Assembly: GCF_024436035.1 (NCBI RefSeq)
Contig: NZ_JANFNG010000001.1
Location: 203,689-267,688, forward strand
DNA length: 64,000 nucleotides
Source of the DNA: Streptomyces humicola
Lineage (GTDB): Bacteria > Actinomycetota > Actinomycetes > Streptomycetales > Streptomycetaceae
Direction of reading: 5' to 3'
Made by a program: the position numbers and the translations under genes. The notes below the pieces were generated by a model. It saw nothing but the letters and a program-made list of their open reading frames with translations, was not told where the DNA came from and made no database searches. Position 1 is the stretch's first letter. The number at the start of each line of letters is the position of its first letter. Shown here one piece after another: positions 1 to 64,000 of this stretch.

Positions 1-839
1 GGGCCGTGCGGTCCATAATGCGGCCCGGTGTTCGAATCGCGATAGTGGGTGGTGGATACATTGGCCTCGAAGTCGCCGCCTCGGCGGCTCTCCGCGGTGC
101 CCAGGCAACTGTCCTGGAACGCGAGTCCCGCATTCTGGCAAGAGTTGCCAGCCCGACTCTCTCGGAATTCCTGACGCGCCATCACAGCGCCCAGGGCGTC
201 AGTGTGCGACACTCCGTCCACATCGCCGCGTTCGAGGGCGACGCGGCCGGCCGGGTGGTGGTGGTCCGGTTGTCCGACGGCGAGGCGATCCCCTGCGACG
301 CGGTACTCGTCGGGGTCGGCGCGGTGCCGCGTGACGAACTGGCGGTCGCCGCGGGCCTACGGTGCGACAACGGCGTGCTCGTGGACCCCAACGCGCGTAC
401 CAGTGTGCCGTCCATCTACGCGATCGGCGACGTGACACGACGTCCGCTGCACTATCGCGACGGTTCCTTCCGCCTCGAGAGCATCCCGAGCGCGCTGGAA
501 CAGGCCCGGCGCGCGGTCGCCGCGATCCTCGGCGCGCCGGAGCCGCGCCCGGAGATCCCGTGGTTCTGGTCGGATCAGTTCGACCTGAAGCTGCAGATCG
601 CCGGACTGCTGGACGACGCCGAGCGCACCGTGGTTCGCGGCGACCCGTCGGCACCCAAGTTCGCGGTGTTCCACCTGAAAGGCGCCCGGATCCGGGCGGT
701 TGAGGCGGTCAACTCGCCTGGTGAGTTCATGATGGGCCGTCGGCTGATGGAGCGGGCGATCGACATCGATCCCGGTCGCCTCGCGGACGAGAGCGTGCCG
801 CTGCGACAGCTGGTCGCCCGTACCCCAACGGTGCCTTGA
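1..839 (+). CDS. Ferredoxin reductase, FAD/NAD-dependent (5' end outside window)
   Basis: C-terminal two thirds of a putidaredoxin/rhodocoxin-reductase-type flavoprotein, which passes electrons from NAD(P)H to a [2Fe-2S] ferredoxin feeding an oxygenase. The frame is open to base 1, so the real start lies upstream. The second Rossmann motif ([14 protein letters not shown] site) lies near bases 50-80 and the C-terminal FAD motif (YAIGDV) near 417-434. The typical C-terminal domain with [12 protein letters not shown] follows. The meta-cleavage genes start about 180 bases downstream, so a role in aromatic ring hydroxylation is likely by context. The family call is firm; the partner oxygenase is not visible. 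Confidence 0.85.
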
Positions 840-1015
840 CCCCGGTCGTAGCGGGCCACGGGCACGCCGACCGGCGGCCCATCCGTACTGCAGGCGTTGG
901 CAGAGCCTTGGGCACAGCCGACGGATTCCACCCAGCCCGCCATCTGTTGTTCCGGAGGTTCCGACATGTCCGCTTCCTATGCTCTGCTGCCCCGAGCCTG
1001 CCGGCGGTGGTGGCG

Positions 1016-1849
1016 ATGAACACTCCGTCGCTCCCCGAAGCGCTACGCAAGGTGGCCGACGTCCTCGCCCAGGCCGAACGGGCCGGCACCCCCTGCCCTC
1101 CGGTCCGCGACCAACTCGACGACGGCGACATCGCGGCGGCCTATGCCGTGCAGCAGGTCAACGTCCAACGCCGGCTCGCCCAGGGCCGTCGCGTCGTCGG
1201 TCGCAAGATCGGCCTCACCTCGCCGGCCGTTCAGCGTCAACTCGGTGTCGACCAGCCGGACTACGGTGCCCTGCTGTCCGACATGGCGGTGCCCAACGGC
1301 GGCGTGATCCCCGCCGGCCGGTTGCTCCAGCCCAAGGTCGAGGCCGAGGTCGCCCTGGTCCTGGCCGCCGACCTGCCGCACGCCGAAACGACGGTGGCAG
1401 ATGTGCTGCGGGCCGTCGACTTCGCGCTGCCCGCCCTGGAGATCGTGGACAGCCGGATCGCCGACTGGGACATCAGCATCGTCGACACCGTCGCCGACAA
1501 CGCGTCATCAGGCCTGTTCGTCCTGGGTGGCACCCCTGTGCCGCTCACCTCCGTCGACCTGCGCTCGGTACGGATGACTCTCACGAGGGGCGGCGAGAAG
1601 GTCTCCGAGGGCTCAGGCAGCGACTGTCTGGGCGGCCCGCTCAACGCCACGGTCTGGCTCGCCTCGACGCTCGCCGCCATGGGGAACCCCTTGCGCGCCG
1701 GCGACATCGTGCTGACCGGAGCGCTGGGCCCGATGGAGGCAGCCTCGCCCGGTGACACCTTCGAGGCCCGGATCTCCGGTCTCGGCTCCGTGCGGGTCGG
1801 CTTCGCCCCGCACGACCCCGCAACCCCGGCACAGGGAGACGAGAAGTGA
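1016..1849 (+). CDS. mhpD: 2-keto-4-pentenoate hydratase (2-hydroxypentadienoate hydratase)
   Basis: Adds water to 2-hydroxypenta-2,4-dienoate to give 4-hydroxy-2-oxovalerate in meta-cleavage pathways. The 277-residue product has the family hallmarks [17 protein letters not shown], the acidic metal-binding region ([21 protein letters not shown]) and the [17 protein letters not shown] segment. The frame is open further upstream to 836, but homology starts at the ATG at 1016 ([10 protein letters not shown]). Its end overlaps the next gene (GTGA at 1846-1849), so the two are translationally coupled. The two genes that follow are the standard partners, which makes the assignment strong. Confidence 0.9.
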
Positions 1850-2817
1850 GCAGCGCAGTGACCCGTGGCCGCACGAAGGTCGCCGTCATCGGCTCGGGCA
1901 ACATCGGCACCGACCTCGTGATCAAGATTCTGCGGCTCTCCGAGAGCCTGGACGTGGTGGCGTTGGCCGGGATCGACCCCGCCTCGGAGGGGCTGGCCCG
2001 AGCCCAGCGTCTGAAGGTGGCCACCACCCACCAGGGCGTTGACGGCCTCGTGGAGATGGACGAGTTCGCCGATGTCGAAATCGTCTTCGATGCCACCTCG
2101 GCCGGCGCCCACCAGCGCCATGAGGAGGTGCTGCGCCCCCTGGGCCGCACCCTCGTCGACCTCACCCCGGCGGCCATCGGCCCGTATGTGGTACCCCCAG
2201 TCAACGGATACGCCCACCTGGACGCCGCGAACGTCAACATGGTCACCTGCGGCGGCCAGGCCACCATCCCGATCGTCGCCGCGGTCTCGGCCGTCACCCC
2301 GGTGCACTACGGGGAGATCGTCGCCTCCATCGCCTCCCGCTCCGCCGGCCCGGGCACCCGTGCGAACATCGACGAGTTCACCGAGACCACCGCCTCGGCT
2401 ATCGAGAGGGTCGGCGGCGCCGCACGCGGCAAGGCGGTCATCATCCTCAACCCCGCCGAGCCCCCGCTGATCATGCGGGACACCGTGTACTGCCTGGTCT
2501 CCGACTGCGACCGGAAGGCCGTGCGGGCCTCGATCGAACAGATGGCCGACGCCGTTCGCGGCTATGTGCCCGGCTACCGCCTCAAGCAGCAGGTGCAGTT
2601 CGACGATGTCGCCGCCGACGACCCGCTACGGAGTCTTCTGCCCGCCGGTGCCGGTAGCGGCCCGGCCCTGAAGGTGTCGGTGTTCCTGGAGGTGGAGGGC
2701 GCCGCTCACTACCTGCCCGCCTACGCCGGCAACCTCGACATCATGACCTCGGCCGCGCTGCGCACGGCGGAGCGCATGGCCGCACACCGCTCGTCCCGTG
2801 AGGTGGCAGCCCGATGA
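1846..2817 (+). CDS. mhpF: Acetaldehyde dehydrogenase, acylating
   Basis: Converts acetaldehyde, CoA and NAD+ to acetyl-CoA, normally while complexed with the aldolase encoded next. The 323-residue product has the N-terminal NAD motif GSGNIGTD (residues 16-23) and the catalytic cysteine in [10 protein letters not shown] (Cys135). The DmpF/BphJ-type dimerisation domain follows. The GTG start overlaps the stop of the hydratase, and its own stop overlaps the ATG of the aldolase (ATGA at 2814-2817). Two overlaps in a row suggest stoichiometric synthesis for the channelling complex known for BphI-BphJ/DmpG-DmpF. Confidence 0.93.
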
Positions 2818-3857
2818 CCCCGCAAACCTCCAGCACACCGACGTTGTACGTCCAGGACGTCACCCTCCGGGACGGCATGCACGCCGTCCGCCACCGCTAC
2901 ACCGTCGAGCAGGCCTGCACCATCGCCGCCGCTCTGGACGCCGCAGGCGTGAACGCGATCGAGATCGCCCACGGCGACGGCCTGGCCGGCTCCAGCATCA
3001 CCTACGGCGTGGGCGCCCACACCGACTGGGAGTGGATCGAGGCCGTCGTCGACGTCACTCGCCACGCCGTCCCCACCACGCTGCTGCTGCCGGGCATCGG
3101 CACCCTGCACGACCTGAAGCGGGCGAACGCCCTTGGCATCCAGTCCGTACGCATCGCCACCCACTGCACCGAGGCCGACATCTCGGCCCAGCACATCGCC
3201 GCCGCCCGCGAGTTGGGCATGGACGTCGCCGGGTTCCTGATGATGTCCCACATGGCCGAGCCCACAGAACTGGCCCGTCAGGCCAGGCTGATGGAGTCCT
3301 ACGGCGCCAACTGCGTCTACGTCACCGACTCCGGCGGCCGGCTGACCATGGACGGCGTCCGTGACCGCCTCCGTGCGTACCGCGACGTCCTTGATCCGGC
3401 CACCGAACTCGGGATCCACGCACACCACAACCTCGCCCTCGGCGTGGCCAACACCGTGGTCGCTGTGGAGAACGGCGTCACCCGGGTGGACGCCTCCCTC
3501 GCCGGACAGGGCGCGGGGGCCGGGAACTGCCCGCTGGAGGCGTTCATCGCGGTCGCGGACCTGATGGGCTGGAAGCACGGCTGCGATCTGTTTTCCCTCA
3601 TGGACGCCGCCGACGACCTCGTCCGCCCACTTCAGGACCGCGAGGTGCGGGTGGACCGCGAGACCCTCACCCTCGGCTATGCGGGCGTGTACTCGAGTTT
3701 CTTGCGCCACGCCGAGGCCGCCGCCGAGCGCTACGGCCTGGACACCCGCAGCGTCCTGGTCGAGGTCGGCCGCCGCAAGATGGTCGGCGGGCAGGAGGAC
3801 ATGATCGCGGATGTTGCTTTGGATCTGGTGGCCAGGGGCCAGAGCCCCGGGGTTTAA
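2814..3857 (+). CDS. mhpE: 4-hydroxy-2-oxovalerate aldolase
   Basis: Cleaves 4-hydroxy-2-oxovalerate to pyruvate and acetaldehyde, and hands the aldehyde to the preceding dehydrogenase. The 347-residue product opens with the HMGL-like motif [13 protein letters not shown]19, D20 and H23 match the catalytic Arg/Asp/His of BphI/DmpG. The metal-binding HAHHN motif lies near residue 202. The C-terminal communication domain ([11 protein letters not shown]) is present, so the gene looks full length. It is the last gene of the operon, and a 22-bp inverted repeat follows 40 bases downstream. Confidence 0.93.
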
Positions 3858-3896
3858 CGACGGTAGGCAGTGCCGCCCGCTCAGCCTCGGGAGCAT

Positions 3897-3979
3897 GCGG
3901 TCACGTGGTCCGCGCCCTTTGACTCCGATCTCGGTAAGCATCCGGAACCGGAGCCGGAGGGCGCGGACCACGTGACCGC
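3897..3979. repeat. Perfect 22-bp inverted repeat (terminator or mini-element)
   Basis: The arm at 3897-3918 (GCGGTCACGTGGTCCGCGCC plus CT) is exactly complementary to 3958-3979, with 39 bases between. It sits just after the meta-cleavage operon and before the convergent transglycosylase gene, so a bidirectional transcription stop is the simplest reading. There is no U-tract. The long loop and perfect arms would also fit the remnant of a small mobile element. Confidence 0.6.
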
Positions 3980-4126
3980 GTCATGCTGCACGCGGCCGTG
4001 TGCCTGGCCACTCCGGCGTGGGAAAGCGTGAGGTGGTGGTGGGTTTTTTCCACCGCCCCCACCACCTGATCCGCACCGGTCAGGTAATCCCGACCGCCGC
4101 AGGCCCCTTCAGGAACCCGGGGAATT

Positions 4127-5182
4127 TCAGGGAAGCAGAGACGGGAGGGCCCCCTGCAGCGAGTTGACCGGAGCGAGGACCGCGGAGACGGATGCCAACG
4201 GCTTCGTCACCGGGAGCACCACCTGACCGACTGTGCTGACGACCGGACCGATCACAGGCACGATGGGCGTGGGCGGCGTGGGAGCAGGCCGCGGCTGGCG
4301 GGACACTGGCGAGGGCGAGGGCGAGGGCGAGGCCGGCCGGGGCGCCGAGTGGCTCGGTCGGCTGGTCGTCGAGGCGTCGGAGGACGGTCGGACGGTTTCC
4401 GACTGGCCAGTGCTCGACGGCGGAGTGAACCAGGTGAATTCAGCTGCACCAGGCTGGTCGGGCACGGGGACACCGCCGTTCTGGTACACCCGCATCCACT
4501 GCTCCACGGTCTCCACGTACTGCGCGGAGTGGTTGTAGGAGAAGATGGCGTTGTACTGCCCGGTCGGCGTACTCAGGTCGCCGCCCCCGGAGCACAGATA
4601 GCGTGCCGCCGCGAGGGACGCGTCGTAGACGTTCTCGGGGTTGGCCGTACCGTCCCCGTTGCCGTCCGCGCCCCAACGCTGCCAGGTGGACGGCAGGAAC
4701 TGCATCGGTCCCACGGCGCGCGCCCACGCCCCGCTCTGGTCCCACTGCGGGCCGACGGTGTTCGGCACCGCGGCCGTGGCCTGCGATCCATTCAGGGCGG
4801 GCCCCAGAATCGGACGCAGTACATCGCCGTTGGAGCTCACGTCACCGTTCTCAGCGTGGTCGGACTCCACCTTTCCGATGCCCGCGAGCAACGTCCAGCT
4901 CAGGTGGCAGCTCGGGTCGCTGGTGGCCATCGCCATCGCGGAACGCCGGTAGGAGTCCAGTACCGTCGCCGGGATGCCGAACTGCGGACTGTTCGCGGAG
5001 AGACGCACCGTGCGCATCGGGTCGGAGGGCGAGTCAACAGCCGACGTGGTGGAACCGGGGGAGATCGCTGTCTGACCGGGCGGGTTCGCATGGGCCGCGG
5101 GCTCGGTCAGCGATATCGGCTCGGCTCCGGACAAGGCCAGCGCGCTGGCCAAAGCGACCGCAGGATACATCGTGCGACGCAT
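4127..5182 (-). CDS. Secreted lytic murein transglycosylase
   Basis: Predicted cell-wall lytic enzyme that cleaves glycan strands of peptidoglycan. The start at 5182 (MRRTMYPAVALASALALSG) gives a signal peptide; the frame is open 24 codons further upstream but without a signal-like sequence. The soluble-lytic-transglycosylase-like domain spans roughly residues 60-245. It has the likely catalytic glutamate in GIGKVESDHAENG and the conserved AVGPMQFLPSTWQRWG and YNAIFSYNHSAQYV segments. The C-terminal 120 residues are a Pro/Ser/Thr-rich tail, probably a wall-spanning linker. It stands alone, convergent with the meta-cleavage operon. Confidence 0.85.
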   Translation of the reverse strand: MRRTMYPAVALASALALSGAEPISLTEPAAHANPPGQTAISPGSTTSAVDSPSDPMRTVRLSANSPQFGIPATVLDSYRRSAMAMATSDPSCHLSWTLLAGIGKVESDHAENGDVSSNGDVLRPILGPALNGSQATAAVPNTVGPQWDQSGAWARAVGPMQFLPSTWQRWGADGNGDGTANPENVYDASLAAARYLCSGGGDLSTPTGQYNAIFSYNHSAQYVETVEQWMRVYQNGGVPVPDQPGAAEFTWFTPPSSTGQSETVRPSSDASTTSRPSHSAPRPASPSPSPSPVSRQPRPAPTPPTPIVPVIGPVVSTVGQVVLPVTKPLASVSAVLAPVNSLQGALPSLLP

Positions 5183-5774
5183 CGGAAATCCGTTCCACTG
5201 CCAGGAGTTCAGCCAACGCCGGTGGTTGTCGTCACATCTGTGCTTCGCACACACGATGAAACCGTCCTTCCCTTGGAGATGTCGCGTCAGTGAGAGATTC
5301 GCTTGTGCGGAACCAGGCTCCGTGCAGGGGCGAAGTGCCAGACGCGAAGCAGTTGTGTGTCACCGCTCGACTCGGCCGGGGTCAGTCGGCGGGAAGTGCA
5401 GTCGTTTACGGCTATCTGCCAGGTGGCTGAAGGCTATTGGGCCGCGTGTGGCGGGCTCATCGCCCGCCAGGGGTGTATGTCTCTCCCCAATGGGACCATT
5501 GCTCACCACGACGGATATCAACCCGATACGAAGTCCCAACCGGCGCGTCCGCGGCACGTTTCGCCTGGCCATGTCGGGGGGGCACATAAGCCAAGGGAGA
5601 GAGGAAAGTCCTCCTAACGGGGGATGTCCTTCAGTTCGCGCCTTTCCTAGCCTGATCGAACGGCCCAGGACGCCTACGGTCTGATCGCTGGAACTCAGCC
5701 AGCGACTTGTGCCGCCGTCCGGCCGGCCGAAGAACCAGTCCGCGATATCAGTTGCTTTTTACCGAGGAAGTGCC
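5183..5774. other. Intergenic region without recognised gene
   Basis: About 590 bases between the divergent transglycosylase and ferredoxin genes. No convincing coding frame was found. Because cell-wall hydrolases in actinobacteria often follow a c-di-AMP (ydaO) riboswitch, I read the minus strand for its conserved elements and did not find them. Promoters for both flanking genes must lie here. Confidence 0.5.
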
Positions 5775-6095
5775 ATGCCCAAGATCACCTACGTGTTTCC
5801 GGACGGTTCCCAAAAGGAAGTGGATGTGCCGTGCGGGCAGACGGTGATGGACGGTTCGGTCCGTAACAACCTTCCAGGAATCGTTGCCGAATGCGGCGGA
5901 AGCTGCTCCTGTGCGACGTGCCACGTCTATGTGGATCCGGACAGTCTCGCCTGTTTCGACGAGCCCACGCACGAGGAGCGGGAGCTGCTGGAGTTCGCCG
6001 ATGGGCTGCAGGAGAATTCACGGTTGTCGTGCCAGCTCGTACTGACCGAGATCTGCGAAGGAGTCCGAGTGACCGTCGCCGACGGCAACGGCTGA
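5775..6095 (+). CDS. [2Fe-2S] ferredoxin, adrenodoxin type
   Basis: A 106-residue electron carrier of the adrenodoxin/putidaredoxin class, which usually serves cytochrome P450s or Rieske oxygenases. The four cluster ligands are Cys40, Cys46, Cys49 (ECGGSCSCATCHVYV) and Cys86 (RLSCQL). The ATG at 5775 has a good GAGGAAG site 5 bases upstream. No P450 lies nearby, so its partners are unknown. The ferredoxin reductase at the left edge and the reductase remnant at 48 kb are of the matching class. It converges with the MFS gene, only 24 bases away. Confidence 0.93.
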   Translation: MPKITYVFPDGSQKEVDVPCGQTVMDGSVRNNLPGIVAECGGSCSCATCHVYVDPDSLACFDEPTHEERELLEFADGLQENSRLSCQLVLTEICEGVRVTVADGNG

Positions 6096-6119
6096 CCCAA
6101 CCCCGGCCCGCAGGGTACT

Positions 6120-7661
6120 TCATCGTCGACGCGTGCCGATGGCCAGTGACATGAGGGAGCCGGCCAGGCAGACCACTGAGGTGATCAGGAAGATTTCTCG
6201 GTATTCGGTCAGGAGCGCGGTGAAGACGGCTTGTCGGTACTCCGCCAGCTCGCGTGCTGCCTCCCCCAGTTGCCGGCCGATGGGAAACGGAAGTACGAGG
6301 TGGGCGGTGAGGCTGTGGAACCGATGCAGTCCCCATGCCGACAGTGCGGCAATGCCGAGAAGCATGCCGATCATCCGCGCCACCACCACCCCGGCCGAGG
6401 CGATGCCGTGCTTGGCCGCGGGTGTCACCCGCAGTGCCGTGGCGGACAGTGGGGCGATCACCAGGCCGAGACCGAGGCCGGCGATGGCCAGGTCGGTGTC
6501 GAGCTTCGGCACTGATACCGAGCCAACCGAATATCGGGCTGTCAACACGTGAAGCGACCAGTGCGACATGAGCAGGTAGCCCGATCCGGCTATGAGCATG
6601 CCCGCAGCCGCCACCCCACGCTCACCGAGCCGCCCGGCAAGGATGCCGCCGAGTAGTGCGCCGATCGGCAACGCCACCAGGAATCGGAGCAACAGCCCGA
6701 CGCTGCCGGCATCGTCGCGCCCCAACAGGGTCTGCGAGAACAGGTCCACGTCCACCAGGGTGACCATGAGCGCCGCGCCGGCCGTGACGCTGGTGCCCAA
6801 GGCCGCCATCAGCTGACTCATGTGCACACCTGCCGGATCGAGCAGCTTGGTTCGAGCTCGGGACTCCCAGACGAAGAACAGGGCCAAGGCGGTTACGGCG
6901 GCCAGCAGCATCGGCACGCCCCACGGGGGCAGCACGGCGTGCCGCGGATCCGGGTTGTACAGCCCGGCCACAGCCAGGCCGAGCGCGGCCGCCAGCAGAG
7001 CGCCTCCGGCCACATCGACCTTGGGGGCCTCATCGCGCGCCCGGTCATGCCGCGGCACGCCGACCTGCACGGCGACCGCGGCGAGCACGGCCAACGGCAC
7101 GTTGACCCAGAACACTGCGCGCCATCCCGCGAGCGCCGAAAGCCCGATCCCGTACAGGGGGCCCAGCACGCTGCCGAGCTCCTGAGCCGCGCCCAGGAAT
7201 CCCAGCACGGTAGAGCGCCGGCGGCGTTCGCTCCACAGGTCGCCGGCCAGTGCCAGAGTCACCGGCAGCAGAGCGCCGCCGGCGATGCCTTGCAGGGCCC
7301 GGCCGCCCACCAACGTTGGGATGTCGTGAGCCAGCGCGGTGATGGCGGAACCGGCCACGAATCCGACGAGGCACGTCTGCAACACCACTTTGCGGCCGAA
7401 CCGATCGGAGGCTCCGCCCAATAGGGGCATCGCAGCGACGTAACCGAGCAGATACCCGGTGACCACCGGGGTGACCTGGTCCAGCCTGTTCAACGGAACC
7501 TGAAGCGCCTCGACGATCTGCCTGAGCAGGCTGGTGACCACATAGGTATCCAGGGCACCCAGCAGCACGGCCAGCCCACCGGCGCCGATCGCGAGCCGTC
7601 GACCGCGGCCGGGGACCGTCAGCTCGCCAGTGGTGAGCGTTTCTTGGGATGGTGAAGTCAT
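6120..7661 (-). CDS. MFS efflux transporter, P55/DHA2-like (14 TM)
   Basis: Proton-driven exporter of the EmrB/QacA type, about 513 residues. It has motif A ([10 protein letters not shown]), motif C ([12 protein letters not shown]) and the segment [20 protein letters not shown]. The start at 7661 overlaps the stop of the lipoprotein gene upstream (ATGA), so it is translated in a coupled way. This layout, an LprG-like lipoprotein followed by a P55-like MFS pump, matches the mycobacterial lprG-Rv1410c operon, which exports triacylglycerol and lipoglycan to the outer layers and affects drug tolerance. The MFS call is firm; lipid export is an inference from the pairing. Confidence 0.85.
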
Positions 7662-8356
7662 CGTAGAGCTGGTGCGGCGATGGTGACCGGCTTGTTCGCA
7701 TTGGACAGAGTTATGTCCACCGAGGACGAGTGGGCGCCCTGCTTGTCCGACGGGAGCTGTATCAAAGCCCGTACCAGTTGGTGCGTACTGTCCGCGCGTA
7801 CCCAAACCGTCACTTCAACACTGGAGTCGACCCCTGGCACGAGGCCCGCCACCACACCCTTGCCTGCCTCTCCCGTGACCCGGTAGGCAGCGATCCCGTT
7901 GATTGTCTCCTTCCCCTGGGTCCGGGCACCGGTGATGCCCGAGAGGACCCGGGCAGCGCCGGTGTTCGGGTTCAGGATCGCCGTCGGATCGTAAAGCCCG
8001 GTGCCACCCGGCACCGGACGGAAACCGCCGGTCGGCCCCTCGAGATAGAGCGCTTTGTCGACCAACACGAACTCGATCTGCAGGGGCTGCCCGAACTCAT
8101 CGACGGTGGCGGTGCCCTTCGCCTTGCCGTCCCTGGTCAGATCGCCGTCCGCAGCGGTCAGCGGCAGGCCGGGCACTGTCCCGTTCACCTTCACGGTGAA
8201 GTGCGCGCTGTTCATCTGGCGAGTGGCGCCGGCCGCCTGGTGGAGCAGCGAGGAACCATCGGGCAGGCTGCTCACCGTGCTCGACGAAGCCGAACAGCCG
8301 GCCAGCAGGCAGAGAAGTCCACAGGAAACGAGCGCAACCCAACGGCGCATCAACAT
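7658..8356 (-). CDS. LprG/LppX-family lipoprotein
   Basis: A 232-residue exported lipoprotein with a lipobox (LLAG-C21) after a short hydrophobic stretch. The mature part fits the LprG/LppX/LprA fold, a half-barrel with a lipid-binding pocket: repeated short strands such as [25 protein letters not shown] and [12 protein letters not shown]. The closely coupled MFS gene downstream is the key evidence for an LprG role, that is, lipid shuttling for the pump. The start could also be the ATG two codons later (8350). Confidence 0.8.
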
Positions 8357-8468
8357 GCTGGCATCGTAGACGCCTCAGCAGTCAATGCATCAACTCCGGT
8401 AACACCGCGAACGAAGTGATCTGCGCCATGTCCGCGTGGACGGGGCTTGTGCAAGGCATGCGTCTCAG

Positions 8469-8492
8469 ATTTACTAGGGCTTCCTAGTAAAT
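8469..8492. promoter_or_regulatory. Perfect palindromic operator upstream of the mutase gene
   Basis: Two 10-base arms (ATTTACTAGG and CCTAGTAAAT) separated by GCTT form a perfect inverted repeat about 160 bases before the IcmF start. It is AT-rich against a very GC-rich background. Size and symmetry suit a TetR-family repressor of acyl-CoA metabolism. No cognate regulator gene is adjacent. Confidence 0.65.
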
Positions 8493-8653
8493 CAACGTAC
8501 GGTCACTACCTGGTCACGCCGGTGGCGGATGGCCGCTCGTGTGGTCCCGCGACGTGTTGCTCACTGTCTTGGTGTGGGGGCCACGGTCCGTTGTGGTTTC
8601 CAGGAGCTGGATGCGCCTACTGCCGTCGCGGCAGGGGCTGTTTGGAGGACACC

Positions 8654-11600
8654 GTGTCCGCTGCCGTCTCTGATGAGCCGTTGTATCGGTCGAAGCACCC
8701 AGTGCGGTTCGTCACTGCCTCTTCGCTGTTCGATGGGCACGACGCTGCCATCAACATCATGCGGCGGATCCTGCAGGCGCAGGGTGCTGAGGTGGTGCAT
8801 CTGGGGCACAACCGCTCGGTTGATGAGGTGGTCACGGCAGCGTTGGAGGAGGATGTCCAGGGCGTGGCGGTGTCCTCCTACCAGGGCGGTCACGTGGAGT
8901 ATTTCGAGTACCTGGTGGAGCTGCTGCGCGAGCGTGGCGCGGGGCATGTGCGTGTGTTCGGTGGCGGTGGTGGCGTCATCGTGGCTGAGGAGATCGAGCG
9001 GCTGGCCCGTTGCGGGGTGCGGATCTTCTCCCCGGAGGACGGTCAGCGTCTCGGCCTGGCCGGGATGATCAACTCGATGATCGAGGCGTGTGATGTCGCG
9101 TTGTGGCAGCAGGCGCCGGCTGATGTGTCGGCCGTGCTGGCGGGGGAGAGGCCGGCGCTGGCGCGGCTGATCACCGGCCTGGAGACCGGTGTGGTGCCGG
9201 AGGGGAACGTGGCCGTGGTGCGCGAGGCGGCGGCGGCGCGTGCGGTGCCGGTGCTCGGTATTACCGGCACTGGTGGGTCGGGGAAATCGTCGCTGACCGA
9301 TGAGCTGGTGCGCCGGTTGCGTGTGGATCAGCAGGACAAGCTGAAGGTTGCGGTCCTGGCGGTGGATCCGACCCGGCGGCGCGGCGGCGGCGCGCTGCTG
9401 GGGGACCGGATACGGATGAACTGCCTGGACGGGGACCGGATCTTCTTCCGTTCGCTGGCCACGCGCGGTGGTCGGGAGGTTCCCGAGGGTCTGGCGGATG
9501 TGATCGCAGCCTGTGAGGCGGCCGGCTACGACCTGGTGATCGTGGAGACCCCGGGTATCGGGCAGGGGGATGCGGCCATCGTGCCGTATGTAGATGTCTC
9601 GCTGTATGTGATGACGCCGGAGTTCGGGGCGGCCTCGCAGTTGGAGAAGATCGACATGCTCGACTTCGCCGACGTGGTGGCGATCAACAAGTTCGAACGG
9701 CGAGGCGCCCAGGATGCGTTGCGGGACGTGGGCCGGCAGCTGGTGCGCAATCGAGGGGCGTTCGGCTCGCGTCCGGAAGAGATGCCGGTCTTCGGCACCA
9801 GCGCGGCGACCTTCAACGACGACGGCGCGACGGCTTTGTACCAGCACTTGCGGGGTCTCCTGGCAGAGCGTGGCTTGCCGGTGCAGGCCGGGACGCTGCC
9901 TGAGGTGCCGGTGCGGCACTCCAGCGGTGTGACCCAGATCGTGCTGTCCTCCCGGGTGCGCTACCTGGCCGAGATCGCCGAGACGGTGCGCCGTTACCAC
10001 GCCACCACCGCCGAGCAGGCCGAGCAGGCCCGCCGCGTCCAGCGGCTGATCGCCGTCCGCGAGGAGCTGGCCGGTGCCGGGGCCGCCACTGCCGATGTCG
10101 AGCGGCTGCTCGACCAGGCCCGCGACCGCCTGGCCCCCCAGGCTCATCACCTGCTGGAGGAGTGGCCGGCCACCGTGCGTGCCTATTCGAGCGACGAGTT
10201 GGTGGTCACCGTCCGGGACCGTGAGCTGCGTACCGCTCTGACGCGCGAGTCGCTGTCCGGGAACCGGATCCCGCGGGTAGCGCTGCCCCGCTTCACCGAC
10301 CACGGCGAGCTGCTGCGGTTCCTGCGGGCGGAGAACCTGCCCGGTCACTTCCCGTTCACCGCGGGGGTGTTCCCGTTCAAGCGGGAGGGTGAGGATCCGG
10401 CGCGGATGTTCGCCGGCGAGGGCGATCCGCAGCGCACCAACCGGCGCTTCCACTACCTGTCGAAGGACAGCCAGGCCGCCCGGCTGTCCACTGCGTTCGA
10501 CTCCGTCACCCTCTACGGCCGCGACCCTGACGAACGCCCGGACATCTACGGCAAAGTCGGCACCTCGGGGGTGTCGGTGGCCACGTTGGAGGACATGAAG
10601 GAGCTGTACGCCGGGTTCGACCTGGTCGCCCCGACCACCTCGGTGTCCATGACGATCAACGGTCCGGCCCCGACGATCCTGGCCTTCTTCCTCAATACCG
10701 CCATTGACCAGCAGCTGGACGCCTTCCTCGCCGAGCACGGCCGTGGGCCGACGCCCGAGGAGGCGGCCGCGATTCGCGCCAGGACGCTGCGTACGGTGCG
10801 TGGCACCGTGCAGGCGGACATCCTCAAGGAGGACCAGGGCCAGAACACCTGCCTGTTCTCCACCGAGTTCAGCCTGCGGATGATGGCCGACATTCAGGAG
10901 TGGTTCATCCAGAACGAGGTCCGCAACTTCTACTCGGTGTCCATCTCCGGCTACCACATCGCCGAGGCAGGAGCGAACCCCATCAGTCAGCTCGCCTTCA
11001 CTCTCGCCAACGGCTTCACCTACGTCGAGGCCTACCTCGCCCGCGGCATGAAGGTCGATGACTTCGCGCCCAACCTGTCCTTCTTCTTCTCCAACGGCAT
11101 GGACCCCGAGTACTCGGTGCTCGGCCGTGTCGCGCGCCGCATCTGGGCCATTGCCATGCGCGACCGGTACGGGGCGAACGAGCGCAGCCAGAAGCTGAAG
11201 TACCACATCCAGACCTCCGGCCGATCCCTGCACGCCCAAGAGATGGACTTCAACGACATCCGCACCACTCTGCAGGCCCTCATAGCCATCTACGACAACT
11301 GCAACTCCCTGCACACCAACGCCTACGACGAGGCGATCACCACCCCCACCGAGGATTCGGTGCGCAGGGCGCTGGCCATCCAGCTGATCATCAACCGGGA
11401 GTGGGGGCTGGCGATGAACGAGAACCCCCTCCAGGGCTCGTTCATCATCGACGAGCTCACCGACCTGGTCGAGGAAGCCGTCCTGGCCGAGTTCGAGCGG
11501 ATCACGGAGCGCGGCGGCGTGCTCGGCGCCATGGAGACCGGCTACCAGCGCGGCCGCATCCAGGACGAGTCCATGCTCTACGAGCAGCGCAAGCACGACG

Positions 11601-11905
11601 GCACTCTGCCCATCGTCGGCGTCAACACCTTCCGCAACCCCCGAGCCGACGCCGACCAGGCCACCACGGTGATCGAACTAGCCCGGGCCACCGAGGCCGA
11701 GAAGCAGTCCCAGCTCACGCGCGTCCGCGACTTCCAGGCCCGCCACCGCGACCAGGCCCACGCCGCCCTCGCCGACCTCAAGCGCGCCGCCTCCGGCGGC
11801 GAGAACGTCTTCGCCGTCCTGATGGACGCCGCCCGGGTCTGCACCCTGCAGCAGATCACCGAGGCGTTCTTCGAAGTCGGCGGACAGTACCGGCGCAACA
11901 TCTGA
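8654..11905 (+). CDS. icmF: Fused isobutyryl-CoA mutase with G-protein chaperone
   Basis: Adenosylcobalamin enzyme that interconverts isobutyryl-CoA and n-butyryl-CoA, linking valine/branched fatty acid and butyrate metabolism. The GTG at 8654 follows GGAGGA at 8644. The 1083-residue product has the IcmF domain order. The B12-binding domain comes first (DGHD, lower ligand His29). A MeaB-like GTPase follows (Walker A GTGGSGKS at 205-212; VDPTRRRGGG; ETPGIGQGD; NKFE). The mutase TIM barrel is last (FPFTAGVFPF; SISGYHIAEAGAN with His768). Length and order match the family with no interruption. The etfB-etfA pair follows 110 bases downstream. Confidence 0.95.
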   Translation: MSAAVSDEPLYRSKHPVRFVTASSLFDGHDAAINIMRRILQAQGAEVVHLGHNRSVDEVVTAALEEDVQGVAVSSYQGGHVEYFEYLVELLRERGAGHVRVFGGGGGVIVAEEIERLARCGVRIFSPEDGQRLGLAGMINSMIEACDVALWQQAPADVSAVLAGERPALARLITGLETGVVPEGNVAVVREAAAARAVPVLGITGTGGSGKSSLTDELVRRLRVDQQDKLKVAVLAVDPTRRRGGGALLGDRIRMNCLDGDRIFFRSLATRGGREVPEGLADVIAACEAAGYDLVIVETPGIGQGDAAIVPYVDVSLYVMTPEFGAASQLEKIDMLDFADVVAINKFERRGAQDALRDVGRQLVRNRGAFGSRPEEMPVFGTSAATFNDDGATALYQHLRGLLAERGLPVQAGTLPEVPVRHSSGVTQIVLSSRVRYLAEIAETVRRYHATTAEQAEQARRVQRLIAVREELAGAGAATADVERLLDQARDRLAPQAHHLLEEWPATVRAYSSDELVVTVRDRELRTALTRESLSGNRIPRVALPRFTDHGELLRFLRAENLPGHFPFTAGVFPFKREGEDPARMFAGEGDPQRTNRRFHYLSKDSQAARLSTAFDSVTLYGRDPDERPDIYGKVGTSGVSVATLEDMKELYAGFDLVAPTTSVSMTINGPAPTILAFFLNTAIDQQLDAFLAEHGRGPTPEEAAAIRARTLRTVRGTVQADILKEDQGQNTCLFSTEFSLRMMADIQEWFIQNEVRNFYSVSISGYHIAEAGANPISQLAFTLANGFTYVEAYLARGMKVDDFAPNLSFFFSNGMDPEYSVLGRVARRIWAIAMRDRYGANERSQKLKYHIQTSGRSLHAQEMDFNDIRTTLQALIAIYDNCNSLHTNAYDEAITTPTEDSVRRALAIQLIINREWGLAMNENPLQGSFIIDELTDLVEEAVLAEFERITERGGVLGAMETGYQRGRIQDESMLYEQRKHDGTLPIVGVNTFRNPRADADQATTVIELARATEAEKQSQLTRVRDFQARHRDQAHAALADLKRAASGGENVFAVLMDAARVCTLQQITEAFFEVGGQYRRNI

Positions 11906-12015
11906 ACCCGGCCGGGCCCTCCGGCGCAAAGGAATGACAGGTTGAGTCCCAGTAGGGCTTCGAAGAGCGCCTTCCGAGGTGCCTGAGGTCGCGTGGGTTG
12001 ACGAGGAGACACGCT

Positions 12016-12801
12016 GTGAGCTTGAGGATCGTTGTCTGCGTGAAGTACGTGCCCGATGCCACGGGTGACCGTCACTTCGCGGAGGACCTGACCACTGCCC
12101 GTGATGCGGTGGACGGCCTGCTGTCCGAGCTGGACGAGTACGCGGTGGAGCAGGCGCTGCAGATCGCGGAGGCGGCTGACGACGCGGAGGTCACGGTGTT
12201 GACCATGGGGCCGGAGGACGCTAGGGACGCGCTGCGCAAGGCGCTGTCGATGGGTGCGGACAAGGCCGTGCATGTGGAGGACGACGCGCTGCACGGCAGT
12301 GACGTGATGGGCACCTCGCTGGTGCTGGCCAGGGCCATCGAGCGGACCGGGTACGACCTGGTGGTGTGTGGCATGGCCTCGACCGACGGCACCATGGGCG
12401 TGCTCCCGGCGATCCTGGCCGAGCGGCTGGGTGTCCCGCAGGTCACGCTGCTGTCCGAGGTGGCGGTCGCCGGGGGGAACGTGCTCGGCCGCTGGGACGG
12501 GGACACGGCGTCCGAACGGGTGGAGGCGCAGCTGCCCGCGGTGGTCTCGGTCACCGACCAGTCGGGTGAGGCGCGTTATCCCTCCTTCAAGGGGATCATG
12601 GCGGCCAAGAAGAAGCCGGTGGAGTCGCTGGAGCTGTCGGATCTGGGTATCGACGCGGGCGAGGTGGGTCTGGCCGGTGCCCGGACGGCGGTAGAGGAGG
12701 CTGCCGAGCGCCCGGCGCGGAGTGCTGGAACGATCGTCAAGGACGAGGGCGAGGGCGGCAAGCAACTGGCCGCCTTTCTTGCGGAGAGCAAGTTCATCTG
12801 A
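12016..12801 (+). CDS. etfB: Electron transfer flavoprotein beta subunit
   Basis: Small subunit of ETF, which collects electrons from acyl-CoA dehydrogenases. The 261-residue product starts SLRIVVCVKYVPD, a typical opening, and has the AMP/nucleotide-binding core (TVLTMGPEDARDALRKALSMGAD) and the recognition-loop region SYPSFKGIMAAKKKP-like (RYPSFKGIMAAKKKPVE). The GTG start at 12016 has GAGGAGA 7 bases upstream. The etfA gene follows after 68 bases. Placement after the mutase suggests use in branched-chain or butyryl-CoA oxidation, although ETF also serves the whole cell. Confidence 0.95.
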   Translation: MSLRIVVCVKYVPDATGDRHFAEDLTTARDAVDGLLSELDEYAVEQALQIAEAADDAEVTVLTMGPEDARDALRKALSMGADKAVHVEDDALHGSDVMGTSLVLARAIERTGYDLVVCGMASTDGTMGVLPAILAERLGVPQVTLLSEVAVAGGNVLGRWDGDTASERVEAQLPAVVSVTDQSGEARYPSFKGIMAAKKKPVESLELSDLGIDAGEVGLAGARTAVEEAAERPARSAGTIVKDEGEGGKQLAAFLAESKFI

Positions 12802-12869
12802 ACCGCGCACTCCTTCCGCCGCCCTGACCAACCCCCTTCACACGCCTTTATTCGCAGGAGAGCAATCCC

Positions 12870-13832
12870 ATGGGTGCAGTCCTCGTCTACGTCGACCAGG
12901 TGGACGGTGCCGTCCGCAAGCCGACCCTTGAACTACTGACCTTGGCCCGGCGGATCGGTGAGCCGGTCGCCGTGCACCTCGGCCCGGGTGCCGAGGTGGC
13001 TGCCTTGGTGCTGGCCGAGCACGGCGCGGCCCGAGTGCTCGCCGCGGAGGCGCCGGAGTTCGCCGAGTACCTGGTGGTGCCGAAGGTGGACGCGCTGGAG
13101 GCGGCGGCCAAGGCCATGAACCCGGTGGCGGTTTTGGTCCCGTCCTCCGGTGAGGGTAAGGAGATTGCCGCCCGCCTGGCGGTGCGCCTGGGGTCCGGCA
13201 TTATCACCGATGCCGTGGACCTGGAGGCCGGTGTTGACGGCCCCGTCGCGACCCAATCCGTCTTCGCTGCATCGTTCACCACCAAGTCCCGTGTCACCAA
13301 GGGCACTCCGGTGATCACGGTCAAGCCAAACTCGGCGACCCCGGAGCAGGCGCCGGCCGCCGGGGCCGTCGAGCCGCTGACGGTGGCCTTCGGCGATGCG
13401 GCGAGGGGCGCGAGGGTGGTGTCCCGCAGTCCGCGTGAGTCGACCGGGCGTCCGGAGTTGACCGAGGCCGCGATCGTGGTCTCCGGTGGGCGTGGTGTCG
13501 GCGGTGCGGAGAACTTCTCCGTCATCGAGAGGCTGGCGGATTCGCTCGGCGCGGCGGTGGGTGCCTCGCGCGCCGCGGTGGACGCTGGCTGGTATCCGCA
13601 CAGCAACCAGGTGGGGCAGACGGGTAAGACGGTCTCGCCGCAACTGTATGTGGCCTGTGGTGTCTCGGGTGCGATTCAGCACCGGGCGGGCATGCAGACC
13701 TCCAAGACGATCGTGGCGGTCAACAAGGACCCGGAGGCCCCGATCTTCGACCTCGTCGACTACGGCGTGGTGGGTGACCTCTTCGAGGCCGTGCCTCAGC
13801 TGACCGAGGAGGTCAAGACCCGCAAGAATTGA
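12870..13832 (+). CDS. etfA: Electron transfer flavoprotein alpha subunit
   Basis: Large ETF subunit, 320 residues. The C-terminal FAD domain carries the hallmark GGRGVGGAENF, the SRAAVDAGWYPHSNQVGQTGK stretch (shown here in part) and VNKDPEAPIFDLVDYGVVGD. The ATG at 12870 has AGGAGA at 12856. The remains of a regulator gene begin directly after the stop, so the 3' flank looks rearranged while etfA itself is complete. Confidence 0.95.
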   Translation: MGAVLVYVDQVDGAVRKPTLELLTLARRIGEPVAVHLGPGAEVAALVLAEHGAARVLAAEAPEFAEYLVVPKVDALEAAAKAMNPVAVLVPSSGEGKEIAARLAVRLGSGIITDAVDLEAGVDGPVATQSVFAASFTTKSRVTKGTPVITVKPNSATPEQAPAAGAVEPLTVAFGDAARGARVVSRSPRESTGRPELTEAAIVVSGGRGVGGAENFSVIERLADSLGAAVGASRAAVDAGWYPHSNQVGQTGKTVSPQLYVACGVSGAIQHRAGMQTSKTIVAVNKDPEAPIFDLVDYGVVGDLFEAVPQLTEEVKTRKN

Positions 13833-13849
13833 ACGCATCCGAGAGCGGA

Positions 13850-14340
13850 CGTGATCCTTGTCGTGCCGAGTTCCCGGCGAAAGAGCCTGCTGAAGTGCCG
13901 TGTGCTGAAGCCGGCACGGCGGGCCATGGCATCCAGGCTCTGGGGGGCACGGGGATCGGCTGCCATGGCATCCATCACCTGCCCGTACTGCGGGTGCTTC
14001 GCCTGGCGCGGGCTCAGACGAGCGCTGAGCTGGGACTGCCCCCCCGGGGCGGGCCATGAAAACGACGAGCTGTCGTGCCACGCTGCGCGCCTTGTCAGCT
14101 CCGTGGTCCTTTTCGACCAGCGCGAGTGTCAGGTCGATGCCTGAGGTGACGCCGGCGGAGGTTGAGACGTTGCCGTCTGTGACGAACAACGGGTCGGCCT
14201 CGACCTGGACCTTCGGATAGGCCGTTTCCAGCTCCCGGGCCAGTTCCCGGTGCGTGGCGGCCCGCCGGCCGTCCAGCACACCGGTCTCGGCCGGCACAAA
14301 CGCCCCGGAACACACGGAGATGACGCGCCTGCAACGCGGT
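13850..14340 (-). pseudogene. GlxA-type (DJ-1/PfpI + AraC) regulator remnant, truncated at both ends and frameshifted
   Basis: Minus-strand translation shows the middle of a DJ-1/PfpI-like domain (RRVISVCSGAFVPAETG; GVTSGIDLTLALVEKDHG), then the linker and the first half of an AraC helix-turn-helix (LDAMARRAGFSTRHFSRLF). The two parts are in different frames. Removing one base from the run of seven C at 14039-14045 joins them (ARPGG then QSQLSARLSPRQA). The N-terminal third is missing, and the C-terminus stops after ELGTT, where the etfA end begins. It cannot make a working regulator. Confidence 0.8.
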
Positions 14341-14493
14341 GCCAGGCCCGCGGATGGCCGCCGGGGAGTACATCTCGATGCGCAGCCAGCGAGAGGCGTA
14401 CGAACGCGAAATCGATTATGGGGCGCACCCACGCCCTGCGGGTGACAGGACGCGTTGGGTGACGCACTCGGAGCGGAAAACGCTGCGCAGTCC

Positions 14494-14536
14494 GCGATGA
14501 AGCCCCTGTCAGGCCACGTCAAGGGGGCTTCATCGC
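14494..14536. terminator. Strong hairpin
   Basis: A 13-base perfect stem (GCGATGAAGCCCC / GGGGCTTCATCGC) with a 17-base loop lies between the regulator remnant and the chaplin gene. No U-tract follows, as usual in this group. The surrounding 14340-14842 stretch holds no gene I can recognise. Confidence 0.55.
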
Positions 14537-14842
14537 GTTCGGACGGCTGTCCCGGCTGATAGATGCCACCCGATGCCGGCCCCGCCTCATGCGGTCTGGA
14601 TAGAGGCGAGGCCGTACAACACGATGAAAACATCGAGCTGCGCAGATCGGGGGCTGGGACACGCGGGGGCGTACCCGGGTGGCGGCTCGCGTGATGGTCT
14701 CGCACCCTCCGGGCGTGGTGAGGCCTGGTCGCGCGTTACGACGAGACGTCCGACGGCTACATGGCGGGGCTTCAGCTGCGCGGATCGAACAACTGGATGC
14801 GCAGCCTCCGCCCCGCCACCTGATCACGACTCCGAACCGGTC

Positions 14843-15256
14843 CTAGGTCCAGTGGCGCCGCGGGGGGCAGTGCTTGCGGTGCTGTGGCGGTTTGTGGTGC
14901 CGCGGGTGACAGGGGCACGTCGGCGTCGGCGTCGGTGTGCCCGTCGGTGTCGCTGTCACCGTCTCTGTCACCGTTGGCGTCGGCGTCGGCGTCGGCGTCG
15001 GTGTGCCCGTCGGGGTTCTGTTCGCGCAGGTGTTGCCGAAGGCGGGGTTGAAAACGCCGATAACGGTGACGGTGTTGCCGCACAGATTGAGCGGGATATG
15101 GACCGGTACCTGAATGACGTTTCCGGACAGCGCGCCCCGCGAGTTGGTGGCGGTTCCTTGCGCGCCGGAGTCTGCGACGGCGTAGCCGGCGACAGCAGCG
15201 AGAGCGCTGCCCGTTGCGGCCATCGTGATCACGGCCTTCTTCGCGATTTGTCTCAT
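14843..15256 (-). CDS. Chaplin-type secreted protein with Pro/Thr-rich tail
   Basis: A 137-residue product with a signal peptide (MRQIAKKAVITMAATGSALAAVAG) followed by one chaplin domain: GALSGNVIQVPVHIPLNLCG and VIGVFNPAFGNTC, with the two conserved cysteines. Chaplins are amyloid-forming surfactants that coat aerial hyphae and spores. After the domain comes an unusual tail. It is about 40 residues of TPTP/TVTA repeats, ending in a short Cys/His/Lys/Arg-rich stretch (PCHPRHHKPPQHRKHCPPRR). No sortase LPXTG signal was found. The tail may act as a wall-spanning or wall-binding linker. Confidence 0.85.
   Translation of the reverse strand: MRQIAKKAVITMAATGSALAAVAGYAVADSGAQGTATNSRGALSGNVIQVPVHIPLNLCGNTVTVIGVFNPAFGNTCANRTPTGTPTPTPTPTPTVTETVTATPTGTPTPTPTCPCHPRHHKPPQHRKHCPPRRHWT
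14915..15020. repeat. Low-complexity GTCGGC-type repeats coding the Thr/Pro tail
   Basis: Short tandem repeats of GGCGTC/GTCGGC encode the TPTP tail of the chaplin-like gene on the minus strand. Such tracts change length readily, so tail length may vary between strains. Confidence 0.6.
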
Positions 15257-15377
15257 CGCATCAGTTCCGTTCTTTCTGGCCCTGCGGGATGGTTCTCGCA
15301 GGAGCGCTGCAATCGGGGACGACCATGAGCATGGACTGACTGTTCACCTGGTCGCCTGTCAGTCACCGGCCCTTGGC

Positions 15378-15424
15378 AGCTGGTGCCGAGCGTTGCGGGC
15401 ACTTGGCACCAGCTCGTGACCGAG
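15378..15424 (-). terminator. Hairpin after the second chaplin gene
   Basis: AGCTGGTGCC at 15378-15387 pairs perfectly with GGCACCAGCT at 15415-15424. It lies 13 bases past the stop of the short chaplin gene on the minus strand, a normal place for a terminator. Confidence 0.55.
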
Positions 15425-15436
15425 CCGGTCGCGGAG

Positions 15437-15677
15437 TCACTGGCTGGTGCAGGTGTTGCCGAAGGCGGGGTTGAACACGCCGATAACGCTGACAGTGTTT
15501 GCCGCACAGATTGAGCGGGATATGGACCGGCACCTGAATGACGTTTCCGGACAGCGCGCCCGGCGAGTTGGTGGCAGTCCCGTTGGCAGTGGCATCGGCC
15601 GAGGCTGCACCCGCGGTACCTGCCAAGGCTCCGCCTGTGGCAACGGTCACGACAACTGCTTTGGCAATACGTGGCAT
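15437..15677 (-). pseudogene. Short chaplin gene with single-base frameshift
   Basis: The ATG at 15677 has GGAG close upstream. It encodes a signal peptide (MPRIAKAVVVTVATGGALAG) and the first half of a chaplin domain (SPGALSGNVIQVPVHIPLNL). After LCG the frame breaks. The rest of the domain (NTVSVIGVFNPAFGNTC, then TSQ and a stop at 15437) is one frame away. The neighbouring chaplin has GTGTTGCC where this one has GTGTTTGCC on the plus strand, so one extra T at 15498-15500 explains it. Without it the protein would be a typical short chaplin of about 79 residues. Either the gene is broken or the base is a read error. Confidence 0.8.
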
Positions 15678-15949
15678 TACCGAGCTCCTTCCGAGCCTGA
15701 ACGGCTTGCTGACCAGCAGCCCCAGAGCCGCAGGGCGCTCGAGCATGCATGCAGACCGACAGGCCCAGCGCCCGGCGCGACCCCAGGAACTATGATCATC
15801 GGCACGGCAGCGGCCCGGTTACCGCCCTGACACCTACTCAGGCCCCTAATATCACTATTTTGAGATGAACATCTCGCCCGAACAGCGGACAGCCCGTGGC
15901 CCCTGGCCGGCGGCACGGCCGGTAAGGCCCCCGGGAATACACTCCCCAA
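15678..15949. other. Intergenic, no gene seen
   Basis: About 270 bases upstream of the short chaplin. It must carry that gene's promoter. I see no coding frame or repeat with support. Confidence 0.4.
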
Positions 15950-16265
15950 TGGTCCACATGGCGGCGGACCGCCGCTGCCGCCCGCTGGCGATCGTGCTGC
16001 CTGCCGGGCAGGCCGCCGACATCCCTCGGTTCGTCGCGGTGCTGGAGAAGGTCACGGTGCGTGGGCCGGTCGGCCTCCACGTACCCGGCCGGACGCGGCC
16101 GCCGCCGATAAGACATCCTCCCGGGCCAATGGTGCCTATCTGCGCAAACGCCAGACAAGGCGGTGATGCCGGAGGAAGCCGACCAGGCCGCGGACCACAG
16201 GAAGCGCGGCAGCGCCGGCGGGCGGCCGGTCTCCCACGATGCCGACCAGTACAAGGAACGCAACA
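15950..16265 (+). pseudogene. IS5-family transposase remnant (C-terminal part, several frameshifts)
   Basis: Three consecutive frames carry recognisable pieces of an IS5/IS1182-like DDE transposase: RPLAIVLPAGQAADIPRFV, then ADKTSSRANGAYLRKR, then EADQAADHRKRGSAGGRPVS followed by HDADQYKERNT. These are the usual order and spacing of the catalytic region ending in the Y-x-x-R-x-x-x-E box, which is cut off here (KERNT instead of ..RNTVER). At least two frameshifts and loss of both ends make it inactive. It marks past insertion between the chaplins and the glucanase gene. Confidence 0.7.
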
Positions 16266-16399
16266 CATCAGGCTGCGGGCCTGTTGGGCCACTCCTCCAG
16301 CACCCGCAGCGGGCTGGCCACGGCAGCTCGGCCTGCAGCACGAGATTCCACGGTGCCGCCACGTGCGGGACATGCGGCGGCACCGTGGGGTGGCTCAGC

Positions 16400-19300
16400 T
16401 CACGTGTTCCAGATCTGGAACTCCGAGACCTGGCCCGCCGGCCAGCCGGTGTTGGCGGTGATGTTGACCCGCCAGTACCGCTGGGTGCTTGCCGGGAAGG
16501 TGATGGTGACGGTGTTGTTGTCGGCATTCGGGTCGAAGGTGTAGGTGGCCGAGGGGACGACCGTGGTGAAGTGACTGCCGTCGGTGCTGCCCAGCAGAGA
16601 GAGCGTCTGGTTGCGGGCGCCCCAGCTGGTGCTCGCGGGCAGTTCCAGGACCGCCCGGCTGACGCTCTGCGCGGAGCCGAGGTCCACCTGCACCCACTGC
16701 GGCAGGTCGTTGTTGGCACTCTCCCAGTAGGTGCTCTGGTCGCCGTCCGTGACGTTGGAGGAGACGTAGTTCTGGGTATGGCTGGACTCGCTCGTGGCCT
16801 TGCCCAGGGCGAGGTTGCTGCTGGTGCTGCCGGTCCCGGTGCCGGTCAGCGCGACGGTGGTCGGGCTGTTGGACGCGCTACCGGTGATGGTGAGGCTACC
16901 GGTACGGGTGCCGGTCGCGGTCGGTGTGAAGGTGACGTTGACCGTGCATGACGCTCCCGCGCTGATCGAGCTGCCGCAGTTGTTGGTTTGCGCGAAGTCG
17001 CCCGTGGTCGCGATGGACGAGACGGACGCGGCGGCCGTCGCGGTGTTGGTGACGGTGACGGCCTGCGCGGCGCTGGCGGTGTTGACGGCCTGGCCGGCGA
17101 AGCTCAGCGATGTCGGGGCAACCGACAGTGTCGCGGAGGAGGAGCCGCTGCCGCTCGGGAAGACCTCGAAGTCGGAGATCTGACCAGCGGCCCAGCCGGT
17201 GTTGGCGGTGATGTTGACCCGTACGTAGCGGGTGGTGGTGGCGCTGAAGGTGATGGTGACGGTGTTGTTGTTGGCATTTGGGTCGAAGTTGTAGCCGGCC
17301 GAGCCGACGATGGTGGAGAAGTTGGTGCCGTCCGTGGACCCCAGCACCGAGAGGGTCTCGGTGCGGGCACCCCAGGCTGTCGAGGGCGGGAGCTTTAGCA
17401 CCAGTTTGCCGATGCTGTAGCGCTGGCCGAGGTCCACCTGGGCCCACTGCGGGAAGGAGCCGTTGGCGCTCTCCCAGTAGGTCGACGGATCGGCGTCGGT
17501 CATGTTCGCCGGGATGTACTGACCGTTGCTTGAGCTGGCCGAGGCGGGCTGTCCAGCCGCGATGTTGGTAGTGCTGTCGACGGCGCCGCCGGTCAGTGCG
17601 ACGGTGGTTGGGCTGTTGTTGGCGTTGCTGGTGACGGTCAGCGTGCCGGTGCGGGTGCCGGCTGTGGTGGGCTTGAAGGTGACGGTCACCGCGCAGGAGG
17701 CGCCAACGGCGACCGAGGAGCAGTTGTTGGTCTGGCTGAAGTCGCCGGTCACCGCCACGTTGGATACGGTTGCGGTGGTGGTGCCTGAGTTGGCCAGGGT
17801 CACGGTCTGTGCGGCGGCGGAGGCGCCGACGACCGTGCGTCCGAAGGAGAGGCTGCTCGGGTTGGTGCCCAGCACCGGGCCTGGTGCGGTGCCCGTGCCG
17901 GACAGGTTGACCGTGTTGGTGACGGCGCCGGCGGTCACGGTCAGGGTCCCTGTGCGGTTGCCCGTCGCGGTCGGTGAGAACGTGACGCTGACCCTGCAGG
18001 AGCCGTTCGCGGCGATGGAGTTGCCGCAGGTGTTCGTCTGGGCGAAGTCGCCGGTGGTGGCGATGGAGGAGACGGAGGCGGCCGAGCCGGTCGGGTTGGA
18101 GATCGTGACCGTCTGCGCCGTGCTGGTCGCGCCGGTTGCCACCGAGCCGAAGTCCAGCGCGCTGGGAGCGACCGTAACGCTGGTCGGCGGGTATGGCGGG
18201 TAGACGGGGGTGGGCCAGCCTCCGCAGTACGGGGCGCCGCTGATGCCGGAGTTGCCGCCGTCGTCAGTGACGGTGAAGTTGCCGCCTTCGCAACTGTAAA
18301 CAGCGGCTGGGCCGTTGACACCGGCTGCGGTGACGTTGGTGAACGAGGCGCCGCCGCCGGTCTGCTCCTGCATGGCGAAGGTGCCGGTGCCGGAGATGGT
18401 GACGTTGTTGAGGTTGACCCCGCTGATCGTGCCCTCGACCCACTGGACGGCCTCGTAGGGGCTCTGCTCGATCAGCGCGTTGCTGACGTTGATCGGCCCG
18501 GTGATCGCGCCCTGGCTGCCGTCGAACCAAAGCGATCCGACGCCGAACTGCCAGTTCGGGTCGAGATCGCCGTTCCGGATCAGGGTGTTGTTCGAGATGG
18601 TCGTGGTGCCGACCGGCGTCGAGGAGAAGCGCTGGCCGACGTGGATGCCGCCGCCCTGGGTGATGCCGGTGTCCTCGACCAGATTGCCAGTGACGGTGTT
18701 GTCGTGCCCGCCGTAGATAGCGATGCCGTTGGCCAGCATCTGCAGTTGCACGGTGTTGTTGGAGATGGTGTCGTTGGCGTCCGCACCGATGCTGGAGTCG
18801 GCCCAGGTGGCGATGCCGTCGTCACCGGTGTTGCGGATGTCGCTGTTGGTGACCTTCGAGTTGGTGACGCCGCCGTGGAAGTTGATGCCGTCGGCGGTGG
18901 TGTCGCGGATTCGCATGCCGCTGAAGGTCAGACCGTCCATCGGCCCGTCCATCCAGGCGCCGACCTTGTCGTGCTCGATCCACAGGTTGGACACGGTGGA
19001 GTTGCTCATTGCGCCGCCGACGCCGTTGACCTGGGCGCTGTCGTTGCGGTCCTGGACGTTGCCGAAGATCGCGAAGTTCTGCAGATGCACATTGGTGCTC
19101 GGGTTCGGCGCCGAGTTGCCGTAGAAGCCCGGCGCCGAGCCGGTGACGGTCGAGTACCACATGCCCGCGCCGGCGATGGTCACGTTGTTGACGCTGACGT
19201 GGCCCGGGACGTTGTACGTGCCGGGCGGTATCCAGACCGTGCCACCCGGCCCGGCCGCAGTGATGGCGGCGTTGAAGGCGCTGGTCGCGTCGTTGACCCC

Positions 19301-19972
19301 GGTCGGATCGGCGCCCTCGCTGGTGACCGACACCGACCCCGACGGCTGCGTCAGCGGGGCTCCGACCTGCTCGAAGTCGGCGAAGTCGATGGAATAGGAG
19401 GAGGCGTTGTCGCCCGAGTCGACCTGAAGCTTGAAGGTGGTGCCCGCGGGGTAGGTAGTGCTGAAGAGCCGGTGGACCTCGTCGTAGAAGTGGTGCGGGT
19501 TACTGCCGGGCGTGTTGGTGAACGGGTAGCTGCCGTAGAACCAGCTGTAGGCGTTGGTGAGAGTGAAATTGCTCTGCTTGACGCCGTTGATGTAGAGCGA
19601 GAGCGGTGCGGTGTAGACGGAGCCGTCCGAGCTGTCGGGGATGCTGTAGCGGAAGTCGATCGAGTTGGTCGCCACTGGCGTGCTGAAACTGACGTACTGT
19701 CCGCTTCCGTTGCCCTGGAGGGTCACCGCCTTGCGGCCCGACGCCTCGTCGGCCAACTGGCCCTGGGTGTAACTGGGGCCGATCACGGTGCCGTTGGTAG
19801 CGGAGTTCTCCGCCTGCACCTCGGCGTAGGGAAGACTCGCACCGTTGCCGCCGGTGGCGGTGGCGGTGGCGTACGCGGGCTGGACCGTCAGAGCGACGGC
19901 TGCCGCGGATAGCAGGGCGGTACTGCCGCCGATGGCGACCGCCCGTCTGAGTGAGCGTAGGCGCTGGAACAA
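16400..19972 (-). CDS. Secreted multidomain alpha-1,3-glucanase (GH87-like)
   Basis: A 1190-residue extracellular enzyme. The TTG at 19972 has a clear AAGGAGC site and gives a signal peptide ending near PAYA. Domains in order: a CBM35/CBM6-like module (about 48-200, YAEVQAENSATNG to DFADFEQV), then a right-handed parallel beta-helix with GH87/mycodextranase features (about 205-605). Next come two immunoglobulin-like 'choice-of-anchor D' modules (about 610-815), an F5/8-type C (CBM32-like) module (815-950), a third anchor-D module (955-1050) and a second F5/8-type C module to the end. The family cleaves alpha-1,3-glucan (mutan, fungal wall glucan). The neighbouring sugar importer and alpha-glucosidase fit this. 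GH87 versus another beta-helix family should be confirmed by profile search. Confidence 0.8.
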   Translation of the reverse strand: MFQRLRSLRRAVAIGGSTALLSAAAVALTVQPAYATATATGGNGASLPYAEVQAENSATNGTVIGPSYTQGQLADEASGRKAVTLQGNGSGQYVSFSTPVATNSIDFRYSIPDSSDGSVYTAPLSLYINGVKQSNFTLTNAYSWFYGSYPFTNTPGSNPHHFYDEVHRLFSTTYPAGTTFKLQVDSGDNASSYSIDFADFEQVGAPLTQPSGSVSVTSEGADPTGVNDATSAFNAAITAAGPGGTVWIPPGTYNVPGHVSVNNVTIAGAGMWYSTVTGSAPGFYGNSAPNPSTNVHLQNFAIFGNVQDRNDSAQVNGVGGAMSNSTVSNLWIEHDKVGAWMDGPMDGLTFSGMRIRDTTADGINFHGGVTNSKVTNSDIRNTGDDGIATWADSSIGADANDTISNNTVQLQMLANGIAIYGGHDNTVTGNLVEDTGITQGGGIHVGQRFSSTPVGTTTISNNTLIRNGDLDPNWQFGVGSLWFDGSQGAITGPINVSNALIEQSPYEAVQWVEGTISGVNLNNVTISGTGTFAMQEQTGGGASFTNVTAAGVNGPAAVYSCEGGNFTVTDDGGNSGISGAPYCGGWPTPVYPPYPPTSVTVAPSALDFGSVATGATSTAQTVTISNPTGSAASVSSIATTGDFAQTNTCGNSIAANGSCRVSVTFSPTATGNRTGTLTVTAGAVTNTVNLSGTGTAPGPVLGTNPSSLSFGRTVVGASAAAQTVTLANSGTTTATVSNVAVTGDFSQTNNCSSVAVGASCAVTVTFKPTTAGTRTGTLTVTSNANNSPTTVALTGGAVDSTTNIAAGQPASASSSNGQYIPANMTDADPSTYWESANGSFPQWAQVDLGQRYSIGKLVLKLPPSTAWGARTETLSVLGSTDGTNFSTIVGSAGYNFDPNANNNTVTITFSATTTRYVRVNITANTGWAAGQISDFEVFPSGSGSSSATLSVAPTSLSFAGQAVNTASAAQAVTVTNTATAAASVSSIATTGDFAQTNNCGSSISAGASCTVNVTFTPTATGTRTGSLTITGSASNSPTTVALTGTGTGSTSSNLALGKATSESSHTQNYVSSNVTDGDQSTYWESANNDLPQWVQVDLGSAQSVSRAVLELPASTSWGARNQTLSLLGSTDGSHFTTVVPSATYTFDPNADNNTVTITFPASTQRYWRVNITANTGWPAGQVSEFQIWNT

Positions 19973-20504
19973 GGTCGCTCCTTGGGAACACGGATGGTTA
20001 CCTGCGACATGCAGCCGCCGCGCGGGATGCCCTGGGACGGGTGGTGGGCACAAGCGGTCCCGGGCATGACAAATTGGCTTACTGGCCCGTGCCGGATGGG
20101 CGAAGTGGTGCAGGGACGGTGCGTGCGGTGCGCGTGGAGCGGTCTGGGCGGCTGCGCGTGGGAACCGTAATACATGCGACGTCAGAGCGCAATAAGTCGA
20201 TAACATAGTGCATGGATTGCTACATCGACGAAAATATTCAGTGTGATGACGTGATCGTAACCGCATGTCCTCGGCTGAAGGGGAGGGGCCGCCGGGGCGG
20301 TCCGCTGTAGAGATCGAGCCGTAGAGATCGATTGGCTTGGGTCGCCGCGCCGGGCGCAGCCTGCGTCAACGCGTCCTCCCGGGGCCGCGGGCTATTCGGC
20401 TCGCTGCACGTGCTGATGTTTTTTGCGCGTCATAGCAAGAACGAGCAGACCCAGACCGCACTGGATGTACCCGGGTGCGAGCGACTGACCCAGCTGCGCG
20501 GCGA
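19973..20504. other. Intergenic region with AT-rich promoter stretch
   Basis: About 530 bases separate the glucanase start from the LacI remnant. The part around 20165-20270 is clearly AT-richer than the rest of the window, as expected for the glucanase promoter. No gene is recognisable; the DNA-binding half of the LacI gene would be expected here and is absent. Confidence 0.45.
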
Positions 20505-20885
20505 GCGCTCGGGGGCCTAGCGCTCTGCGAGAGGGAGGTGGAGCACGCCCTGCTCTCTCCGGAAGACGGCCAGGCGGCAGCCACCCGCCTGCTGCAGTGC
20601 GGCATCACGGCATCTGAGCTTCCGACCTCGCTGGCCCTCGGCGCGGTCCGGGCCGCGCGGCGACGGGGCCTCGATGTCCCGAAAGATCTGTCGGTCGTCG
20701 GCTACGACGATTCCTCGTTCATGACCTGCATCGATCCGGCGCTCACCATGATTCGCCGGCCCATCGAGTCAATGGGGCGCGCCGCCATCGAGCTGCTCGT
20801 GAGCGAGTTGGCCGGCGCCAAAGTCATGCACGACGAGCTGCTCTTCGAACCCGAGTTGGTCGTGCGCGCATCAACCGGGCCGGCT
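20505..20885 (+). pseudogene. LacI-family regulator remnant (C-terminal half only)
   Basis: Translation shows the effector-domain end of a LacI/GalR regulator: VEHALLSPEDGQAAATRLL, LALGAVRAARRRGLDVP, DLSVVGYDDSSF, and ELLFEPELVVRASTGPA, the usual C-terminus. The N-terminal helix-turn-helix and about half the ligand domain are missing, and a few residues are lost after GITA. The frame continues past the normal end to 21056 through a terminator hairpin, another sign of decay. It lies directly before the sugar ABC operon and was probably its repressor. Confidence 0.75.
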
Positions 20886-20929
20886 CGTGGCTGTCAGGTC
20901 CGCCCATTCGATCGCTCCGCGTCCGGAGC

Positions 20930-20967
20930 CGCAGAGGGCCGCACTCCCCTGGGTGCGGCCCTCTGCG
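20930..20967 (+). terminator. Hairpin after the LacI remnant
   Basis: A perfect 15-base stem (CGCAGAGGGCCGCAC / GTGCGGCCCTCTGCG) with an 8-base loop. It is the natural terminator of the former regulator gene and insulates the ABC operon that starts 137 bases later. Confidence 0.75.
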
Positions 20968-21003
20968 ATCAGAAGTTGCTACATCTCGACTCAGAGTTCG
21001 TTG

Positions 21004-21031
21004 CTTGCAGATTTTCGTCGACATCTTGCGT
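21004..21031. promoter_or_regulatory. Possible MalR/Reg1-type operator repeats
   Basis: CTTGCAG at 21004 and CTTGCGT at 21025 are direct repeats 21 bases apart (two helical turns), about 80-100 bases before the ABC transporter start. From memory, CTTGCAG repeats are the binding motif of the Streptomyces maltose/amylase repressor MalR/Reg1, a LacI-family protein. The motif is seen; binding is inferred. Confidence 0.4.
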
Positions 21032-21104
21032 AGTTGCCTGGCCGCTGCTTAAGTGATGCCCGCCACACCCCACTCGCACTCCGCCCATGAAGGGTCACCT
21101 ACCC

Positions 21105-22466
21105 ATGCGCAGATCCGCAGCGCTGCTGATCGTCGGCGCCCTCACTGTGACCACCGCTGCCTGTTCCTCATCGACTAGCAACAAAGCCGGCGGCGACAGC
21201 GGCGGCAAGGTCACCATCTCCATCGACTGTGAACCGCCCACGAGCCGTCCGACACAGCGTCAGCAGTGGGCCGACGACATCACGGCCTTCGAGAAGCTGC
21301 ACCCGAACATCACGGTGAAAAGCATCGACACCTTCCCGTGCGAGACCCCGGAGCTGTTCACTGCGGCGCTCAGGGGCCAGACCGAGGCCAATGTCTTCTA
21401 CACCTATTTCACGGACAGGCAGCAGGTGCTCGACGCCGGCCAGGCCGCTGACATCACCCCGTACGTCACTGCGGAGAACCTGCCGGTCAAGGACGACATC
21501 TTGCCCTCCGTGTGGGACGCGATGAAGTCCGACGGGAAGATCTACGGCATTCCCCGCACCAACTACTCCATGGGCATGATTATCAACCGGAAGCTGTTCC
21601 AGCAGGCCGGACTCAGCCCTGACCAACCCCCACAGACCTGGTCCGACGTCGAGGCCGATGCGAAGAAGATCGCAGCCCTGGGTCATGGCATCGCCGGTTA
21701 CGGCGACTACAGTGCGGGCAACAACGGCGGCTGGCACTTCACTGCCGAAATGTATGCCCAGGGCGGCAGGATGGTCAGCACCGACGGCAAGAAGGCGGCA
21801 TTCAATAATGCCCAGGGCCTGTCCGTCCTGCAGAACCTGCACAAGCTTCGCTTCACCGACAACGTCATGGGCAGCACCCAGCTCTACAAGTGGGGCGATC
21901 TGCAAAAGCAGATGGCCGCCGGCAAACTCGGCATGTACATCGCCGCCCCCGACGACATCACGTACCTGGTGCAGAGCCTGGGGGCTCACTACGAGGACTT
22001 TGGCATGGGCCCGATCCCCGGCGCCGCCGGCCCCGGCGTCGGTACGCTCGCCGGCGGCGACGACTACATGTTCAACATCAAGGACACCCCCGCACAGATC
22101 ACGGCAGGCATCCAGCTGCTCAGCTACCTGTGGCTGACAGAGGGCCAGGGGCAGCAGTACAACTACGCCCGTTCCAAGGCTTCCGGACAGGCTGTCGGCC
22201 TGCCGGAGCCGGAGCTTTTCCGGGGTGTCACGGCCGCCAAGGACGCTCAGCTCAAGGCCGCCAGCGCCACCATGCCAGTGCAGGACTTCGCACCGTTCGT
22301 CAACGCCAACGTGCCCGGCGTGACCGAGCCGCCCAACGCACAGGCGATCTACAAGGTCCTCGACACCACCATGGCCTCCGTCCTGACGGACCCGAACGCC
22401 GATCCGCACAAACTGCTGAACACCGCCGAGTCGCAGGTCAACCAGGTCCTGGCCAACGCGCAGTGA
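21105..22466 (+). CDS. Sugar ABC transporter, extracellular binding lipoprotein
   Basis: A 453-residue solute-binding protein of the MalE/UgpB type. The signal and lipobox (TTAAC, Cys22 region) are followed by a short Ser/Asn/Gly linker and the two-lobe binding domain (AFEKLHPNITVKSID; YGIPRTNYSMGMIIN; FKEAG-like LFQQAGLSPDQPPQTW). The ATG at 21105 is chosen because the lipoprotein signal begins there; an upstream in-frame ATG at 21087 adds only six residues. It is the first gene of a four-gene operon with two permeases and an alpha-glucosidase, so an alpha-gluco-oligosaccharide is the likely ligand. No ATPase is encoded nearby, as is usual when the shared MsiK ATPase serves. Confidence 0.9.
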   Translation: MRRSAALLIVGALTVTTAACSSSTSNKAGGDSGGKVTISIDCEPPTSRPTQRQQWADDITAFEKLHPNITVKSIDTFPCETPELFTAALRGQTEANVFYTYFTDRQQVLDAGQAADITPYVTAENLPVKDDILPSVWDAMKSDGKIYGIPRTNYSMGMIINRKLFQQAGLSPDQPPQTWSDVEADAKKIAALGHGIAGYGDYSAGNNGGWHFTAEMYAQGGRMVSTDGKKAAFNNAQGLSVLQNLHKLRFTDNVMGSTQLYKWGDLQKQMAAGKLGMYIAAPDDITYLVQSLGAHYEDFGMGPIPGAAGPGVGTLAGGDDYMFNIKDTPAQITAGIQLLSYLWLTEGQGQQYNYARSKASGQAVGLPEPELFRGVTAAKDAQLKAASATMPVQDFAPFVNANVPGVTEPPNAQAIYKVLDTTMASVLTDPNADPHKLLNTAESQVNQVLANAQ

Positions 22467-22534
22467 GCCTGATCGGCACCGCGGCGAACAGCCGTCCCTG
22501 ACAGGTATGCCCCGAAGCTCCAAGGAGTCCCGAG

Positions 22535-23476
22535 ATGGCGGTCCTCACCGCATCCTCCGGCACCGACTCGTCGCCCGCGAAGGCGTCGGGCCGGGCCGGG
22601 GCCCTGCACAGGAGCGTGCAGCGCAACCTCACCGCGCACGGCTTCCTGATCGGCGCAGTGCTCTGCTTCGCGCTCTTCTCCTGGTACCCGATGGTCCGCG
22701 AAGTGATCATAAGCTTCCAGAAGCAGAAGGCGGGCAAGACCACCTGGGTGGGCCTGCACAATCTCAACCAGATCGTGAACGATCCCAGCTTCTGGCCGGC
22801 CTGGCGCAACACCGCCGAGTTCACCGGGTTGGCGCTGCTGCTCGGCTTCGGCCTTCCCTTCGTCGTCGCCGTGTTCATGAACGAACTGCGTCACGCCCGC
22901 GGTTACCTGAGGGTCCTGGTCTATCTGCCAGTGATGCTTCCACCGGTTTCCTCGCTGGTGCTCTTCAAAGACCTCTACAACCCCAACTACGGGCTGATCA
23001 ACAGAATCCTGCAGCTGCTGCACCTGCCGACCTCGGGATGGCTGCAGTCCCCGCACATGGCGATGCTCGCCGTGGTCATCGCCTCCACCTGGATGAACAT
23101 GGGCAGCGCGACCCTGATCTACCTCGCCGCCCTGCAGAACGTCCCCGGCGACCTTTACGAGGCCGCCGAGCTCGACGGAGCCGGACTGCTGAGCCGCATC
23201 TGGCATGTGACGATCCCGCAGACCCGGCTGATCCTCTCGCTCATGCTCATGCTGCAGATCGTCGCCACCATGCAGGTCTTCGTCGAGCCCTTCGTGCTCA
23301 CCAATGGCGGCCAGGGGGTCGACGGCTCCACCACGACCGTCGTCTACCTCATCTACCAGTACGCCTTCAACTTCAGCAACTACGGCGCCGCCTGCGCCCT
23401 CGGGCTGCTCCTGCTTCTGTGCCTCGCCGGCTTCTCAGTGCTGTACATCCGACTCAACCGGAGGACCGAGGCGTGA
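22535..23476 (+). CDS. Sugar ABC transporter permease (MalF type)
   Basis: A 313-residue membrane protein with about six transmembrane segments and the EAA motif (EAAELDGAGLLSRIWHVTIPQ) that contacts the ATPase. AAGGAG precedes the ATG. It opens with a soluble N-terminus and the family segment LIGAVLCFALFSWYPMVREV. Its stop overlaps the GTG of the second permease (GTGA at 23473), so the two are made together. Confidence 0.92.
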   Translation: MAVLTASSGTDSSPAKASGRAGALHRSVQRNLTAHGFLIGAVLCFALFSWYPMVREVIISFQKQKAGKTTWVGLHNLNQIVNDPSFWPAWRNTAEFTGLALLLGFGLPFVVAVFMNELRHARGYLRVLVYLPVMLPPVSSLVLFKDLYNPNYGLINRILQLLHLPTSGWLQSPHMAMLAVVIASTWMNMGSATLIYLAALQNVPGDLYEAAELDGAGLLSRIWHVTIPQTRLILSLMLMLQIVATMQVFVEPFVLTNGGQGVDGSTTTVVYLIYQYAFNFSNYGAACALGLLLLLCLAGFSVLYIRLNRRTEA

Positions 23477-24339
23477 GCGACACCCGAACCCTGATCAACC
23501 CGGCACAGCTGAACCGCACTGTCTACCGGGTGGTGCTGGTCCTCGCGGTCACTGCCTTCACCCTGGCCTTTCTCGGGCCGCTGTACCTGCTGGTCACCGA
23601 CGGCCTCAAGAGCACCGCCGAAGCCATCCAGACCCCGCCTACCTTCTACCCGCACCACCTCGAGCCGAGCAACTACAGCGATGCCTGGAATCGCCTCAAC
23701 ATCGCCCAACTCCTGCTGAACACCCTCTGGTACGCCTTCGGGGCCCTCGCCTTCCAGCTGGTACTGGATGTCGCCGCTGCCTATTCGCTGTCCAAGCTGC
23801 GCCCGGTGCTCGGCAATGTCGTCCTCGGCATGATGCTGGCCACCCTGATGATCCCGGCGATGGTGCTAGTCGTCCCGCAGTACCTGACCGTGCTGGACCT
23901 GCCACTGGTACACCTGAACCTGCTCAACTCGCCCTGGGCGATCTGGCTGCCCTCGGTGGCCAATGCTTTCAATATCTACCTCCTCAAGCGTTTCTTCGAC
24001 TCAGTGCCGCAGGAACTGCTCGACTCCGCGTCCATGGACGGCGCCGGGCCGATGCGCACCCTGCTTTCCATCGTGCTGCCGATGTCTTGGCCCATCATCG
24101 CTGTGCTGTCCGTCTTCGCGCTCGTCAACGTGTGGAAGGACTTCCTGTGGCCCCTGCTGGCCGAGCCGGACCCCACCAAGCAGACCTTGAACGCGGGCAT
24201 CTACTCCCTCTCCCTCGGCGTGCCCGAGAACGTGCTCATCGCGGCGGCGGCCATCTCCGCCATCCCTACCGTGCTCTTCTTCCTGATCTTCCAGCGCAAC
24301 ATCATGTCCGGTCTGACCGCAGGCAGCCTCAAGGGCTGA
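23473..24339 (+). CDS. Sugar ABC transporter permease (MalG type)
   Basis: A 288-residue inner-membrane permease with the EAA loop (ELLDSASMDGAGPMRTLLSIV), about six membrane helices and the usual C-terminal end FQRNIMSGLTAGSLKG, typical of MalG-like proteins. The GTG start overlaps the stop of the first permease. The frame is open well upstream, but that part is the shadow of the first permease gene. Confidence 0.92.
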   Translation: MSDTRTLINPAQLNRTVYRVVLVLAVTAFTLAFLGPLYLLVTDGLKSTAEAIQTPPTFYPHHLEPSNYSDAWNRLNIAQLLLNTLWYAFGALAFQLVLDVAAAYSLSKLRPVLGNVVLGMMLATLMIPAMVLVVPQYLTVLDLPLVHLNLLNSPWAIWLPSVANAFNIYLLKRFFDSVPQELLDSASMDGAGPMRTLLSIVLPMSWPIIAVLSVFALVNVWKDFLWPLLAEPDPTKQTLNAGIYSLSLGVPENVLIAAAAISAIPTVLFFLIFQRNIMSGLTAGSLKG

Positions 24340-24360
24340 CATTCCAAGGAGACTCCTACC

Positions 24361-25962
24361 TTGTTCCAAGCCGACAAATGGTGGCGCGGCGCCGCGATCT
24401 ACCAGGTCTACGTGCGCAGCTTCGCCGACGCGGACGGCGATGGCGTAGGCGATCTGGCGGGAGTCCGCTCCCAGCTGCCCTACCTGGCCGAACTCGGCAT
24501 CGACGCCCTCTGGTTCAACCCGTGGTATGCCTCGCCCATGGCCGACGGAGGCTACGACGTGGCCGACTACCGCGCCATCCACCCCACCTTCGGAACCCTG
24601 GCCGAGGCCGAGCGGCTGATCGCGGAGGCACTTGAGCACGGCATCCGTACCGTCGTCGACATCGTCCCCAACCACGTATCCGACCAGCACCGCTGGTTCC
24701 AGGAGGCCCTGGCCGCGCGACCCGGATCACCGGAACGGGAACGGTTCTGGTTCCGCGAAGGCCGCGGCGAGCACGGCGAACGTCCCCCCAACAACTGGAC
24801 CTCCCAGTTCGGAGGCTCCGCCTGGACCCGGGTTCCCGACGGCCAGTGGTATCTGCACCGCTTCGCCCCCGGCCAGCCGGACCTCAACTGGCAGCATCCC
24901 GAGGTGCGCAAGGAGCACGAGGAGGTGCTTCGCTTCTGGTTCGATCGCGGTGCAGCCGGCGTCCGCATCGACTCCGCCGCCGAGCTCGTGAAGGACCCGG
25001 AGCTGCCCGACCTCGTCGAGAGCACCGAACCGCACCCCTACCTCGACCGCGACGAGATCCACGACGTCTACCGGTCCTGGCGAAAGCTCGCGGACTCCTA
25101 CGCCCAGCCGCGCGCCCTGATCGGCGAGGTCTGGCTTGCCGACCCCGGACGCTTTGCCCGCTATCTGCGCCCCGACGAACTGCACACCGCCTTCAACTTC
25201 GGCTTCCTGACGTGCCCGTGGAACGCCGAGCGGCTCCGAGACGTCATCGCGACGACGCTGGCCGTGCACGCACCGGTCGGCGCCCCCGCGACCTGGGTTC
25301 TGGCCAACCACGACATCACCCGCACCGTCACCCGCTACGGGCGCGCCGACACGGGCTTCGACTTCGCGGCCAAGGCTCACGGCATCCCGACCGACCTGGG
25401 GCTCGGCACCCGCCGGGCCCGTGCCGCGGCGCTGCTGAGCCTCGCCCTTCCCGGTTCCGTCTACCTGTACCAGGGCGAGGAGCTCGCGCTGCCCGAGATC
25501 GAGGACCTGCCCGCCGAAGTCATCGAGGACCCGATGTTCCATCGCACGGGAGGCAGCGACCCCGGCCGTGACGGCTGCCGCGTGCCGCTGCCCTGGCGAG
25601 GGGACACGGCGCCCTTCGGTTTCAGCCCCGTGCCTGTCACCACCTGGCTGCCGCAGCCCGCTGACTGGGGCACGCTGACCGTCGAGCTCCAGCAGCGCGA
25701 CCCGCAGTCGATGCTGAACCTGTACCGCGCGGCCTTGCGGCTGCGGCGCAGCGAACCTGCCCTCGGCGACGGGCAGCTGGCCTGGCTCCCCAGCGGCAGT
25801 CAGGCGCTGGCGTTCGCACGCTCGCCACGGTTTGCCTGCGTCGTCAACCTCGGTACCAGCCCCGTCTGTCTTCCCGCTCACGACCGGGTGCTTCTCTCCA
25901 GCGGGAAGCTTTTCGACGGACGGCTGCCCCCCGATACCGCAGTCTGGCTGCGCCTTGCCTGA
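24361..25962 (+). CDS. Alpha-glucosidase, GH13 (oligo-alpha-glucosidase)
   Basis: A 533-residue cytoplasmic enzyme that hydrolyses alpha-glucosidic bonds of small oligosaccharides. The TTG at 24361 has AAGGAG upstream. Conserved regions are GIDALWFNPWYASPMADGGY, DIVPNHVS, GVRIDSAAE (nucleophile Asp204), LIGEVW (acid/base Glu256) and ANHDITR (Asp318). No signal peptide is present, so it acts on imported sugars delivered by the preceding transporter. With the secreted glucanase upstream, nigerose-type alpha-1,3 oligomers are plausible substrates; maltose or isomaltose types cannot be excluded. Confidence 0.92.
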   Translation: MFQADKWWRGAAIYQVYVRSFADADGDGVGDLAGVRSQLPYLAELGIDALWFNPWYASPMADGGYDVADYRAIHPTFGTLAEAERLIAEALEHGIRTVVDIVPNHVSDQHRWFQEALAARPGSPERERFWFREGRGEHGERPPNNWTSQFGGSAWTRVPDGQWYLHRFAPGQPDLNWQHPEVRKEHEEVLRFWFDRGAAGVRIDSAAELVKDPELPDLVESTEPHPYLDRDEIHDVYRSWRKLADSYAQPRALIGEVWLADPGRFARYLRPDELHTAFNFGFLTCPWNAERLRDVIATTLAVHAPVGAPATWVLANHDITRTVTRYGRADTGFDFAAKAHGIPTDLGLGTRRARAAALLSLALPGSVYLYQGEELALPEIEDLPAEVIEDPMFHRTGGSDPGRDGCRVPLPWRGDTAPFGFSPVPVTTWLPQPADWGTLTVELQQRDPQSMLNLYRAALRLRRSEPALGDGQLAWLPSGSQALAFARSPRFACVVNLGTSPVCLPAHDRVLLSSGKLFDGRLPPDTAVWLRLA

Positions 25963-26006
25963 TGGGGCGCGGCCAGACCGCATGGGGCGCCCGCGCGTCC
26001 GTACAA

Positions 26007-26043
26007 CTGACGCTTGAGTCAGCTCAAACTCCTCAAACGTCAG
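26007..26043 (+). terminator. Hairpin after the alpha-glucosidase gene
   Basis: CTGACGCTTGAG at 26007-26018 pairs with CTCAAACGTCAG at 26032-26043 (12 base pairs with one G-U). It lies 45 bases beyond the operon's last stop codon. Confidence 0.6.
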
Positions 26044-26327
26044 CGCGCGGTCGGCCCCTCCGGGCCGAACCGCACCTCGGTGGAGTCCTCGTCCGACCAG
26101 CCGACCCGCACCCCGTCCGGCAGCGCCTCCGCGGTGGCCATCCCGGCCAGCGCCGGCTGCTCCGGATCCGAGCTGAGACAGGCCAGCTCGGCGAGGGCCG
26201 AGCCGCCCGAGGACGTGATCTCCCCGGTCAGCCGCGGCACCAGCGCCCAGCCCCCGAACGCGGTGCCCTTGGGGCGACGACGAAGGCCCGCTGAGCCGAG
26301 CGCCCACCACAGGCCAAGCCACAGCAT
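26040..26327 (-). other. Unassigned open frame, possible gene remnant
   Basis: A 95-codon minus-strand frame with a plausible protein-like second half (LTGEITSSGGSALAELACL; LPDGVRVGWSDEDSTEVRF). It looks like the last beta-rich part of a larger protein whose front is missing. I do not recognise the family, and there is no clear ribosome site. It may also be non-coding. Confidence 0.25.
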
Positions 26328-26381
26328 GCCCTACCGCTCCCGGCGGCGCATCACCTGCCGACCGGCCGCGCCCTACCACGC

Positions 26382-28131
26382 TCAACGAACGACGAGGCGC
26401 GGCGCCGCGCTTCGCGGGAGCCAGACGGGTTGGTTGCTGCCACGGGGAACCAGGACGGTCCGGAAGCGGCCGGGGGTGCGAGACATGACGACCTGGTCGG
26501 TGACGCCCTGGTAGTGGCCGCAGGGGGTGTCGGCGGTGAAGGTGTCGGGGTCGAGGTAGGCGTGCGCGGAGTCGCGTCCGCCGGTGCCGGCGATCTCGTG
26601 GGCGTAGGCGCGGTCGAAGACGCCGAGGCTGAGGATCCACGCGGAGACGCGGCTGAGGTTGAGGGTGACGCGGTAGCTGCCGCCTTCGGTGGCGCGGCGC
26701 ATCAGTTGCGGCGATGATGCCGGTGGTGGCGAGCCAGGACAGTACGTAGTCGTTGACGACGCTGATGGCGGGCAGCGCGGGCACGCCGTTCTCGCCCTCG
26801 GCGAGCATGATGCCGCTGAGGGCCCCGGCGGTCTGGTCGAAGCCGACGCGCTTCGCCCAGGGGCCGGTCTCGCCCGCCAGGGAGATGCTGACGTGAATGA
26901 TGCCGGGGCGGATGGCGGCGGCTTCCTCGGCGCTCAGGCCGATCTTTTCCAGGTAACCGGGGCGGCGGTTGGCGTGGAAGGTGTCCGCCTCGCGCAGCAG
27001 TTCGCGGATACGGGCTCGGCCCTCGGGGCCGTAAGGGTCGATGGTGGCAGAGCGGACGCCGACGTTGGCGGTGTAGTAGGTGACGTCGTGCTCCAGTTCG
27101 CCTGGTCGCCACAGGTTGAGCACGTCGGCGCCGTGGTAGGCGAGATCGCGGCCGATACCGGCACCGGCGATGACGTGGCCCATGCCCAGCGCGCGCACGC
27201 CGGACAGCGGTTGGGTGGCGCCGGCGGGCAGCGGCTCCGGCTCGCTGTCACCTATCTTGTCGATCTGGATCAGGGGCGCGTGGGCGATGTGGTCCTCATA
27301 GGCCGGTTCGGCCAGGAACTCCTCGGTGGTGCGCAACATCGGCATGACGACGCCGAGTTCATCGCCTGCCCGTTCCAGATCGGCCGCGTTCCACGTGCGG
27401 ATGGCGGCGGCGACCGCCTCCTCCTCGGGCCAGGTGCGCAACAGCTTGTAGACCGCGTTCTTGATCTTCGGGTAGGGGTTGAGCGGCATGACCCAGCGGT
27501 CGTCGCGGGTCCGGTAGAACTGGAACCGCAGCGGGTGGCCTGGATCGGCGGGGGTGCCTTGGGGATAGCCGTTGAGCAGCTCCCATTTGTTGTCGTAGAG
27601 CGGGCACAGCCGATGCGGGGCCTTGCGCAGGTCCATGGTGATGTCCTGGCCCTCGCCGGTGCGGCTGCGCCACAGTGCGGCCAGGGCGGCGGACTTGGCA
27701 GTAATGCCGAGCGCCGGGACGGCGCCGAGGCGCATGACGCTGGGCACGATGGGGTCGGCGCCCAGGAAGGTGATCTTTCCGCCGGTGTCCTCGGGGCGCA
27801 GGCAGACCTCGGCGAGCACGTCGCGCAGGGCTTGGTGGATGTCGATGGCCGGGTTGTACTCGCCGCGCTCGCCCTCGTATTCGACGGCGGCGACGTGCCC
27901 GGCCTCGGTGTAGTCGCCGAGCCCCGTCACATCCGGCATGCGCATCACCTCGAACCGCACCAGCGGCTCGACCACCCGCAGGGGTTCCGGCACCAGGCGC
28001 GTGAGCGCCTCGGGGTCGGTTCGGTAGGTGATGTTCAGGTATTCACGATCTGTGAAGCGGTACCGACCCTTGGGGAAGGCCGGGGCCGCCAGCGGGGTCG
28101 TCGGGACGCGGACCACGTCCTCGGCTCGCAT
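26382..28131 (-). pseudogene. Chimeric gene: acetoacetate decarboxylase N-terminus fused to CaiB/BaiF CoA-transferase, with a frameshift
   Basis: From the ATG at 28131 the first ~92 residues are a clear acetoacetate decarboxylase N-terminus (FPKGRYRFTDREYLNITYRT; VPEPLRVVEPLVRFEVMRMP; GLGDYTEAGH). It stops before the Schiff-base lysine region. The frame runs on into a family III CoA-transferase (PAIDIHQALRDVLAEVCL; GEGQDITMDLRKAP; VRALGMGHVIAGAGIGRDLA; RRPGYLEKIGLS). Near 26706 one extra base (an A on the coding strand, TT at 26706-26707) shifts the frame; the C-terminal 106 residues (RRATEGGSYRVTLNLSRVSA to 26382) are in the next frame. Without that base the product would be about 582 residues. 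The MarR gene is divergent. Confidence 0.75.
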
Positions 28132-28207
28132 GGCTGTCACCTGCCTTGGTGCGGTGGTCCCACCGGATCCCGGTGAAGCCCCGCAGGTTGGTTTCACATC
28201 CGTACGA

Positions 28208-28222
28208 GTTGCATTTTGCAAC
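28208..28222. promoter_or_regulatory. Small palindrome in the CoA-transferase promoter region
   Basis: GTTGCA-TTT-TGCAAC is a perfect 6+3+6 inverted repeat 77 bases upstream of the chimeric CoA-transferase start, in an AT-rich patch. It is a plausible site for the divergent MarR regulator. Confidence 0.4.
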
Positions 28223-28462
28223 CACGACGAGGGGGCACGTGCAAAGCTCTGTGATGAAAGCCTCATTCCTGGGCGAAACACCAGGTCATGGACTGCTACA
28301 TGCAGGGCACACAGGGTGCCGGGCCGACCGCGCCCCCCGCATGAGCGCGCACCCACCCCGCCGTAGCAGCGCCGCAGGTCAGCCCGCGCCCGCGGAGGCG
28401 CTCTGTGTACGACGGCCGACCCCGTCTGGCACCGTTGAACAGCGGGAGCCCCTCCCGCCCTG

Positions 28463-28472
28463 CAACTAGTTG
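28463..28472. promoter_or_regulatory. Small palindrome before the MarR gene
   Basis: CAACTAGTTG, a perfect 10-base palindrome, lies 25 bases before the MarR start codon, where an autorepressor would bind. It shares the CAAC/GTTG half-site with the palindrome at 28208. Confidence 0.4.
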
Positions 28473-28496
28473 TCGAATGCACCCGAAGGAGCGAGC

Positions 28497-28967
28497 GTGA
28501 GCGCCGACCCAGACGTGACCCAAGGGGTGGTCCGGGAGCTGGTGAACCTCTCACGACGATTCCGGACCAACGCCGACCGACTCCACCCGGAGCTGGGCTT
28601 CGTCGACTACTCGCTGCTCACTCAGATGGCCCAGCCGGGCGGCGTCCGAGCGGGGGACCTGGTCCATCTGACCGGACTGAACAAGTCCACGATCAGCCGC
28701 CAGCTCGCCGCCCTCCAGCGTGCCGGGCTCGTCGTAAGGGAGTTGCACCCCCAGGACAACCGCGTTCAACTCCTGCGGCCGAGCGAGCGCGGACGACAGC
28801 TGCTGGCACTGGCGAACACCCGGATGGAACACGAAGTGTCCCATCGCACCCACGGCTGGACCTCGCAGGAGGTCGACACCTTCCGTACCCTTCTCGCTCG
28901 CTACAACGCGGCCACCTCCCCGGCAGCCGATCCACAGGAGAACGATCGTCACCGGCCTGGACGCTGA
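28497..28967 (+). CDS. MarR-family transcriptional regulator
   Basis: A 156-residue winged helix-turn-helix protein. The DNA-recognition part is RAGDLVHLTGLNKSTISRQL, followed by the wing (VVRELHPQDNRVQLLRPSERG). The GTG at 28497 has AAGGAG at the right distance; the upstream in-frame TTG at 28470 would run through the palindrome and is less likely. It is divergent from the CoA-transferase gene, so repression relieved by an aromatic acid or acyl-CoA ligand is the expected logic. Confidence 0.88.
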   Translation: MSADPDVTQGVVRELVNLSRRFRTNADRLHPELGFVDYSLLTQMAQPGGVRAGDLVHLTGLNKSTISRQLAALQRAGLVVRELHPQDNRVQLLRPSERGRQLLALANTRMEHEVSHRTHGWTSQEVDTFRTLLARYNAATSPAADPQENDRHRPGR

Positions 28968-29372
28968 GCGCGCCGATTCGTGGGCGTGACGAAGGCTTCC
29001 GGACAGACGGACGGGAGCGGCGGGCCAAGTGCTGAACCGGCTGCGCCGGCGTGCAGTGGCGGCTGCCCCGCTCCGGAACGGCCGATGCCTGTCCCGGCTC
29101 AAGTGGGCCACCGTCTCAAGCAGTTCCGCGCCATCGCCACCCGGTCGACAGGCTCGTCACCCGCTAGCGTGCCGGGCTGCACGTGGCCGCACTGGTGGTG
29201 TGGCTGCGAGCCGACTGAGGCGCCGTGCCTCACTCCACCTCGTCTGGCGATGATCCCCCGTTCCACCAGCCGAGCATTGCTGCGAACGCCCACGCCGATC
29301 ACAACGGCTGAGGCACCGACAAGATCAATTGTCAGACACGGTGTAGGCAGGATTCCACCGTGTAGGCGGGAT
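28968..29372. other. Intergenic, no gene seen
   Basis: About 400 bases between the MarR gene and the convergent lyase gene. The only structure noted is a short direct repeat (GTGTAGGC-GGATTC type, twice, about 29340-29376) overlapping a CACGGTG/CACCGTG hairpin. It may end transcription of the lyase operon's neighbours. Confidence 0.4.
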
Positions 29373-30818
29373 TCAAGGAGTGGAGAGCAGCCGGGCCGCC
29401 GTCTCGACATCCGTGGTCAGCTGGCGGTCGGCGACCGAGGAGTCCAGCAGTTCGGTGGCTTGGTCGAAGAATGCGCGCAGTTCACCGTCGCCCGCCGGGA
29501 CGAGACCGCGCATGCGCAGAGCGCGGACCGCCGCGACCAGTTCGCAGGCGAGCACCAGCCGGAAGTAGCCGACGGACTCCAGCAGGCGCCGCGCGCCGGT
29601 GGAGGCGAAGCTGGCGTGCTCCTCCACTCCGCGCGATATCACCGCATGGCCCAGCATGACGGGCTGGGCGGCACCGCGCAGCTCGGCCAGTGCCGACTGC
29701 GCGGCGTACTCGGTGATCATGACGCCGCTGCTGCCGTTCTCGCCGTCGGCGAGGAAGGGCGGCAGGCCGGTGAAGGCGGGTTCGACGAGAATACCGAGCC
29801 GGGTGGTGGACAGCTCCGCCGTGCCCAGCAGTCCCAGCCGGAACTGGTCGAGCGCCAGGGCCAGCCGGGCCAGGTGGAAGCCGCCGTGGTGGTGGTAGTC
29901 GGCCGCGTCCACGTTGACCAGCGGGTTCTCCGCGGCGGCGTTGATCTCGACAGTGAGTACCTGGTCGAGTGAGGACCAGGCGTCCAGCGCCGTACCATGA
30001 ACCTGCGGCAGGCAACGCAGCCCGAACGGGTCCTGCACCAGTTGGGGCACCCAAGCCGCAGGAGCCATCAGCTCGCGCATCCGCGCGGCGAGCAACTGGG
30101 CCCCTGGATAGGGGCGTTGGGCGTGCACGTATTCGGCGAATGGCTCGAGTGAGCCCTGCAAGGCCGTGAGGGTCAGCCCGGCGACCAGGGGGACCCCGTC
30201 CAGCAGCAGCTTGAGATCGGTGATGGCGAGGGCGGCCTGACCGATCGTCAGTGCGTTGCTGGACATCAGCGGCAGTGCGTCCCAGCGGGTCAGCGTGACC
30301 GGCTCGGGGGCGGGGCCGGGGCCGCCTCGCCAGGGCAGCTCGCCGGCGAGGGTCAGGCCGAGTTCGGCGAGTGCGGACAGGTCGCCGGTGCCGATCGCGC
30401 CGAGCGAGTGGACGGTGGGCAGGTGTCCGCTGGTCAGGGCCTCGGCGATACGGTCGATTACGGCGGCGTTTATGGCGGTGCCCCCGTTGAGGAGTTGGTT
30501 GAGCCGGACGACGAGCATCGCCCGGGTCTCCTCGTCCGGTGCGATCGGGCCTATGCCGCCGCTGTGGCTTCGCAGCAGCCGCATGCCGAAGGTGTTCACG
30601 TCCGAGTCGGGAACCGCTGTCGTCCGGTTGGCGCCCACGCCTGTGGAGTAGCCGTAGACCGGGCGGCGCTCGATGGCGCGTTCGGCGATCTCCCGGGCCT
30701 CTCGGACCCGTCTGCGGGCTTTGGGGTCGACGAGGGCGAGGGCCTCGCGGCGGGCGAGGGAGGTGACCTGGTCCGAGCTCAAGGACCTGCCGTCAAGGAT
30801 GAGGTGATTGCCTGCCAT
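29373..30818 (-). CDS. Aromatic amino acid lyase-like protein (HAL/PAL family) with altered MIO triad
   Basis: A 481-residue member of the histidine/phenylalanine ammonia-lyase family, which removes ammonia from an amino acid using the MIO group built from Ala-Ser-Gly. Here the triad is Gly143-Thr144-Gly145 (LGAIGTGDLSALAELG). The catalytic tyrosine is kept (PVYGYSTGVGANR, Tyr55). Also kept are the QDPFGLRCLPQVHG segment and the NPLVNVDAADYHHHGGFH region. The start codon overlaps the stop of the MFS gene upstream by one base, so it is co-translated with a transporter. Substrate and even lyase activity are uncertain because the serine that forms MIO is a threonine. Confidence 0.82.
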   Translation of the reverse strand: MAGNHLILDGRSLSSDQVTSLARREALALVDPKARRRVREAREIAERAIERRPVYGYSTGVGANRTTAVPDSDVNTFGMRLLRSHSGGIGPIAPDEETRAMLVVRLNQLLNGGTAINAAVIDRIAEALTSGHLPTVHSLGAIGTGDLSALAELGLTLAGELPWRGGPGPAPEPVTLTRWDALPLMSSNALTIGQAALAITDLKLLLDGVPLVAGLTLTALQGSLEPFAEYVHAQRPYPGAQLLAARMRELMAPAAWVPQLVQDPFGLRCLPQVHGTALDAWSSLDQVLTVEINAAAENPLVNVDAADYHHHGGFHLARLALALDQFRLGLLGTAELSTTRLGILVEPAFTGLPPFLADGENGSSGVMITEYAAQSALAELRGAAQPVMLGHAVISRGVEEHASFASTGARRLLESVGYFRLVLACELVAAVRALRMRGLVPAGDGELRAFFDQATELLDSSVADRQLTTDVETAARLLSTP

Positions 30819-32176
30819 CAGTGGTGCCAGTCCTCCGCGGTGAGGGTGTTGCGGGTCTCCGGTGCCCACGCGAGGCTGACCAGCGTGCCGAGCAGCAGCA
30901 CGGCCGCCATCCAGCCCATTGACCAGCCGACGCCGATCTGGTCGAGGCTGACGGGCAGGACGAAGGTGCCGATCGCGGAGGCGACCCGGCTGGTGCCGTT
31001 GAGGAAGCCGACGCCGGAGCCGCGCAGCGAGGTGGGGAAGAGTTCGGGCGGGTAGACCTGGGTGATGTTGGAGGCGCCGGCCATGACGAAGGTGTAGACG
31101 ATGAAAGGAACCATGAGCGCCCAGCCGGAGGCGCTGTTGAGCAGTGCCATCGCGCCCAGACAGACTGCGAGGATTGCGAAGGTCCAGATGGTGAAGGGCC
31201 GGCGGCCCATCCGTTGCACCGGCCATAGTCCGATGATCCCTCCCAGCAGCAGTGCCAGATTGAGCACCAGGTTCTGGGTGTTGGCGTCGGAGACATGCAG
31301 GGTGCTGAGGATCTGTGCCATGAAGGTGTAGATGGCGAAGTAGGGCAGTACCTGGGCGCTGTAGAAGATGACGCCGAACCAGGTCTTGGTGGCCTGTCCG
31401 TGGGCGAAGAGCTCGCGGTAGCCGGCGGTGGGCGGCTGCTCGGCGGCCGCGGCCTCGGCCTCCTCAGCGGTGGCGGTGGTCTGTCCCAGGTGGGTGCGGC
31501 GGATCTCGGCGGCCTCGGCAGCCCTGCCGCGCGTGGCGAGCCAGCTGGGGGATTCGGGGATGCCGATGCGGAGCACCAGCACCAGCAGTGCGGGGAGTGC
31601 GCCGCTGGCGAGCAGCCAGTGGGCGGCATTGTCGGTGATGGGGATGTAGGTGCCCAGAATGTTGGCGAGCACGTAGCCGACGGTCCACAAGACGGTGAGC
31701 GAGCCGAGCAGGACGCCGCGCAGCCGCTGGGGGGCGAACTCAGAGAGCAGGGTGGGGCCGACGGCGTAGTCCGCGCCGAGTCCGAAGCCGATGACCAGGC
31801 GGAGCAGGAAGAGGATGAGCGGGGTATGGGCCCAGAACTGGGCGGCCGAGGCGACGGCGATGAGGGCGAAGTTGTACAGGTACAGCTTCTGGCGTCCGAT
31901 CGCGTCGGCGACTCGGCCCAGGAGGATGCTGCCGAAGAACAGTCCGATCAGTGCGGAGGCGCCGAGCAGTCCTTGCCAGAGGCCGGATAGATGCATGGTC
32001 GTGCCGAGGACGGGGAGGACTGCGCCGATGATGCCGAGGGCGTAGCCGTCGGAGAAGTTGGCGCCGAAGGTGGTGGCGGTCACCCGCAGGTGGAAGGCGG
32101 TGAGGCGTTCGCGTTCGGTGGTGTCGGACGGGTTCGCCGAAGGCGGGCTGACGGCCCTGGCCGCGTTGGATGTCAT
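30818..32176 (-). CDS. MFS transporter, sugar/aromatic acid type
   Basis: A 452-residue, 12-helix uptake transporter of the SP/AaHS kind. Motif A appears as LLGRVADAIGRQK and again near residue 280 as the mid-loop repeat. The segment GFGLGADYAVGPTLLSEFAP and the PESPSWLATRGRA motif are typical. The ATG at 32176 is preferred over an upstream frame extension without homology. It is the first gene of a coupled pair with the lyase-like gene. A second MFS of the same class lies immediately upstream, so the island may import two related substrates. Confidence 0.87.
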   Translation of the reverse strand: MTSNAARAVSPPSANPSDTTERERLTAFHLRVTATTFGANFSDGYALGIIGAVLPVLGTTMHLSGLWQGLLGASALIGLFFGSILLGRVADAIGRQKLYLYNFALIAVASAAQFWAHTPLILFLLRLVIGFGLGADYAVGPTLLSEFAPQRLRGVLLGSLTVLWTVGYVLANILGTYIPITDNAAHWLLASGALPALLVLVLRIGIPESPSWLATRGRAAEAAEIRRTHLGQTTATAEEAEAAAAEQPPTAGYRELFAHGQATKTWFGVIFYSAQVLPYFAIYTFMAQILSTLHVSDANTQNLVLNLALLLGGIIGLWPVQRMGRRPFTIWTFAILAVCLGAMALLNSASGWALMVPFIVYTFVMAGASNITQVYPPELFPTSLRGSGVGFLNGTSRVASAIGTFVLPVSLDQIGVGWSMGWMAAVLLLGTLVSLAWAPETRNTLTAEDWHH

Positions 32177-32443
32177 ACATGACTCCCGGCAGATGAGGTC
32201 CTGGGTGGCCGACAGCATGCATGAAATTCAACAGTCAAACAATAGGTTGATTGAAATATCTCATTCAGTGAACGGCGGCGAGGGCGCCGCTTCCGGCACC
32301 CCCGACTGAGGGCCGGTCGGGCGCGGTTCGAGCTCGGATGTGCGCCCGAGGCCCAAGAGAGCGTCGCGACACGGCCCACAGCCGGCGCGGCATAAGGCCG
32401 CACCGGCTGTTGAGGTACCGATTCCCGCGCGATCGAGGCGCGG

Positions 32444-33796
32444 TCAGCTGCGGGTGTGAGCGGCGCGGGCCGCTTGGGCGAGGTCGAGGTCGGTGGTCTC
32501 GGGGGCGAGGAAGTGGGAGACGAGGCCGCCGAGGGCCAGCACACCGGCCCCGACGAGGAGGACGAACTCGACGCCGAAGTGGCTCAGGCCCATGGGGAGC
32601 AGGAAGGTACCGATGGCGGCGCCGACGCGGCTCATGGCGGCCGCGAAGCCAACGCCCGTCGACCGCATGGAGGTGGGGAAGACCTCCAGGGGGTAGACGG
32701 CGGTCAGCGCGCTGGAGGCGGCGTTGAGGAAGATGAAGAAGAGGAAGCCGCCGACGATGACTGCCGTGGAGCGGGGCCACACGGCGACCAGGGCGAGGCA
32801 GGCGGCGGTGACCCAGAACGGTGGGACCAGCAGCTTGCGCCGGCCGATGCGGTCGACGATCAGGCAGCCGGCGGTGACGCCGAGCACCGCGGTGACCGAG
32901 TAGATCAGCAGTGCGGCGGTGGCGTTGCCACCCATGCCGAGGGCGTCGAAGACCTGCGTCCAGAAGGTGCCGATCGCGAAGTACGGCAGTACCAGGCAGG
33001 CCCAGAAGGTGCCGGCGAAGATCGTGCCGCGGATGTGCTTGCGGGCGAAGAGCGCACGCAGGCTGTTCTGCCGTTCGCCGTCGGCGAGTTCGGTCTCGAC
33101 ATCGACCTCGATGTCGTATCTGGCTATCAGCTCTTGGGCCTCCTCGCGGCGCCCTTTGCTGAGCAGCCAGCGGGCCGACTCGGGGACACCGCCGCGCAGC
33201 GCCACGCAGACGACCGCGATGACGGCGCTGCTCGCCAGCGACCAGCGCCAACCGCCGTGGACACCGGCGAACGCCGCGCCGACCACGGTGGCGAGCATGT
33301 AGCCGACGTACCAGCTGATCTCCAGACTGGCCAGCAGGCGACCGCGGTTGTGGCGTGGCGCGTATTCGGACAGCAGCGGCGCGCCGATGGCGTATTCGCC
33401 ACCGATGGCTATTCCCATCATCAGGCGGATTGCGATGAGTTGCATGCCGTCGGTGACGAAGAACTGGACGAGGGAGCCGAGGAGGAAGATGAGCATGTCG
33501 ACCAGGAAGACCGGACGCCGTCCGGTCCGGTCGGCGAGCCAGCCGAAGAGCGGTCCGCCGATGAAGATGCCGATCAGCGGTGAGGCGCCGACCAGGCCCT
33601 GATCCAGCGTGGACAGGTGCAGGTCGGCGGTGATGGCGGTCATGGCCATGCCGATGCCGCCGATGATGTAGCCGTCGATGCCCTCCCCGATCTGGGTGGC
33701 GAGCATGAGCTTGGTCTGCAGCCGCTTGCGTTCGCGGGCGGCGGCAGCCGGTTGTTGTTCGGGGAATCTGTCGCCGGTGACGGGCAGCGTTGCCAT
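32444..33796 (-). CDS. MFS transporter, sugar porter type
   Basis: A 450-residue, 12-helix transporter. It has GWLADRTGRRPVFLVDM (motif A), GIAIGGEYAIGAPLLSEYAP, PESARWLLSKGRREEAQELI and CLIVDRIGRRKLLVPPF (second motif A). These mark the sugar porter subfamily, including inositol, sugar-acid and niacin/aromatic acid carriers. It ends 268 bases before the other MFS gene and starts 170 bases after the aldehyde dehydrogenase gene, all on the minus strand. The 32177-32443 gap shows no gene. Confidence 0.87.
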   Translation of the reverse strand: MATLPVTGDRFPEQQPAAAARERKRLQTKLMLATQIGEGIDGYIIGGIGMAMTAITADLHLSTLDQGLVGASPLIGIFIGGPLFGWLADRTGRRPVFLVDMLIFLLGSLVQFFVTDGMQLIAIRLMMGIAIGGEYAIGAPLLSEYAPRHNRGRLLASLEISWYVGYMLATVVGAAFAGVHGGWRWSLASSAVIAVVCVALRGGVPESARWLLSKGRREEAQELIARYDIEVDVETELADGERQNSLRALFARKHIRGTIFAGTFWACLVLPYFAIGTFWTQVFDALGMGGNATAALLIYSVTAVLGVTAGCLIVDRIGRRKLLVPPFWVTAACLALVAVWPRSTAVIVGGFLFFIFLNAASSALTAVYPLEVFPTSMRSTGVGFAAAMSRVGAAIGTFLLPMGLSHFGVEFVLLVGAGVLALGGLVSHFLAPETTDLDLAQAARAAHTRS

Positions 33797-33963
33797 GTCG
33801 GTCCTTCTCTTTCGGCGTCCGCGCGGGGGAGCAGCGCGGCGGACGGGTCCGGGTGTGCCGGGACGGCGGCGGTCCTGTGAGGCGTCCGTCAGGAAGCCGC
33901 CGCCCGTCGTGCGGGCCGGTACGGGGAGCGGATGGGCGCGGGCTGGTGCGGGGCGGCCGGCGG

Positions 33964-35433
33964 TTACGAGGCGGGCCAGTCCAAGGCGATGTACTTGGTT
34001 TCGAGGAACGCCTCGATGCCGTCTCGGCCGCCCTCGCGCCCCAGGCCGGACTGCTTGACGCCGCCGAAGGGAGCCGCGGGATCGGAGATCAGCCCCCGGT
34101 TGAGGCCGACCATCCCGGCCTCAAGACGCTCGGCGATGCGCAGCGCCCGGGCGAGATCGCGGGAGAAGACATAGGAGGCGAGGCCATGCACCGTGCCGTT
34201 GGCACGGGCCAGCATCTCGTCCTCGTCCTTGTACGTGGTGATCGGTGCCACGGGACCGAAGACCTCGGTGTGCATGATGGCGGCGTCGGCGGGAACGTCG
34301 GCGAGGACAGTCGCGGGGTGGAACCAGCCGTCGCCCTTGGGGGTGGAGCCCTGCGCGGTGATCCGGGCCCCGCGCCCGACCGCGTCGGCGACCAGTTCGC
34401 GGATCTTCGCCACGGCGGCCGGATTGACCATCGGGCCGAGGGCGACTCCGTCGTCGAGACCGGGCCCGATCCGCACCGCGGCCATGGCGGCGCCGAACTT
34501 TTCGGTGAACTCCGCTGCCACGGATTCGTGGACGTAGAAGCGGTTGGCTGCGATGCACACTTCGCCACCGCCGCGCATCTTGGCGTCCATGGCGCCGCGT
34601 ACGGCGGTGTCGATGTCGGCGTCCTCGCAGACGATGAAGGGAGCGTTGCCGCCCAGTTCCATCGTCACGTTGACGACGTTCTCCGCGGCCTGTCGCAGCA
34701 GCACCTTGCCGGTCGCCGTAGACCCGGTGAAGGAGAACTTGCGGACGCGGTCGTCGCTCAGCCAGACCGAGACGACCTCGGCCGCGCGGTCCGTCGGCAG
34801 GATGCCCAGCAGGCCGTCGGGGAGCCCGGCCGCCGACAGCAGCCCGCCCACCGCGAGGGCGGTCAGCGGGGTGTCGGGGGCCGGCTTGAGGAGCACCGGG
34901 CAACCGGCCGCCAGCGCCGGGGCGATCTTGCGGGTGGCCATGGCGGCCGGAAAGTTCCAGGGGGTGACGAAGGCGGAGAGGCCGACTGGCTGTTTGACCA
35001 CGACATGCCGATAGCCGCCGGCCGGGGCGTCGCCGAAGCCGGAGCCAATACGGACCGCCTCCTCGGCGAACCAGCTGAAGAACTCCGCCGCGTACCCCAC
35101 CTCGGCCACCGCGTCCCGGTACGCCTTTCCGTTCTCCACGGTGATCAGGCGGGCCAGCGCGTCGGCATTCTCCCGCATCAGCGTGTACGCCGCGTGCAAC
35201 ACCTCCGAGCGGCGGCGGGCCGGGGTGGCGCGCCACTGCTCGGCCGCGACCTGCGCCGCGTCGACTGCGGCCGCCGCGTCCCGCGCACCGGCCGCCGACA
35301 CCTGGCGCACCAGGCCGCCGGTGGCCGGGTCGTGGACCGGGAACGTACGGCCGTCGGCCGCCGCGGTCCACTTTCCGCCGATGAGCAGATCGCCCTCCGC
35401 GACAGGGGCCTTGGCGAGGGTGTCGATATCCAT
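33964..35433 (-). CDS. NAD(P)-dependent aldehyde dehydrogenase, succinate-semialdehyde dehydrogenase-like
   Basis: Oxidises an aldehyde to the acid. The 489-residue product has FVTPWNFPAAMATRKIAPAL (coenzyme region), FTGSTATGK, the general-base glutamate in TMELGGNAPF and the catalytic cysteine in GGEVCIAANRFYV. C-terminal FGGVKQSGLGREGG is typical of GabD. The start at 35433 (MDIDTLAKAP) is where homology begins; the frame is open far upstream without sense. It probably acts on a semialdehyde formed in the same island. No gene was recognised in 35434-35675. Confidence 0.88.
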   Translation of the reverse strand: MDIDTLAKAPVAEGDLLIGGKWTAAADGRTFPVHDPATGGLVRQVSAAGARDAAAAVDAAQVAAEQWRATPARRRSEVLHAAYTLMRENADALARLITVENGKAYRDAVAEVGYAAEFFSWFAEEAVRIGSGFGDAPAGGYRHVVVKQPVGLSAFVTPWNFPAAMATRKIAPALAAGCPVLLKPAPDTPLTALAVGGLLSAAGLPDGLLGILPTDRAAEVVSVWLSDDRVRKFSFTGSTATGKVLLRQAAENVVNVTMELGGNAPFIVCEDADIDTAVRGAMDAKMRGGGEVCIAANRFYVHESVAAEFTEKFGAAMAAVRIGPGLDDGVALGPMVNPAAVAKIRELVADAVGRGARITAQGSTPKGDGWFHPATVLADVPADAAIMHTEVFGPVAPITTYKDEDEMLARANGTVHGLASYVFSRDLARALRIAERLEAGMVGLNRGLISDPAAPFGGVKQSGLGREGGRDGIEAFLETKYIALDWPAS

Positions 35434-35675
35434 GCGCTGCTCTTTCTTCCATGCCGGCGCGGGGTTTCCAGGTCCGGTTCGCGGTGAATTTACGAGCGCG
35501 CAACATGGCGGAACAAGAGAGGTTCGCGGATCGCAACCCCTGTTGCTCTCAGAACAACCGCCCCCCTGACCGGGCACCGATGGCGTCACGGATTGCGTCC
35601 CGACCCCGTCACGCCGCCAACTGCCGGCCGCCGGCCGCATCCGCACCCCGGCTCGCAGGCGAGAGCGCCCGATGA

Positions 35676-36506
35676 TCAGGTGAGGCGCGCTGTCGGGAGG
35701 GGCGTACGGCGAGGCTCCCAGCCCAGCAGGGCCGAAACCTTTGCCGCCGCGGCTGCGGTGGCGCGGCCCGCGGTATCGAGGCGGTCGCCGAGGCGGTTTT
35801 TCGGCGCCGAGATGTTGATGGCGGCCACCACCCGCCCGCGGAAGTCCCGGATCGGGGCGGAAACCCCGACCAGGCCCGCCTCGAACTCCTCGCTCACCCG
35901 GGCGTAGCCGTCACGGCGGGCCTCCTGGATCCGCGCCCACAGCTCCTGCACCGGCACCGGAAGGTCTCCGCCGACCGCGAAGCGCACGTACAGCTCGTCG
36001 GGCGTGGCGTCCGTCAGCAGCACCCGGCCCGCCGAGGTGTGCCAGGCGGGCACGCCGCGCCCCTCCCAGCCGTGCACCCGGAAGGAGTGCCCCGACACCG
36101 ACAGCAAGGTCAGCACCTCGCGGTCGCGCAGCACGCACAGATGGCTGGTCTCCTCCAGGTCCGCCGAAACCGCGTGCATCACCGGCTCGGCCATGCGGAC
36201 CAGCCGGTTCTCCGAGGTCCTGGCCACCAGGGAGAACAGCCGCCATCCGAGCCGGTACTCCAGCGTGTCCGGGTCCCGCTCGACGATCCCCTCCTCCGCC
36301 AGCGCCTTCAGCGCCCGTGACACCTGGCTCTTCTCGCGGCCCACCAGCTGTGCCAGGCGGACCACCCCGAGCCCGCCGGCGTTCTGCGCCTCGGGCGAGG
36401 CCAGCGCTTCGAGGAGCGCGATGTCCCGGCGCAGTCCGTGCCCCTGGTGCCGAGCGGCGGGGTCGGGCGGGGAGCCGGAGGGGGAGGCGGGACCGGAGAG
36501 GGACAC
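35676..36506 (-). CDS. IclR-family transcriptional regulator
   Basis: A 276-residue regulator with an N-terminal winged helix (LVGREKSQVSRALKALAEEGI) and a C-terminal IclR effector domain (SGHSFRVHGWEGRGVPAWHT; SEEFEAGLVGVSAPIRDFRG). IclR proteins in catabolic islands bind a pathway acid. The GTG at 36506 is used; it is divergent from the Fae-like operon with 245 bases between, holding a 20-base palindrome. It is the evident local regulator for both arms. Confidence 0.88.
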   Translation of the reverse strand: MSLSGPASPSGSPPDPAARHQGHGLRRDIALLEALASPEAQNAGGLGVVRLAQLVGREKSQVSRALKALAEEGIVERDPDTLEYRLGWRLFSLVARTSENRLVRMAEPVMHAVSADLEETSHLCVLRDREVLTLLSVSGHSFRVHGWEGRGVPAWHTSAGRVLLTDATPDELYVRFAVGGDLPVPVQELWARIQEARRDGYARVSEEFEAGLVGVSAPIRDFRGRVVAAINISAPKNRLGDRLDTAGRATAAAAAKVSALLGWEPRRTPLPTARLT

Positions 36507-36569
36507 GCCGTCATCCTAGGTCGGCCGGGCACTGTGGAGAACGCCCAGGTCAACGACGGAGTTGTCGCC

Positions 36570-36589
36570 ATCGCAACACGCGTTGCGAT
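36570..36589. promoter_or_regulatory. Perfect palindrome, likely IclR operator
   Basis: ATCGCAACACGCGTTGCGAT consists of 8-base arms around ACGC. It lies between the IclR start (64 bases away) and the Fae-like operon (163 bases away). IclR-family operators are typically 12-20 base palindromes in exactly such divergent promoters. Confidence 0.65.
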
Positions 36590-36751
36590 TCCCCCGACCG
36601 CCTTGCGGCGGGCTGTTCCGGGCTCCTAGATTCGCCGCGTCGGGCAGGAGGAACCGCGCGGTTTGCGCTGTTCCTGCGGAACGCCCCGTACGTTGGCCAC
36701 CGCCCGGCCGACCGTCGCACAGCCCTCCCTCTCAGGAGCCAGGAGCCCCCC

Positions 36752-37324
36752 ATGCCTTTCGCCCCGACCGCGCTCATCGGCGAATCCTTCGTCGGCGAAG
36801 GACCGAACGCCGCCCACACCAACATCGTGCTCGGGCGCAAGGGCGGCCCGGTGGAGACCGCGTGGGCCACCGCCCTGGCCACGCCGAGCGCCGGGCACGT
36901 CCCCTACGTGACCGTGGTGCGGCCGTCGGTGCCGGTCAAGCCGCTGACGCTGTTCGTCAACAAGGCAGCCGCGGAGGGCGAGTTGCACCAGCGGGCAACC
37001 TGGGGATCGGCCCAGGCGGGACTCGCCCAGGGCATCGCCGACGCCGTCGCCGCGGGGCTCATCCCCGCCGACGAGGCGGACGACCTGCTGATCATCGCCG
37101 CGGTCTGGGTCAACCCGGCGGTGGACGACCTGGACCACTCCTTCCGCAACCAGCGCACCGCCGCCTATCGCGCGGTCCGCGCGGCCGTACAAGCGACGCC
37201 GAGCGCCGGCGATGTCCTGACGGCTGCCGAGGCCGGTCCCGCGAACCCCTTCTACACCCCCGACGCCGAGCAACTCGCCGCCTCCGACCCCGCGGAGACA
37301 GGCCAGGAGGCCCTCGCCCGATGA
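36752..37324 (+). CDS. Formaldehyde-activating enzyme (Fae)-like protein
   Basis: A 190-residue protein of the Fae family, whose known member joins formaldehyde to tetrahydromethanopterin. Family segments are IGESFVGEGPNAAHTNIVLG with the catalytic His22, SAGHVPYVTVVRPSVPVKPL and GLIPADEADDLLIIAAVWVNP. Actinobacteria of this kind are not known to use tetrahydromethanopterin, so the role is open: a different pterin/folate acceptor, formaldehyde scavenging, or another reaction on a carbonyl substrate. The ATG at 36752 follows CAGGAG. Its stop overlaps the ATG of the dehydratase (ATGA at 37321), so it belongs to the catabolic operon. Confidence 0.8.
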   Translation: MPFAPTALIGESFVGEGPNAAHTNIVLGRKGGPVETAWATALATPSAGHVPYVTVVRPSVPVKPLTLFVNKAAAEGELHQRATWGSAQAGLAQGIADAVAAGLIPADEADDLLIIAAVWVNPAVDDLDHSFRNQRTAAYRAVRAAVQATPSAGDVLTAAEAGPANPFYTPDAEQLAASDPAETGQEALAR

Positions 37325-38433
37325 AGATCACCGACATCACCCTGGACCGACTGCGGCTCGAACTCGACCCGCCGTTCCGCGCGGCCTGGGACCCCGAGCC
37401 CCGCCGCCACTTCGACGCCACCGTGGTCCGCGTCCACACCGACGAGGGCATCACCGGCATCGGCTCCGGCGACTCTATGGACGGCTTCGAGACCTACCAG
37501 CACCTCTTTGTCGGCGAGGACCCCCTCGACATCACCCGTCATGTCCGAGCCATCGAAACGGCCAACTTCCACGGGGCCTACTACTGGCCGCTGGAAGCCG
37601 CCCTGTGGGACATCATCGGCAAGGTGCACGGGCGTCCCGTCGCCGAGCTGTTCGGCAACGCCGCCAAGAAGCTCCCCGCGTACGCCTCCTCCGGCGAGCT
37701 CAAGTCGCCCGACGAGCGCGTCGCGACCGCGCTGAAGGTCCGCGAGGCGGGTTTCAGAGCCATGAAGATCCGTATCGACCGGGACCGTGTCGACGAGGGG
37801 ATCGCCGCCGTGCGGGCCGTCCGCGAAGAGCTCGGCGACGACTTCGAGATCATGGTCGACCTCAACCAGTCATGGCGGATGGCCGGGGACACAGCGAACG
37901 CCTCCGACCTCGCCAAGACCCGCAAGACCATCGCGCGCCTCGCCGAACTCGACGTCTTCTGGGTCGAGGAACCACTGCCCTACGCCGACCTCGACGGCTT
38001 CAAACGGCTGCGTGCGGAGAACCCGGGGGTACGGATCGCCGCAGGCGAGATGCACCACTGCACGAGTGAGCTGCTGCGCTATCTCGAAGAGGACGCCCTC
38101 GACATCTACCAGATGGACGTCGTCCTCGCGATCGGCATGCATCGCGCCCGCACCCTGGCCGAATTGGCGCAACTGAAGCACCGTCACTTCACCCCGCACA
38201 GCTGGACCAATGGCATCGGCATCCTCGCCAACCTGCACGTCGCGGCCGGGGTCGGCGGCGGGCCGTACTTCGAATTCCCCTATGACCCGCCCGGCTGGAC
38301 GCCCGAGCGACGCGACTTCATGCTCGCCGAGTCCGTACGGGTGGGCGCCGACGGCGACCTCGAAGTACCGAACAAGCCCGGCCTCGGTGTCGAACTCGAC
38401 GAGGCCGCGATCGACCGCTGGAGGATCCTGTGA
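37321..38433 (+). CDS. Enolase-superfamily dehydratase/racemase (mandelate racemase type)
   Basis: A 370-residue barrel enzyme that abstracts a proton next to a carboxylate. Visible catalytic and metal residues are Lys149/Arg151 (MKIRIDR), Asp180 and Asn182 (MVDLNQSW), Glu216 (WVEEPLP), Glu243 (AAGEMHH) and His293 (FTPHSWTNGIG). This set fits the MR subgroup, most often sugar-acid dehydratases. The gene is coupled on both sides: ATGA with the Fae-like gene and GTGA with the aldehyde dehydrogenase. A sugar acid or an aromatic hydroxy acid is the likely substrate, but I cannot say which. Confidence 0.87.
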   Translation: MKITDITLDRLRLELDPPFRAAWDPEPRRHFDATVVRVHTDEGITGIGSGDSMDGFETYQHLFVGEDPLDITRHVRAIETANFHGAYYWPLEAALWDIIGKVHGRPVAELFGNAAKKLPAYASSGELKSPDERVATALKVREAGFRAMKIRIDRDRVDEGIAAVRAVREELGDDFEIMVDLNQSWRMAGDTANASDLAKTRKTIARLAELDVFWVEEPLPYADLDGFKRLRAENPGVRIAAGEMHHCTSELLRYLEEDALDIYQMDVVLAIGMHRARTLAELAQLKHRHFTPHSWTNGIGILANLHVAAGVGGGPYFEFPYDPPGWTPERRDFMLAESVRVGADGDLEVPNKPGLGVELDEAAIDRWRIL

Positions 38434-39965
38434 CATTCCCCGACGCGACGGACACCGTCCAGGAGCTGCTGACGCGGTCGTACGAGGACTGGCTGGCCGC
38501 TGCCGCCAAACTCTCCTTCGAGACCCGGCTGTTCATCGACGGCGCCTTCATCCGCGCCACCTCCGGCGAGACCTATCAGAGCACCTCCCCGCGCGACGGC
38601 AGCGTCCTCGCCCAGGTGCAGTCCGCCGGTGCCGACGACGTCGACCGGGCGGTGCGCGCCGCCCGCACCGCCTTCGACGACGGCCGCTGGCGCGACCTGC
38701 CGCCCAAGGAGCGCAAGCGGATCCTGCTGCGCTGGGCGGAGCTGATCCTGGCGCACGCCGAGGAGCTCGCCCTGCTCGACACCCTGGAGATGGGCAAGCC
38801 GATCACCGAGTCGGTACGGATCGACGTGGCCAAGGCCGCCGAGACCATCGCGTGGTACGCCGAGGCCATCGACAAGACCTACGACGAGATAGCGCCCACC
38901 CCCGGCGACGCCCTCGCTCTCATCACCCGCGAACCGCTGGGCGTCGTCGGTGCCGTCGTCCCCTGGAACTACGCCCTGCTGATCGCCTCATGGAAGCTGG
39001 CCCCGGCGCTGGCCACCGGCAACAGCGTCGTCCTCAAGCCCGCCGAGCAGACCTCCCTCGCCGCCCTGCTGCTTGCCCGGCTGGCCACCGAGGCCGGAGT
39101 GCCCGACGGCGTGCTCAACGTCGTCCCCGGGCGTGGCGAGATCGCCGGTCAGGCACTCGGGCGCCACCCGGACGTCGACAAGATCGCCTTCACCGGTTCC
39201 GCCGAGGTCGCCCGGCTTTTCCAGGTCTACGCGGGCGAGTCCAACGGCAAGCAAGTCGCCGTGGAAGCGGGTGGCAAGTCCCCGCAACTGGTCCTGCCCG
39301 ACGCCGACATCACCGCCGCCGCGTCCGCCGTTGCCTGGGGCATCTTCTACAACGCCGGTCAGACCTGCAACGCGGGATCCCGGGTCGTCGTCCACGCCTC
39401 CGTCAAGGAGCAGCTGCTCGCCGAGGTCGAGCGGATCACCACACAGACCTTCCGTGTCGGCGATCCGCTCGACCCGGCCACCGTGATGGGCCCGATCGTC
39501 GACGAGGCCCAACTCGCCAAGGTCCTGGGTTACATCGCCGACGGACAGCGGGAGGGCGCCACCGTGGTCCTCGGCGGCGGGCGCACCCGCACCGACTCCG
39601 GCGGCAGCTTCGTGCAGCCGACGGTCCTCGACGGCGTCGCCAACACCTCCGTCGTCGGTCAGGAGGAGATCTTCGGGCCGGTCCTCGCCGTCATCACCTA
39701 TGAAGGGGAGACCGACGAGGGCATCCGGATCGCCAACGAGTCCGCCTTCGGCCTGGTTGCCTCCGTATGGACCCGGGACATTACCACGGCCCACCGGACC
39801 GCCAACCGGTTGCGCGCCGGAACGGTGTGGATCAACACCTTCGACGCCAGCGACGTGATCACGCCCTTCGGCGGCTTCAAGGCCACCGGTGCGGGCCGCG
39901 ACAAGTCACTGCACGCCCTGGACGCCTACACGGCACTCAAGACCACCTGGATCAACCTGGCCTGA
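38430..39965 (+). CDS. NAD(P)-dependent aldehyde dehydrogenase
   Basis: A 511-residue ALDH of the PuuC/betaine-aldehyde type. It carries GAVVPWNYALLIASWKLAPAL, FTGSAEVA, the glutamate in AVEAGGKSPQLV (Ala replaces the usual Leu after Glu), the catalytic cysteine in NAGQTCNAGSRVVV and the C-terminal PFGGFKATGAGRDKSLHALD. The GTG start overlaps the dehydratase stop. As the third gene of the plus arm it probably oxidises the aldehyde left after dehydration and cleavage, or after the alcohol dehydrogenase step. Confidence 0.9.
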   Translation: MTFPDATDTVQELLTRSYEDWLAAAAKLSFETRLFIDGAFIRATSGETYQSTSPRDGSVLAQVQSAGADDVDRAVRAARTAFDDGRWRDLPPKERKRILLRWAELILAHAEELALLDTLEMGKPITESVRIDVAKAAETIAWYAEAIDKTYDEIAPTPGDALALITREPLGVVGAVVPWNYALLIASWKLAPALATGNSVVLKPAEQTSLAALLLARLATEAGVPDGVLNVVPGRGEIAGQALGRHPDVDKIAFTGSAEVARLFQVYAGESNGKQVAVEAGGKSPQLVLPDADITAAASAVAWGIFYNAGQTCNAGSRVVVHASVKEQLLAEVERITTQTFRVGDPLDPATVMGPIVDEAQLAKVLGYIADGQREGATVVLGGGRTRTDSGGSFVQPTVLDGVANTSVVGQEEIFGPVLAVITYEGETDEGIRIANESAFGLVASVWTRDITTAHRTANRLRAGTVWINTFDASDVITPFGGFKATGAGRDKSLHALDAYTALKTTWINLA

Positions 39966-40031
39966 GCGCCAGGCCGCACACCGTCAAACCCTCCCATACT
40001 TCATACTTCTTCAGCCGTAGCGAGGACAACG

Positions 40032-40970
40032 ATGAGGATCGGATTCATCGGCCTGGGCAACATGGGACGTCACATGGCCCGCCACCTGATCCACGCGGGA
40101 CACCTGGTCACCGTGTACGACACCCGGCCCGAGGCCGCCGCCGAGCACCTGTCTCTCGGCGCCCGCTGGGCCGGCAGTCCCGCCGACTGCGCCGCCGACG
40201 CCGAGCTGTTGATCACCATGGTTCCCAACCCCCGCATCGTGGAGGACGTGCTGCTGCGCGGCGGGGCCGCCGAGGCGCTGCCGGAAGGCGCGCTGTGGAT
40301 CGACATGTCGACATCCACCCCGGCGGCAGCCGAACGGGTCGCCGCCGAAGTGCTCGACCGGCGCGGCGTGCGCCGCCTGGACGCCCCCGTCAGCGGTATG
40401 GCCCGCGGCGCCGAGGCCGGCACGCTGCAGATATTCGTCGGAGGCGAGGTGGAGGACTTCCGCATCGCGCTGCCCGTCTTCGAGGCCATGGGCGACCCCG
40501 GCAAGGTGCTGCACGTCGGCCCGCTCGGCGCCGGATACACCGTCAAGCTCATGATCAACCTGCTGTGGTTCAGCCACCTGGTCGCGACATCCGAAGTCCT
40601 CGCCATGGGAGTGAGGGCCGGTGTCGACCTCGGCGTGCTCCGCAACGCCCTGCTCGCGAGCCCCGCCGCCTCCAACTTCCTTGAGAACGACATCATCTGC
40701 GTGCTCGCCGACGGTCACTACGACGACTCCTTCGCCATGGCGCTCGCTTGCAAGGACCTCGGACTGGCCGTGGACCTCGGTCGTGACCTGGGCGTCTCCA
40801 CCGAACTGTCCGCGCTGGTCGAGCAGATCTACCGCCGTTCCAAAGCCCAGCACGGCGAACTCGCCGGCGAGATGAGCCCGATCCGCATCTACGAAGCGCT
40901 GGCAGGACAGGAGTTCCGGCTGCCCAGGCCCACCCACGCGCCGGAAGACGCGGCGCTCAGCGTCATCTGA
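40032..40970 (+). CDS. Beta-hydroxyacid dehydrogenase (3-hydroxyisobutyrate / tartronate semialdehyde reductase type)
   Basis: A 312-residue enzyme of the 3-hydroxyisobutyrate dehydrogenase family. The N-terminal NAD(P) fold starts IGFIGLGNMGRHMARHL. The substrate loop reads DAPVSGMARGAEAGTL, and the catalytic lysine lies in GAGYTVKLMINLL. Such enzymes interconvert a 3-hydroxy acid and a semialdehyde. In sugar-acid pathways they reduce tartronate semialdehyde to glycerate, which would fit the dehydratase context. It starts 66 bases after the aldehyde dehydrogenase. Confidence 0.87.
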   Translation: MRIGFIGLGNMGRHMARHLIHAGHLVTVYDTRPEAAAEHLSLGARWAGSPADCAADAELLITMVPNPRIVEDVLLRGGAAEALPEGALWIDMSTSTPAAAERVAAEVLDRRGVRRLDAPVSGMARGAEAGTLQIFVGGEVEDFRIALPVFEAMGDPGKVLHVGPLGAGYTVKLMINLLWFSHLVATSEVLAMGVRAGVDLGVLRNALLASPAASNFLENDIICVLADGHYDDSFAMALACKDLGLAVDLGRDLGVSTELSALVEQIYRRSKAQHGELAGEMSPIRIYEALAGQEFRLPRPTHAPEDAALSVI

Positions 40971-41018
40971 CCCCTCCACCATCCACCCGCCGCGCTTCCA
41001 GGCCCAGGAGCCGTGATC

Positions 41019-42182
41019 ATGAGCGAGAGCCTCGCCACCGCCCCACTGTCCGTCGAGCCGACCTGCCGCATCGAATTCGGTCCCGGCCGCATCGAGCAAC
41101 TCCCGGATCTGATCGCCGCGATCGGCCGCAGACGTGCCTTCGTCGTCACCGACCGCGGGCTGCGCGCCGCCGGGATCGTCGACCGCGTGCTGAAGGTACT
41201 CGACGGCGCGGGCATGGAATACGGCATCTACGACGAAGTAGGCCCGAACCCCTCGACGGGCAACGTCGACGAAGGCGCCGCCCGTGCCCGTGCCTTCGGC
41301 CCCGCAGCCGTCGTCGCCCTGGGCGGCGGCTCCGCACTCGACGCGGCCAAGGGCATCGCGCTTCTCGTGGGCAACCCCGATGCCATGGCCGCCGACGCCG
41401 ACACGCTGTGGGAGGCCCTCGACGGCCTGCCGCTGGTCGCCGTCCCCACCACCTCCGGCACCGGCGCGGAGACCAACGGATTCGGAGTCATCGAGGACAC
41501 CGCCGCCTGCCGCAAGGTCTACATCGGCCACCCTTCCGTCAAGCCCAGGATCGCCCTCCTGGACCCCGAACTCACCCTCGGTCTGCCCGCCCATGTCACC
41601 GCGGCGACCGGCATCGACGCCCTCGTCCACGGCGTCGAGTCCCTCGCCTCGCGCGGCGCGGACCCGGTCTCCGCCGCATATGCCACGCAGGCCGTGACCA
41701 TGGTCGGCCGCTGGCTGCCCACCGCCTACCGGGACGGCTCCGATCTCGAAGCCCGCGCCCAGCTGATGCTCGGCGCACACCTCGCCGGGCAGGCCCTCAC
41801 CCTCTCCGGCCTGGGCCTGGTCCACGGCATCGGCCACGCTCTCACCGCCCACACCGGCACCCCGCACGGCGTGGCGCTTGCCGCGGTCCTGGAGGAGGTC
41901 ATGGAGTTCAGCGCCCCTGCCGCCCGCGGCGCCTACGAGCAGGCGGCCCGTGCGCTGCGCGTTCCCCCGCCGGCCAACGGCGACTGGTCCCGGGCTGCCA
42001 TCGTCGCCGTCCGGGAGATCTCCGCCGCGATCGGGGTGAAGAAGCCACTGCGCGAGCTGCGTGTCACCCGAGAGCTGCTGCCGTCGATCGCCAGGGGCGC
42101 GGTCGCCGACGCGGTCACCCGCAACAGCCCGCTCCTGCCCACCGAAGAGCAGGTTCTCCAGATCCTGGAGTCGGTCTACTGA
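41019..42182 (+). CDS. Iron-containing alcohol dehydrogenase (group III)
   Basis: A 387-residue metal-dependent dehydrogenase. It has the nucleotide motif GGGSALDAAKGIA, PTTSGTGAETNGFGV, metal ligands in TGIDALVHGVES (Asp, His) and in LVHGIGHALTAHTGTPHG (two His). The ATG at 41019 is chosen over the GTG at 41013 because GGAG lies 8 bases before it. Relatives include 4-hydroxybutyrate, 1,3-propanediol and actinomycete methanol dehydrogenases, and maleylacetate reductase. A formaldehyde/methanol link to the Fae-like gene is possible but unproven. Confidence 0.88.
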   Translation: MSESLATAPLSVEPTCRIEFGPGRIEQLPDLIAAIGRRRAFVVTDRGLRAAGIVDRVLKVLDGAGMEYGIYDEVGPNPSTGNVDEGAARARAFGPAAVVALGGGSALDAAKGIALLVGNPDAMAADADTLWEALDGLPLVAVPTTSGTGAETNGFGVIEDTAACRKVYIGHPSVKPRIALLDPELTLGLPAHVTAATGIDALVHGVESLASRGADPVSAAYATQAVTMVGRWLPTAYRDGSDLEARAQLMLGAHLAGQALTLSGLGLVHGIGHALTAHTGTPHGVALAAVLEEVMEFSAPAARGAYEQAARALRVPPPANGDWSRAAIVAVREISAAIGVKKPLRELRVTRELLPSIARGAVADAVTRNSPLLPTEEQVLQILESVY

Positions 42183-42484
42183 CGTGACGGCTGACCCGCT
42201 GGTTCCTCAGATGGGCTGTGGCTCGAAGTCCGGGGGTGCCCCTATGGGCTTCGCCGATGAAATCGGGTCCGCGCGGGGGCAGCGCGCCGGGCAGGATGGC
42301 GTGGTGGCTGATCCGCTGTGGGATGACGTCAACTAACCAGGGAGCATGAGGGCCAGGAGCTGGCGCACCAGGTCCTCAAATGCTCGGTAGCTGACCAGAC
42401 CCGCCCCATGCACCCGACTGCGGCCGGGAGCTCGGCTGTCGATCCGGCCCGCAGAGATCGTTGAGTTGCTGTGAGCAGGCCGTC
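42183..42484. other. Intergenic, no gene seen
   Basis: About 300 bases after the catabolic operon without a recognisable gene, terminator hairpin or repeat. Confidence 0.4.
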
Positions 42485-42718
42485 CTACCCAAGCACACGA
42501 TCAACCCCGTCAAGGACGCTCGAGAGTCCGCTCGCGGAGTCGATGGGGTCGCAGTGGTAGCCCCCGTCGCGCGGGTCGGTGTGGCAGACGCTGCCGACGG
42601 TGCCGGCCTCGGTGGCTGCGGAAGCCGACGGCGCCACAAGGCCCAGGCAGAGAACCGGAGCGGTGGTGAGCACCGCCGCGACTCGGGCGCAGGCCCGCTT
42701 GCAGGTGTGTCGCGACAT
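42485..42718 (-). CDS. Small secreted cysteine-containing peptide
   Basis: A 77-residue protein with a good ribosome site (GAAAGGAC before the ATG at 42718) and a signal peptide (VAAVLTTAPVLCLGLVAPSASA). The mature part is about 43 residues with two cysteines (TVGSVCHTDPRDGGYHCDPI) that could form a disulfide. No homologue is recognised. The acidic, Asp/Gly/Ser-rich mature sequence does not look like a bacteriocin. Function unknown. Confidence 0.5.
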   Translation of the reverse strand: MSRHTCKRACARVAAVLTTAPVLCLGLVAPSASAATEAGTVGSVCHTDPRDGGYHCDPIDSASGLSSVLDGVDRVLG

Positions 42719-43227
42719 CTTTGTCCTTTCGACAGGTTCGCGCTGATCAACACGCGTGGTGGGTCTTCCAGTCCGTCCAGTCCGTCACCGGCGCACCCAG
42801 CAGCCGCAGGAGGAGGAGTTGGCGGCAGGGGAGCAGCGCGGTGAGTCCTGGATTGCGAGCAGCGGGCTGGTCTCACCCGATCAACGACTCTCACCAGGTG
42901 GGGATACGCACCACCCAACCCCCGCTGCCCCATCCGTGAATCTCCACGTCTCAACGCGGGATCTGCATCGGGCCTGAGCCGCGCGCCGGTCAGCTGGTAG
43001 AGCAGGTAGGTGAGCGTCAGTGTCAGCCGCGCTGTCGGTGCGCGATACGGGTCATCACCTGCCGCCGTTCGACGGATGCGGTAATCGCATCCGATACGGC
43101 TGCCTCGGACCGGGACACCTTGCCTTCAGGGACGCACCTGCCGGAAGAGGAGCCCGGTGTCGTGTGGGTTCCCGGACTGCTTGCTTGCCTGCCGTTCATC
43201 TGTGTGTTTGCAGGAGGGACTCTCGAC
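42719..43227. other. Intergenic, no gene seen
   Basis: About 500 bases between the small secreted peptide and the SDR gene. Several short frames are open, but none shows protein-like composition or a start with support. Confidence 0.4.
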
Positions 43228-43992
43228 GTGGCTCCCATTGTCCTCATCACGGGCGCGCTCACCGGTATCGGCCGCGCCACCGCGTTGGCCTATGCCCGTG
43301 AGGGCGCGGACCTCGTCGTCTCCGGCCGCCACCAGGACGTCGGCGAGCAGCTCGCCAGTGAGCTCGGCGACCTCGGCGCCCAAGCCGAGTTCGTGCGTGC
43401 CGACGTCCGCTCCGACGCCGATGTAGGCAACCTCGTCGACCGCGCGGTCGGGCGGTTCGGACGCATCGATATCGCCTTGAACAACGCCGGAACCGAAGGG
43501 ACGCCCGGGCCGGTCACCGAGGTGACCGACGAGAGTTATCAGGCCACCTTCGATACGAATGTCAAGGGCACGCTGCTGTGCCTGAAGCACGAATTCCGGG
43601 TCATGAGGGAGCAGGGCGGCGGCAGCATCATCAACGTCAGCTCCACCTTCGGTCTGATGGGTTACCCCGGCGCGAGCCTGTACGTCGGCAGCAAGCACGC
43701 GGTCGCTGGCATCACGAAGGCCGCCGCGCTTGAAGGCGCCGCTCACGGTATCCGGGTCAACGCCGTAGCCCCTGGCTACACCCGGACCGCGATGTACGAG
43801 CGATTCACCGGCAACGACGCCGCGCGTGACGCGGTCGATGCGGTGCTGCCCCTGCACCGGGCGGGCACCCCCGACGAGATCGCCGAAGCCGTCCAGTATC
43901 TGGGCTCGGACAAGGCGAGCTATGTCACCGGCCATGTCCTCACCGTCGACGGCGGGCTGACGGCGGGCGGACCCCTGTTTCCGGGCTCGTGA
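43228..43992 (+). CDS. Short-chain dehydrogenase/reductase (SDR)
   Basis: A 254-residue classical SDR. It has TGALTGIGRATALAYA (cofactor motif), ALNNAGTEG, NVSSTFG with the catalytic serine, YVGSKHA (Tyr-x-x-x-Lys), and PGYTRTAMYERF. The GTG at 43228 with AGGAGG upstream is preferred over upstream in-frame starts that add non-homologous sequence. The substrate is unknown. The frame continues after its stop into the NTF2-like remnant, so the 3' flank is disturbed but the enzyme is whole. Confidence 0.88.
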   Translation: MAPIVLITGALTGIGRATALAYAREGADLVVSGRHQDVGEQLASELGDLGAQAEFVRADVRSDADVGNLVDRAVGRFGRIDIALNNAGTEGTPGPVTEVTDESYQATFDTNVKGTLLCLKHEFRVMREQGGGSIINVSSTFGLMGYPGASLYVGSKHAVAGITKAAALEGAAHGIRVNAVAPGYTRTAMYERFTGNDAARDAVDAVLPLHRAGTPDEIAEAVQYLGSDKASYVTGHVLTVDGGLTAGGPLFPGS

Positions 43993-44010
43993 ATCAGCCA
44001 CAACCGAGGA

Positions 44011-44145
44011 GCGATCACGGAGGAGCGCTCGGGCATCGACGCGGTTCACACCTTCTGGGAGCAGGTGTGGCGGTCTCCCCAGAACTATGACGCCATCGAC
44101 GGCCTTGTCGTCGGGGACTTGGTTCTCATCTCCGGAGGCCGCAGG
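44011..44145 (+). pseudogene. SnoaL/NTF2-like protein fragment
   Basis: Translation gives IDAVHTFWEQVWRSPQNYD and AIDGLVVGDLVLISGGR, the N-terminal 40 residues of a nuclear-transport-factor-2-like domain. The sequence then becomes meaningless. No start codon with a ribosome site was found. Only this short piece of a formerly ~130-residue gene remains. Confidence 0.55.
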
Positions 44146-44541
44146 ATCCCCGCCGAGCCGGGCGGCTTCACCCGTATGCTCCTCCGGGGTGTTCTGCCCG
44201 CGGTACCACCCCAACGCAGCCATCACCCGCAGCGATCTGCTCTACCGTGGCCGGAGCCTTGCCCCGCATCTTCTTCTGCTCGCTCACCGGGGCAGTCAAT
44301 CCACGCCACTCACCCCGCGTCCGGCGAAGCCCAGAGCCTTACCCCTACCGTCTACGGCACGTTCCCGGCGTATTCCGGTTACTCAGGGCAGGGCCGTGAC
44401 CCGCCCGGGGGGTTGTTCGGCTGTCGGGGTGGTCGCCGACAGTTGACTGTGCCGCAGCGACCGCGACGGGCGCCGGGCCAGCACGATGTCAGCGTTGCGC
44501 CACCGTGAAGGGCACGGTGGCAGGACTCCCGGGAGGGCTCC

Positions 44542-45279
44542 TTGACCGCACAGTCGCCGACTGCCGACGCGCCGCCTGCCCGCTACGACGACCTGCGCGC
44601 CCTCGTCTTCAACTGCACGCTCAAGCGGTCGCCGGCACGCAGCAACACCCAGGGGCTGATCGACCGCAGCGTGGGCATCATGGAGGGGCAGGGGGTCCAC
44701 GTCGACGTCGTGCGAGCCATCGATCACGACATCGCCACCGGCGTCTGGCCGGACATGACCGAACACGGATGGCAGATCGACGCCTGGCCGGGGCTGTACG
44801 AAAAGGTCCTGGCGGCCGACATTCTCGTGCTGGCGGGTCCGATCTGGCTGGGTGACAACAGCTCGGTGACCAAGCGAGTGATCGAACGCCTGTACGCCTG
44901 CTCCAGCCTCCTCAACGAAGCCGGGCAGTACGCCTACTACGGCCGGGTCGGCGGTTGCCTGATCACCGGCAACGAGGACGGCGTCAAGCACTGCGCCATG
45001 AACGTCCTCTACAGCCTGCAGCACCTCGGCTACACCATCCCCCCGCAGGCCGACGCCGGCTGGATCGGCGAGGCCGGCCCCGGCCCTTCGTACCTCGACC
45101 CGGGGTCTGGCGGCCCGCAGAACGACTTCACCAACCGCAACACCACGTTCATGACCTGGAACCTGCTCCACCTGGCCCGGATGCTCAAAAACGCCGGAGG
45201 CATCCCCGCCTACGGCAACCAGCGAACCGCCTGGGACGCCGGCTGCCGCCACGACTACGAGAACCCCGAACACCGGTAG
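44542..45279 (+). CDS. Flavodoxin-like NAD(P)H-dependent FMN reductase
   Basis: A 245-residue flavodoxin-fold protein (ALVFNCTLKRSPARSNTQGL phosphate loop; ADILVLAGPIWLGDNSSVTK; GRVGGCLITGNEDGVKHCAM). It probably reduces quinones, azo compounds or flavin. The TTG at 44542 has GGGAGG 6-11 bases before it. It stands alone between remnants, so there is no context for a substrate. Confidence 0.82.
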   Translation: MTAQSPTADAPPARYDDLRALVFNCTLKRSPARSNTQGLIDRSVGIMEGQGVHVDVVRAIDHDIATGVWPDMTEHGWQIDAWPGLYEKVLAADILVLAGPIWLGDNSSVTKRVIERLYACSSLLNEAGQYAYYGRVGGCLITGNEDGVKHCAMNVLYSLQHLGYTIPPQADAGWIGEAGPGPSYLDPGSGGPQNDFTNRNTTFMTWNLLHLARMLKNAGGIPAYGNQRTAWDAGCRHDYENPEHR

Positions 45280-45294
45280 CCGGCCGCGTCGTCA

Positions 45295-45658
45295 CTGCTC
45301 GCCGAGCGAAGCCGGCAGACCCTCCTGCTCACCGACGGCAACATCGGCATCGGCGGCGACCCCCGTGCCCTGCTTCGCCGCCGCGCCCAACCCATCGCCC
45401 CGGCGGGTGTCCTGATCGTCGAGGTCGACCCCCACGACGTCGAGGAGCTCTGCGTCGCCTGGCTCGAAGACACTCATGGCCATGGCGGTCCGCCACGGCC
45501 ATGGCGGTCCGCCGTTCCCCTGGGCACGCCTGCGGGCACCAGCGCTCCACAGGATCGCCGAGAACCTCGGCCTCAGCATCACGGACCATTGGACGGGCAG
45601 CCACCGGCACTTTTTCCCTCTCCGCCGCCGGGGCTCATCCCCGGGGGATGACAACTGA
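45295..45658 (+). pseudogene. Methyltransferase remnant with 19-bp duplication
   Basis: The C-terminal part of a class I methyltransferase-like protein is readable: LLLTDGNIGIGGDPRALLRR and VLIVEVDPHDVEELCVAWLE, then in the next frame FPWARLRAPALHRIAENLGL and ending at 45658. Between them a 19-base tandem duplication (45478-45513) shifts the frame; removing one copy restores EDTHGHGGPPFPWARL. The N-terminal SAM-binding half is missing. It is doubly inactivated. Confidence 0.65.
45478..45513. repeat. 19-bp tandem duplication
   Basis: GGCCATGGCGGTCCGCC occurs at 45478-45494 and again at 45497-45513, a period of 19 bases. It interrupts the methyltransferase remnant and causes its frameshift. 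Confidence 0.85.
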
Positions 45659-45825
45659 GGTGGGGCAGCCGATGCCACGGCGAGCGCACCAGCGGTGCGG
45701 GAGTGCGAGCAGGCGGCAGCACCAGGCCGTCCCACCCCGTCAGGGCAACCGCCGGCGGCCAGGACGTGCGGTCCGCGGATCGTGCTGTTTGAGTGAGGGT
45801 GAACCCGCTGCGCAGGGAGGCTGCG

Positions 45826-45927
45826 ATGGATGACCCGCCAGCACCGCCAGCACCCGAAGCGCCTCGCGTGGGGGGCGACTGCTCAGGCGCATCGGCGGGC
45901 CGGGGACGGATGGGGTGTGGCCGGTGA
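45826..45927 (+). CDS. Possible short leader ORF coupled to the GH15 gene
   Basis: The ATG at 45826 has a strong GGGAGG site 5 bases before it and starts a 33-codon frame (MDDPPAPPAPEAPRVGG...). The stop TGA overlaps the GTG at 45924 of the GH15 gene. The GH15 start has a poor site of its own, so the leader may supply ribosomes by coupling. The peptide itself shows no known motif. Confidence 0.35.
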   Translation: MDDPPAPPAPEAPRVGGDCSGASAGRGRMGCGR

Positions 45928-47756
45928 GTGTGCGACCGATCAGTGACCATGCACTGCTGTCCGACTGCCGCTCGGCCGCCCTGGTGACCTCCGACGGCTC
46001 GGTGGACTGGCTGTGCCTTCCCCGCTTCGACAGCCCGGCGCTCTTCGCCCGGCTACTCGACGAAGACGCCGGCCACTGGTCCATCCGCCCCGCCGCACCA
46101 GCCGAGGTCAGCCGGCGCTACGTCGAGGAGACCCTTGTGCTGGAGACGACCTTCCGCACGACCGGAGGCACGGCGGTGCTGCGCGACGCGCTCGCCCTGG
46201 GGCGGCGGGAGCGCGGACACGCGCTCGGTGCCGCGTCCCCAGGAGTCCTCCTGCGGCAGATCACCTGCACCGAAGGACAGGTGCCCATCGAGATCGCCTA
46301 TGCGCCGCGTCCGGAGTTCGGACTCGTCCACCCCCTCCTGACGCCCGTCCGGGGCGGGCTCGCCGGGTACGGGGGCGCCCACGTCCTGCTGCTGTCGACC
46401 TCCGTCGACCTGAGGGTGAGCGGTTCCACCGCGTACAGTCAGATCACGCTGCGGGCGCCGGACCGCCTCGGCTTCGCACTCCATGTCGGGCCGGCATGGG
46501 GAAACGAGCCGACACGCTGGCGAGCGGGGTGCATCCGGCGGCGCCTGAACGACACCGTCGAAGGCTGGCGCTCGTGGTCCCGGCTCCACCGCGGCTACGT
46601 CGGCCCCTGGCAACACGAGGTGGGCCACAGCGGACGCGTGCTGCGGGCACTGACCTTCGCCCCCACGGGGGCCATCGTCGCAGCGGCCACCACCTCTCTG
46701 CCCGAACGCGCGGGCGGCACACGCAACTGGGACTACCGCTACACCTGGGTCCGCGACGCCAGCTTCACCCTTCAGGCGCTGGCCACCGCCGCTTGCGAGA
46801 AGGAAAAAAACAAGTTCTTCGGCTTCGTCGCCCGAGCCGCGGCAACCCAGCTCCACCGCGGCGCGGATCTGCCGATCATGTACGGCATCGGCGGCGAACG
46901 CGACCTGAGCGAGCGCCCCCTGCCCCACCTGACCGGCTGGCGCGACAGCAACCCCGTGCGCACCGGCAACGACGCATGGCGCCAACGCCAACTCGACGTC
47001 TACGGCGAACTCCTCGACGCCGCCCATCAGACCATCCCATCGGGCGAGTGGCTGGACACGCCAACCCGCACCTTCCTGCTCCAAGCCGCCGATACAGCCG
47101 CCCGCCGGTGGACCGAACCGGACCAGGGCATCTGGGAGAGACGCGGACCGAGCAGACACTTCCTGCACTCGAAACTGATGTGCTGGGTCGCCTTGGACCG
47201 CGCCATCGCCATGGCCCCCGCCCTTCAGGCCGACGAATGCGTATCCCACTGGCAGCACGAGCGTGCCGAGATCCGACAAGCCATCGAACAGCGCGGATGG
47301 AACCCCCGCCTGGGCGCCTTCACCCAGGCGTTCGACAGCGACGACCTGGACGCCTCGGCACTGATGCTGCCCATCGTCGGCTTCCTGCCCCCGCAGGACC
47401 CCCGCGTCCAGTCCACCGTGCTGGCCGTTGCCACCGGCCTGACCGACCGCAACGGCCTGATCCGCCGCTACCTCGCCGACGAGATCGAGGAAGTGGAGGG
47501 CGCTTTCCTGTTGTGCACCTTCTGGCTCGCCCACGCCCTCGCCTTGACCGGCCACACCACCCACGCACGACAGGTGTTCCAAACTGCCATCGCGCGCGCA
47601 AACGACGTCGGCCTGCTGGCTGAGGAGACCGACTCCATCACGGGAGAGGCCCTCGGCAACTTCCCACAAGCCTTCAGCCACATCGGGCTCATCAACGCCG
47701 CCCGTGCCATCCGCGACGCCGAGCGGCAACCCGTACCGCAAGGAGCCGAACGCTAG
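45924..47756 (+). CDS. Glycoside hydrolase family 15 protein (glucoamylase/trehalase-like)
   Basis: A 610-residue cytoplasmic GH15 enzyme. The N-terminal beta-sandwich opens ISDHALLSDCRSAALVTSDG, and the (alpha/alpha)6 barrel carries RNWDYRYTWVRDASFTLQAL. Similar actinobacterial proteins hydrolyse trehalose or alpha-glucans. The GTG at 45924 is preferred over 45915 because it overlaps the leader stop. A run of Glu/Lys residues (CEKEKNKFFGF) in the barrel replaces the more usual linker. No operon partner follows. Confidence 0.85.
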   Translation: MSVRPISDHALLSDCRSAALVTSDGSVDWLCLPRFDSPALFARLLDEDAGHWSIRPAAPAEVSRRYVEETLVLETTFRTTGGTAVLRDALALGRRERGHALGAASPGVLLRQITCTEGQVPIEIAYAPRPEFGLVHPLLTPVRGGLAGYGGAHVLLLSTSVDLRVSGSTAYSQITLRAPDRLGFALHVGPAWGNEPTRWRAGCIRRRLNDTVEGWRSWSRLHRGYVGPWQHEVGHSGRVLRALTFAPTGAIVAAATTSLPERAGGTRNWDYRYTWVRDASFTLQALATAACEKEKNKFFGFVARAAATQLHRGADLPIMYGIGGERDLSERPLPHLTGWRDSNPVRTGNDAWRQRQLDVYGELLDAAHQTIPSGEWLDTPTRTFLLQAADTAARRWTEPDQGIWERRGPSRHFLHSKLMCWVALDRAIAMAPALQADECVSHWQHERAEIRQAIEQRGWNPRLGAFTQAFDSDDLDASALMLPIVGFLPPQDPRVQSTVLAVATGLTDRNGLIRRYLADEIEEVEGAFLLCTFWLAHALALTGHTTHARQVFQTAIARANDVGLLAEETDSITGEALGNFPQAFSHIGLINAARAIRDAERQPVPQGAER

Positions 47757-47790
47757 GGGAGTGCTTGCCCCGCGGGTGGTGTGCATGGTG

Positions 47791-47960
47791 CTAGGACGCG
47801 GCGGGGATGGGGATGTAGCCCTCGCGGGCGAGCTTGGCCAGGACGCCGCCGGCCGCGAGGATGTCGAGGACCAGCGGTGGGAGGGCGCCGCCGGTGAGGC
47901 GGCTGCCGCTGGTGGTGTTCTCGATCCAGCCGTCGGCGAAGTCGAGGCCGGCGGTGTCAG
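47791..47960 (-). pseudogene. LeuD-like (isopropylmalate dehydratase small subunit) C-terminal fragment
   Basis: The last ~55 residues of an aconitase-superfamily small subunit are readable on the minus strand (ENTTSGSRLTGGALPPLVLD, then ILAAGGVLAKLAREGYIP) up to a stop at 47791. The front of the gene is gone. It abuts the truncated reductase on the opposite strand at about 47960-47978. The family call rests on the short C-terminal pattern only. Confidence 0.45.
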
Positions 47961-47977
47961 TTGCACAGGAGCAGGGA

Positions 47978-48847
47978 GTTGAACTCGTCGGGCGCACGCT
48001 CGACGACGCGCTCGCCCTGTGCGCCGCGCTGCTCGCCGGGCCCCGGGTGGTCGTGGTGGGGGCCGGGTTCCTGGGTACCGAAGTCGCCGCGGCGGCCCGG
48101 ACCATGGGCCTGCAGGTGACCCTGGTCGAGCCGGAGCCCGTCCCGGTGCGGCGCCCGTTCGGGGACCGCATCGGCGCACTCGTTGCCGATCTGCGTCGCG
48201 ACCACGGAACCCGCCTGCGCTGCGGGGTGCCGGTACACCGGCTGCGTCACGCCGGCGGCCGGGTGACCGGGGTGGAACTCGGCGACGGCACCACGCTGCC
48301 GGCCGATGTGGTCGTCCTCGCTGTCGGATCGGCCCCCGCGACCGGCTGGGTGACCAGCTCGGGCCTGAGCCTGGGCAACGGGGTGGTGTGTGAGGCGCTT
48401 TGCCAGGCCGCTCCCGGTATCTACGCCGCCGGCGATGTCGCCTCCTGGCACAACCCGCACTTCGGCACCCGGATGCGGCTGGAGCACCGGATGAACGCCA
48501 CCGAACAGGCCATGGCCGCAGTCGGCAACCTGCTCGGCGACTCCGTCCCCTTCGCTCCTGTGCCCTACTTCTGGACCGACCAGTACGACACCAGGATCCA
48601 GGCGTATGGCATCTTCCCGCCCGGCGCGGAGCTGCGGATCGTCTATGGCGACCCGCCGAGCGGTCACTTCGTCGCTGCCTACGACCACCACGGAGTGGTG
48701 GTCGGCGTGCTCGGCTGGAACAGCCCGCGCGAGGCACGCACGCTGCGCCGCCTGGTCGTCGAACGTGCGCCGCAGCAGAGCCGTATCGAACCGAGTCCGG
48801 CTCGGCCACCGCCTCCTGCGACCAGGCCCGCATGCTCGCCGCGGTGA
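47978..48847 (+). pseudogene. Ferredoxin reductase remnant lacking the N-terminal FAD domain
   Basis: The NADH-binding and C-terminal domains of a rhodocoxin-reductase-like flavoprotein are intact: GPRVVVVGAGFLGTEVAAAA, PGIYAAGDVASW, the EHRMNATEQAMAAVGNLLG segment, and FWTDQYDTRIQAYG. The first ~130 residues with the ADP-binding motif for FAD are missing, and no start codon lies at the junction. It cannot bind FAD normally. It is the same protein class as the reductase at the left edge of the window, but a different copy. Confidence 0.75.
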
Positions 48848-49062
48848 AAGTCCCCGTGATGTTCGCTCACCACTTCCGGAACATCGATGAGGAGACGGGA
48901 AGGCTGCAGGGGCCATATCGGATCTCCAGGTACGGTACGTGCGTTCATGCGGTCGCGGCCTACTTGGCCTCGGCCCGACACCCGCAGCAAGGGGCGGGCG
49001 CCTCGCCGCCGAAGAACCGGCCACCGCCGCAGCCCGCCCGACAGGAAGAGAGCCACTTCCCC

Positions 49063-49398
49063 ATGCAAACACCAGCGCTGATCGACGTACACGCGCACTT
49101 CGTGACCGAGAACTACATCGCTGAGGCGAAGGCTGCCGGGCATGAGCACCCCGACGGGATGCCCACCTGGCCCGAGTGGAGCGCCGAGGCGCATCTGGAA
49201 CTCATGGACCGCGCTGGCATCCAGACGTCCGTGCTGTCGATTTCCTCGCCCGGCACACACTTCGGAGACGACCGGGCCGCACGGGCGCCCAGCCGCGAGG
49301 TCAACGAATTCGCCGCCCAGGTTCGCGAGAAGCACCCCACGCGCTTTGGTCACTTCGCCTCGCTTCCGCTGCCGGACGTCACGCGGACACTGCAATGG
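49063..49398 (+). pseudogene. Amidohydrolase (ACMSD-like) N-terminal fragment
   Basis: The ATG at 49063 has AGGAAGAG upstream. It starts a metal-dependent amidohydrolase/decarboxylase (IDVHAHFVTENYIAEAKAAG; SVLSISSPGTHFGDD; RFGHFASLPLPDVTRTL). After about 112 residues homology stops; the frame runs on without sense to 49479. About two thirds of the barrel is missing. The HxH metal pair is present but later ligands are not. The gap 48848-49062 shows nothing else. Confidence 0.7.
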
Positions 49399-49500
49399 GC
49401 GGGAAGGATCACGACGGGCCCACGCCCTCCTGGGCCGTGGGACCGGAACCGCCGCGCGCCGAGCAGCCCTCGGACATGAACGGCGGGCGTCTGAGCATCC

Positions 49501-51633
49501 TCAAGGGCGCATCGGTGCCCGGTGGGACGCTCCCGTGGCGTCGCCAGGGAGACGGGGACGGGTAGGGGTGCGCAGCCCTAGGACGGCCATGTCATCGTGG
49601 CCATCGCTGGGATGGCGGTCGGCCAGGATCTGGAGCAACCGCTGCAAGGGCTGGTCTGCGTGAGCAGCGGCGGTGGCCGCGAGAACCTTCAGCCCTTCAT
49701 CGAGAGAGCGGCGCGGGTGCTCGACCAGTCCGTCGGTGAAGAAGATCACGGTGGTGTCGGGGTGCAGTGGGTGGATGTGGTTCGGGCGGGGCTGCTCGGA
49801 GTCCACACACAGCGGCACGCCAGGGTCGGCGGCCAGGTACTCGGGTTCGCTGCCCGGGGCCAACAGAAGCGGAGGCGGGTGGCCTGCGTTGCTCCAGTGC
49901 AGCCTCCAGACCTCGCCTGCGGGTTCGACGCGGGCCAGGCAGGCAGTGGTGACCGGGTTCTCGGTGATGGCGTCCAGCGTGCGGTCTAGCTGGGTGAGTA
50001 CCGCGCTGGGCGGGGTACTCAGGTCATACAGCAAGGCTCGTAGCATGTTGCGGGTCTGGGACATGGACGCCGCGGCTCGAAGGTCGTGCCCGACGACATC
50101 ACCCACGACGACGGCGCAGGCGCCGTCGGGCAACCGGAAGGCGTCGTACCAGTCGCCTCCGAGATGGCCAGGCGTGGTGGCGGGCCGGTAGTCGGCGGCG
50201 ACGGTGAAGGGGTGCAGGTCGGGAAGGCGCGGCAGCAACAGACGCTGGAACTGCTCGGAGCTGTTGCGTACCTGCTGGTAAAGGCGGGCGTTCTCGATGG
50301 AGACGGCCGCCTTGGCAGCGAGCTCCTCGGCGTCGGAAAGCTCGTCCTCCTCAAATGGCCTGGAACTTTGCGAACGCCAGAAGTTGACCGTTCCGAGGAG
50401 TGTTGTGCGGGCATGCAGCGGGACCGTGATCAGCGAATGGATACCGTAGTCGAGCAGTCGCCGGGACTCTTCCGGGCTGTGGTGCTGCCACGTGGTGGAG
50501 GTCTGCAGATCCGGCTCGATCGCTGCGGTCCCGATCCAGGGGCCCGGGGGGTGCGAGGGGGTGATCAGTGTGCCCACGGGGTGGAGCGGGCTGTCGCGCC
50601 GGACGCCACCGACGGCCACACGGCGCATTTCGGTGGTGCTGTCATCCGGCGTCTCCTTGCCCTGCAGGACGGGTACGGCCAGGTCGACGGTGGCGAAGTC
50701 GGCGAACCGCTGCTGCACTGCGACGTCCACCAGCTGCTGCGCGATCTCCTCGCCGTCGAGGGTGGTGCCGACAGCCACGCTCGCGTCGTACAGCAGCTTG
50801 AGGCGTTGGTGGGTCTCCTGTGCCCGTTCACGGCTCTTCTCGAGCGAGCCCCCCATCGTGTTGAAGGCGGCTTCGAGCTCGCCGATTTCGCCTGTACCGG
50901 TCTCGGGCATACGGGCGGTCAGGTCTCCGCCGGCGAGCCGAGCCGCAAAGGCGGCCGCCCGGCGAATCGGCCAGACGATCGCACGCGTCACGTAGCTGGC
51001 GAAAGCAACGATGAGGACAACCGAACCTGCGAGCCCCACTGACGCCAATTCGACCGCCCGCCGGGCTTTGGCTTCGGCAGCCATCCTGCCTGACGCGAGA
51101 ATAGATCCCTCATCCATCTCGTAGCGGGCGAACTGCTTCCTCAGCGCGTCGACACGCCGCTTACCCTCTTGCGTAGCTGCCACGCTTCGCGCATAGGGGT
51201 TCCCTCGACTCGCCATTTCGACCAGTGGAACCGAATAATCGTTGATGAGGGAATTACCGGCCTGGGAAATCTGCTGGGCCAGATTCTTCTGGCCAGGAGT
51301 GCTGCTCATCTGTACGAGCTGCCGCGCCTGCCCGGGGAACGTAGAACGAGCGGTTCTCCACGGTTCAAGGAATTGAGCTTGCCGTGTGATGACGTAGCCG
51401 CGCTGCCCCGTCTCCAGGTCGAGGATGAGCCCCTCGACCTTGGTGGACTGCGTCAAAGTCGCCTGTGAATGCTGGGTGGCGGCGAGAGAGTCACGCATGT
51501 TGACGATCGACCACAGGAGCACCGCGAAAGCAAGGCCAATCAGCAGCGCGAGCAGGCCACTCGTCACGGCCGTAAGCCCCACCAGCCCCATGTTCGCCCG
51601 CCGCCGGGTCCTCCCGGACGCCCATTCGCGCAT
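49501..51633 (-). CDS. Membrane CHASE3-HAMP-GAF-SpoIIE protein phosphatase
   Basis: A 710-residue signalling protein. It has a membrane helix (about 18-42), an extracellular CHASE3-type sensor (about 45-195; LETGQRGYVITRQAQFLEPW), a second helix (about 196-218), HAMP (about 219-270), GAF (about 285-445) and a PP2C/SpoIIE phosphatase (about 470-690; GGDWYDAFRLPDG, VGDVVGHDLRAAA, FFTDGLVEHP, HDDMAVLGL). Such RsbU-like proteins dephosphorylate an anti-anti-sigma factor to switch on stress sigma factors. No STAS or anti-sigma gene is adjacent, so its partner is elsewhere. Confidence 0.92.
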   Translation of the reverse strand: MREWASGRTRRRANMGLVGLTAVTSGLLALLIGLAFAVLLWSIVNMRDSLAATQHSQATLTQSTKVEGLILDLETGQRGYVITRQAQFLEPWRTARSTFPGQARQLVQMSSTPGQKNLAQQISQAGNSLINDYSVPLVEMASRGNPYARSVAATQEGKRRVDALRKQFARYEMDEGSILASGRMAAEAKARRAVELASVGLAGSVVLIVAFASYVTRAIVWPIRRAAAFAARLAGGDLTARMPETGTGEIGELEAAFNTMGGSLEKSRERAQETHQRLKLLYDASVAVGTTLDGEEIAQQLVDVAVQQRFADFATVDLAVPVLQGKETPDDSTTEMRRVAVGGVRRDSPLHPVGTLITPSHPPGPWIGTAAIEPDLQTSTTWQHHSPEESRRLLDYGIHSLITVPLHARTTLLGTVNFWRSQSSRPFEEDELSDAEELAAKAAVSIENARLYQQVRNSSEQFQRLLLPRLPDLHPFTVAADYRPATTPGHLGGDWYDAFRLPDGACAVVVGDVVGHDLRAAASMSQTRNMLRALLYDLSTPPSAVLTQLDRTLDAITENPVTTACLARVEPAGEVWRLHWSNAGHPPPLLLAPGSEPEYLAADPGVPLCVDSEQPRPNHIHPLHPDTTVIFFTDGLVEHPRRSLDEGLKVLAATAAAHADQPLQRLLQILADRHPSDGHDDMAVLGLRTPTRPRLPGDATGASHRAPMRP

Positions 51634-52503
51634 GCTCTGCCCCGTCGATTAGGTGGGATGCGGCATATAGCCATATATGACTCATAAGTGTAAGCGGGAA
51701 GGGCAGATCGCCCGCTCCCTGGAAGGCGCGTGGGATGCGGCCCGCGAGGGGCTCAAGGTGCCCGGGCCGGCCGCACCACCGGCTGTTCGCTCGCCGGCCT
51801 ACGAACGTCCCCAGCTGCAGTCGGATGCGGTGTCGATCTCTCGCCGCTCGCTGACACCTCGTCCGGCAACATCGGGCTGGTCGGCGAACGGCTTGCCGGC
51901 CCACGACCCGTCCCACCCATAGGCGGGCCCGGTGTCGACTCCGGCGTCCTGCTTGCGCGGGACGCCCCAGCCCGCGCAACGCGGCATGTCAGCGGCCGAT
52001 ATGCCACCGCAGACCCAGGCGCGACTGCATAGAGGTGCATGAGGATGCCCCAATCCGCACACGACCGGCGCGCGGCCCCCCACCCCACGTACGCACGGGC
52101 ATCCAATCGCCAGCCGTCTGCCCCTCCCAGACCCCATCAACCTCCTCGTGCGTCTTCCCCTCAGTGCTGACCAGTGCTTGAGGACGGGCCGGTACCACGC
52201 CGGGCGCGGCGGCACCCAGCCGAAGCCGAAGGTGCCGCCGCGCTGCCGGGGCCGCCTGTGAACCGGTCGTTGAATAACCGGACCACGACCGATCCGGTCG
52301 AGCACGCCTGAATTCATGACATACAGCGTCGTGAATTCGCGAGAATTCCAGCATTATCAGGCTGGGTTTGCGGCTCAATACGCCCGTGGGCAGAGCTGTA
52401 TTTCAAGCGTTCCCGGGAGGCTGGGAACGAGAAATCCCGACAACGTCTTTTTTCGGGTAATTCCCGCAACGGGGAGGGTGCGGCCAAAAACAGGAGGTCT
52501 TTG
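51634..52503. other. Long intergenic region, no recognised gene
   Basis: About 870 bases. Several frames are open, but none shows family features. The part near 51660-51690 is AT-rich (ATATAGCCATATAT) and suits the phosphatase promoter. The part 52310-52490 is AT-richer than average, with a short hairpin (CGTTCCC/GGGAACG at 52408-52429), and suits the MFS operon promoter. Confidence 0.45.
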
Positions 52504-52692
52504 GTGAATACGGTAATCGTGCCGATCGAGGACCGCGACACCATCGCCGAGTTCGTCACCAAAGCCACGGCAAGCCCGTCACCGCCCTCGCCCTCGGCAG
52601 TCCCTCGGTGCCCGGGAACCGGTGGGCCTCCGCGGCCGACTGACTGGACCGGGCCCGGAGCCGATGCCGGGCCTCAAGCAGCGGGAGGGAGA

Positions 52693-53928
52693 ATGCGGGT
52701 GCGGACCGAGCGTGGCAGCGGATCGGAGGCAGCGATACGCGGCCGGGGGACGGCCGGGGGACCGGGGGCGGGGCCTGGCCTTGTCGTGGTGCTGACGTGT
52801 GCCATGGCGTTCTCGATGATGCAGCTCTTCATTCTTGGGGCGTTCGGGCCGCGCCTGGTGGGGCAATTGGGCATCTCCCGTACGGTGCTGGGGCTGACGA
52901 CGACGGTCGGTTTCGGGCTGGCCGCGCTGCTGTCACCGGTCGCCGGGAGGCTGGTCGACCGCGTGGGGCCACGGCGCTGCATGGTGGGACTTTTTCTGTT
53001 GTCGGCGCTGGCGCTGGCGTTGATCGGGGCCGCGCCGGGGGCTGCGGTGCTGTTCATCGCGGTCGCGCTGGGCGGGGTGCCGCAGGCGCTGGCCAATCCG
53101 GCGACGAACAAGGTGATCCTGGCCGCCTACAGGCCGGACCGCCGAGGCGCGGTGACAGGTTTCAAGCAGTCGGGGGTGCAGTTCGGGGCGTTCGCGGCAG
53201 GGCTGCCACTGTCGTTGCTGGCTGCCGGGATCGGCTGGCGTGGGGCGGTGTGGGCGGCGGCGGGGATCGCGGTGCTGGCAGGCGTGTGGGCTGCCGTGGC
53301 GTTGCCACCGGATCGGGCTCAACTGCGGGCTGCTGTTCCTGGGACCACACATTCCCGGAGCGGTGTCGTGGGGCGGCTGGCGGTCTTCTCGCTGCTGCTC
53401 GGGTGCGGGATCGCCTCCGTCAACACGTATCTGGCGTTGTTCGGTGCGCAACGTCTCGGCCTGTCGTCGACCATGGCTGCCGCGTTGGTGGCGGTCCTGG
53501 GAGCCGCGGGCATCGGCGGGCGCGTGGCCTGGGCTCGTATCGCCGGCCGGCCGGGGTGGGCGGAGGTGCTGCCTGCGACGCTGGCGGCCGGGGCGGTGGG
53601 GGCTGCGGTGCTGCTCGGTCTGGCGGTCGTCGCCCATCCGTTGGCTTGGGCAGGGACGATCGCGGTTGCTGTGTTCGCGGTGTCGGCGAACGCCGTCTCG
53701 ATGGTGCTGGTCATACAACGGGCCGCGCCTGGACGGGCGGGGATCGACTCCGCGCTGGTGTCGGCCGGATTCTTCGCCGGATTCGCGGTCGGCCCGCCGC
53801 TGTTCGGCGTGATGGTGTCGGCTGCCGGGTACGGGCCGGGGTGGCTGCTGGTGGCGGTGGAGTTCGCGGGTGCCGCGGTGGTCGCGCTGCCGCGCGGGTT
53901 GCGCGATGCGCGGGGTGCGTCCGCGTGA
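52693..53928 (+). CDS. MFS transporter
   Basis: A 411-residue, 12-helix major facilitator. It has GRLVDRVGPRRCMVGLF (motif A), the AYRPDRRGAVTGFKQSGVQF stretch typical of the cyanate/oxalate-formate type subfamily, and GFFAGFAVGPPLFG. The ATG at 52693 has GGGAGGGA before it. The same frame is open from a GTG at 52504 with an AGGAGGT site, which would add a 63-residue Pro-rich front. Its stop overlaps the GTG of the hydrolase gene (53925-53928), so both act together. Confidence 0.82.
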   Translation: MRVRTERGSGSEAAIRGRGTAGGPGAGPGLVVVLTCAMAFSMMQLFILGAFGPRLVGQLGISRTVLGLTTTVGFGLAALLSPVAGRLVDRVGPRRCMVGLFLLSALALALIGAAPGAAVLFIAVALGGVPQALANPATNKVILAAYRPDRRGAVTGFKQSGVQFGAFAAGLPLSLLAAGIGWRGAVWAAAGIAVLAGVWAAVALPPDRAQLRAAVPGTTHSRSGVVGRLAVFSLLLGCGIASVNTYLALFGAQRLGLSSTMAAALVAVLGAAGIGGRVAWARIAGRPGWAEVLPATLAAGAVGAAVLLGLAVVAHPLAWAGTIAVAVFAVSANAVSMVLVIQRAAPGRAGIDSALVSAGFFAGFAVGPPLFGVMVSAAGYGPGWLLVAVEFAGAAVVALPRGLRDARGASA

Positions 53929-54947
53929 CGATGTGGGCCGAGCGGGCCCTGACGGCGGTATTCGAAAGGGTCGGGACCACGGCGGACGAGGTGGGAGAGC
54001 GCTTCCCGCTGTATGCCGAACCGGGCACCGGCCGGTGGACCACGACGTCCCGGGGCTCGTGGACGGGCGGGTTCTGGGCGGGGATGCTGTGGCTGCGGGC
54101 GTTGGCGTCCGGTGCCGCGCATGACCACGAGGCAGCCGCCGTGTGCAGCGCACGGTTGGCGTACTGGGTCGAGCAGGACACCGCGGCCCGGGGGTTGGTG
54201 CTGTGGTACGGGACAGCGCCGGACGCCGGGCTGCGCGACCGGGCGGCACGGGCGTGCCTGGCGGCGTACGACCCGGCGCTGGGCATCGTGCCGTGGGGCA
54301 GTGCGTTCGGCGGGGAGCGGCTGCTGGCGCGGGCGGACGGGGTTCCGGGGCTGGTGCCGTTGTTGGCTTGTGCACCTGGCGGTGCGGTTGCGGCGTACCG
54401 CCATCTCGTCCGGCACCTGGAGCTGTGTCTGGCCGAAGAACCACCACGCCCGGCCTGGCGGGCGCTGCCGGGTGGCGGGTGGGCCGCGTACGACGAGCCC
54501 GCCCCGGGGTGGAGCCGCACGGTCGCGTGGTTGCTGCTGGGCGTGGCGGACGGCATCCACTGCCTGCCGCCGCAGAAGCGGGCGAACGGTCTGTGGGATG
54601 CGGTGGATCGACTGATCGGCATGCGGCTCGCCGACCGCACCCCGCTCATACCCCAACAACCGCTCGACACTTCAGCGGCCGCGATCGAGGCGGTGGCCGC
54701 TCTAAAACTGGCCACGCTCGTCAGGGAAGGGGGACGGGAAGATGTGTCCCGGCATCTGACACTCCGTGCCGAGGCAATCCTCCAACGGCTCGGCTCCGTA
54801 CACCTTTCGCCCTCGGGCGGGCTCATCGATGGCTGCTACGACGCAGCGCACGGCGTGGCCGTTCGTCACGAGCTGGTGTGGGGAGACTTCTTCCTGGCGC
54901 TTGGTCTTGCGATCGTGACCGGGCTGGTCGGGCCGTTCGCCGTGTGA
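53925..54947 (+). CDS. GH88/GH105-like (alpha/alpha)6-barrel hydrolase
   Basis: A 340-residue protein resembling unsaturated glucuronyl/rhamnogalacturonyl hydrolases. RGSWTGGFWAGMLWLRALAS near the start, LDTSAAAIEAVAALKLA in the third quarter, and HELVWGDFFLALGLA near the end are placed as in GH88. The GTG start overlaps the stop of the MFS gene. Coupling with a transporter and vicinity to CoA enzymes is unusual for a pectin or glycosaminoglycan enzyme. The substrate may be a small glycoside. It converges with the acyl-CoA dehydrogenase gene, 6 bases apart. Confidence 0.7.
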   Translation: MTMWAERALTAVFERVGTTADEVGERFPLYAEPGTGRWTTTSRGSWTGGFWAGMLWLRALASGAAHDHEAAAVCSARLAYWVEQDTAARGLVLWYGTAPDAGLRDRAARACLAAYDPALGIVPWGSAFGGERLLARADGVPGLVPLLACAPGGAVAAYRHLVRHLELCLAEEPPRPAWRALPGGGWAAYDEPAPGWSRTVAWLLLGVADGIHCLPPQKRANGLWDAVDRLIGMRLADRTPLIPQQPLDTSAAAIEAVAALKLATLVREGGREDVSRHLTLRAEAILQRLGSVHLSPSGGLIDGCYDAAHGVAVRHELVWGDFFLALGLAIVTGLVGPFAV

Positions 54948-54953
54948 CACGGA

Positions 54954-56153
54954 TCAGTTCCGCAGGACTCGCCGCGCGACCGCCGCGACGTGCAACTCGT
55001 CCGGCCCGTCCAGGAGTCGGGCCGCGCGCCCGGCACGGAAGAGCGCGGGCAGCGGGGTGTCCGGACCGAGGCCTGCCGCCCCGTGGACCTGGATGGCGGC
55101 GTCGGCGACGTGCTGGAGCATCCGGGCCGCCGCGACCTTGGCCAGGCCGGTATCCACACGTGCGTCCTCACCCGCCTCCAGGCGTGCCACCGCCTCGTGG
55201 ACCAGGGGCCGGGTGCTGCGGATGGCCAGCAGGGCGTCGAAAACCAGCTGCTGGACGAGTTGTCGGTCGGCCAGCGGACCGTGCGACTGATGACGCGTCC
55301 GGGCGCGGTCACGCATGAGGTCGAAGGCGCGGTTCGCCTGGCCGAGCCAGCGCAGGCAGCGCAGGAGGCGGCCGAGCCGGATCCGTTCGCCTGCGACCCG
55401 CAGCGCCTGTCCGCGCGGGCCGATCACATGGTCGGCCGGTACGCGCACGCCGTCGAGTTCGATCTCCCACTGGCCTCCGCCGCCAAGCACCGGCAGCTCG
55501 CGGACTACCCGGAAGCCCGGTGCAGTCGTGGGCACGAGCAGCAGGGACAGGCCCTCGGTCCCAGGTGCCCTGCCGTCCGTGCGGGCCATGACGGTGACCA
55601 GGTCGGCGTCGCCCGCGCCCGAGGTGAACCACTTGCGGCCGTGGAGGGTCCATAGGCCGTCGGGCCCGGCGACAGCGCGCGTGGTCGTCAAGGACGGGTC
55701 AGTTCCGGGGGTGTCCGGCTCGGTCATGGCATAGCAGGCGCGCAGCTCGCCCGCCGCGATCCGGTGCAGATACCGCTCACGCACGGCATCGGTGGCGTGG
55801 TCACTGAGCATGAGGACGTCCAGGAGCGCCGCCGAGCCGAGGGCAGCAGGCCCGTGGTCGCTCGCCCCTTCGGCCTCAGCCAGGTGCGCATAATACGACA
55901 ATTTGAGCCCTTGGCCGCCGAGTTCGACGGGCAGCGGCAGCGCCCACAACCCCGCTCCTCGCGCTTCGCTCTGGAGCTCGCGCAGCCGAGCTGCCGCCTC
56001 CGGGCCGCCCGCGTCGAGCAGGGCTTCGTGCGGCATGACGCGATCCCGTACGAACGCCGTCACGCGGTCGCGCAGTTCTGACACCCCTGCCCGGCCGGCC
56101 GGCAGGCTGTGCAGGCCTGACAGGCACCCCTGTGCGTTATTGATCACGTTCAT
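54954..56153 (-). CDS. Acyl-CoA dehydrogenase
   Basis: A 399-residue FAD enzyme that forms an alpha,beta double bond in acyl-CoA. It has the N-terminal helical domain, CYAMTEPDTPGTDPSLTTT (flavin-binding region), LHGRKWFTSGAGDADLVTVM and a C-terminus ending IQVHGAAGLGPDTPLPALFR and LLDGPDELHV, where the ACAD9/10/11-like class keeps its conserved Asp-Glu. GGAGGAAAG precedes the ATG at 56153. It is divergent from the CoA-transferase gene with 142 bases between and likely shares its control. Confidence 0.88.
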   Translation of the reverse strand: MNVINNAQGCLSGLHSLPAGRAGVSELRDRVTAFVRDRVMPHEALLDAGGPEAAARLRELQSEARGAGLWALPLPVELGGQGLKLSYYAHLAEAEGASDHGPAALGSAALLDVLMLSDHATDAVRERYLHRIAAGELRACYAMTEPDTPGTDPSLTTTRAVAGPDGLWTLHGRKWFTSGAGDADLVTVMARTDGRAPGTEGLSLLLVPTTAPGFRVVRELPVLGGGGQWEIELDGVRVPADHVIGPRGQALRVAGERIRLGRLLRCLRWLGQANRAFDLMRDRARTRHQSHGPLADRQLVQQLVFDALLAIRSTRPLVHEAVARLEAGEDARVDTGLAKVAAARMLQHVADAAIQVHGAAGLGPDTPLPALFRAGRAARLLDGPDELHVAAVARRVLRN

Positions 56154-56295
56154 GGCTTTCCTCCGCATTCACCGGGAACTAGCAAGGAACGTCGCCCGAC
56201 TTCCTCGCCGTGCAATTGGTCGGAGCCGAACGCCCTCCGGTTCCCCGCACATTCGTACGACCGGGGTGGTGGGTTGCCACCTGGAGAGGAGAGCC

Positions 56296-58062
56296 ATGGG
56301 ATCCCTGACCGCACTGCGGGCAGCGCGCCCGCTGGAGGATGTGGCGGTGCGTGTATCAGGACCGCTCGTACTGACCGCGTCCGCGATGGGTCACCTTCGC
56401 GAACTGGGGGCGACGGTGTGCCACGACGGCCCTGCGTGCGGCGGGCTCGCTCGATTCGCCCTCAATAGTTCGGGACTCGGCAAAGTCACCGCGAACGCGG
56501 CATGGGCGGGCGTGCTCCGCGATGCGGACGCGGCCGACGAGGCGACCGTCCAAGCCGCTACCGGCGTGATGGCCGTGCACGGCAGACGCGACGGAACACC
56601 CCGTGGCCTCGCCGTCGACTACGCGGCCACTTGCGCGTCGGTGCTCACGGTTGCGGGGCTGCTGGCCGCCCTCGTGGGGCATGCACGCGGCCGCGGCGCG
56701 GGGCACGTGTCCACCGGGGCCGACCGCGCCGCACTGCTGACGGTCTCGCAGTACCTGGCCGCCGCGAGCGCGCCGGAGGCCGAAACCGTACCCGTCGCGC
56801 CCGGCGGTCCGCCGTTCACGGCGGCTGACGGGACCCGTTTCGAGCTGGAAGCCCTGGAGCCAGGCGTCTGGGCCGGATTCTGGCGGGCACTGGGCGCTCT
56901 GCCGGAAGCGATACGGTCCGGCTGGCCGCCCTTCCAGTTCCGTTACGCCACGGCATGCGCGCCACTGCCCGAAGCCCTGCACGCCATCACCCGAGACGTC
57001 TCGTGGTCCCGAATACAGCAGGCTGCCGCCATCTCGGGGGCCGAGGTGTGCGCCGTCCACCGCCTGGACGTCGGCGGGGCCGATCCCGGGCCGCCGTGGC
57101 GCATAGAGGCCCGTACGACACAGTGGGCAGGGACAGCGGCAGGACCCACCCCCGAGCCGGGAGGCCCCTTGGCAGGGCTCACCGTGCTGGAAGCCGGCCG
57201 GCGCATCCAAGCTCCCCTTGCCGCGCACCTGCTGCGCCTGCTGGGTGCCGACGTAGTACGGATCGAGCCGCCGGGCGGAGATCCGTTGCGGGGCATGCCG
57301 CCGTGCTGCTTGGACGTCTCGGCCCGCTGGCTCGCACTCAACCGCCACAAGCGTGCCGTCGAGATCGACATCAAGTCCCCTGCTGGGCAAGCCGAGTTGC
57401 TTGAGCTGGCAGCCGGAGCGGATGTCTTCCTGCACAACTGGGCTCCGGGAAAGGCAGAGCAGCTCGGCTTGGACAACGAGACCCTCGGGGCGCTCAACCC
57501 TGGCTTGGTGTACGCGTACACCAGCGGCTGGGCCGGGAGGCTGCCCGATCCGCCGATCGGTACGGACTTCATGGTGCAGGCCCGCATGGGGATCGGCGAG
57601 GCGGTGCGCTCCGCCGACGAGCCGACCGCCCCTTCCCTGATGACCTTGATCGACGTGCTCGGCGGACTGCTGGGCGCGGAGGCGATCCTGGCCGGACTGC
57701 TGCTCCGCGAGCGGACCGGCACGGGCGTACAGGTGGAGTCCTCGTTGCTGGGCGCCGCCGAGACGCTGACCAAGGCCGCCGGGCACCAGCGCCGCCATGC
57801 TGGATTCCGGAAGCCCCTGCGAACGGCCGACGGATGGATCGCACCGACCGACCAGTCAGCCGCCGCGGCACAGGCCCACGCGCCGCAGCTCGCCGAGTTG
57901 CCGACCGATCAGGCGTTGACGGCTCTTCGCGAGAGCGGCTTGACCGCCACCGCCGTCACTACAGACTTGGCGTCGCTGCCCGCCGACCCGCGTTTGCGCG
58001 CAAGCCTCGGCCATGACGCGCACGGCTCCCTCACCGTCCCCTCGCCTTGGAGGTTCTCGTGA
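56296..58062 (+). CDS. Double-domain CaiB/BaiF-type CoA-transferase
   Basis: A 588-residue family III CoA-transferase. The C-terminal half (from residue ~295) is canonical: LAGLTVLEAGRRIQAPLAAH, LLGADVVRIEPPGGDPLRGM, ARWLALNRHKRAVEIDIKSP and FLHNWAPGKAEQLGLDNE. The N-terminal half is a weak, degenerate repeat of the same fold (LEDVAVRVSGPLVLTASAMG). Single-chain double-length forms exist in this family and replace a dimer. GGAGAGGAG precedes the ATG. The stop overlaps the GTG of the CoA ligase, so acid activation and CoA transfer are made together. Confidence 0.85.
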   Translation: MGSLTALRAARPLEDVAVRVSGPLVLTASAMGHLRELGATVCHDGPACGGLARFALNSSGLGKVTANAAWAGVLRDADAADEATVQAATGVMAVHGRRDGTPRGLAVDYAATCASVLTVAGLLAALVGHARGRGAGHVSTGADRAALLTVSQYLAAASAPEAETVPVAPGGPPFTAADGTRFELEALEPGVWAGFWRALGALPEAIRSGWPPFQFRYATACAPLPEALHAITRDVSWSRIQQAAAISGAEVCAVHRLDVGGADPGPPWRIEARTTQWAGTAAGPTPEPGGPLAGLTVLEAGRRIQAPLAAHLLRLLGADVVRIEPPGGDPLRGMPPCCLDVSARWLALNRHKRAVEIDIKSPAGQAELLELAAGADVFLHNWAPGKAEQLGLDNETLGALNPGLVYAYTSGWAGRLPDPPIGTDFMVQARMGIGEAVRSADEPTAPSLMTLIDVLGGLLGAEAILAGLLLRERTGTGVQVESSLLGAAETLTKAAGHQRRHAGFRKPLRTADGWIAPTDQSAAAAQAHAPQLAELPTDQALTALRESGLTATAVTTDLASLPADPRLRASLGHDAHGSLTVPSPWRFS

Positions 58063-59723
58063 CGATCCCAAGGTTCCCCGACCTGGTCCCGGCCGCGCTA
58101 CGGCGTACCTGGGCGGCCGAAGGCCACTACCCCGACCTCGACCTGTACTCCCTGTTCCGCGCACACCGCATCGCCGGCCCGAAACGGATCGCCGTGATCG
58201 ACTCCGAAGGAGCTGTTTCCTACGCGGAACTGGACCGCCAGGCCCGATGTCTGGCCGCCGGTCTGAGCGAAGCCGGGGTCTGTCCCGGGGACGTGGTCGG
58301 CGTGCAGCTGCCCAACGGCCGTGACGCGGTCGCCACCGACCTGGCCCTGGCGGCGCTCGGCGCGGTCGCGCTCCCGTTCCCCGTCGGGCGTGGCGGGCGG
58401 GAGGCGATGTCGCTGCTGGGCCGGTCCGGGGCGCGCGCGGTGATCGCGGCGATCGGCCATCGCGGCGTGGAGCATGCTCGTGAACTGGTCGACCTGGCCG
58501 ACGAACTCCCCGGGCTCCGGCACGTGATCGCCACAGGCCCCGGCCCCGTACCCGGCGGATGCCTGTCCATGCAGGACCTGCTGCACGCTGATCCGGCCTC
58601 GTTCACGCCCGTGCGCCCCGACCCGGACACGGCGGCCCGGATCCTGGTGTCCTCCGGCTCCGAGGCCGAACCGAAAATGGTGGCCTACTCGCACAACGCA
58701 CTCGCGGGCGGACGCGGCAACTTCCTCGCCGCCCTGCTGCCAGGCGGAACACCGCCACGCTGCCTGTTCCCGGTCCCGTTGGCCTCCGCCTTCGGCAGCA
58801 GCGGAACCGCGGTCACCCTCGCCCGGCACGGCGGCACCCTCGTGCTGCTCGACCGCTTCACGCCCGCCGCCACGCTGCAGGCCATCCGCGCCCACCGGCC
58901 GACCCACGTCCTGGGCGTTCCGACGATGGTCCGCATGATGCTCGAACAGGCGCAACGGGAGAGGCAGGCTTCCCAGGGCCTGACCGCCCTCGTACTGGGC
59001 GGCTCGCCACTCGACGACGCCACCCGCGAGGAGGCCGCCACAGCATTCGGCTGCGTCGTGGTCAACCTGTACGGGTCCGCCGACGGGGTCAACTGCCACT
59101 CCGGCCTCACCGGCGCGCTTCCCTCCGGCCACGGTCCCGGGACCGTGGCCGGCCGCCCGGACCCGGCGGTCTGCGACATCCGCATCGACCCCTCGCGCGG
59201 CAGCGATCCGGCGGCCGGCACCGGTGAGATCCTCGCGCGCGGCCCCATGACTCCGCTGTGCTACGTCGGCGCCCCCGAGCTGAACATGCGCTACCGCACC
59301 GCCGACGGCTGGGTCCGCACCGGGGACCTGGGCCTGCTCGACGCCCACGGCATGCTGCGGGTCGTCGGACGCCTCAAGGACATCGTGATACGCGGCGGCG
59401 CGAACATCAGCCCCGCCGAGGTCGACGGCGAACTGTCCTCGCACCCGGACGTGCGGGACGTGATGTGCGTCGGCGTGCCCGATCCCCTGATGGGCGAGCG
59501 ACTCGCCGCCTGCGTGGTGCCGAAGGCCGGGCGCGCGCCGACGCTGGAGAGCCTGTGCGCCCACCTGGAAGCGCGCGGTCTGGAGCGGCGCAAGCACCCC
59601 GAACGGCTGCTGATCGTGAAGGACGAACTGCCGCTCACCCCGGCGGGCAAACCTGACCGCGCCGCGCTACGAGACCGACTTGCCGCTGCGTTCCGCGCCG
59701 AACGGGAACAGGACGCGGGCTGA
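58059..59723 (+). CDS. AMP-dependent acyl-CoA ligase
   Basis: A 554-residue adenylate-forming enzyme that makes an acyl-CoA from an acid, ATP and CoA. The phosphate loop reads SSGSEAEPKMVAYSHNAL, a variant of the usual SGTTG..K form seen in cyclohexanecarboxylate/medium-chain ligases. Further motifs are NLYGSADGVNCHS, GWVRTGDLGLLDAHGMLRVV, GRLKDIVIRGGANISPAEVD and the catalytic lysine near PAGKPDR. The GTG start overlaps the transferase stop with GGAGG before it. It is the last gene before a strong terminator. Confidence 0.9.
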   Translation: MTIPRFPDLVPAALRRTWAAEGHYPDLDLYSLFRAHRIAGPKRIAVIDSEGAVSYAELDRQARCLAAGLSEAGVCPGDVVGVQLPNGRDAVATDLALAALGAVALPFPVGRGGREAMSLLGRSGARAVIAAIGHRGVEHARELVDLADELPGLRHVIATGPGPVPGGCLSMQDLLHADPASFTPVRPDPDTAARILVSSGSEAEPKMVAYSHNALAGGRGNFLAALLPGGTPPRCLFPVPLASAFGSSGTAVTLARHGGTLVLLDRFTPAATLQAIRAHRPTHVLGVPTMVRMMLEQAQRERQASQGLTALVLGGSPLDDATREEAATAFGCVVVNLYGSADGVNCHSGLTGALPSGHGPGTVAGRPDPAVCDIRIDPSRGSDPAAGTGEILARGPMTPLCYVGAPELNMRYRTADGWVRTGDLGLLDAHGMLRVVGRLKDIVIRGGANISPAEVDGELSSHPDVRDVMCVGVPDPLMGERLAACVVPKAGRAPTLESLCAHLEARGLERRKHPERLLIVKDELPLTPAGKPDRAALRDRLAAAFRAEREQDAG

Positions 59724-59725
59724 CA

Positions 59726-59765
59726 GGCGAAGGCGGGGCCGCCGCTCGTGGCCCCGCCTTTCGCC
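59726..59765. terminator. Strong terminator between converging operons
   Basis: GGCGAAGGCGGGGCC pairs with GGCCCCGCCTTTCGCC (one bulge) around a 9-base loop, directly after the CoA-ligase stop. It serves the plus-strand operon and may also stop transcripts from the metal ABC operon. Confidence 0.8.
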
Positions 59766-59781
59766 TTCAACTCGTGCTTCT

Positions 59782-59812
59782 GCTCAGGCCTCAGCTCAGG
59801 TCTCAGCTCAGG
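59782..59812. repeat. 12-bp tandem repeat at the end of the metal-binding protein gene
   Basis: GCTCAGGCCTCA, GCTCAGGTCTCA and GCTCAGG are 2.6 copies of a 12-base unit. The last copy contains the stop codon of the minus-strand gene. Confidence 0.7.
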
Positions 59813-60605
59813 AACCGGCGAACGCCTTCTCCATCTGCTGCGCCGCATTGCGGTAAACGGCCATCAGGTCGAGATCTGCGCCAGGATAGTTGACGATCTC
59901 CAACTGCTTGGCGCCGGAGCCCGGCAGCACGGTCCCGGTGGACATGTTCTCGTTGTCCAGCACGAGCGCGGGCTTCTTCGCCGACAGGGTGGACAGCTGC
60001 GCCGGGGTGACCTCGGCCGGGCCGTAGGTACCGGCAGGCTGCACTCCGGCCAGCTTCGCCGCCCAGGTGGTGAACACCTCCGTCACCACGACCTGCGGCT
60101 TGCCGCCGGGCCAGGCGGACCTCACATTCTGCGCCAGGGTCTTCCACTGCGCGGAGAAATCCGCGTTCCACTTCGCGGCAGCCTGCTCGGTGCCGAACAG
60201 CTTGCCCAGTTTCGTCACGTCGGCCTGCGTGGTGGCCGGGTCGTTGTCGAGGTTCAGCTCGATCATCTTGGCCTTGGAGCCGGCCGCGTCCTTGATGCGG
60301 CCGGCGAAGGGTTCGAAGGAGGCGTAGAGCACGTAGTCGGCACCCGCGACCGCCGTCAGGTCGGACGGCTTGAGGTCGTAGTCCGGTGCGTGGCGGATCG
60401 AGGCCGGAACGATGTACCTGACGTTCTTCGCCCCGGCTGCCTTCGCCAGCGCCGCCTCCCACGTGGAGGTCGCCACGACCACGGGACCCGACGTCGCCTC
60501 GGTCGTCTTGTTTCCGGAACCGCCGGTGCCGCCGCAGGCGGTGAGCAGGAACAGACCCGCGCTCAGTGCGGTGAGGGAGCGGATGGGGAGGCGGGGACGC
60601 GCCAT
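59808..60605 (-). CDS. Metal ABC transporter, substrate-binding lipoprotein (ZnuA/TroA-like)
   Basis: A 265-residue cluster A-I type binding protein with a lipobox (LLTAC, Cys24). It keeps VATSTWEAALAKAAGAKNVR, SIRHAPDYDLKPSDL with one likely metal-binding histidine, ADYVLYASFEPFAGRI, and NYPGADLDLMAVYRN. At the places where zinc-binding homologues have further histidines I see VTEVFTTWAAKLAG, without His. There is no His-rich loop. So the metal may not be zinc. The start overlaps the end of the permease gene by 43 bases. It is the last gene of the three-gene operon. Confidence 0.8.
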   Translation of the reverse strand: MARPRLPIRSLTALSAGLFLLTACGGTGGSGNKTTEATSGPVVVATSTWEAALAKAAGAKNVRYIVPASIRHAPDYDLKPSDLTAVAGADYVLYASFEPFAGRIKDAAGSKAKMIELNLDNDPATTQADVTKLGKLFGTEQAAAKWNADFSAQWKTLAQNVRSAWPGGKPQVVVTEVFTTWAAKLAGVQPAGTYGPAEVTPAQLSTLSAKKPALVLDNENMSTGTVLPGSGAKQLEIVNYPGADLDLMAVYRNAAQQMEKAFAGS

Positions 60606-61426
60606 GAGGTGGTTCTCCGTTCGGGTATCAGGTGGGCGGCGAGGGCGAACGCGCCCGCCGCGAGGACGAGGATCGGCCCGGGCGGCAGGTCCCAGGCCAG
60701 CGAGATCAGGAAGCCGGCGGCGTTCACCACGGCGCCGATACCGATGGCCCATACGGTGATCGAGCCAAGCGAGCGTCCGAGGCGTCGGGCGGCGAGCGCG
60801 GGCAGCAGCGTGAGCGCGTCCACCAGGAGCGCGCCCGTCAGCCGAATCGCCCCAGCCACGGCGACCGCCACCAGGACCAACAGCAGCACCATGAGCCGCT
60901 GCACCGCCACGCCCGAGCACAAGGCCAGCTCCCGGTCGTGCAGCAGCAGCGCGAGATCCCGGCGACGCCAGATGAACAACGCGGGCACCGCCACCGCCAG
61001 CACGCCCAGCACACCGAGGTCGACAGGCCGCACAGCGAGGATCGATCCCCACAACAACGCGAAGGCCCCGTTGGCGTTCACCCCGGACAGCGCGAGCATC
61101 AGCAGCGCGGCGGCGATCGCCAGGCTCATCAACAGCCCCATCGCCCCGGACAGGCTGTCGGCCGTGCGGGCCAGCGGCGCCACCCCAGCCCCCGCCAGCC
61201 CGCAGGCCACCAGGGCGCACAGCACCGGATCGAGCCCGACGAGCTGGCCGATCGCAATGCCCAGCAGCGCGACGTGCATCATCGCGAACCGCACCGGCAT
61301 GATGTCCAGCCCGACGATCAACACGCCGACGACCGGCAAACCAAGGGCGGCGAGCAGCAGTCCGATTCCCGCCCGCTGTACGGGAACGAGTTGCAGCAGA
61401 CCCGTCACCTGGCCGAGAGTGCTCAC
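60563..61426 (-). CDS. Metal ABC transporter permease (ZnuB-like)
   Basis: A 287-residue ABC-3 family membrane protein with about eight or nine helices: RFAMMHVALLGIAIGQLVGL, TADSLSGAMGLLMSLAIAAA, GALLVDALTLLPALAARRLG and AWDLPPGPILVLAAGAFALA. The GTG at 61426 with GGGAGG upstream overlaps the ATPase stop. The frame is open further but without membrane-protein sequence. Confidence 0.87.
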   Translation of the reverse strand: MSTLGQVTGLLQLVPVQRAGIGLLLAALGLPVVGVLIVGLDIMPVRFAMMHVALLGIAIGQLVGLDPVLCALVACGLAGAGVAPLARTADSLSGAMGLLMSLAIAAALLMLALSGVNANGAFALLWGSILAVRPVDLGVLGVLAVAVPALFIWRRRDLALLLHDRELALCSGVAVQRLMVLLLVLVAVAVAGAIRLTGALLVDALTLLPALAARRLGRSLGSITVWAIGIGAVVNAAGFLISLAWDLPPGPILVLAAGAFALAAHLIPERRTTSWRVPASPSAPSPH

Positions 61427-62115
61427 CGGACCTCCCGCAAGCGCCCCGCCGCCATCTCCAGTACCCGGTCGCACCGCTCGGCCATCGCCCGGTCGTGGGT
61501 CACCACGAGCAGTGTCACCGGCAGCCCGCTGAGCACCTCGGCGGTCTCCTCCTGGCCCGCGAAGTCCAGCGCGGCGGTCGGCTCGTCGGCGAGCACGACC
61601 CCGGCCCCGGCGGCCACGCACCCCACCGCCCTGGCCAGATGCATCCGTTGCAACTGCCCGCCCGACAGGCTCGACAGCGGCCGGTCCGCCAGCTCGTCCA
61701 CGCCCAGCTGCTCGGCGGCACGGGCAGCCTCCGCCGGGGCACCGCTGCTGGCGAGCAGCTCTCTGGCGAGCAAGGGGAAGCGCCCGGCGGCAGGTCGCTG
61801 CGGGATCCAGGCGCAGGCGCGGCGCCGCCACGCCCACTCGGCTGCGGTACGGCAGCCGCGGCCACCGACCAGGATCTCGCCGGAGGTCTGGCGATGCAGG
61901 CCCAGCACAGCCCGCAGCAGCGTGGTCTTGCCTGAGCCGTTTGTACCTGTCAGCGCGACCCGTTCACCGGCCACCACATCGAGGTCCACCCCTGCAACGG
62001 CCTCCAGGCGACCGTGCCGGCACCCGACCCTGCGCAGTCGCACGTCGAGGGCGACGACCGGGGTGTCCAACGGCGCCGCGGTCGAAGGGCCTTGCTGCCT
62101 CTTGCTGCCTTTCAC
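61423..62115 (-). CDS. Metal ABC transporter ATPase (ZnuC-like)
   Basis: A 230-residue ABC ATPase. Walker A is GTNGSGKTTLL, the signature LSSLSGGQLQRMHLARAV, Walker B GVVLADEPTAALDF, and the switch histidine VVTHDRAM. The GTG at 62115 is the only in-frame start near the family start and has a poor ribosome site. It is the first gene of the operon, divergent from the Met-rich membrane protein with about 97 bases between. I saw no clear Zur-type palindrome there. Confidence 0.88.
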   Translation of the reverse strand: MKGSKRQQGPSTAAPLDTPVVALDVRLRRVGCRHGRLEAVAGVDLDVVAGERVALTGTNGSGKTTLLRAVLGLHRQTSGEILVGGRGCRTAAEWAWRRRACAWIPQRPAAGRFPLLARELLASSGAPAEAARAAEQLGVDELADRPLSSLSGGQLQRMHLARAVGCVAAGAGVVLADEPTAALDFAGQEETAEVLSGLPVTLLVVTHDRAMAERCDRVLEMAAGRLREVR

Positions 62116-62211
62116 GGGAAGGTGGTCGGACGCCGTACGCGACCGGTTCCCGCCATTCTTGCGTCGCCCCGGTGTCAGGGCACGAAACGTGGATGCAACG
62201 ATGAGGCAGTT

Positions 62212-62988
62212 ATGGATGTGGGGCAGGACTCTCGGGCGGCACGCGCTGCGATGTTCGCGGCCGTCTGTGTGCTGCTCTCCGCTCTCGGCCACGTGATGAT
62301 GTCCGGGGTAGACATTCCGTGGTGGGCCCTGGCCGCCGCCTTCGCCGCCGCGGGGGCTGTGGGCTGGTGCTGTACGGGCCGCGAACGAGGACCGGTCTTC
62401 GTCACGACGTTCACCGTGGTGACCGAGTTCGTCCTGCACTCACTCTTCTCCCTCGGGCAGGTTGCGGCGGAGGGGACGTCGAGTGACGGCGAATCCCTGG
62501 CGCAGCAGTGGGCGAAGGTGCTGCTGTGCGGAAATGGTTCATCGGCGCCGCTGTCACCCGCTGCCGCTGAACGCCTCGTGCGGGCCGCGGGCCTCGGCCA
62601 CCAGCTCAGCTCGCCTCCGCCCAGCATCGGCTCATTGGGCTCAATGAGTTCGATGCCTGGGATGGGCTCAATGGGTTTGATGCCCTCTATGGGCATGTCC
62701 CACATGGCCGGTCACGGGAGCACCTACGGCATGCTGGCGGCCCACCTGCTGGCCGCGCTGCTGAGCGGACTGTGGCTCGCCCACGGCGAACGTTCGGCTT
62801 TCCGGATCGGCCGTGCCCTGGCCGCCCGGCTGTTCGCCCCGCTCCTGCTCGTCATTCGGGTCGCCGAGCCGCCGCACCGGCCGCGGATCCGCGCCGACCG
62901 CCACTGGTCGACACGTCGCCTGCGGTCGCGCCTCCTCGTCCACGCCATCACCACCCGGGGACCGCCTCGCCGGATTGCTGTCGCCTGA
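62212..62988 (+). CDS. Met-rich integral membrane protein
   Basis: A 258-residue membrane protein with about four to five helices: AAMFAAVCVLLSALGHVMMS, ALAAAFAAAGAVGWC, VFVTTFTVVTEFVLHSLFS, and AAHLLAALLSGLWLAHG. Between the helices lies a loop very rich in Met (SMSSMPGMGSMGLMPSMGMS, then HMAGHG), as found in copper-handling proteins. The basic C-terminus is cytoplasmic by charge. It is divergent from a metal ABC operon and 197 bases before a SigC-like sigma factor. No named family is recognised; copper binding is inferred from the Met/His motif. Confidence 0.72.
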   Translation: MDVGQDSRAARAAMFAAVCVLLSALGHVMMSGVDIPWWALAAAFAAAGAVGWCCTGRERGPVFVTTFTVVTEFVLHSLFSLGQVAAEGTSSDGESLAQQWAKVLLCGNGSSAPLSPAAAERLVRAAGLGHQLSSPPPSIGSLGSMSSMPGMGSMGLMPSMGMSHMAGHGSTYGMLAAHLLAALLSGLWLAHGERSAFRIGRALAARLFAPLLLVIRVAEPPHRPRIRADRHWSTRRLRSRLLVHAITTRGPPRRIAVA

Positions 62989-63185
62989 CAGCTGAAGCCA
63001 CTGACGCCGTGCCACGCAGCGGCGTGCCCGTACGGGGCGCGCTGGCGCTGACGTGCGCCCGTGTCAGGTCCCGTGGCGGCCGCGAGGACGCACGCCGTCA
63101 GCGCGCGTGCGCCCTGACCGCGGCCGTAGCCCCATGTCACCGGGCCGCCTGAACGCTGCCCGGATCCAGCGAAGGACCTTGAGGG

Positions 63186-63860
63186 ATGACCCCTGCCCTG
63201 ACACCTGTCCCGACTGACCGATGCCGATCGCTCCCATCAGGCACGTGTGCACCGGGACGATCCGCTCAGGCGCGCGATGACGAGTCGACGACGGCACTGG
63301 CGCTCGCCGCACGCGACGGCGACCCCGACGCCGTCGAGCGCTTCGTCCGCGCCACCCGCCAGGACGTACGGCGCTACGTCGCGTACCTCAGCGCCGACCC
63401 GCAGGCCGCCGACGACCTGACCCAGGAGACATATCTGCGAGTACTGCGCAGCCTGCCCCGGTTCGAAGGCCGCTCCTCTGCCCGTACCTGGCTGCTGTCG
63501 ATCGCACGGCGGACGGTGATAGACCGCATCCGCTTCGCCGCAGCCCGGCCCCGCCTGTCCGATACGGCCGACTGGCAACTGGCCGCCGAACTCGCACAAC
63601 CCCGTGGACTGCCCGGCTTCGAGGAAGGCGTAGTGCTGGCCGAGCTGCTGGACGCGCTCCCCGACGAGCGCCGAGAGGCGTTCATCCTGACGGGCCTGCT
63701 CGGCCTGCCGTACGCGGAAGCCGCCGCCGCCACCGGATGTCCCGTCGGCACCGTACGCTCCCGGGTCGCCCGGGCCCGCATGTCACTGATCGACGCGATC
63801 GAGGCATCCGAACGGGAGAACAGCCGGGGGAGGGGCGCAGCAATCAAGCGCGCCGCCTGA
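63186..63860 (+). CDS. ECF RNA polymerase sigma factor, SigC-like
   Basis: A 224-residue sigma-70 family factor with region 2 (DVRRYVAYLSADPQAADDLT; SARTWLLSIARRTVIDRI) and region 4 (RREAFILTGLLGLPYAEAAA; CPVGTVRSRVARAR). From memory it is strikingly close to mycobacterial SigC along both regions. No anti-sigma gene follows, as in mycobacterial SigC. The ATG at 63186 adds about 30 residues before the conserved DDES start; a later GTG is possible. Confidence 0.88.
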   Translation: MTPALTPVPTDRCRSLPSGTCAPGRSAQARDDESTTALALAARDGDPDAVERFVRATRQDVRRYVAYLSADPQAADDLTQETYLRVLRSLPRFEGRSSARTWLLSIARRTVIDRIRFAAARPRLSDTADWQLAAELAQPRGLPGFEEGVVLAELLDALPDERREAFILTGLLGLPYAEAAAATGCPVGTVRSRVARARMSLIDAIEASERENSRGRGAAIKRAA

Positions 63861-63876
63861 CCGCGGGGTTGAAAGG

Positions 63877-63908
63877 GGGTAGGCCGGTGCTTCCGGGCCG
63901 GCCTACCC
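63877..63908 (+). terminator. Terminator after the sigma factor gene
   Basis: GGGTAGGCCGG / CCGGCCTACCC, a perfect 11-base stem with a 10-base loop, 17 bases past the stop codon. Confidence 0.8.
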
Positions 63909-64000
63909 AGCCGCCGGCACGCAATGCGCGAGGGTGCGAAGCCTTCCCAAGGGCGCCTGGACGGCGTACCGACTGCCTGACGCCCGGGGGCACGATCGTC

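Follow-up and report, generated by a model that had tools for sequence, protein, structure and literature searches.

What reaction, if any, does a histidine ammonia-lyase homologue catalyse once its MIO triad has been altered? The question is raised by one gene in a 64,000-nucleotide stretch of Streptomyces humicola DNA, referred to here as the window, whose features are collected in Table 1. Sequences for comparison came from a set of 150 relatives, 394 genomes of the class, a related-locus search and plasmid records.

Table 1. Coordinates, in the window, of the lyase gene, its landmark residues and the adjoining transporter genes
Feature	Position	Strand	Basis
Lyase-family protein, 481 aa, putative MIO-less	29373..30818	(-)	ORF and PF00221 match
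Glu399-Glu400	29619..29624	(-)	E399 in 58/58 clade rows; E400 in 49/58, D400 in 9/58
HHGGF, residues 310-314	29877..29891	(-)	HHGGF in 47/58 clade rows
QDPFGLRC, residues 262-269	30012..30035	(-)	Q262, D263 and R268 in 58/58 clade rows
Gly-Thr-Gly, codons 143-145 (GAIG-TGDL, shortened MIO loop)	30384..30392	(-)	Alignment with MIO enzymes
His85 codon	30564..30566	(-)	H in 56/58 clade rows, gap in 2
Tyr55 codon	30654..30656	(-)	Y in 56/58 clade rows, gap in 2
MFS transporter gene	30818..32218	(-)	Stop overlaps lyase start (TGATG)
Second MFS transporter gene, paralogous	32444..33796	(-)	Family match

The lyase and its shortened loop

The window lyase matches Pfam model PF00221 (Lyase_aromatic) with 371.6 bits (E 6.8e-111) over profile positions 1-449 of 466. 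Against the hutH equivalog model TIGR01225 it scores 295.5 bits, below the curated cut-off of 539.15, and a lyase of the same clade from Arthrobacter scores 248.5 bits. The genome contains one further member of the PF00221 family, a HutH, which reaches 641 bits in the part tested, above the TIGR01225 cut-off, and carries Cys-Ser-Gly in its loop. The preliminary description had reported that Tyr55 and the QDPFGLRC segment are kept, and both were seen. Tyr55 presumably stands in the place of the catalytic tyrosine of HAL (Tyr53 in Pseudomonas putida), and His85 in that of HAL His83, with a role in ring recognition; we take Arg268 to correspond to HAL Arg283, which binds carboxylate, and Glu399-Glu400 to correspond to the E-D pair in the HAL Glu414 region. 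The clade thus belongs to the same family as HutH and keeps the equivalents of Tyr53, His83, Arg283 and Glu414, but it is without Ala/Cys-Ser-Gly, falls below the TIGR01225 cut-off and, in the window's genome, exists beside a separate HutH.

The preliminary description read the MIO triad as replaced by Gly-Thr-Gly. Residues 143-145 are indeed Gly-Thr-Gly, but the exchange is not one for one. The window segment GAIG-TGDLSAL is one residue short when set against that of the HutH from the same genome, GSLGCSGDLAPL, with GAIG-TGDL pairing with GSLGCSGDL; a change of Ala to Gly and Ser to Thr therefore hinges on the placement of the gap, and the first Gly of GTG can equally be assigned to the Gly just ahead of the MIO triad. 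The window lyase has neither an x-Ser-Gly triad (the first residue being Ala or Cys in the MIO rows seen) nor a loop of full length, and the shortened loop of the clade is devoid of serine and cysteine.

The same one-residue gap is found in the ergothionase of Treponema denticola (structure 6s7j, the second-best solved relative of the window lyase), whose loop reads SSIG-EGDI. All 56 readable clade rows share the deletion with this ergothionase, and none of nine MIO rows has it. Relatives of ergothionase are gapped as well, with A (Polaromonas), E (Paracoccus saliphilus and Burkholderia arboris) or Q (Sinorhizobium meliloti) in the place of the threonine. Two rhizobial/Paracoccus groups also have a shortened loop, with A where the clade has T, and a different lyase, at locus L143 in a relative of the window, has the shortened loop G-ASD. 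If the cofactor is absent as proposed, this one-residue signature would tell MIO-less from MIO lyases; four shortened-loop proteins (L078, L083, L089 and L091) are labelled histidine ammonia-lyase in their records and have no serine triad. A still shorter loop, GSVG---YL, occurs in a Burkholderia cenocepacia family member (L084, 5001-6449) that branches beside the MIO enzymes.

A threonine in the triad had been expected to give either a methylated MIO or none, and it is the second of these that the loop favours. A modified, methylated MIO made from Gly-Thr-Gly would find those three residues literally in place, but the loop is one residue short and lacks Ser and Cys, 13 of the 56 readable rows carry Ala in third position, and ergothionase is equally shortened, with Glu; we give this reading next to no credence. 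A short loop without serine, fixed in a clade as it is in ergothionase, points instead to a MIO-less lyase, and judged from its residues the window loop should not form the MIO cofactor. AlphaFold2, run on the window protein and three relatives, gave a model with pLDDT 38.3 and pTM 0.42, from which no conclusion was drawn.

Conservation and spread of the clade

The preliminary description proposed looking for a G-T-G clade by alignment and suggested that it might form a subfamily with chemistry of its own. An actinomycete clade was found, in which 56 of the 58 rows of the final alignment read G-T-[G/A]-D, the third place being Gly in 43 and Ala in 13. The two exceptions, L003 and L062, have frame changes inside the gene; tblastn pieces read GTGD for L003 and GTAD for L033, which denotes the same place as L062. 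Loci L005 and L069 are absent from the 58-row alignment, L069 having been read in an earlier one. Random changes at the triad were not seen, its form being fixed in the clade, and dN/dS values of 0.10-0.29 in seven close pairs indicate purifying selection.

Conservation extends to the rest of the putative active site. Tyr55 and His85 are unvarying in the 56 clade rows that cover them, and E297, H310 and G312, like the residues listed as complete in Table 1, are present in 58 of 58. Residues 297-299 read ENP in every clade row (58/58) and DNP in every other row (20/20), while at residues 310-314 most MIO rows have S-x-G-N-F and the clade has H-x-G-x-x, with forms other than HHGGF in 11 of 58 rows.

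Two trees, built with the loop columns left out, each support the clade at 100/100. The first was made without the partial rows L003 and L062, and the second with 35 of the 58 clade rows and without the HALs of P. putida and Thermoplasma. The ergothionase group is supported at 100/99 in the first tree and 100/100 in the second and stands apart from the window's clade; in neither tree does the window lyase group with T. denticola ergothionase. On the second tree a single change separates the MIO and shortened-loop states, and the first agrees by eye; both are unrooted, so that they give this one change and leave aside the ancestral loop state and the sister groups. The proposal of a distinct subfamily is thus upheld by the tree support, the fixed triad and the selection values, and the clade probably has a chemistry different from that of HAL.

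Clade members were found in at least 29 of the 394 genomes of the class, under seven family codes, at E <= 1e-65. The count is a lower bound because genome G047 missed the cut-off although it supplies a clade row, L073.

Transporters and hut genes beside the lyase

Neighbouring genes were clustered with a simple GC3-based gene picker, over neighbourhoods of at most about 9-10 kb on each side, some of them ended by contig ends. The names of hut and ABC genes were first set by similarity and then checked, and all held.

In the window the lyase start codon (ATG, 30818-30816) shares one base with the stop codon of an MFS transporter gene (TGA, 30820-30818). At five related loci (L038, L039, L042, L043 and L044) a same-strand MFS gene, encoding a product 69-82% identical to the window's, also overlaps the lyase; with the window itself, six of its subclade's 14 rows have this arrangement. 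Locus L047 retains a 41-residue MFS remnant, and no such MFS gene was found beside the lyase in the other seven rows. The second, paralogous MFS gene of the window was seen beside the lyase in none of the relatives compared. An OpuC-type ABC permease was detected by tblastn in 34 of 57 clade neighbourhoods, tblastn being used for this count because the ATPase cluster of the gene picker mixes unrelated ABC ATPases. The coupling to a transporter described earlier is borne out by these neighbourhoods.

The binding protein linked to this ABC transporter belongs to the OpuAC family, and its nearest solved relatives include Lmo1422 (BilEB), ProX, EgtUC and engineered choline and nicotine sensors. 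Lmo1422 is reported to bind ergothioneine (PMC9732360). None of 18 linked binding proteins has an intact trimethylammonium cage: Tyr111 of AfProX is replaced by Asp in 18 of 18, Tyr214 by Glu (9), Gln (6), Ala (2) or Gly (1), Tyr190 by Phe in 18 of 18, and Tyr63 is Tyr (14) or Phe (4). A phmmer comparison of the L122 binding protein with EgtUC showed the loss of the same two tyrosines. The partner genes of the relatives thus have an OpuAC binding protein in common with the EgtU/OpuC-type quaternary amine ABC transporters, but differ from these in that two of the four cage tyrosines are replaced (18/18), that binding protein and permease are encoded by separate genes and that some of the binding proteins are apparently circularly permuted. 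A cage altered in this way leaves room for a ligand other than a quaternary amine, perhaps a protonated one; sites that combine an acid with aromatic residues are known for quaternary amines too. The ABC transporter is far commoner than the lyase, occurring in 141 of the 394 genomes where the lyase was counted in at least 29, and at four loci chosen for the transporter (L151-L154) the stretch fetched held no clade lyase. In a cluster of seven loci, OpuAC-like proteins (L060 4651-5613, L061 14021-14989 and L063 4174-5130) have the motif of the second subdomain, GGPPE[FL], ahead of that of the first, VGSANF, and from this order they look circularly permuted.

A hutU gene is present in 13 of 57 clade neighbourhoods, distributed over six groups (g9 of f1; f2; g124 of f19; g86 of f20; g59 of f28; Arthrobacter), and in none of the other 44, which include all of the window's own subclade. 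Direct gene rows with hutU occur at L054, L127/L128 and L159. On a plasmid of Arthrobacter sp. StoSoilB13 (L075/L159), genes for an IclR regulator, an ATPase, two permeases, a binding protein, HutU and the lyase follow one another on a single strand in a span of about 8 kb, and M20 and hutF genes lie divergently next to them; over 40 kb of this plasmid a hutH query matched the lyase alone and a hutI query matched nothing. Locus L054 has ABC, hutU, M20, hutF and hutI in one row opposite the lyase, and L127/L128 have hutH, hutU, M20, hutF and hutI in one row with the lyase at its end. Six of the 13 hutU loci belong to one genus, with hutU 6-8 kb off and other genes between; in L122, L123 and L133 the distance is about 8 kb. 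Five of the clade-linked hydratases (L122, L075, L133, L127 and L054) score 875-929 bits as HutU, against a cut-off of 375, and fall below both thiourocanate hydratase cut-offs. Queries for hutU, hutI, hutF and egt genes had no match in the window's 64 kb, so that the hut link of the window lyase is drawn from its relatives; elsewhere the genome carries single hutH, hutU and egtD-family genes. In Paracoccus saliphilus, hutU has an ergothionase-group lyase as its neighbour, and the hut cluster they belong to includes hutH as well.

In L122/L123, which come from one genus, egtD, egtC, egtB and egtA follow the lyase cluster. The row hutH-ABC-LacI-egtDCB at L152 has both the ABC transporter and egt genes without the lyase; the egt neighbourhood was accordingly given little weight and may be inherited synteny. 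A triplet of genes, LacI, amidohydrolase-like and cysteine-dioxygenase-like, adjoins some clade lyases. The amidohydrolase-like gene, named from its letters, has no Pfam or NCBIfam match; it occurs together with the lyase in 15 genomes, the lyase being counted in 29 of 394 and the gene in 27 of 394 when the lists are taken as one draw. The triplet was dropped as a pathway partner: eleven loci fetched for the amidohydrolase-like gene (L144-L150 and L155-L158) had no clade lyase in the stretch. At L143 the G-ASD lyase lies between an ornithine cyclodeaminase-family gene (PF02423) and the amidohydrolase-like gene (10567-14044), and an ABC transporter of the same type is divergent from its row (6899-10396).

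Candidate reactions

Ergothionase offers the closest parallel. It is described in a 2026 report (PMC13405746) as working without the MIO cofactor and splitting ergothioneine into trimethylamine and thiourocanic acid. The T. denticola enzyme (6s7j/6s7q) shares with the clade the PF00221 family, the loop shortened by one residue and S-x-N-A where MIO enzymes have N-G-T. The clade differs from it in having Thr in the loop, where T. denticola ergothionase has Glu and its group Glu, Gln or Ala, in reading ENP instead of DNP and H-x-G-x-F instead of xxANF, in forming a separate clade, and in that the hydratases linked to the relatives are HutU and not thiourocanate hydratase. The ergothionase structure was reportedly published by Maurer in 2019. 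This parallel and the hutU linkage go beyond the preliminary description.

Loss of the electrophile with retention of the Tyr, Arg and His residues suggests that the beta-proton is still taken and that a leaving group better than ammonia is needed. From the linkage to hutU the product is probably urocanate, and the substrate accordingly a modified histidine with an easier leaving group. By analogy with ergothionase, that group would be trimethylammonium. We lean, if only slightly, towards a MIO-less lyase acting on a histidine derivative, most likely hercynine (N-alpha-trimethylhistidine), with urocanate and trimethylamine as products; hercynine is favoured because it fits both the ergothionase chemistry and the identity of the hydratases as HutU. 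Several results speak against this reading: the altered cage of the binding proteins, which slightly lowers the odds of trimethylamine; the ABC transporters that occur without the lyase; the 44 neighbourhoods without hutU and the loci where hutU is kilobases away; the Thr in place of the Glu, Gln or Ala of the ergothionase group; and the failure of the hutI query on the Arthrobacter plasmid. As judged from the family, Tyr55 would take the beta-proton, Arg268 would hold the carboxylate and His85 would face the ring, while the alpha-substituent would leave without electrophilic help and urocanate would then enter the ordinary Hut pathway. The wider proposal, that the actinomycete MIO-less family and several other shortened-loop groups convert hercynine to urocanate and trimethylamine and so feed HutU, is more tentative and falls somewhat short of an even chance.

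The leaving group might instead be something other than trimethylamine, with urocanate or another aryl acrylate made by a MIO-less lyase from, for example, a histidine that is N-hydroxylated, oxygen-linked or substituted in some other way. Such a reading would suit the binding proteins, in which one cage tyrosine is always Asp (18/18) and another mostly Glu or Gln, a site fitter for a protonated than for a quaternary amine; it would also accommodate the use of an MFS transporter by part of the window's subclade and the residues peculiar to the clade, namely Thr144, ENP and, mostly, HHGGF. Against it, no other histidine derivative known to us combines a good leaving group with an abundance in soil like that of hercynine. 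Ergothionase, the MIO-less member that has been characterised, is moreover reported to give off trimethylamine (PMC13405746). We hold it to be rather unlikely.

That ergothioneine itself is the substrate, the clade being a divergent ergothionase that yields thiourocanate and trimethylamine, seems improbable: the shortened loop common to both, the egt operon adjoining the lyase in L122/L123 and the presence of EgtUC and Lmo1422 among the solved relatives of the binding protein all agree with it, but the linked hydratases tested score as HutU and not as thiourocanate hydratase, and the two groups stand apart with support of 100/100 each. Still smaller is the chance of a non-catalytic paralogue with a binding or regulatory role. 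Cofactor loss and the frame-changed copies in a few draft genomes (L003, L005 and L062) would be natural in such a protein; the invariance of Tyr55, His85, Gln262, Arg268 and Glu399 in the rows that cover them, the low dN/dS in all seven pairs and the gene rows with transporter and hutU argue otherwise.

For the favoured hercynine reaction, the type of chemistry is already known from ergothionase; what differs is the clade, its loop residue, its partner genes and its likely product. A literature search returned no paper on a hercynine lyase or on hercynine breakdown, and none of the titles and abstract openings listed concerned this clade, which is weak evidence of novelty, most subscription papers having been outside its reach. 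If the assignment is correct, hercynine breakdown gains a named enzyme, MIO-less lyases extend past ergothionase, and histidine breakdown acquires a second, MIO-free entry that joins the ergothioneine-family betaines to glutamate.

Other genes were noticed around these lyases. Two rhizobial shortened-loop lyases (L083 3847-7142 and L091 3847-7147) have an ornithine cyclodeaminase-family gene on one side and a PhnD/SsuA-type binding protein on the other, flavin oxidoreductases being encoded upstream, and the ergothionase-group lyase of Sinorhizobium meliloti (L078 7929-12912) is near an annotated dimethylsulfoniopropionate lyase gene and an ABC transporter. In the window itself, CoA-transferase-like letters, read by eye, run across shifted, overlapping frames at 24727-28554, as if a gene had been broken, and a MarR-type gene (28470-28967) adjoins them. 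Farther along, at 36752-42182, a gene for formaldehyde-activating enzyme (Fae, PF08714, E 1.1e-51) is followed by enolase-superfamily, aldehyde dehydrogenase, 3-hydroxyisobutyrate-dehydrogenase-like and iron alcohol dehydrogenase genes.
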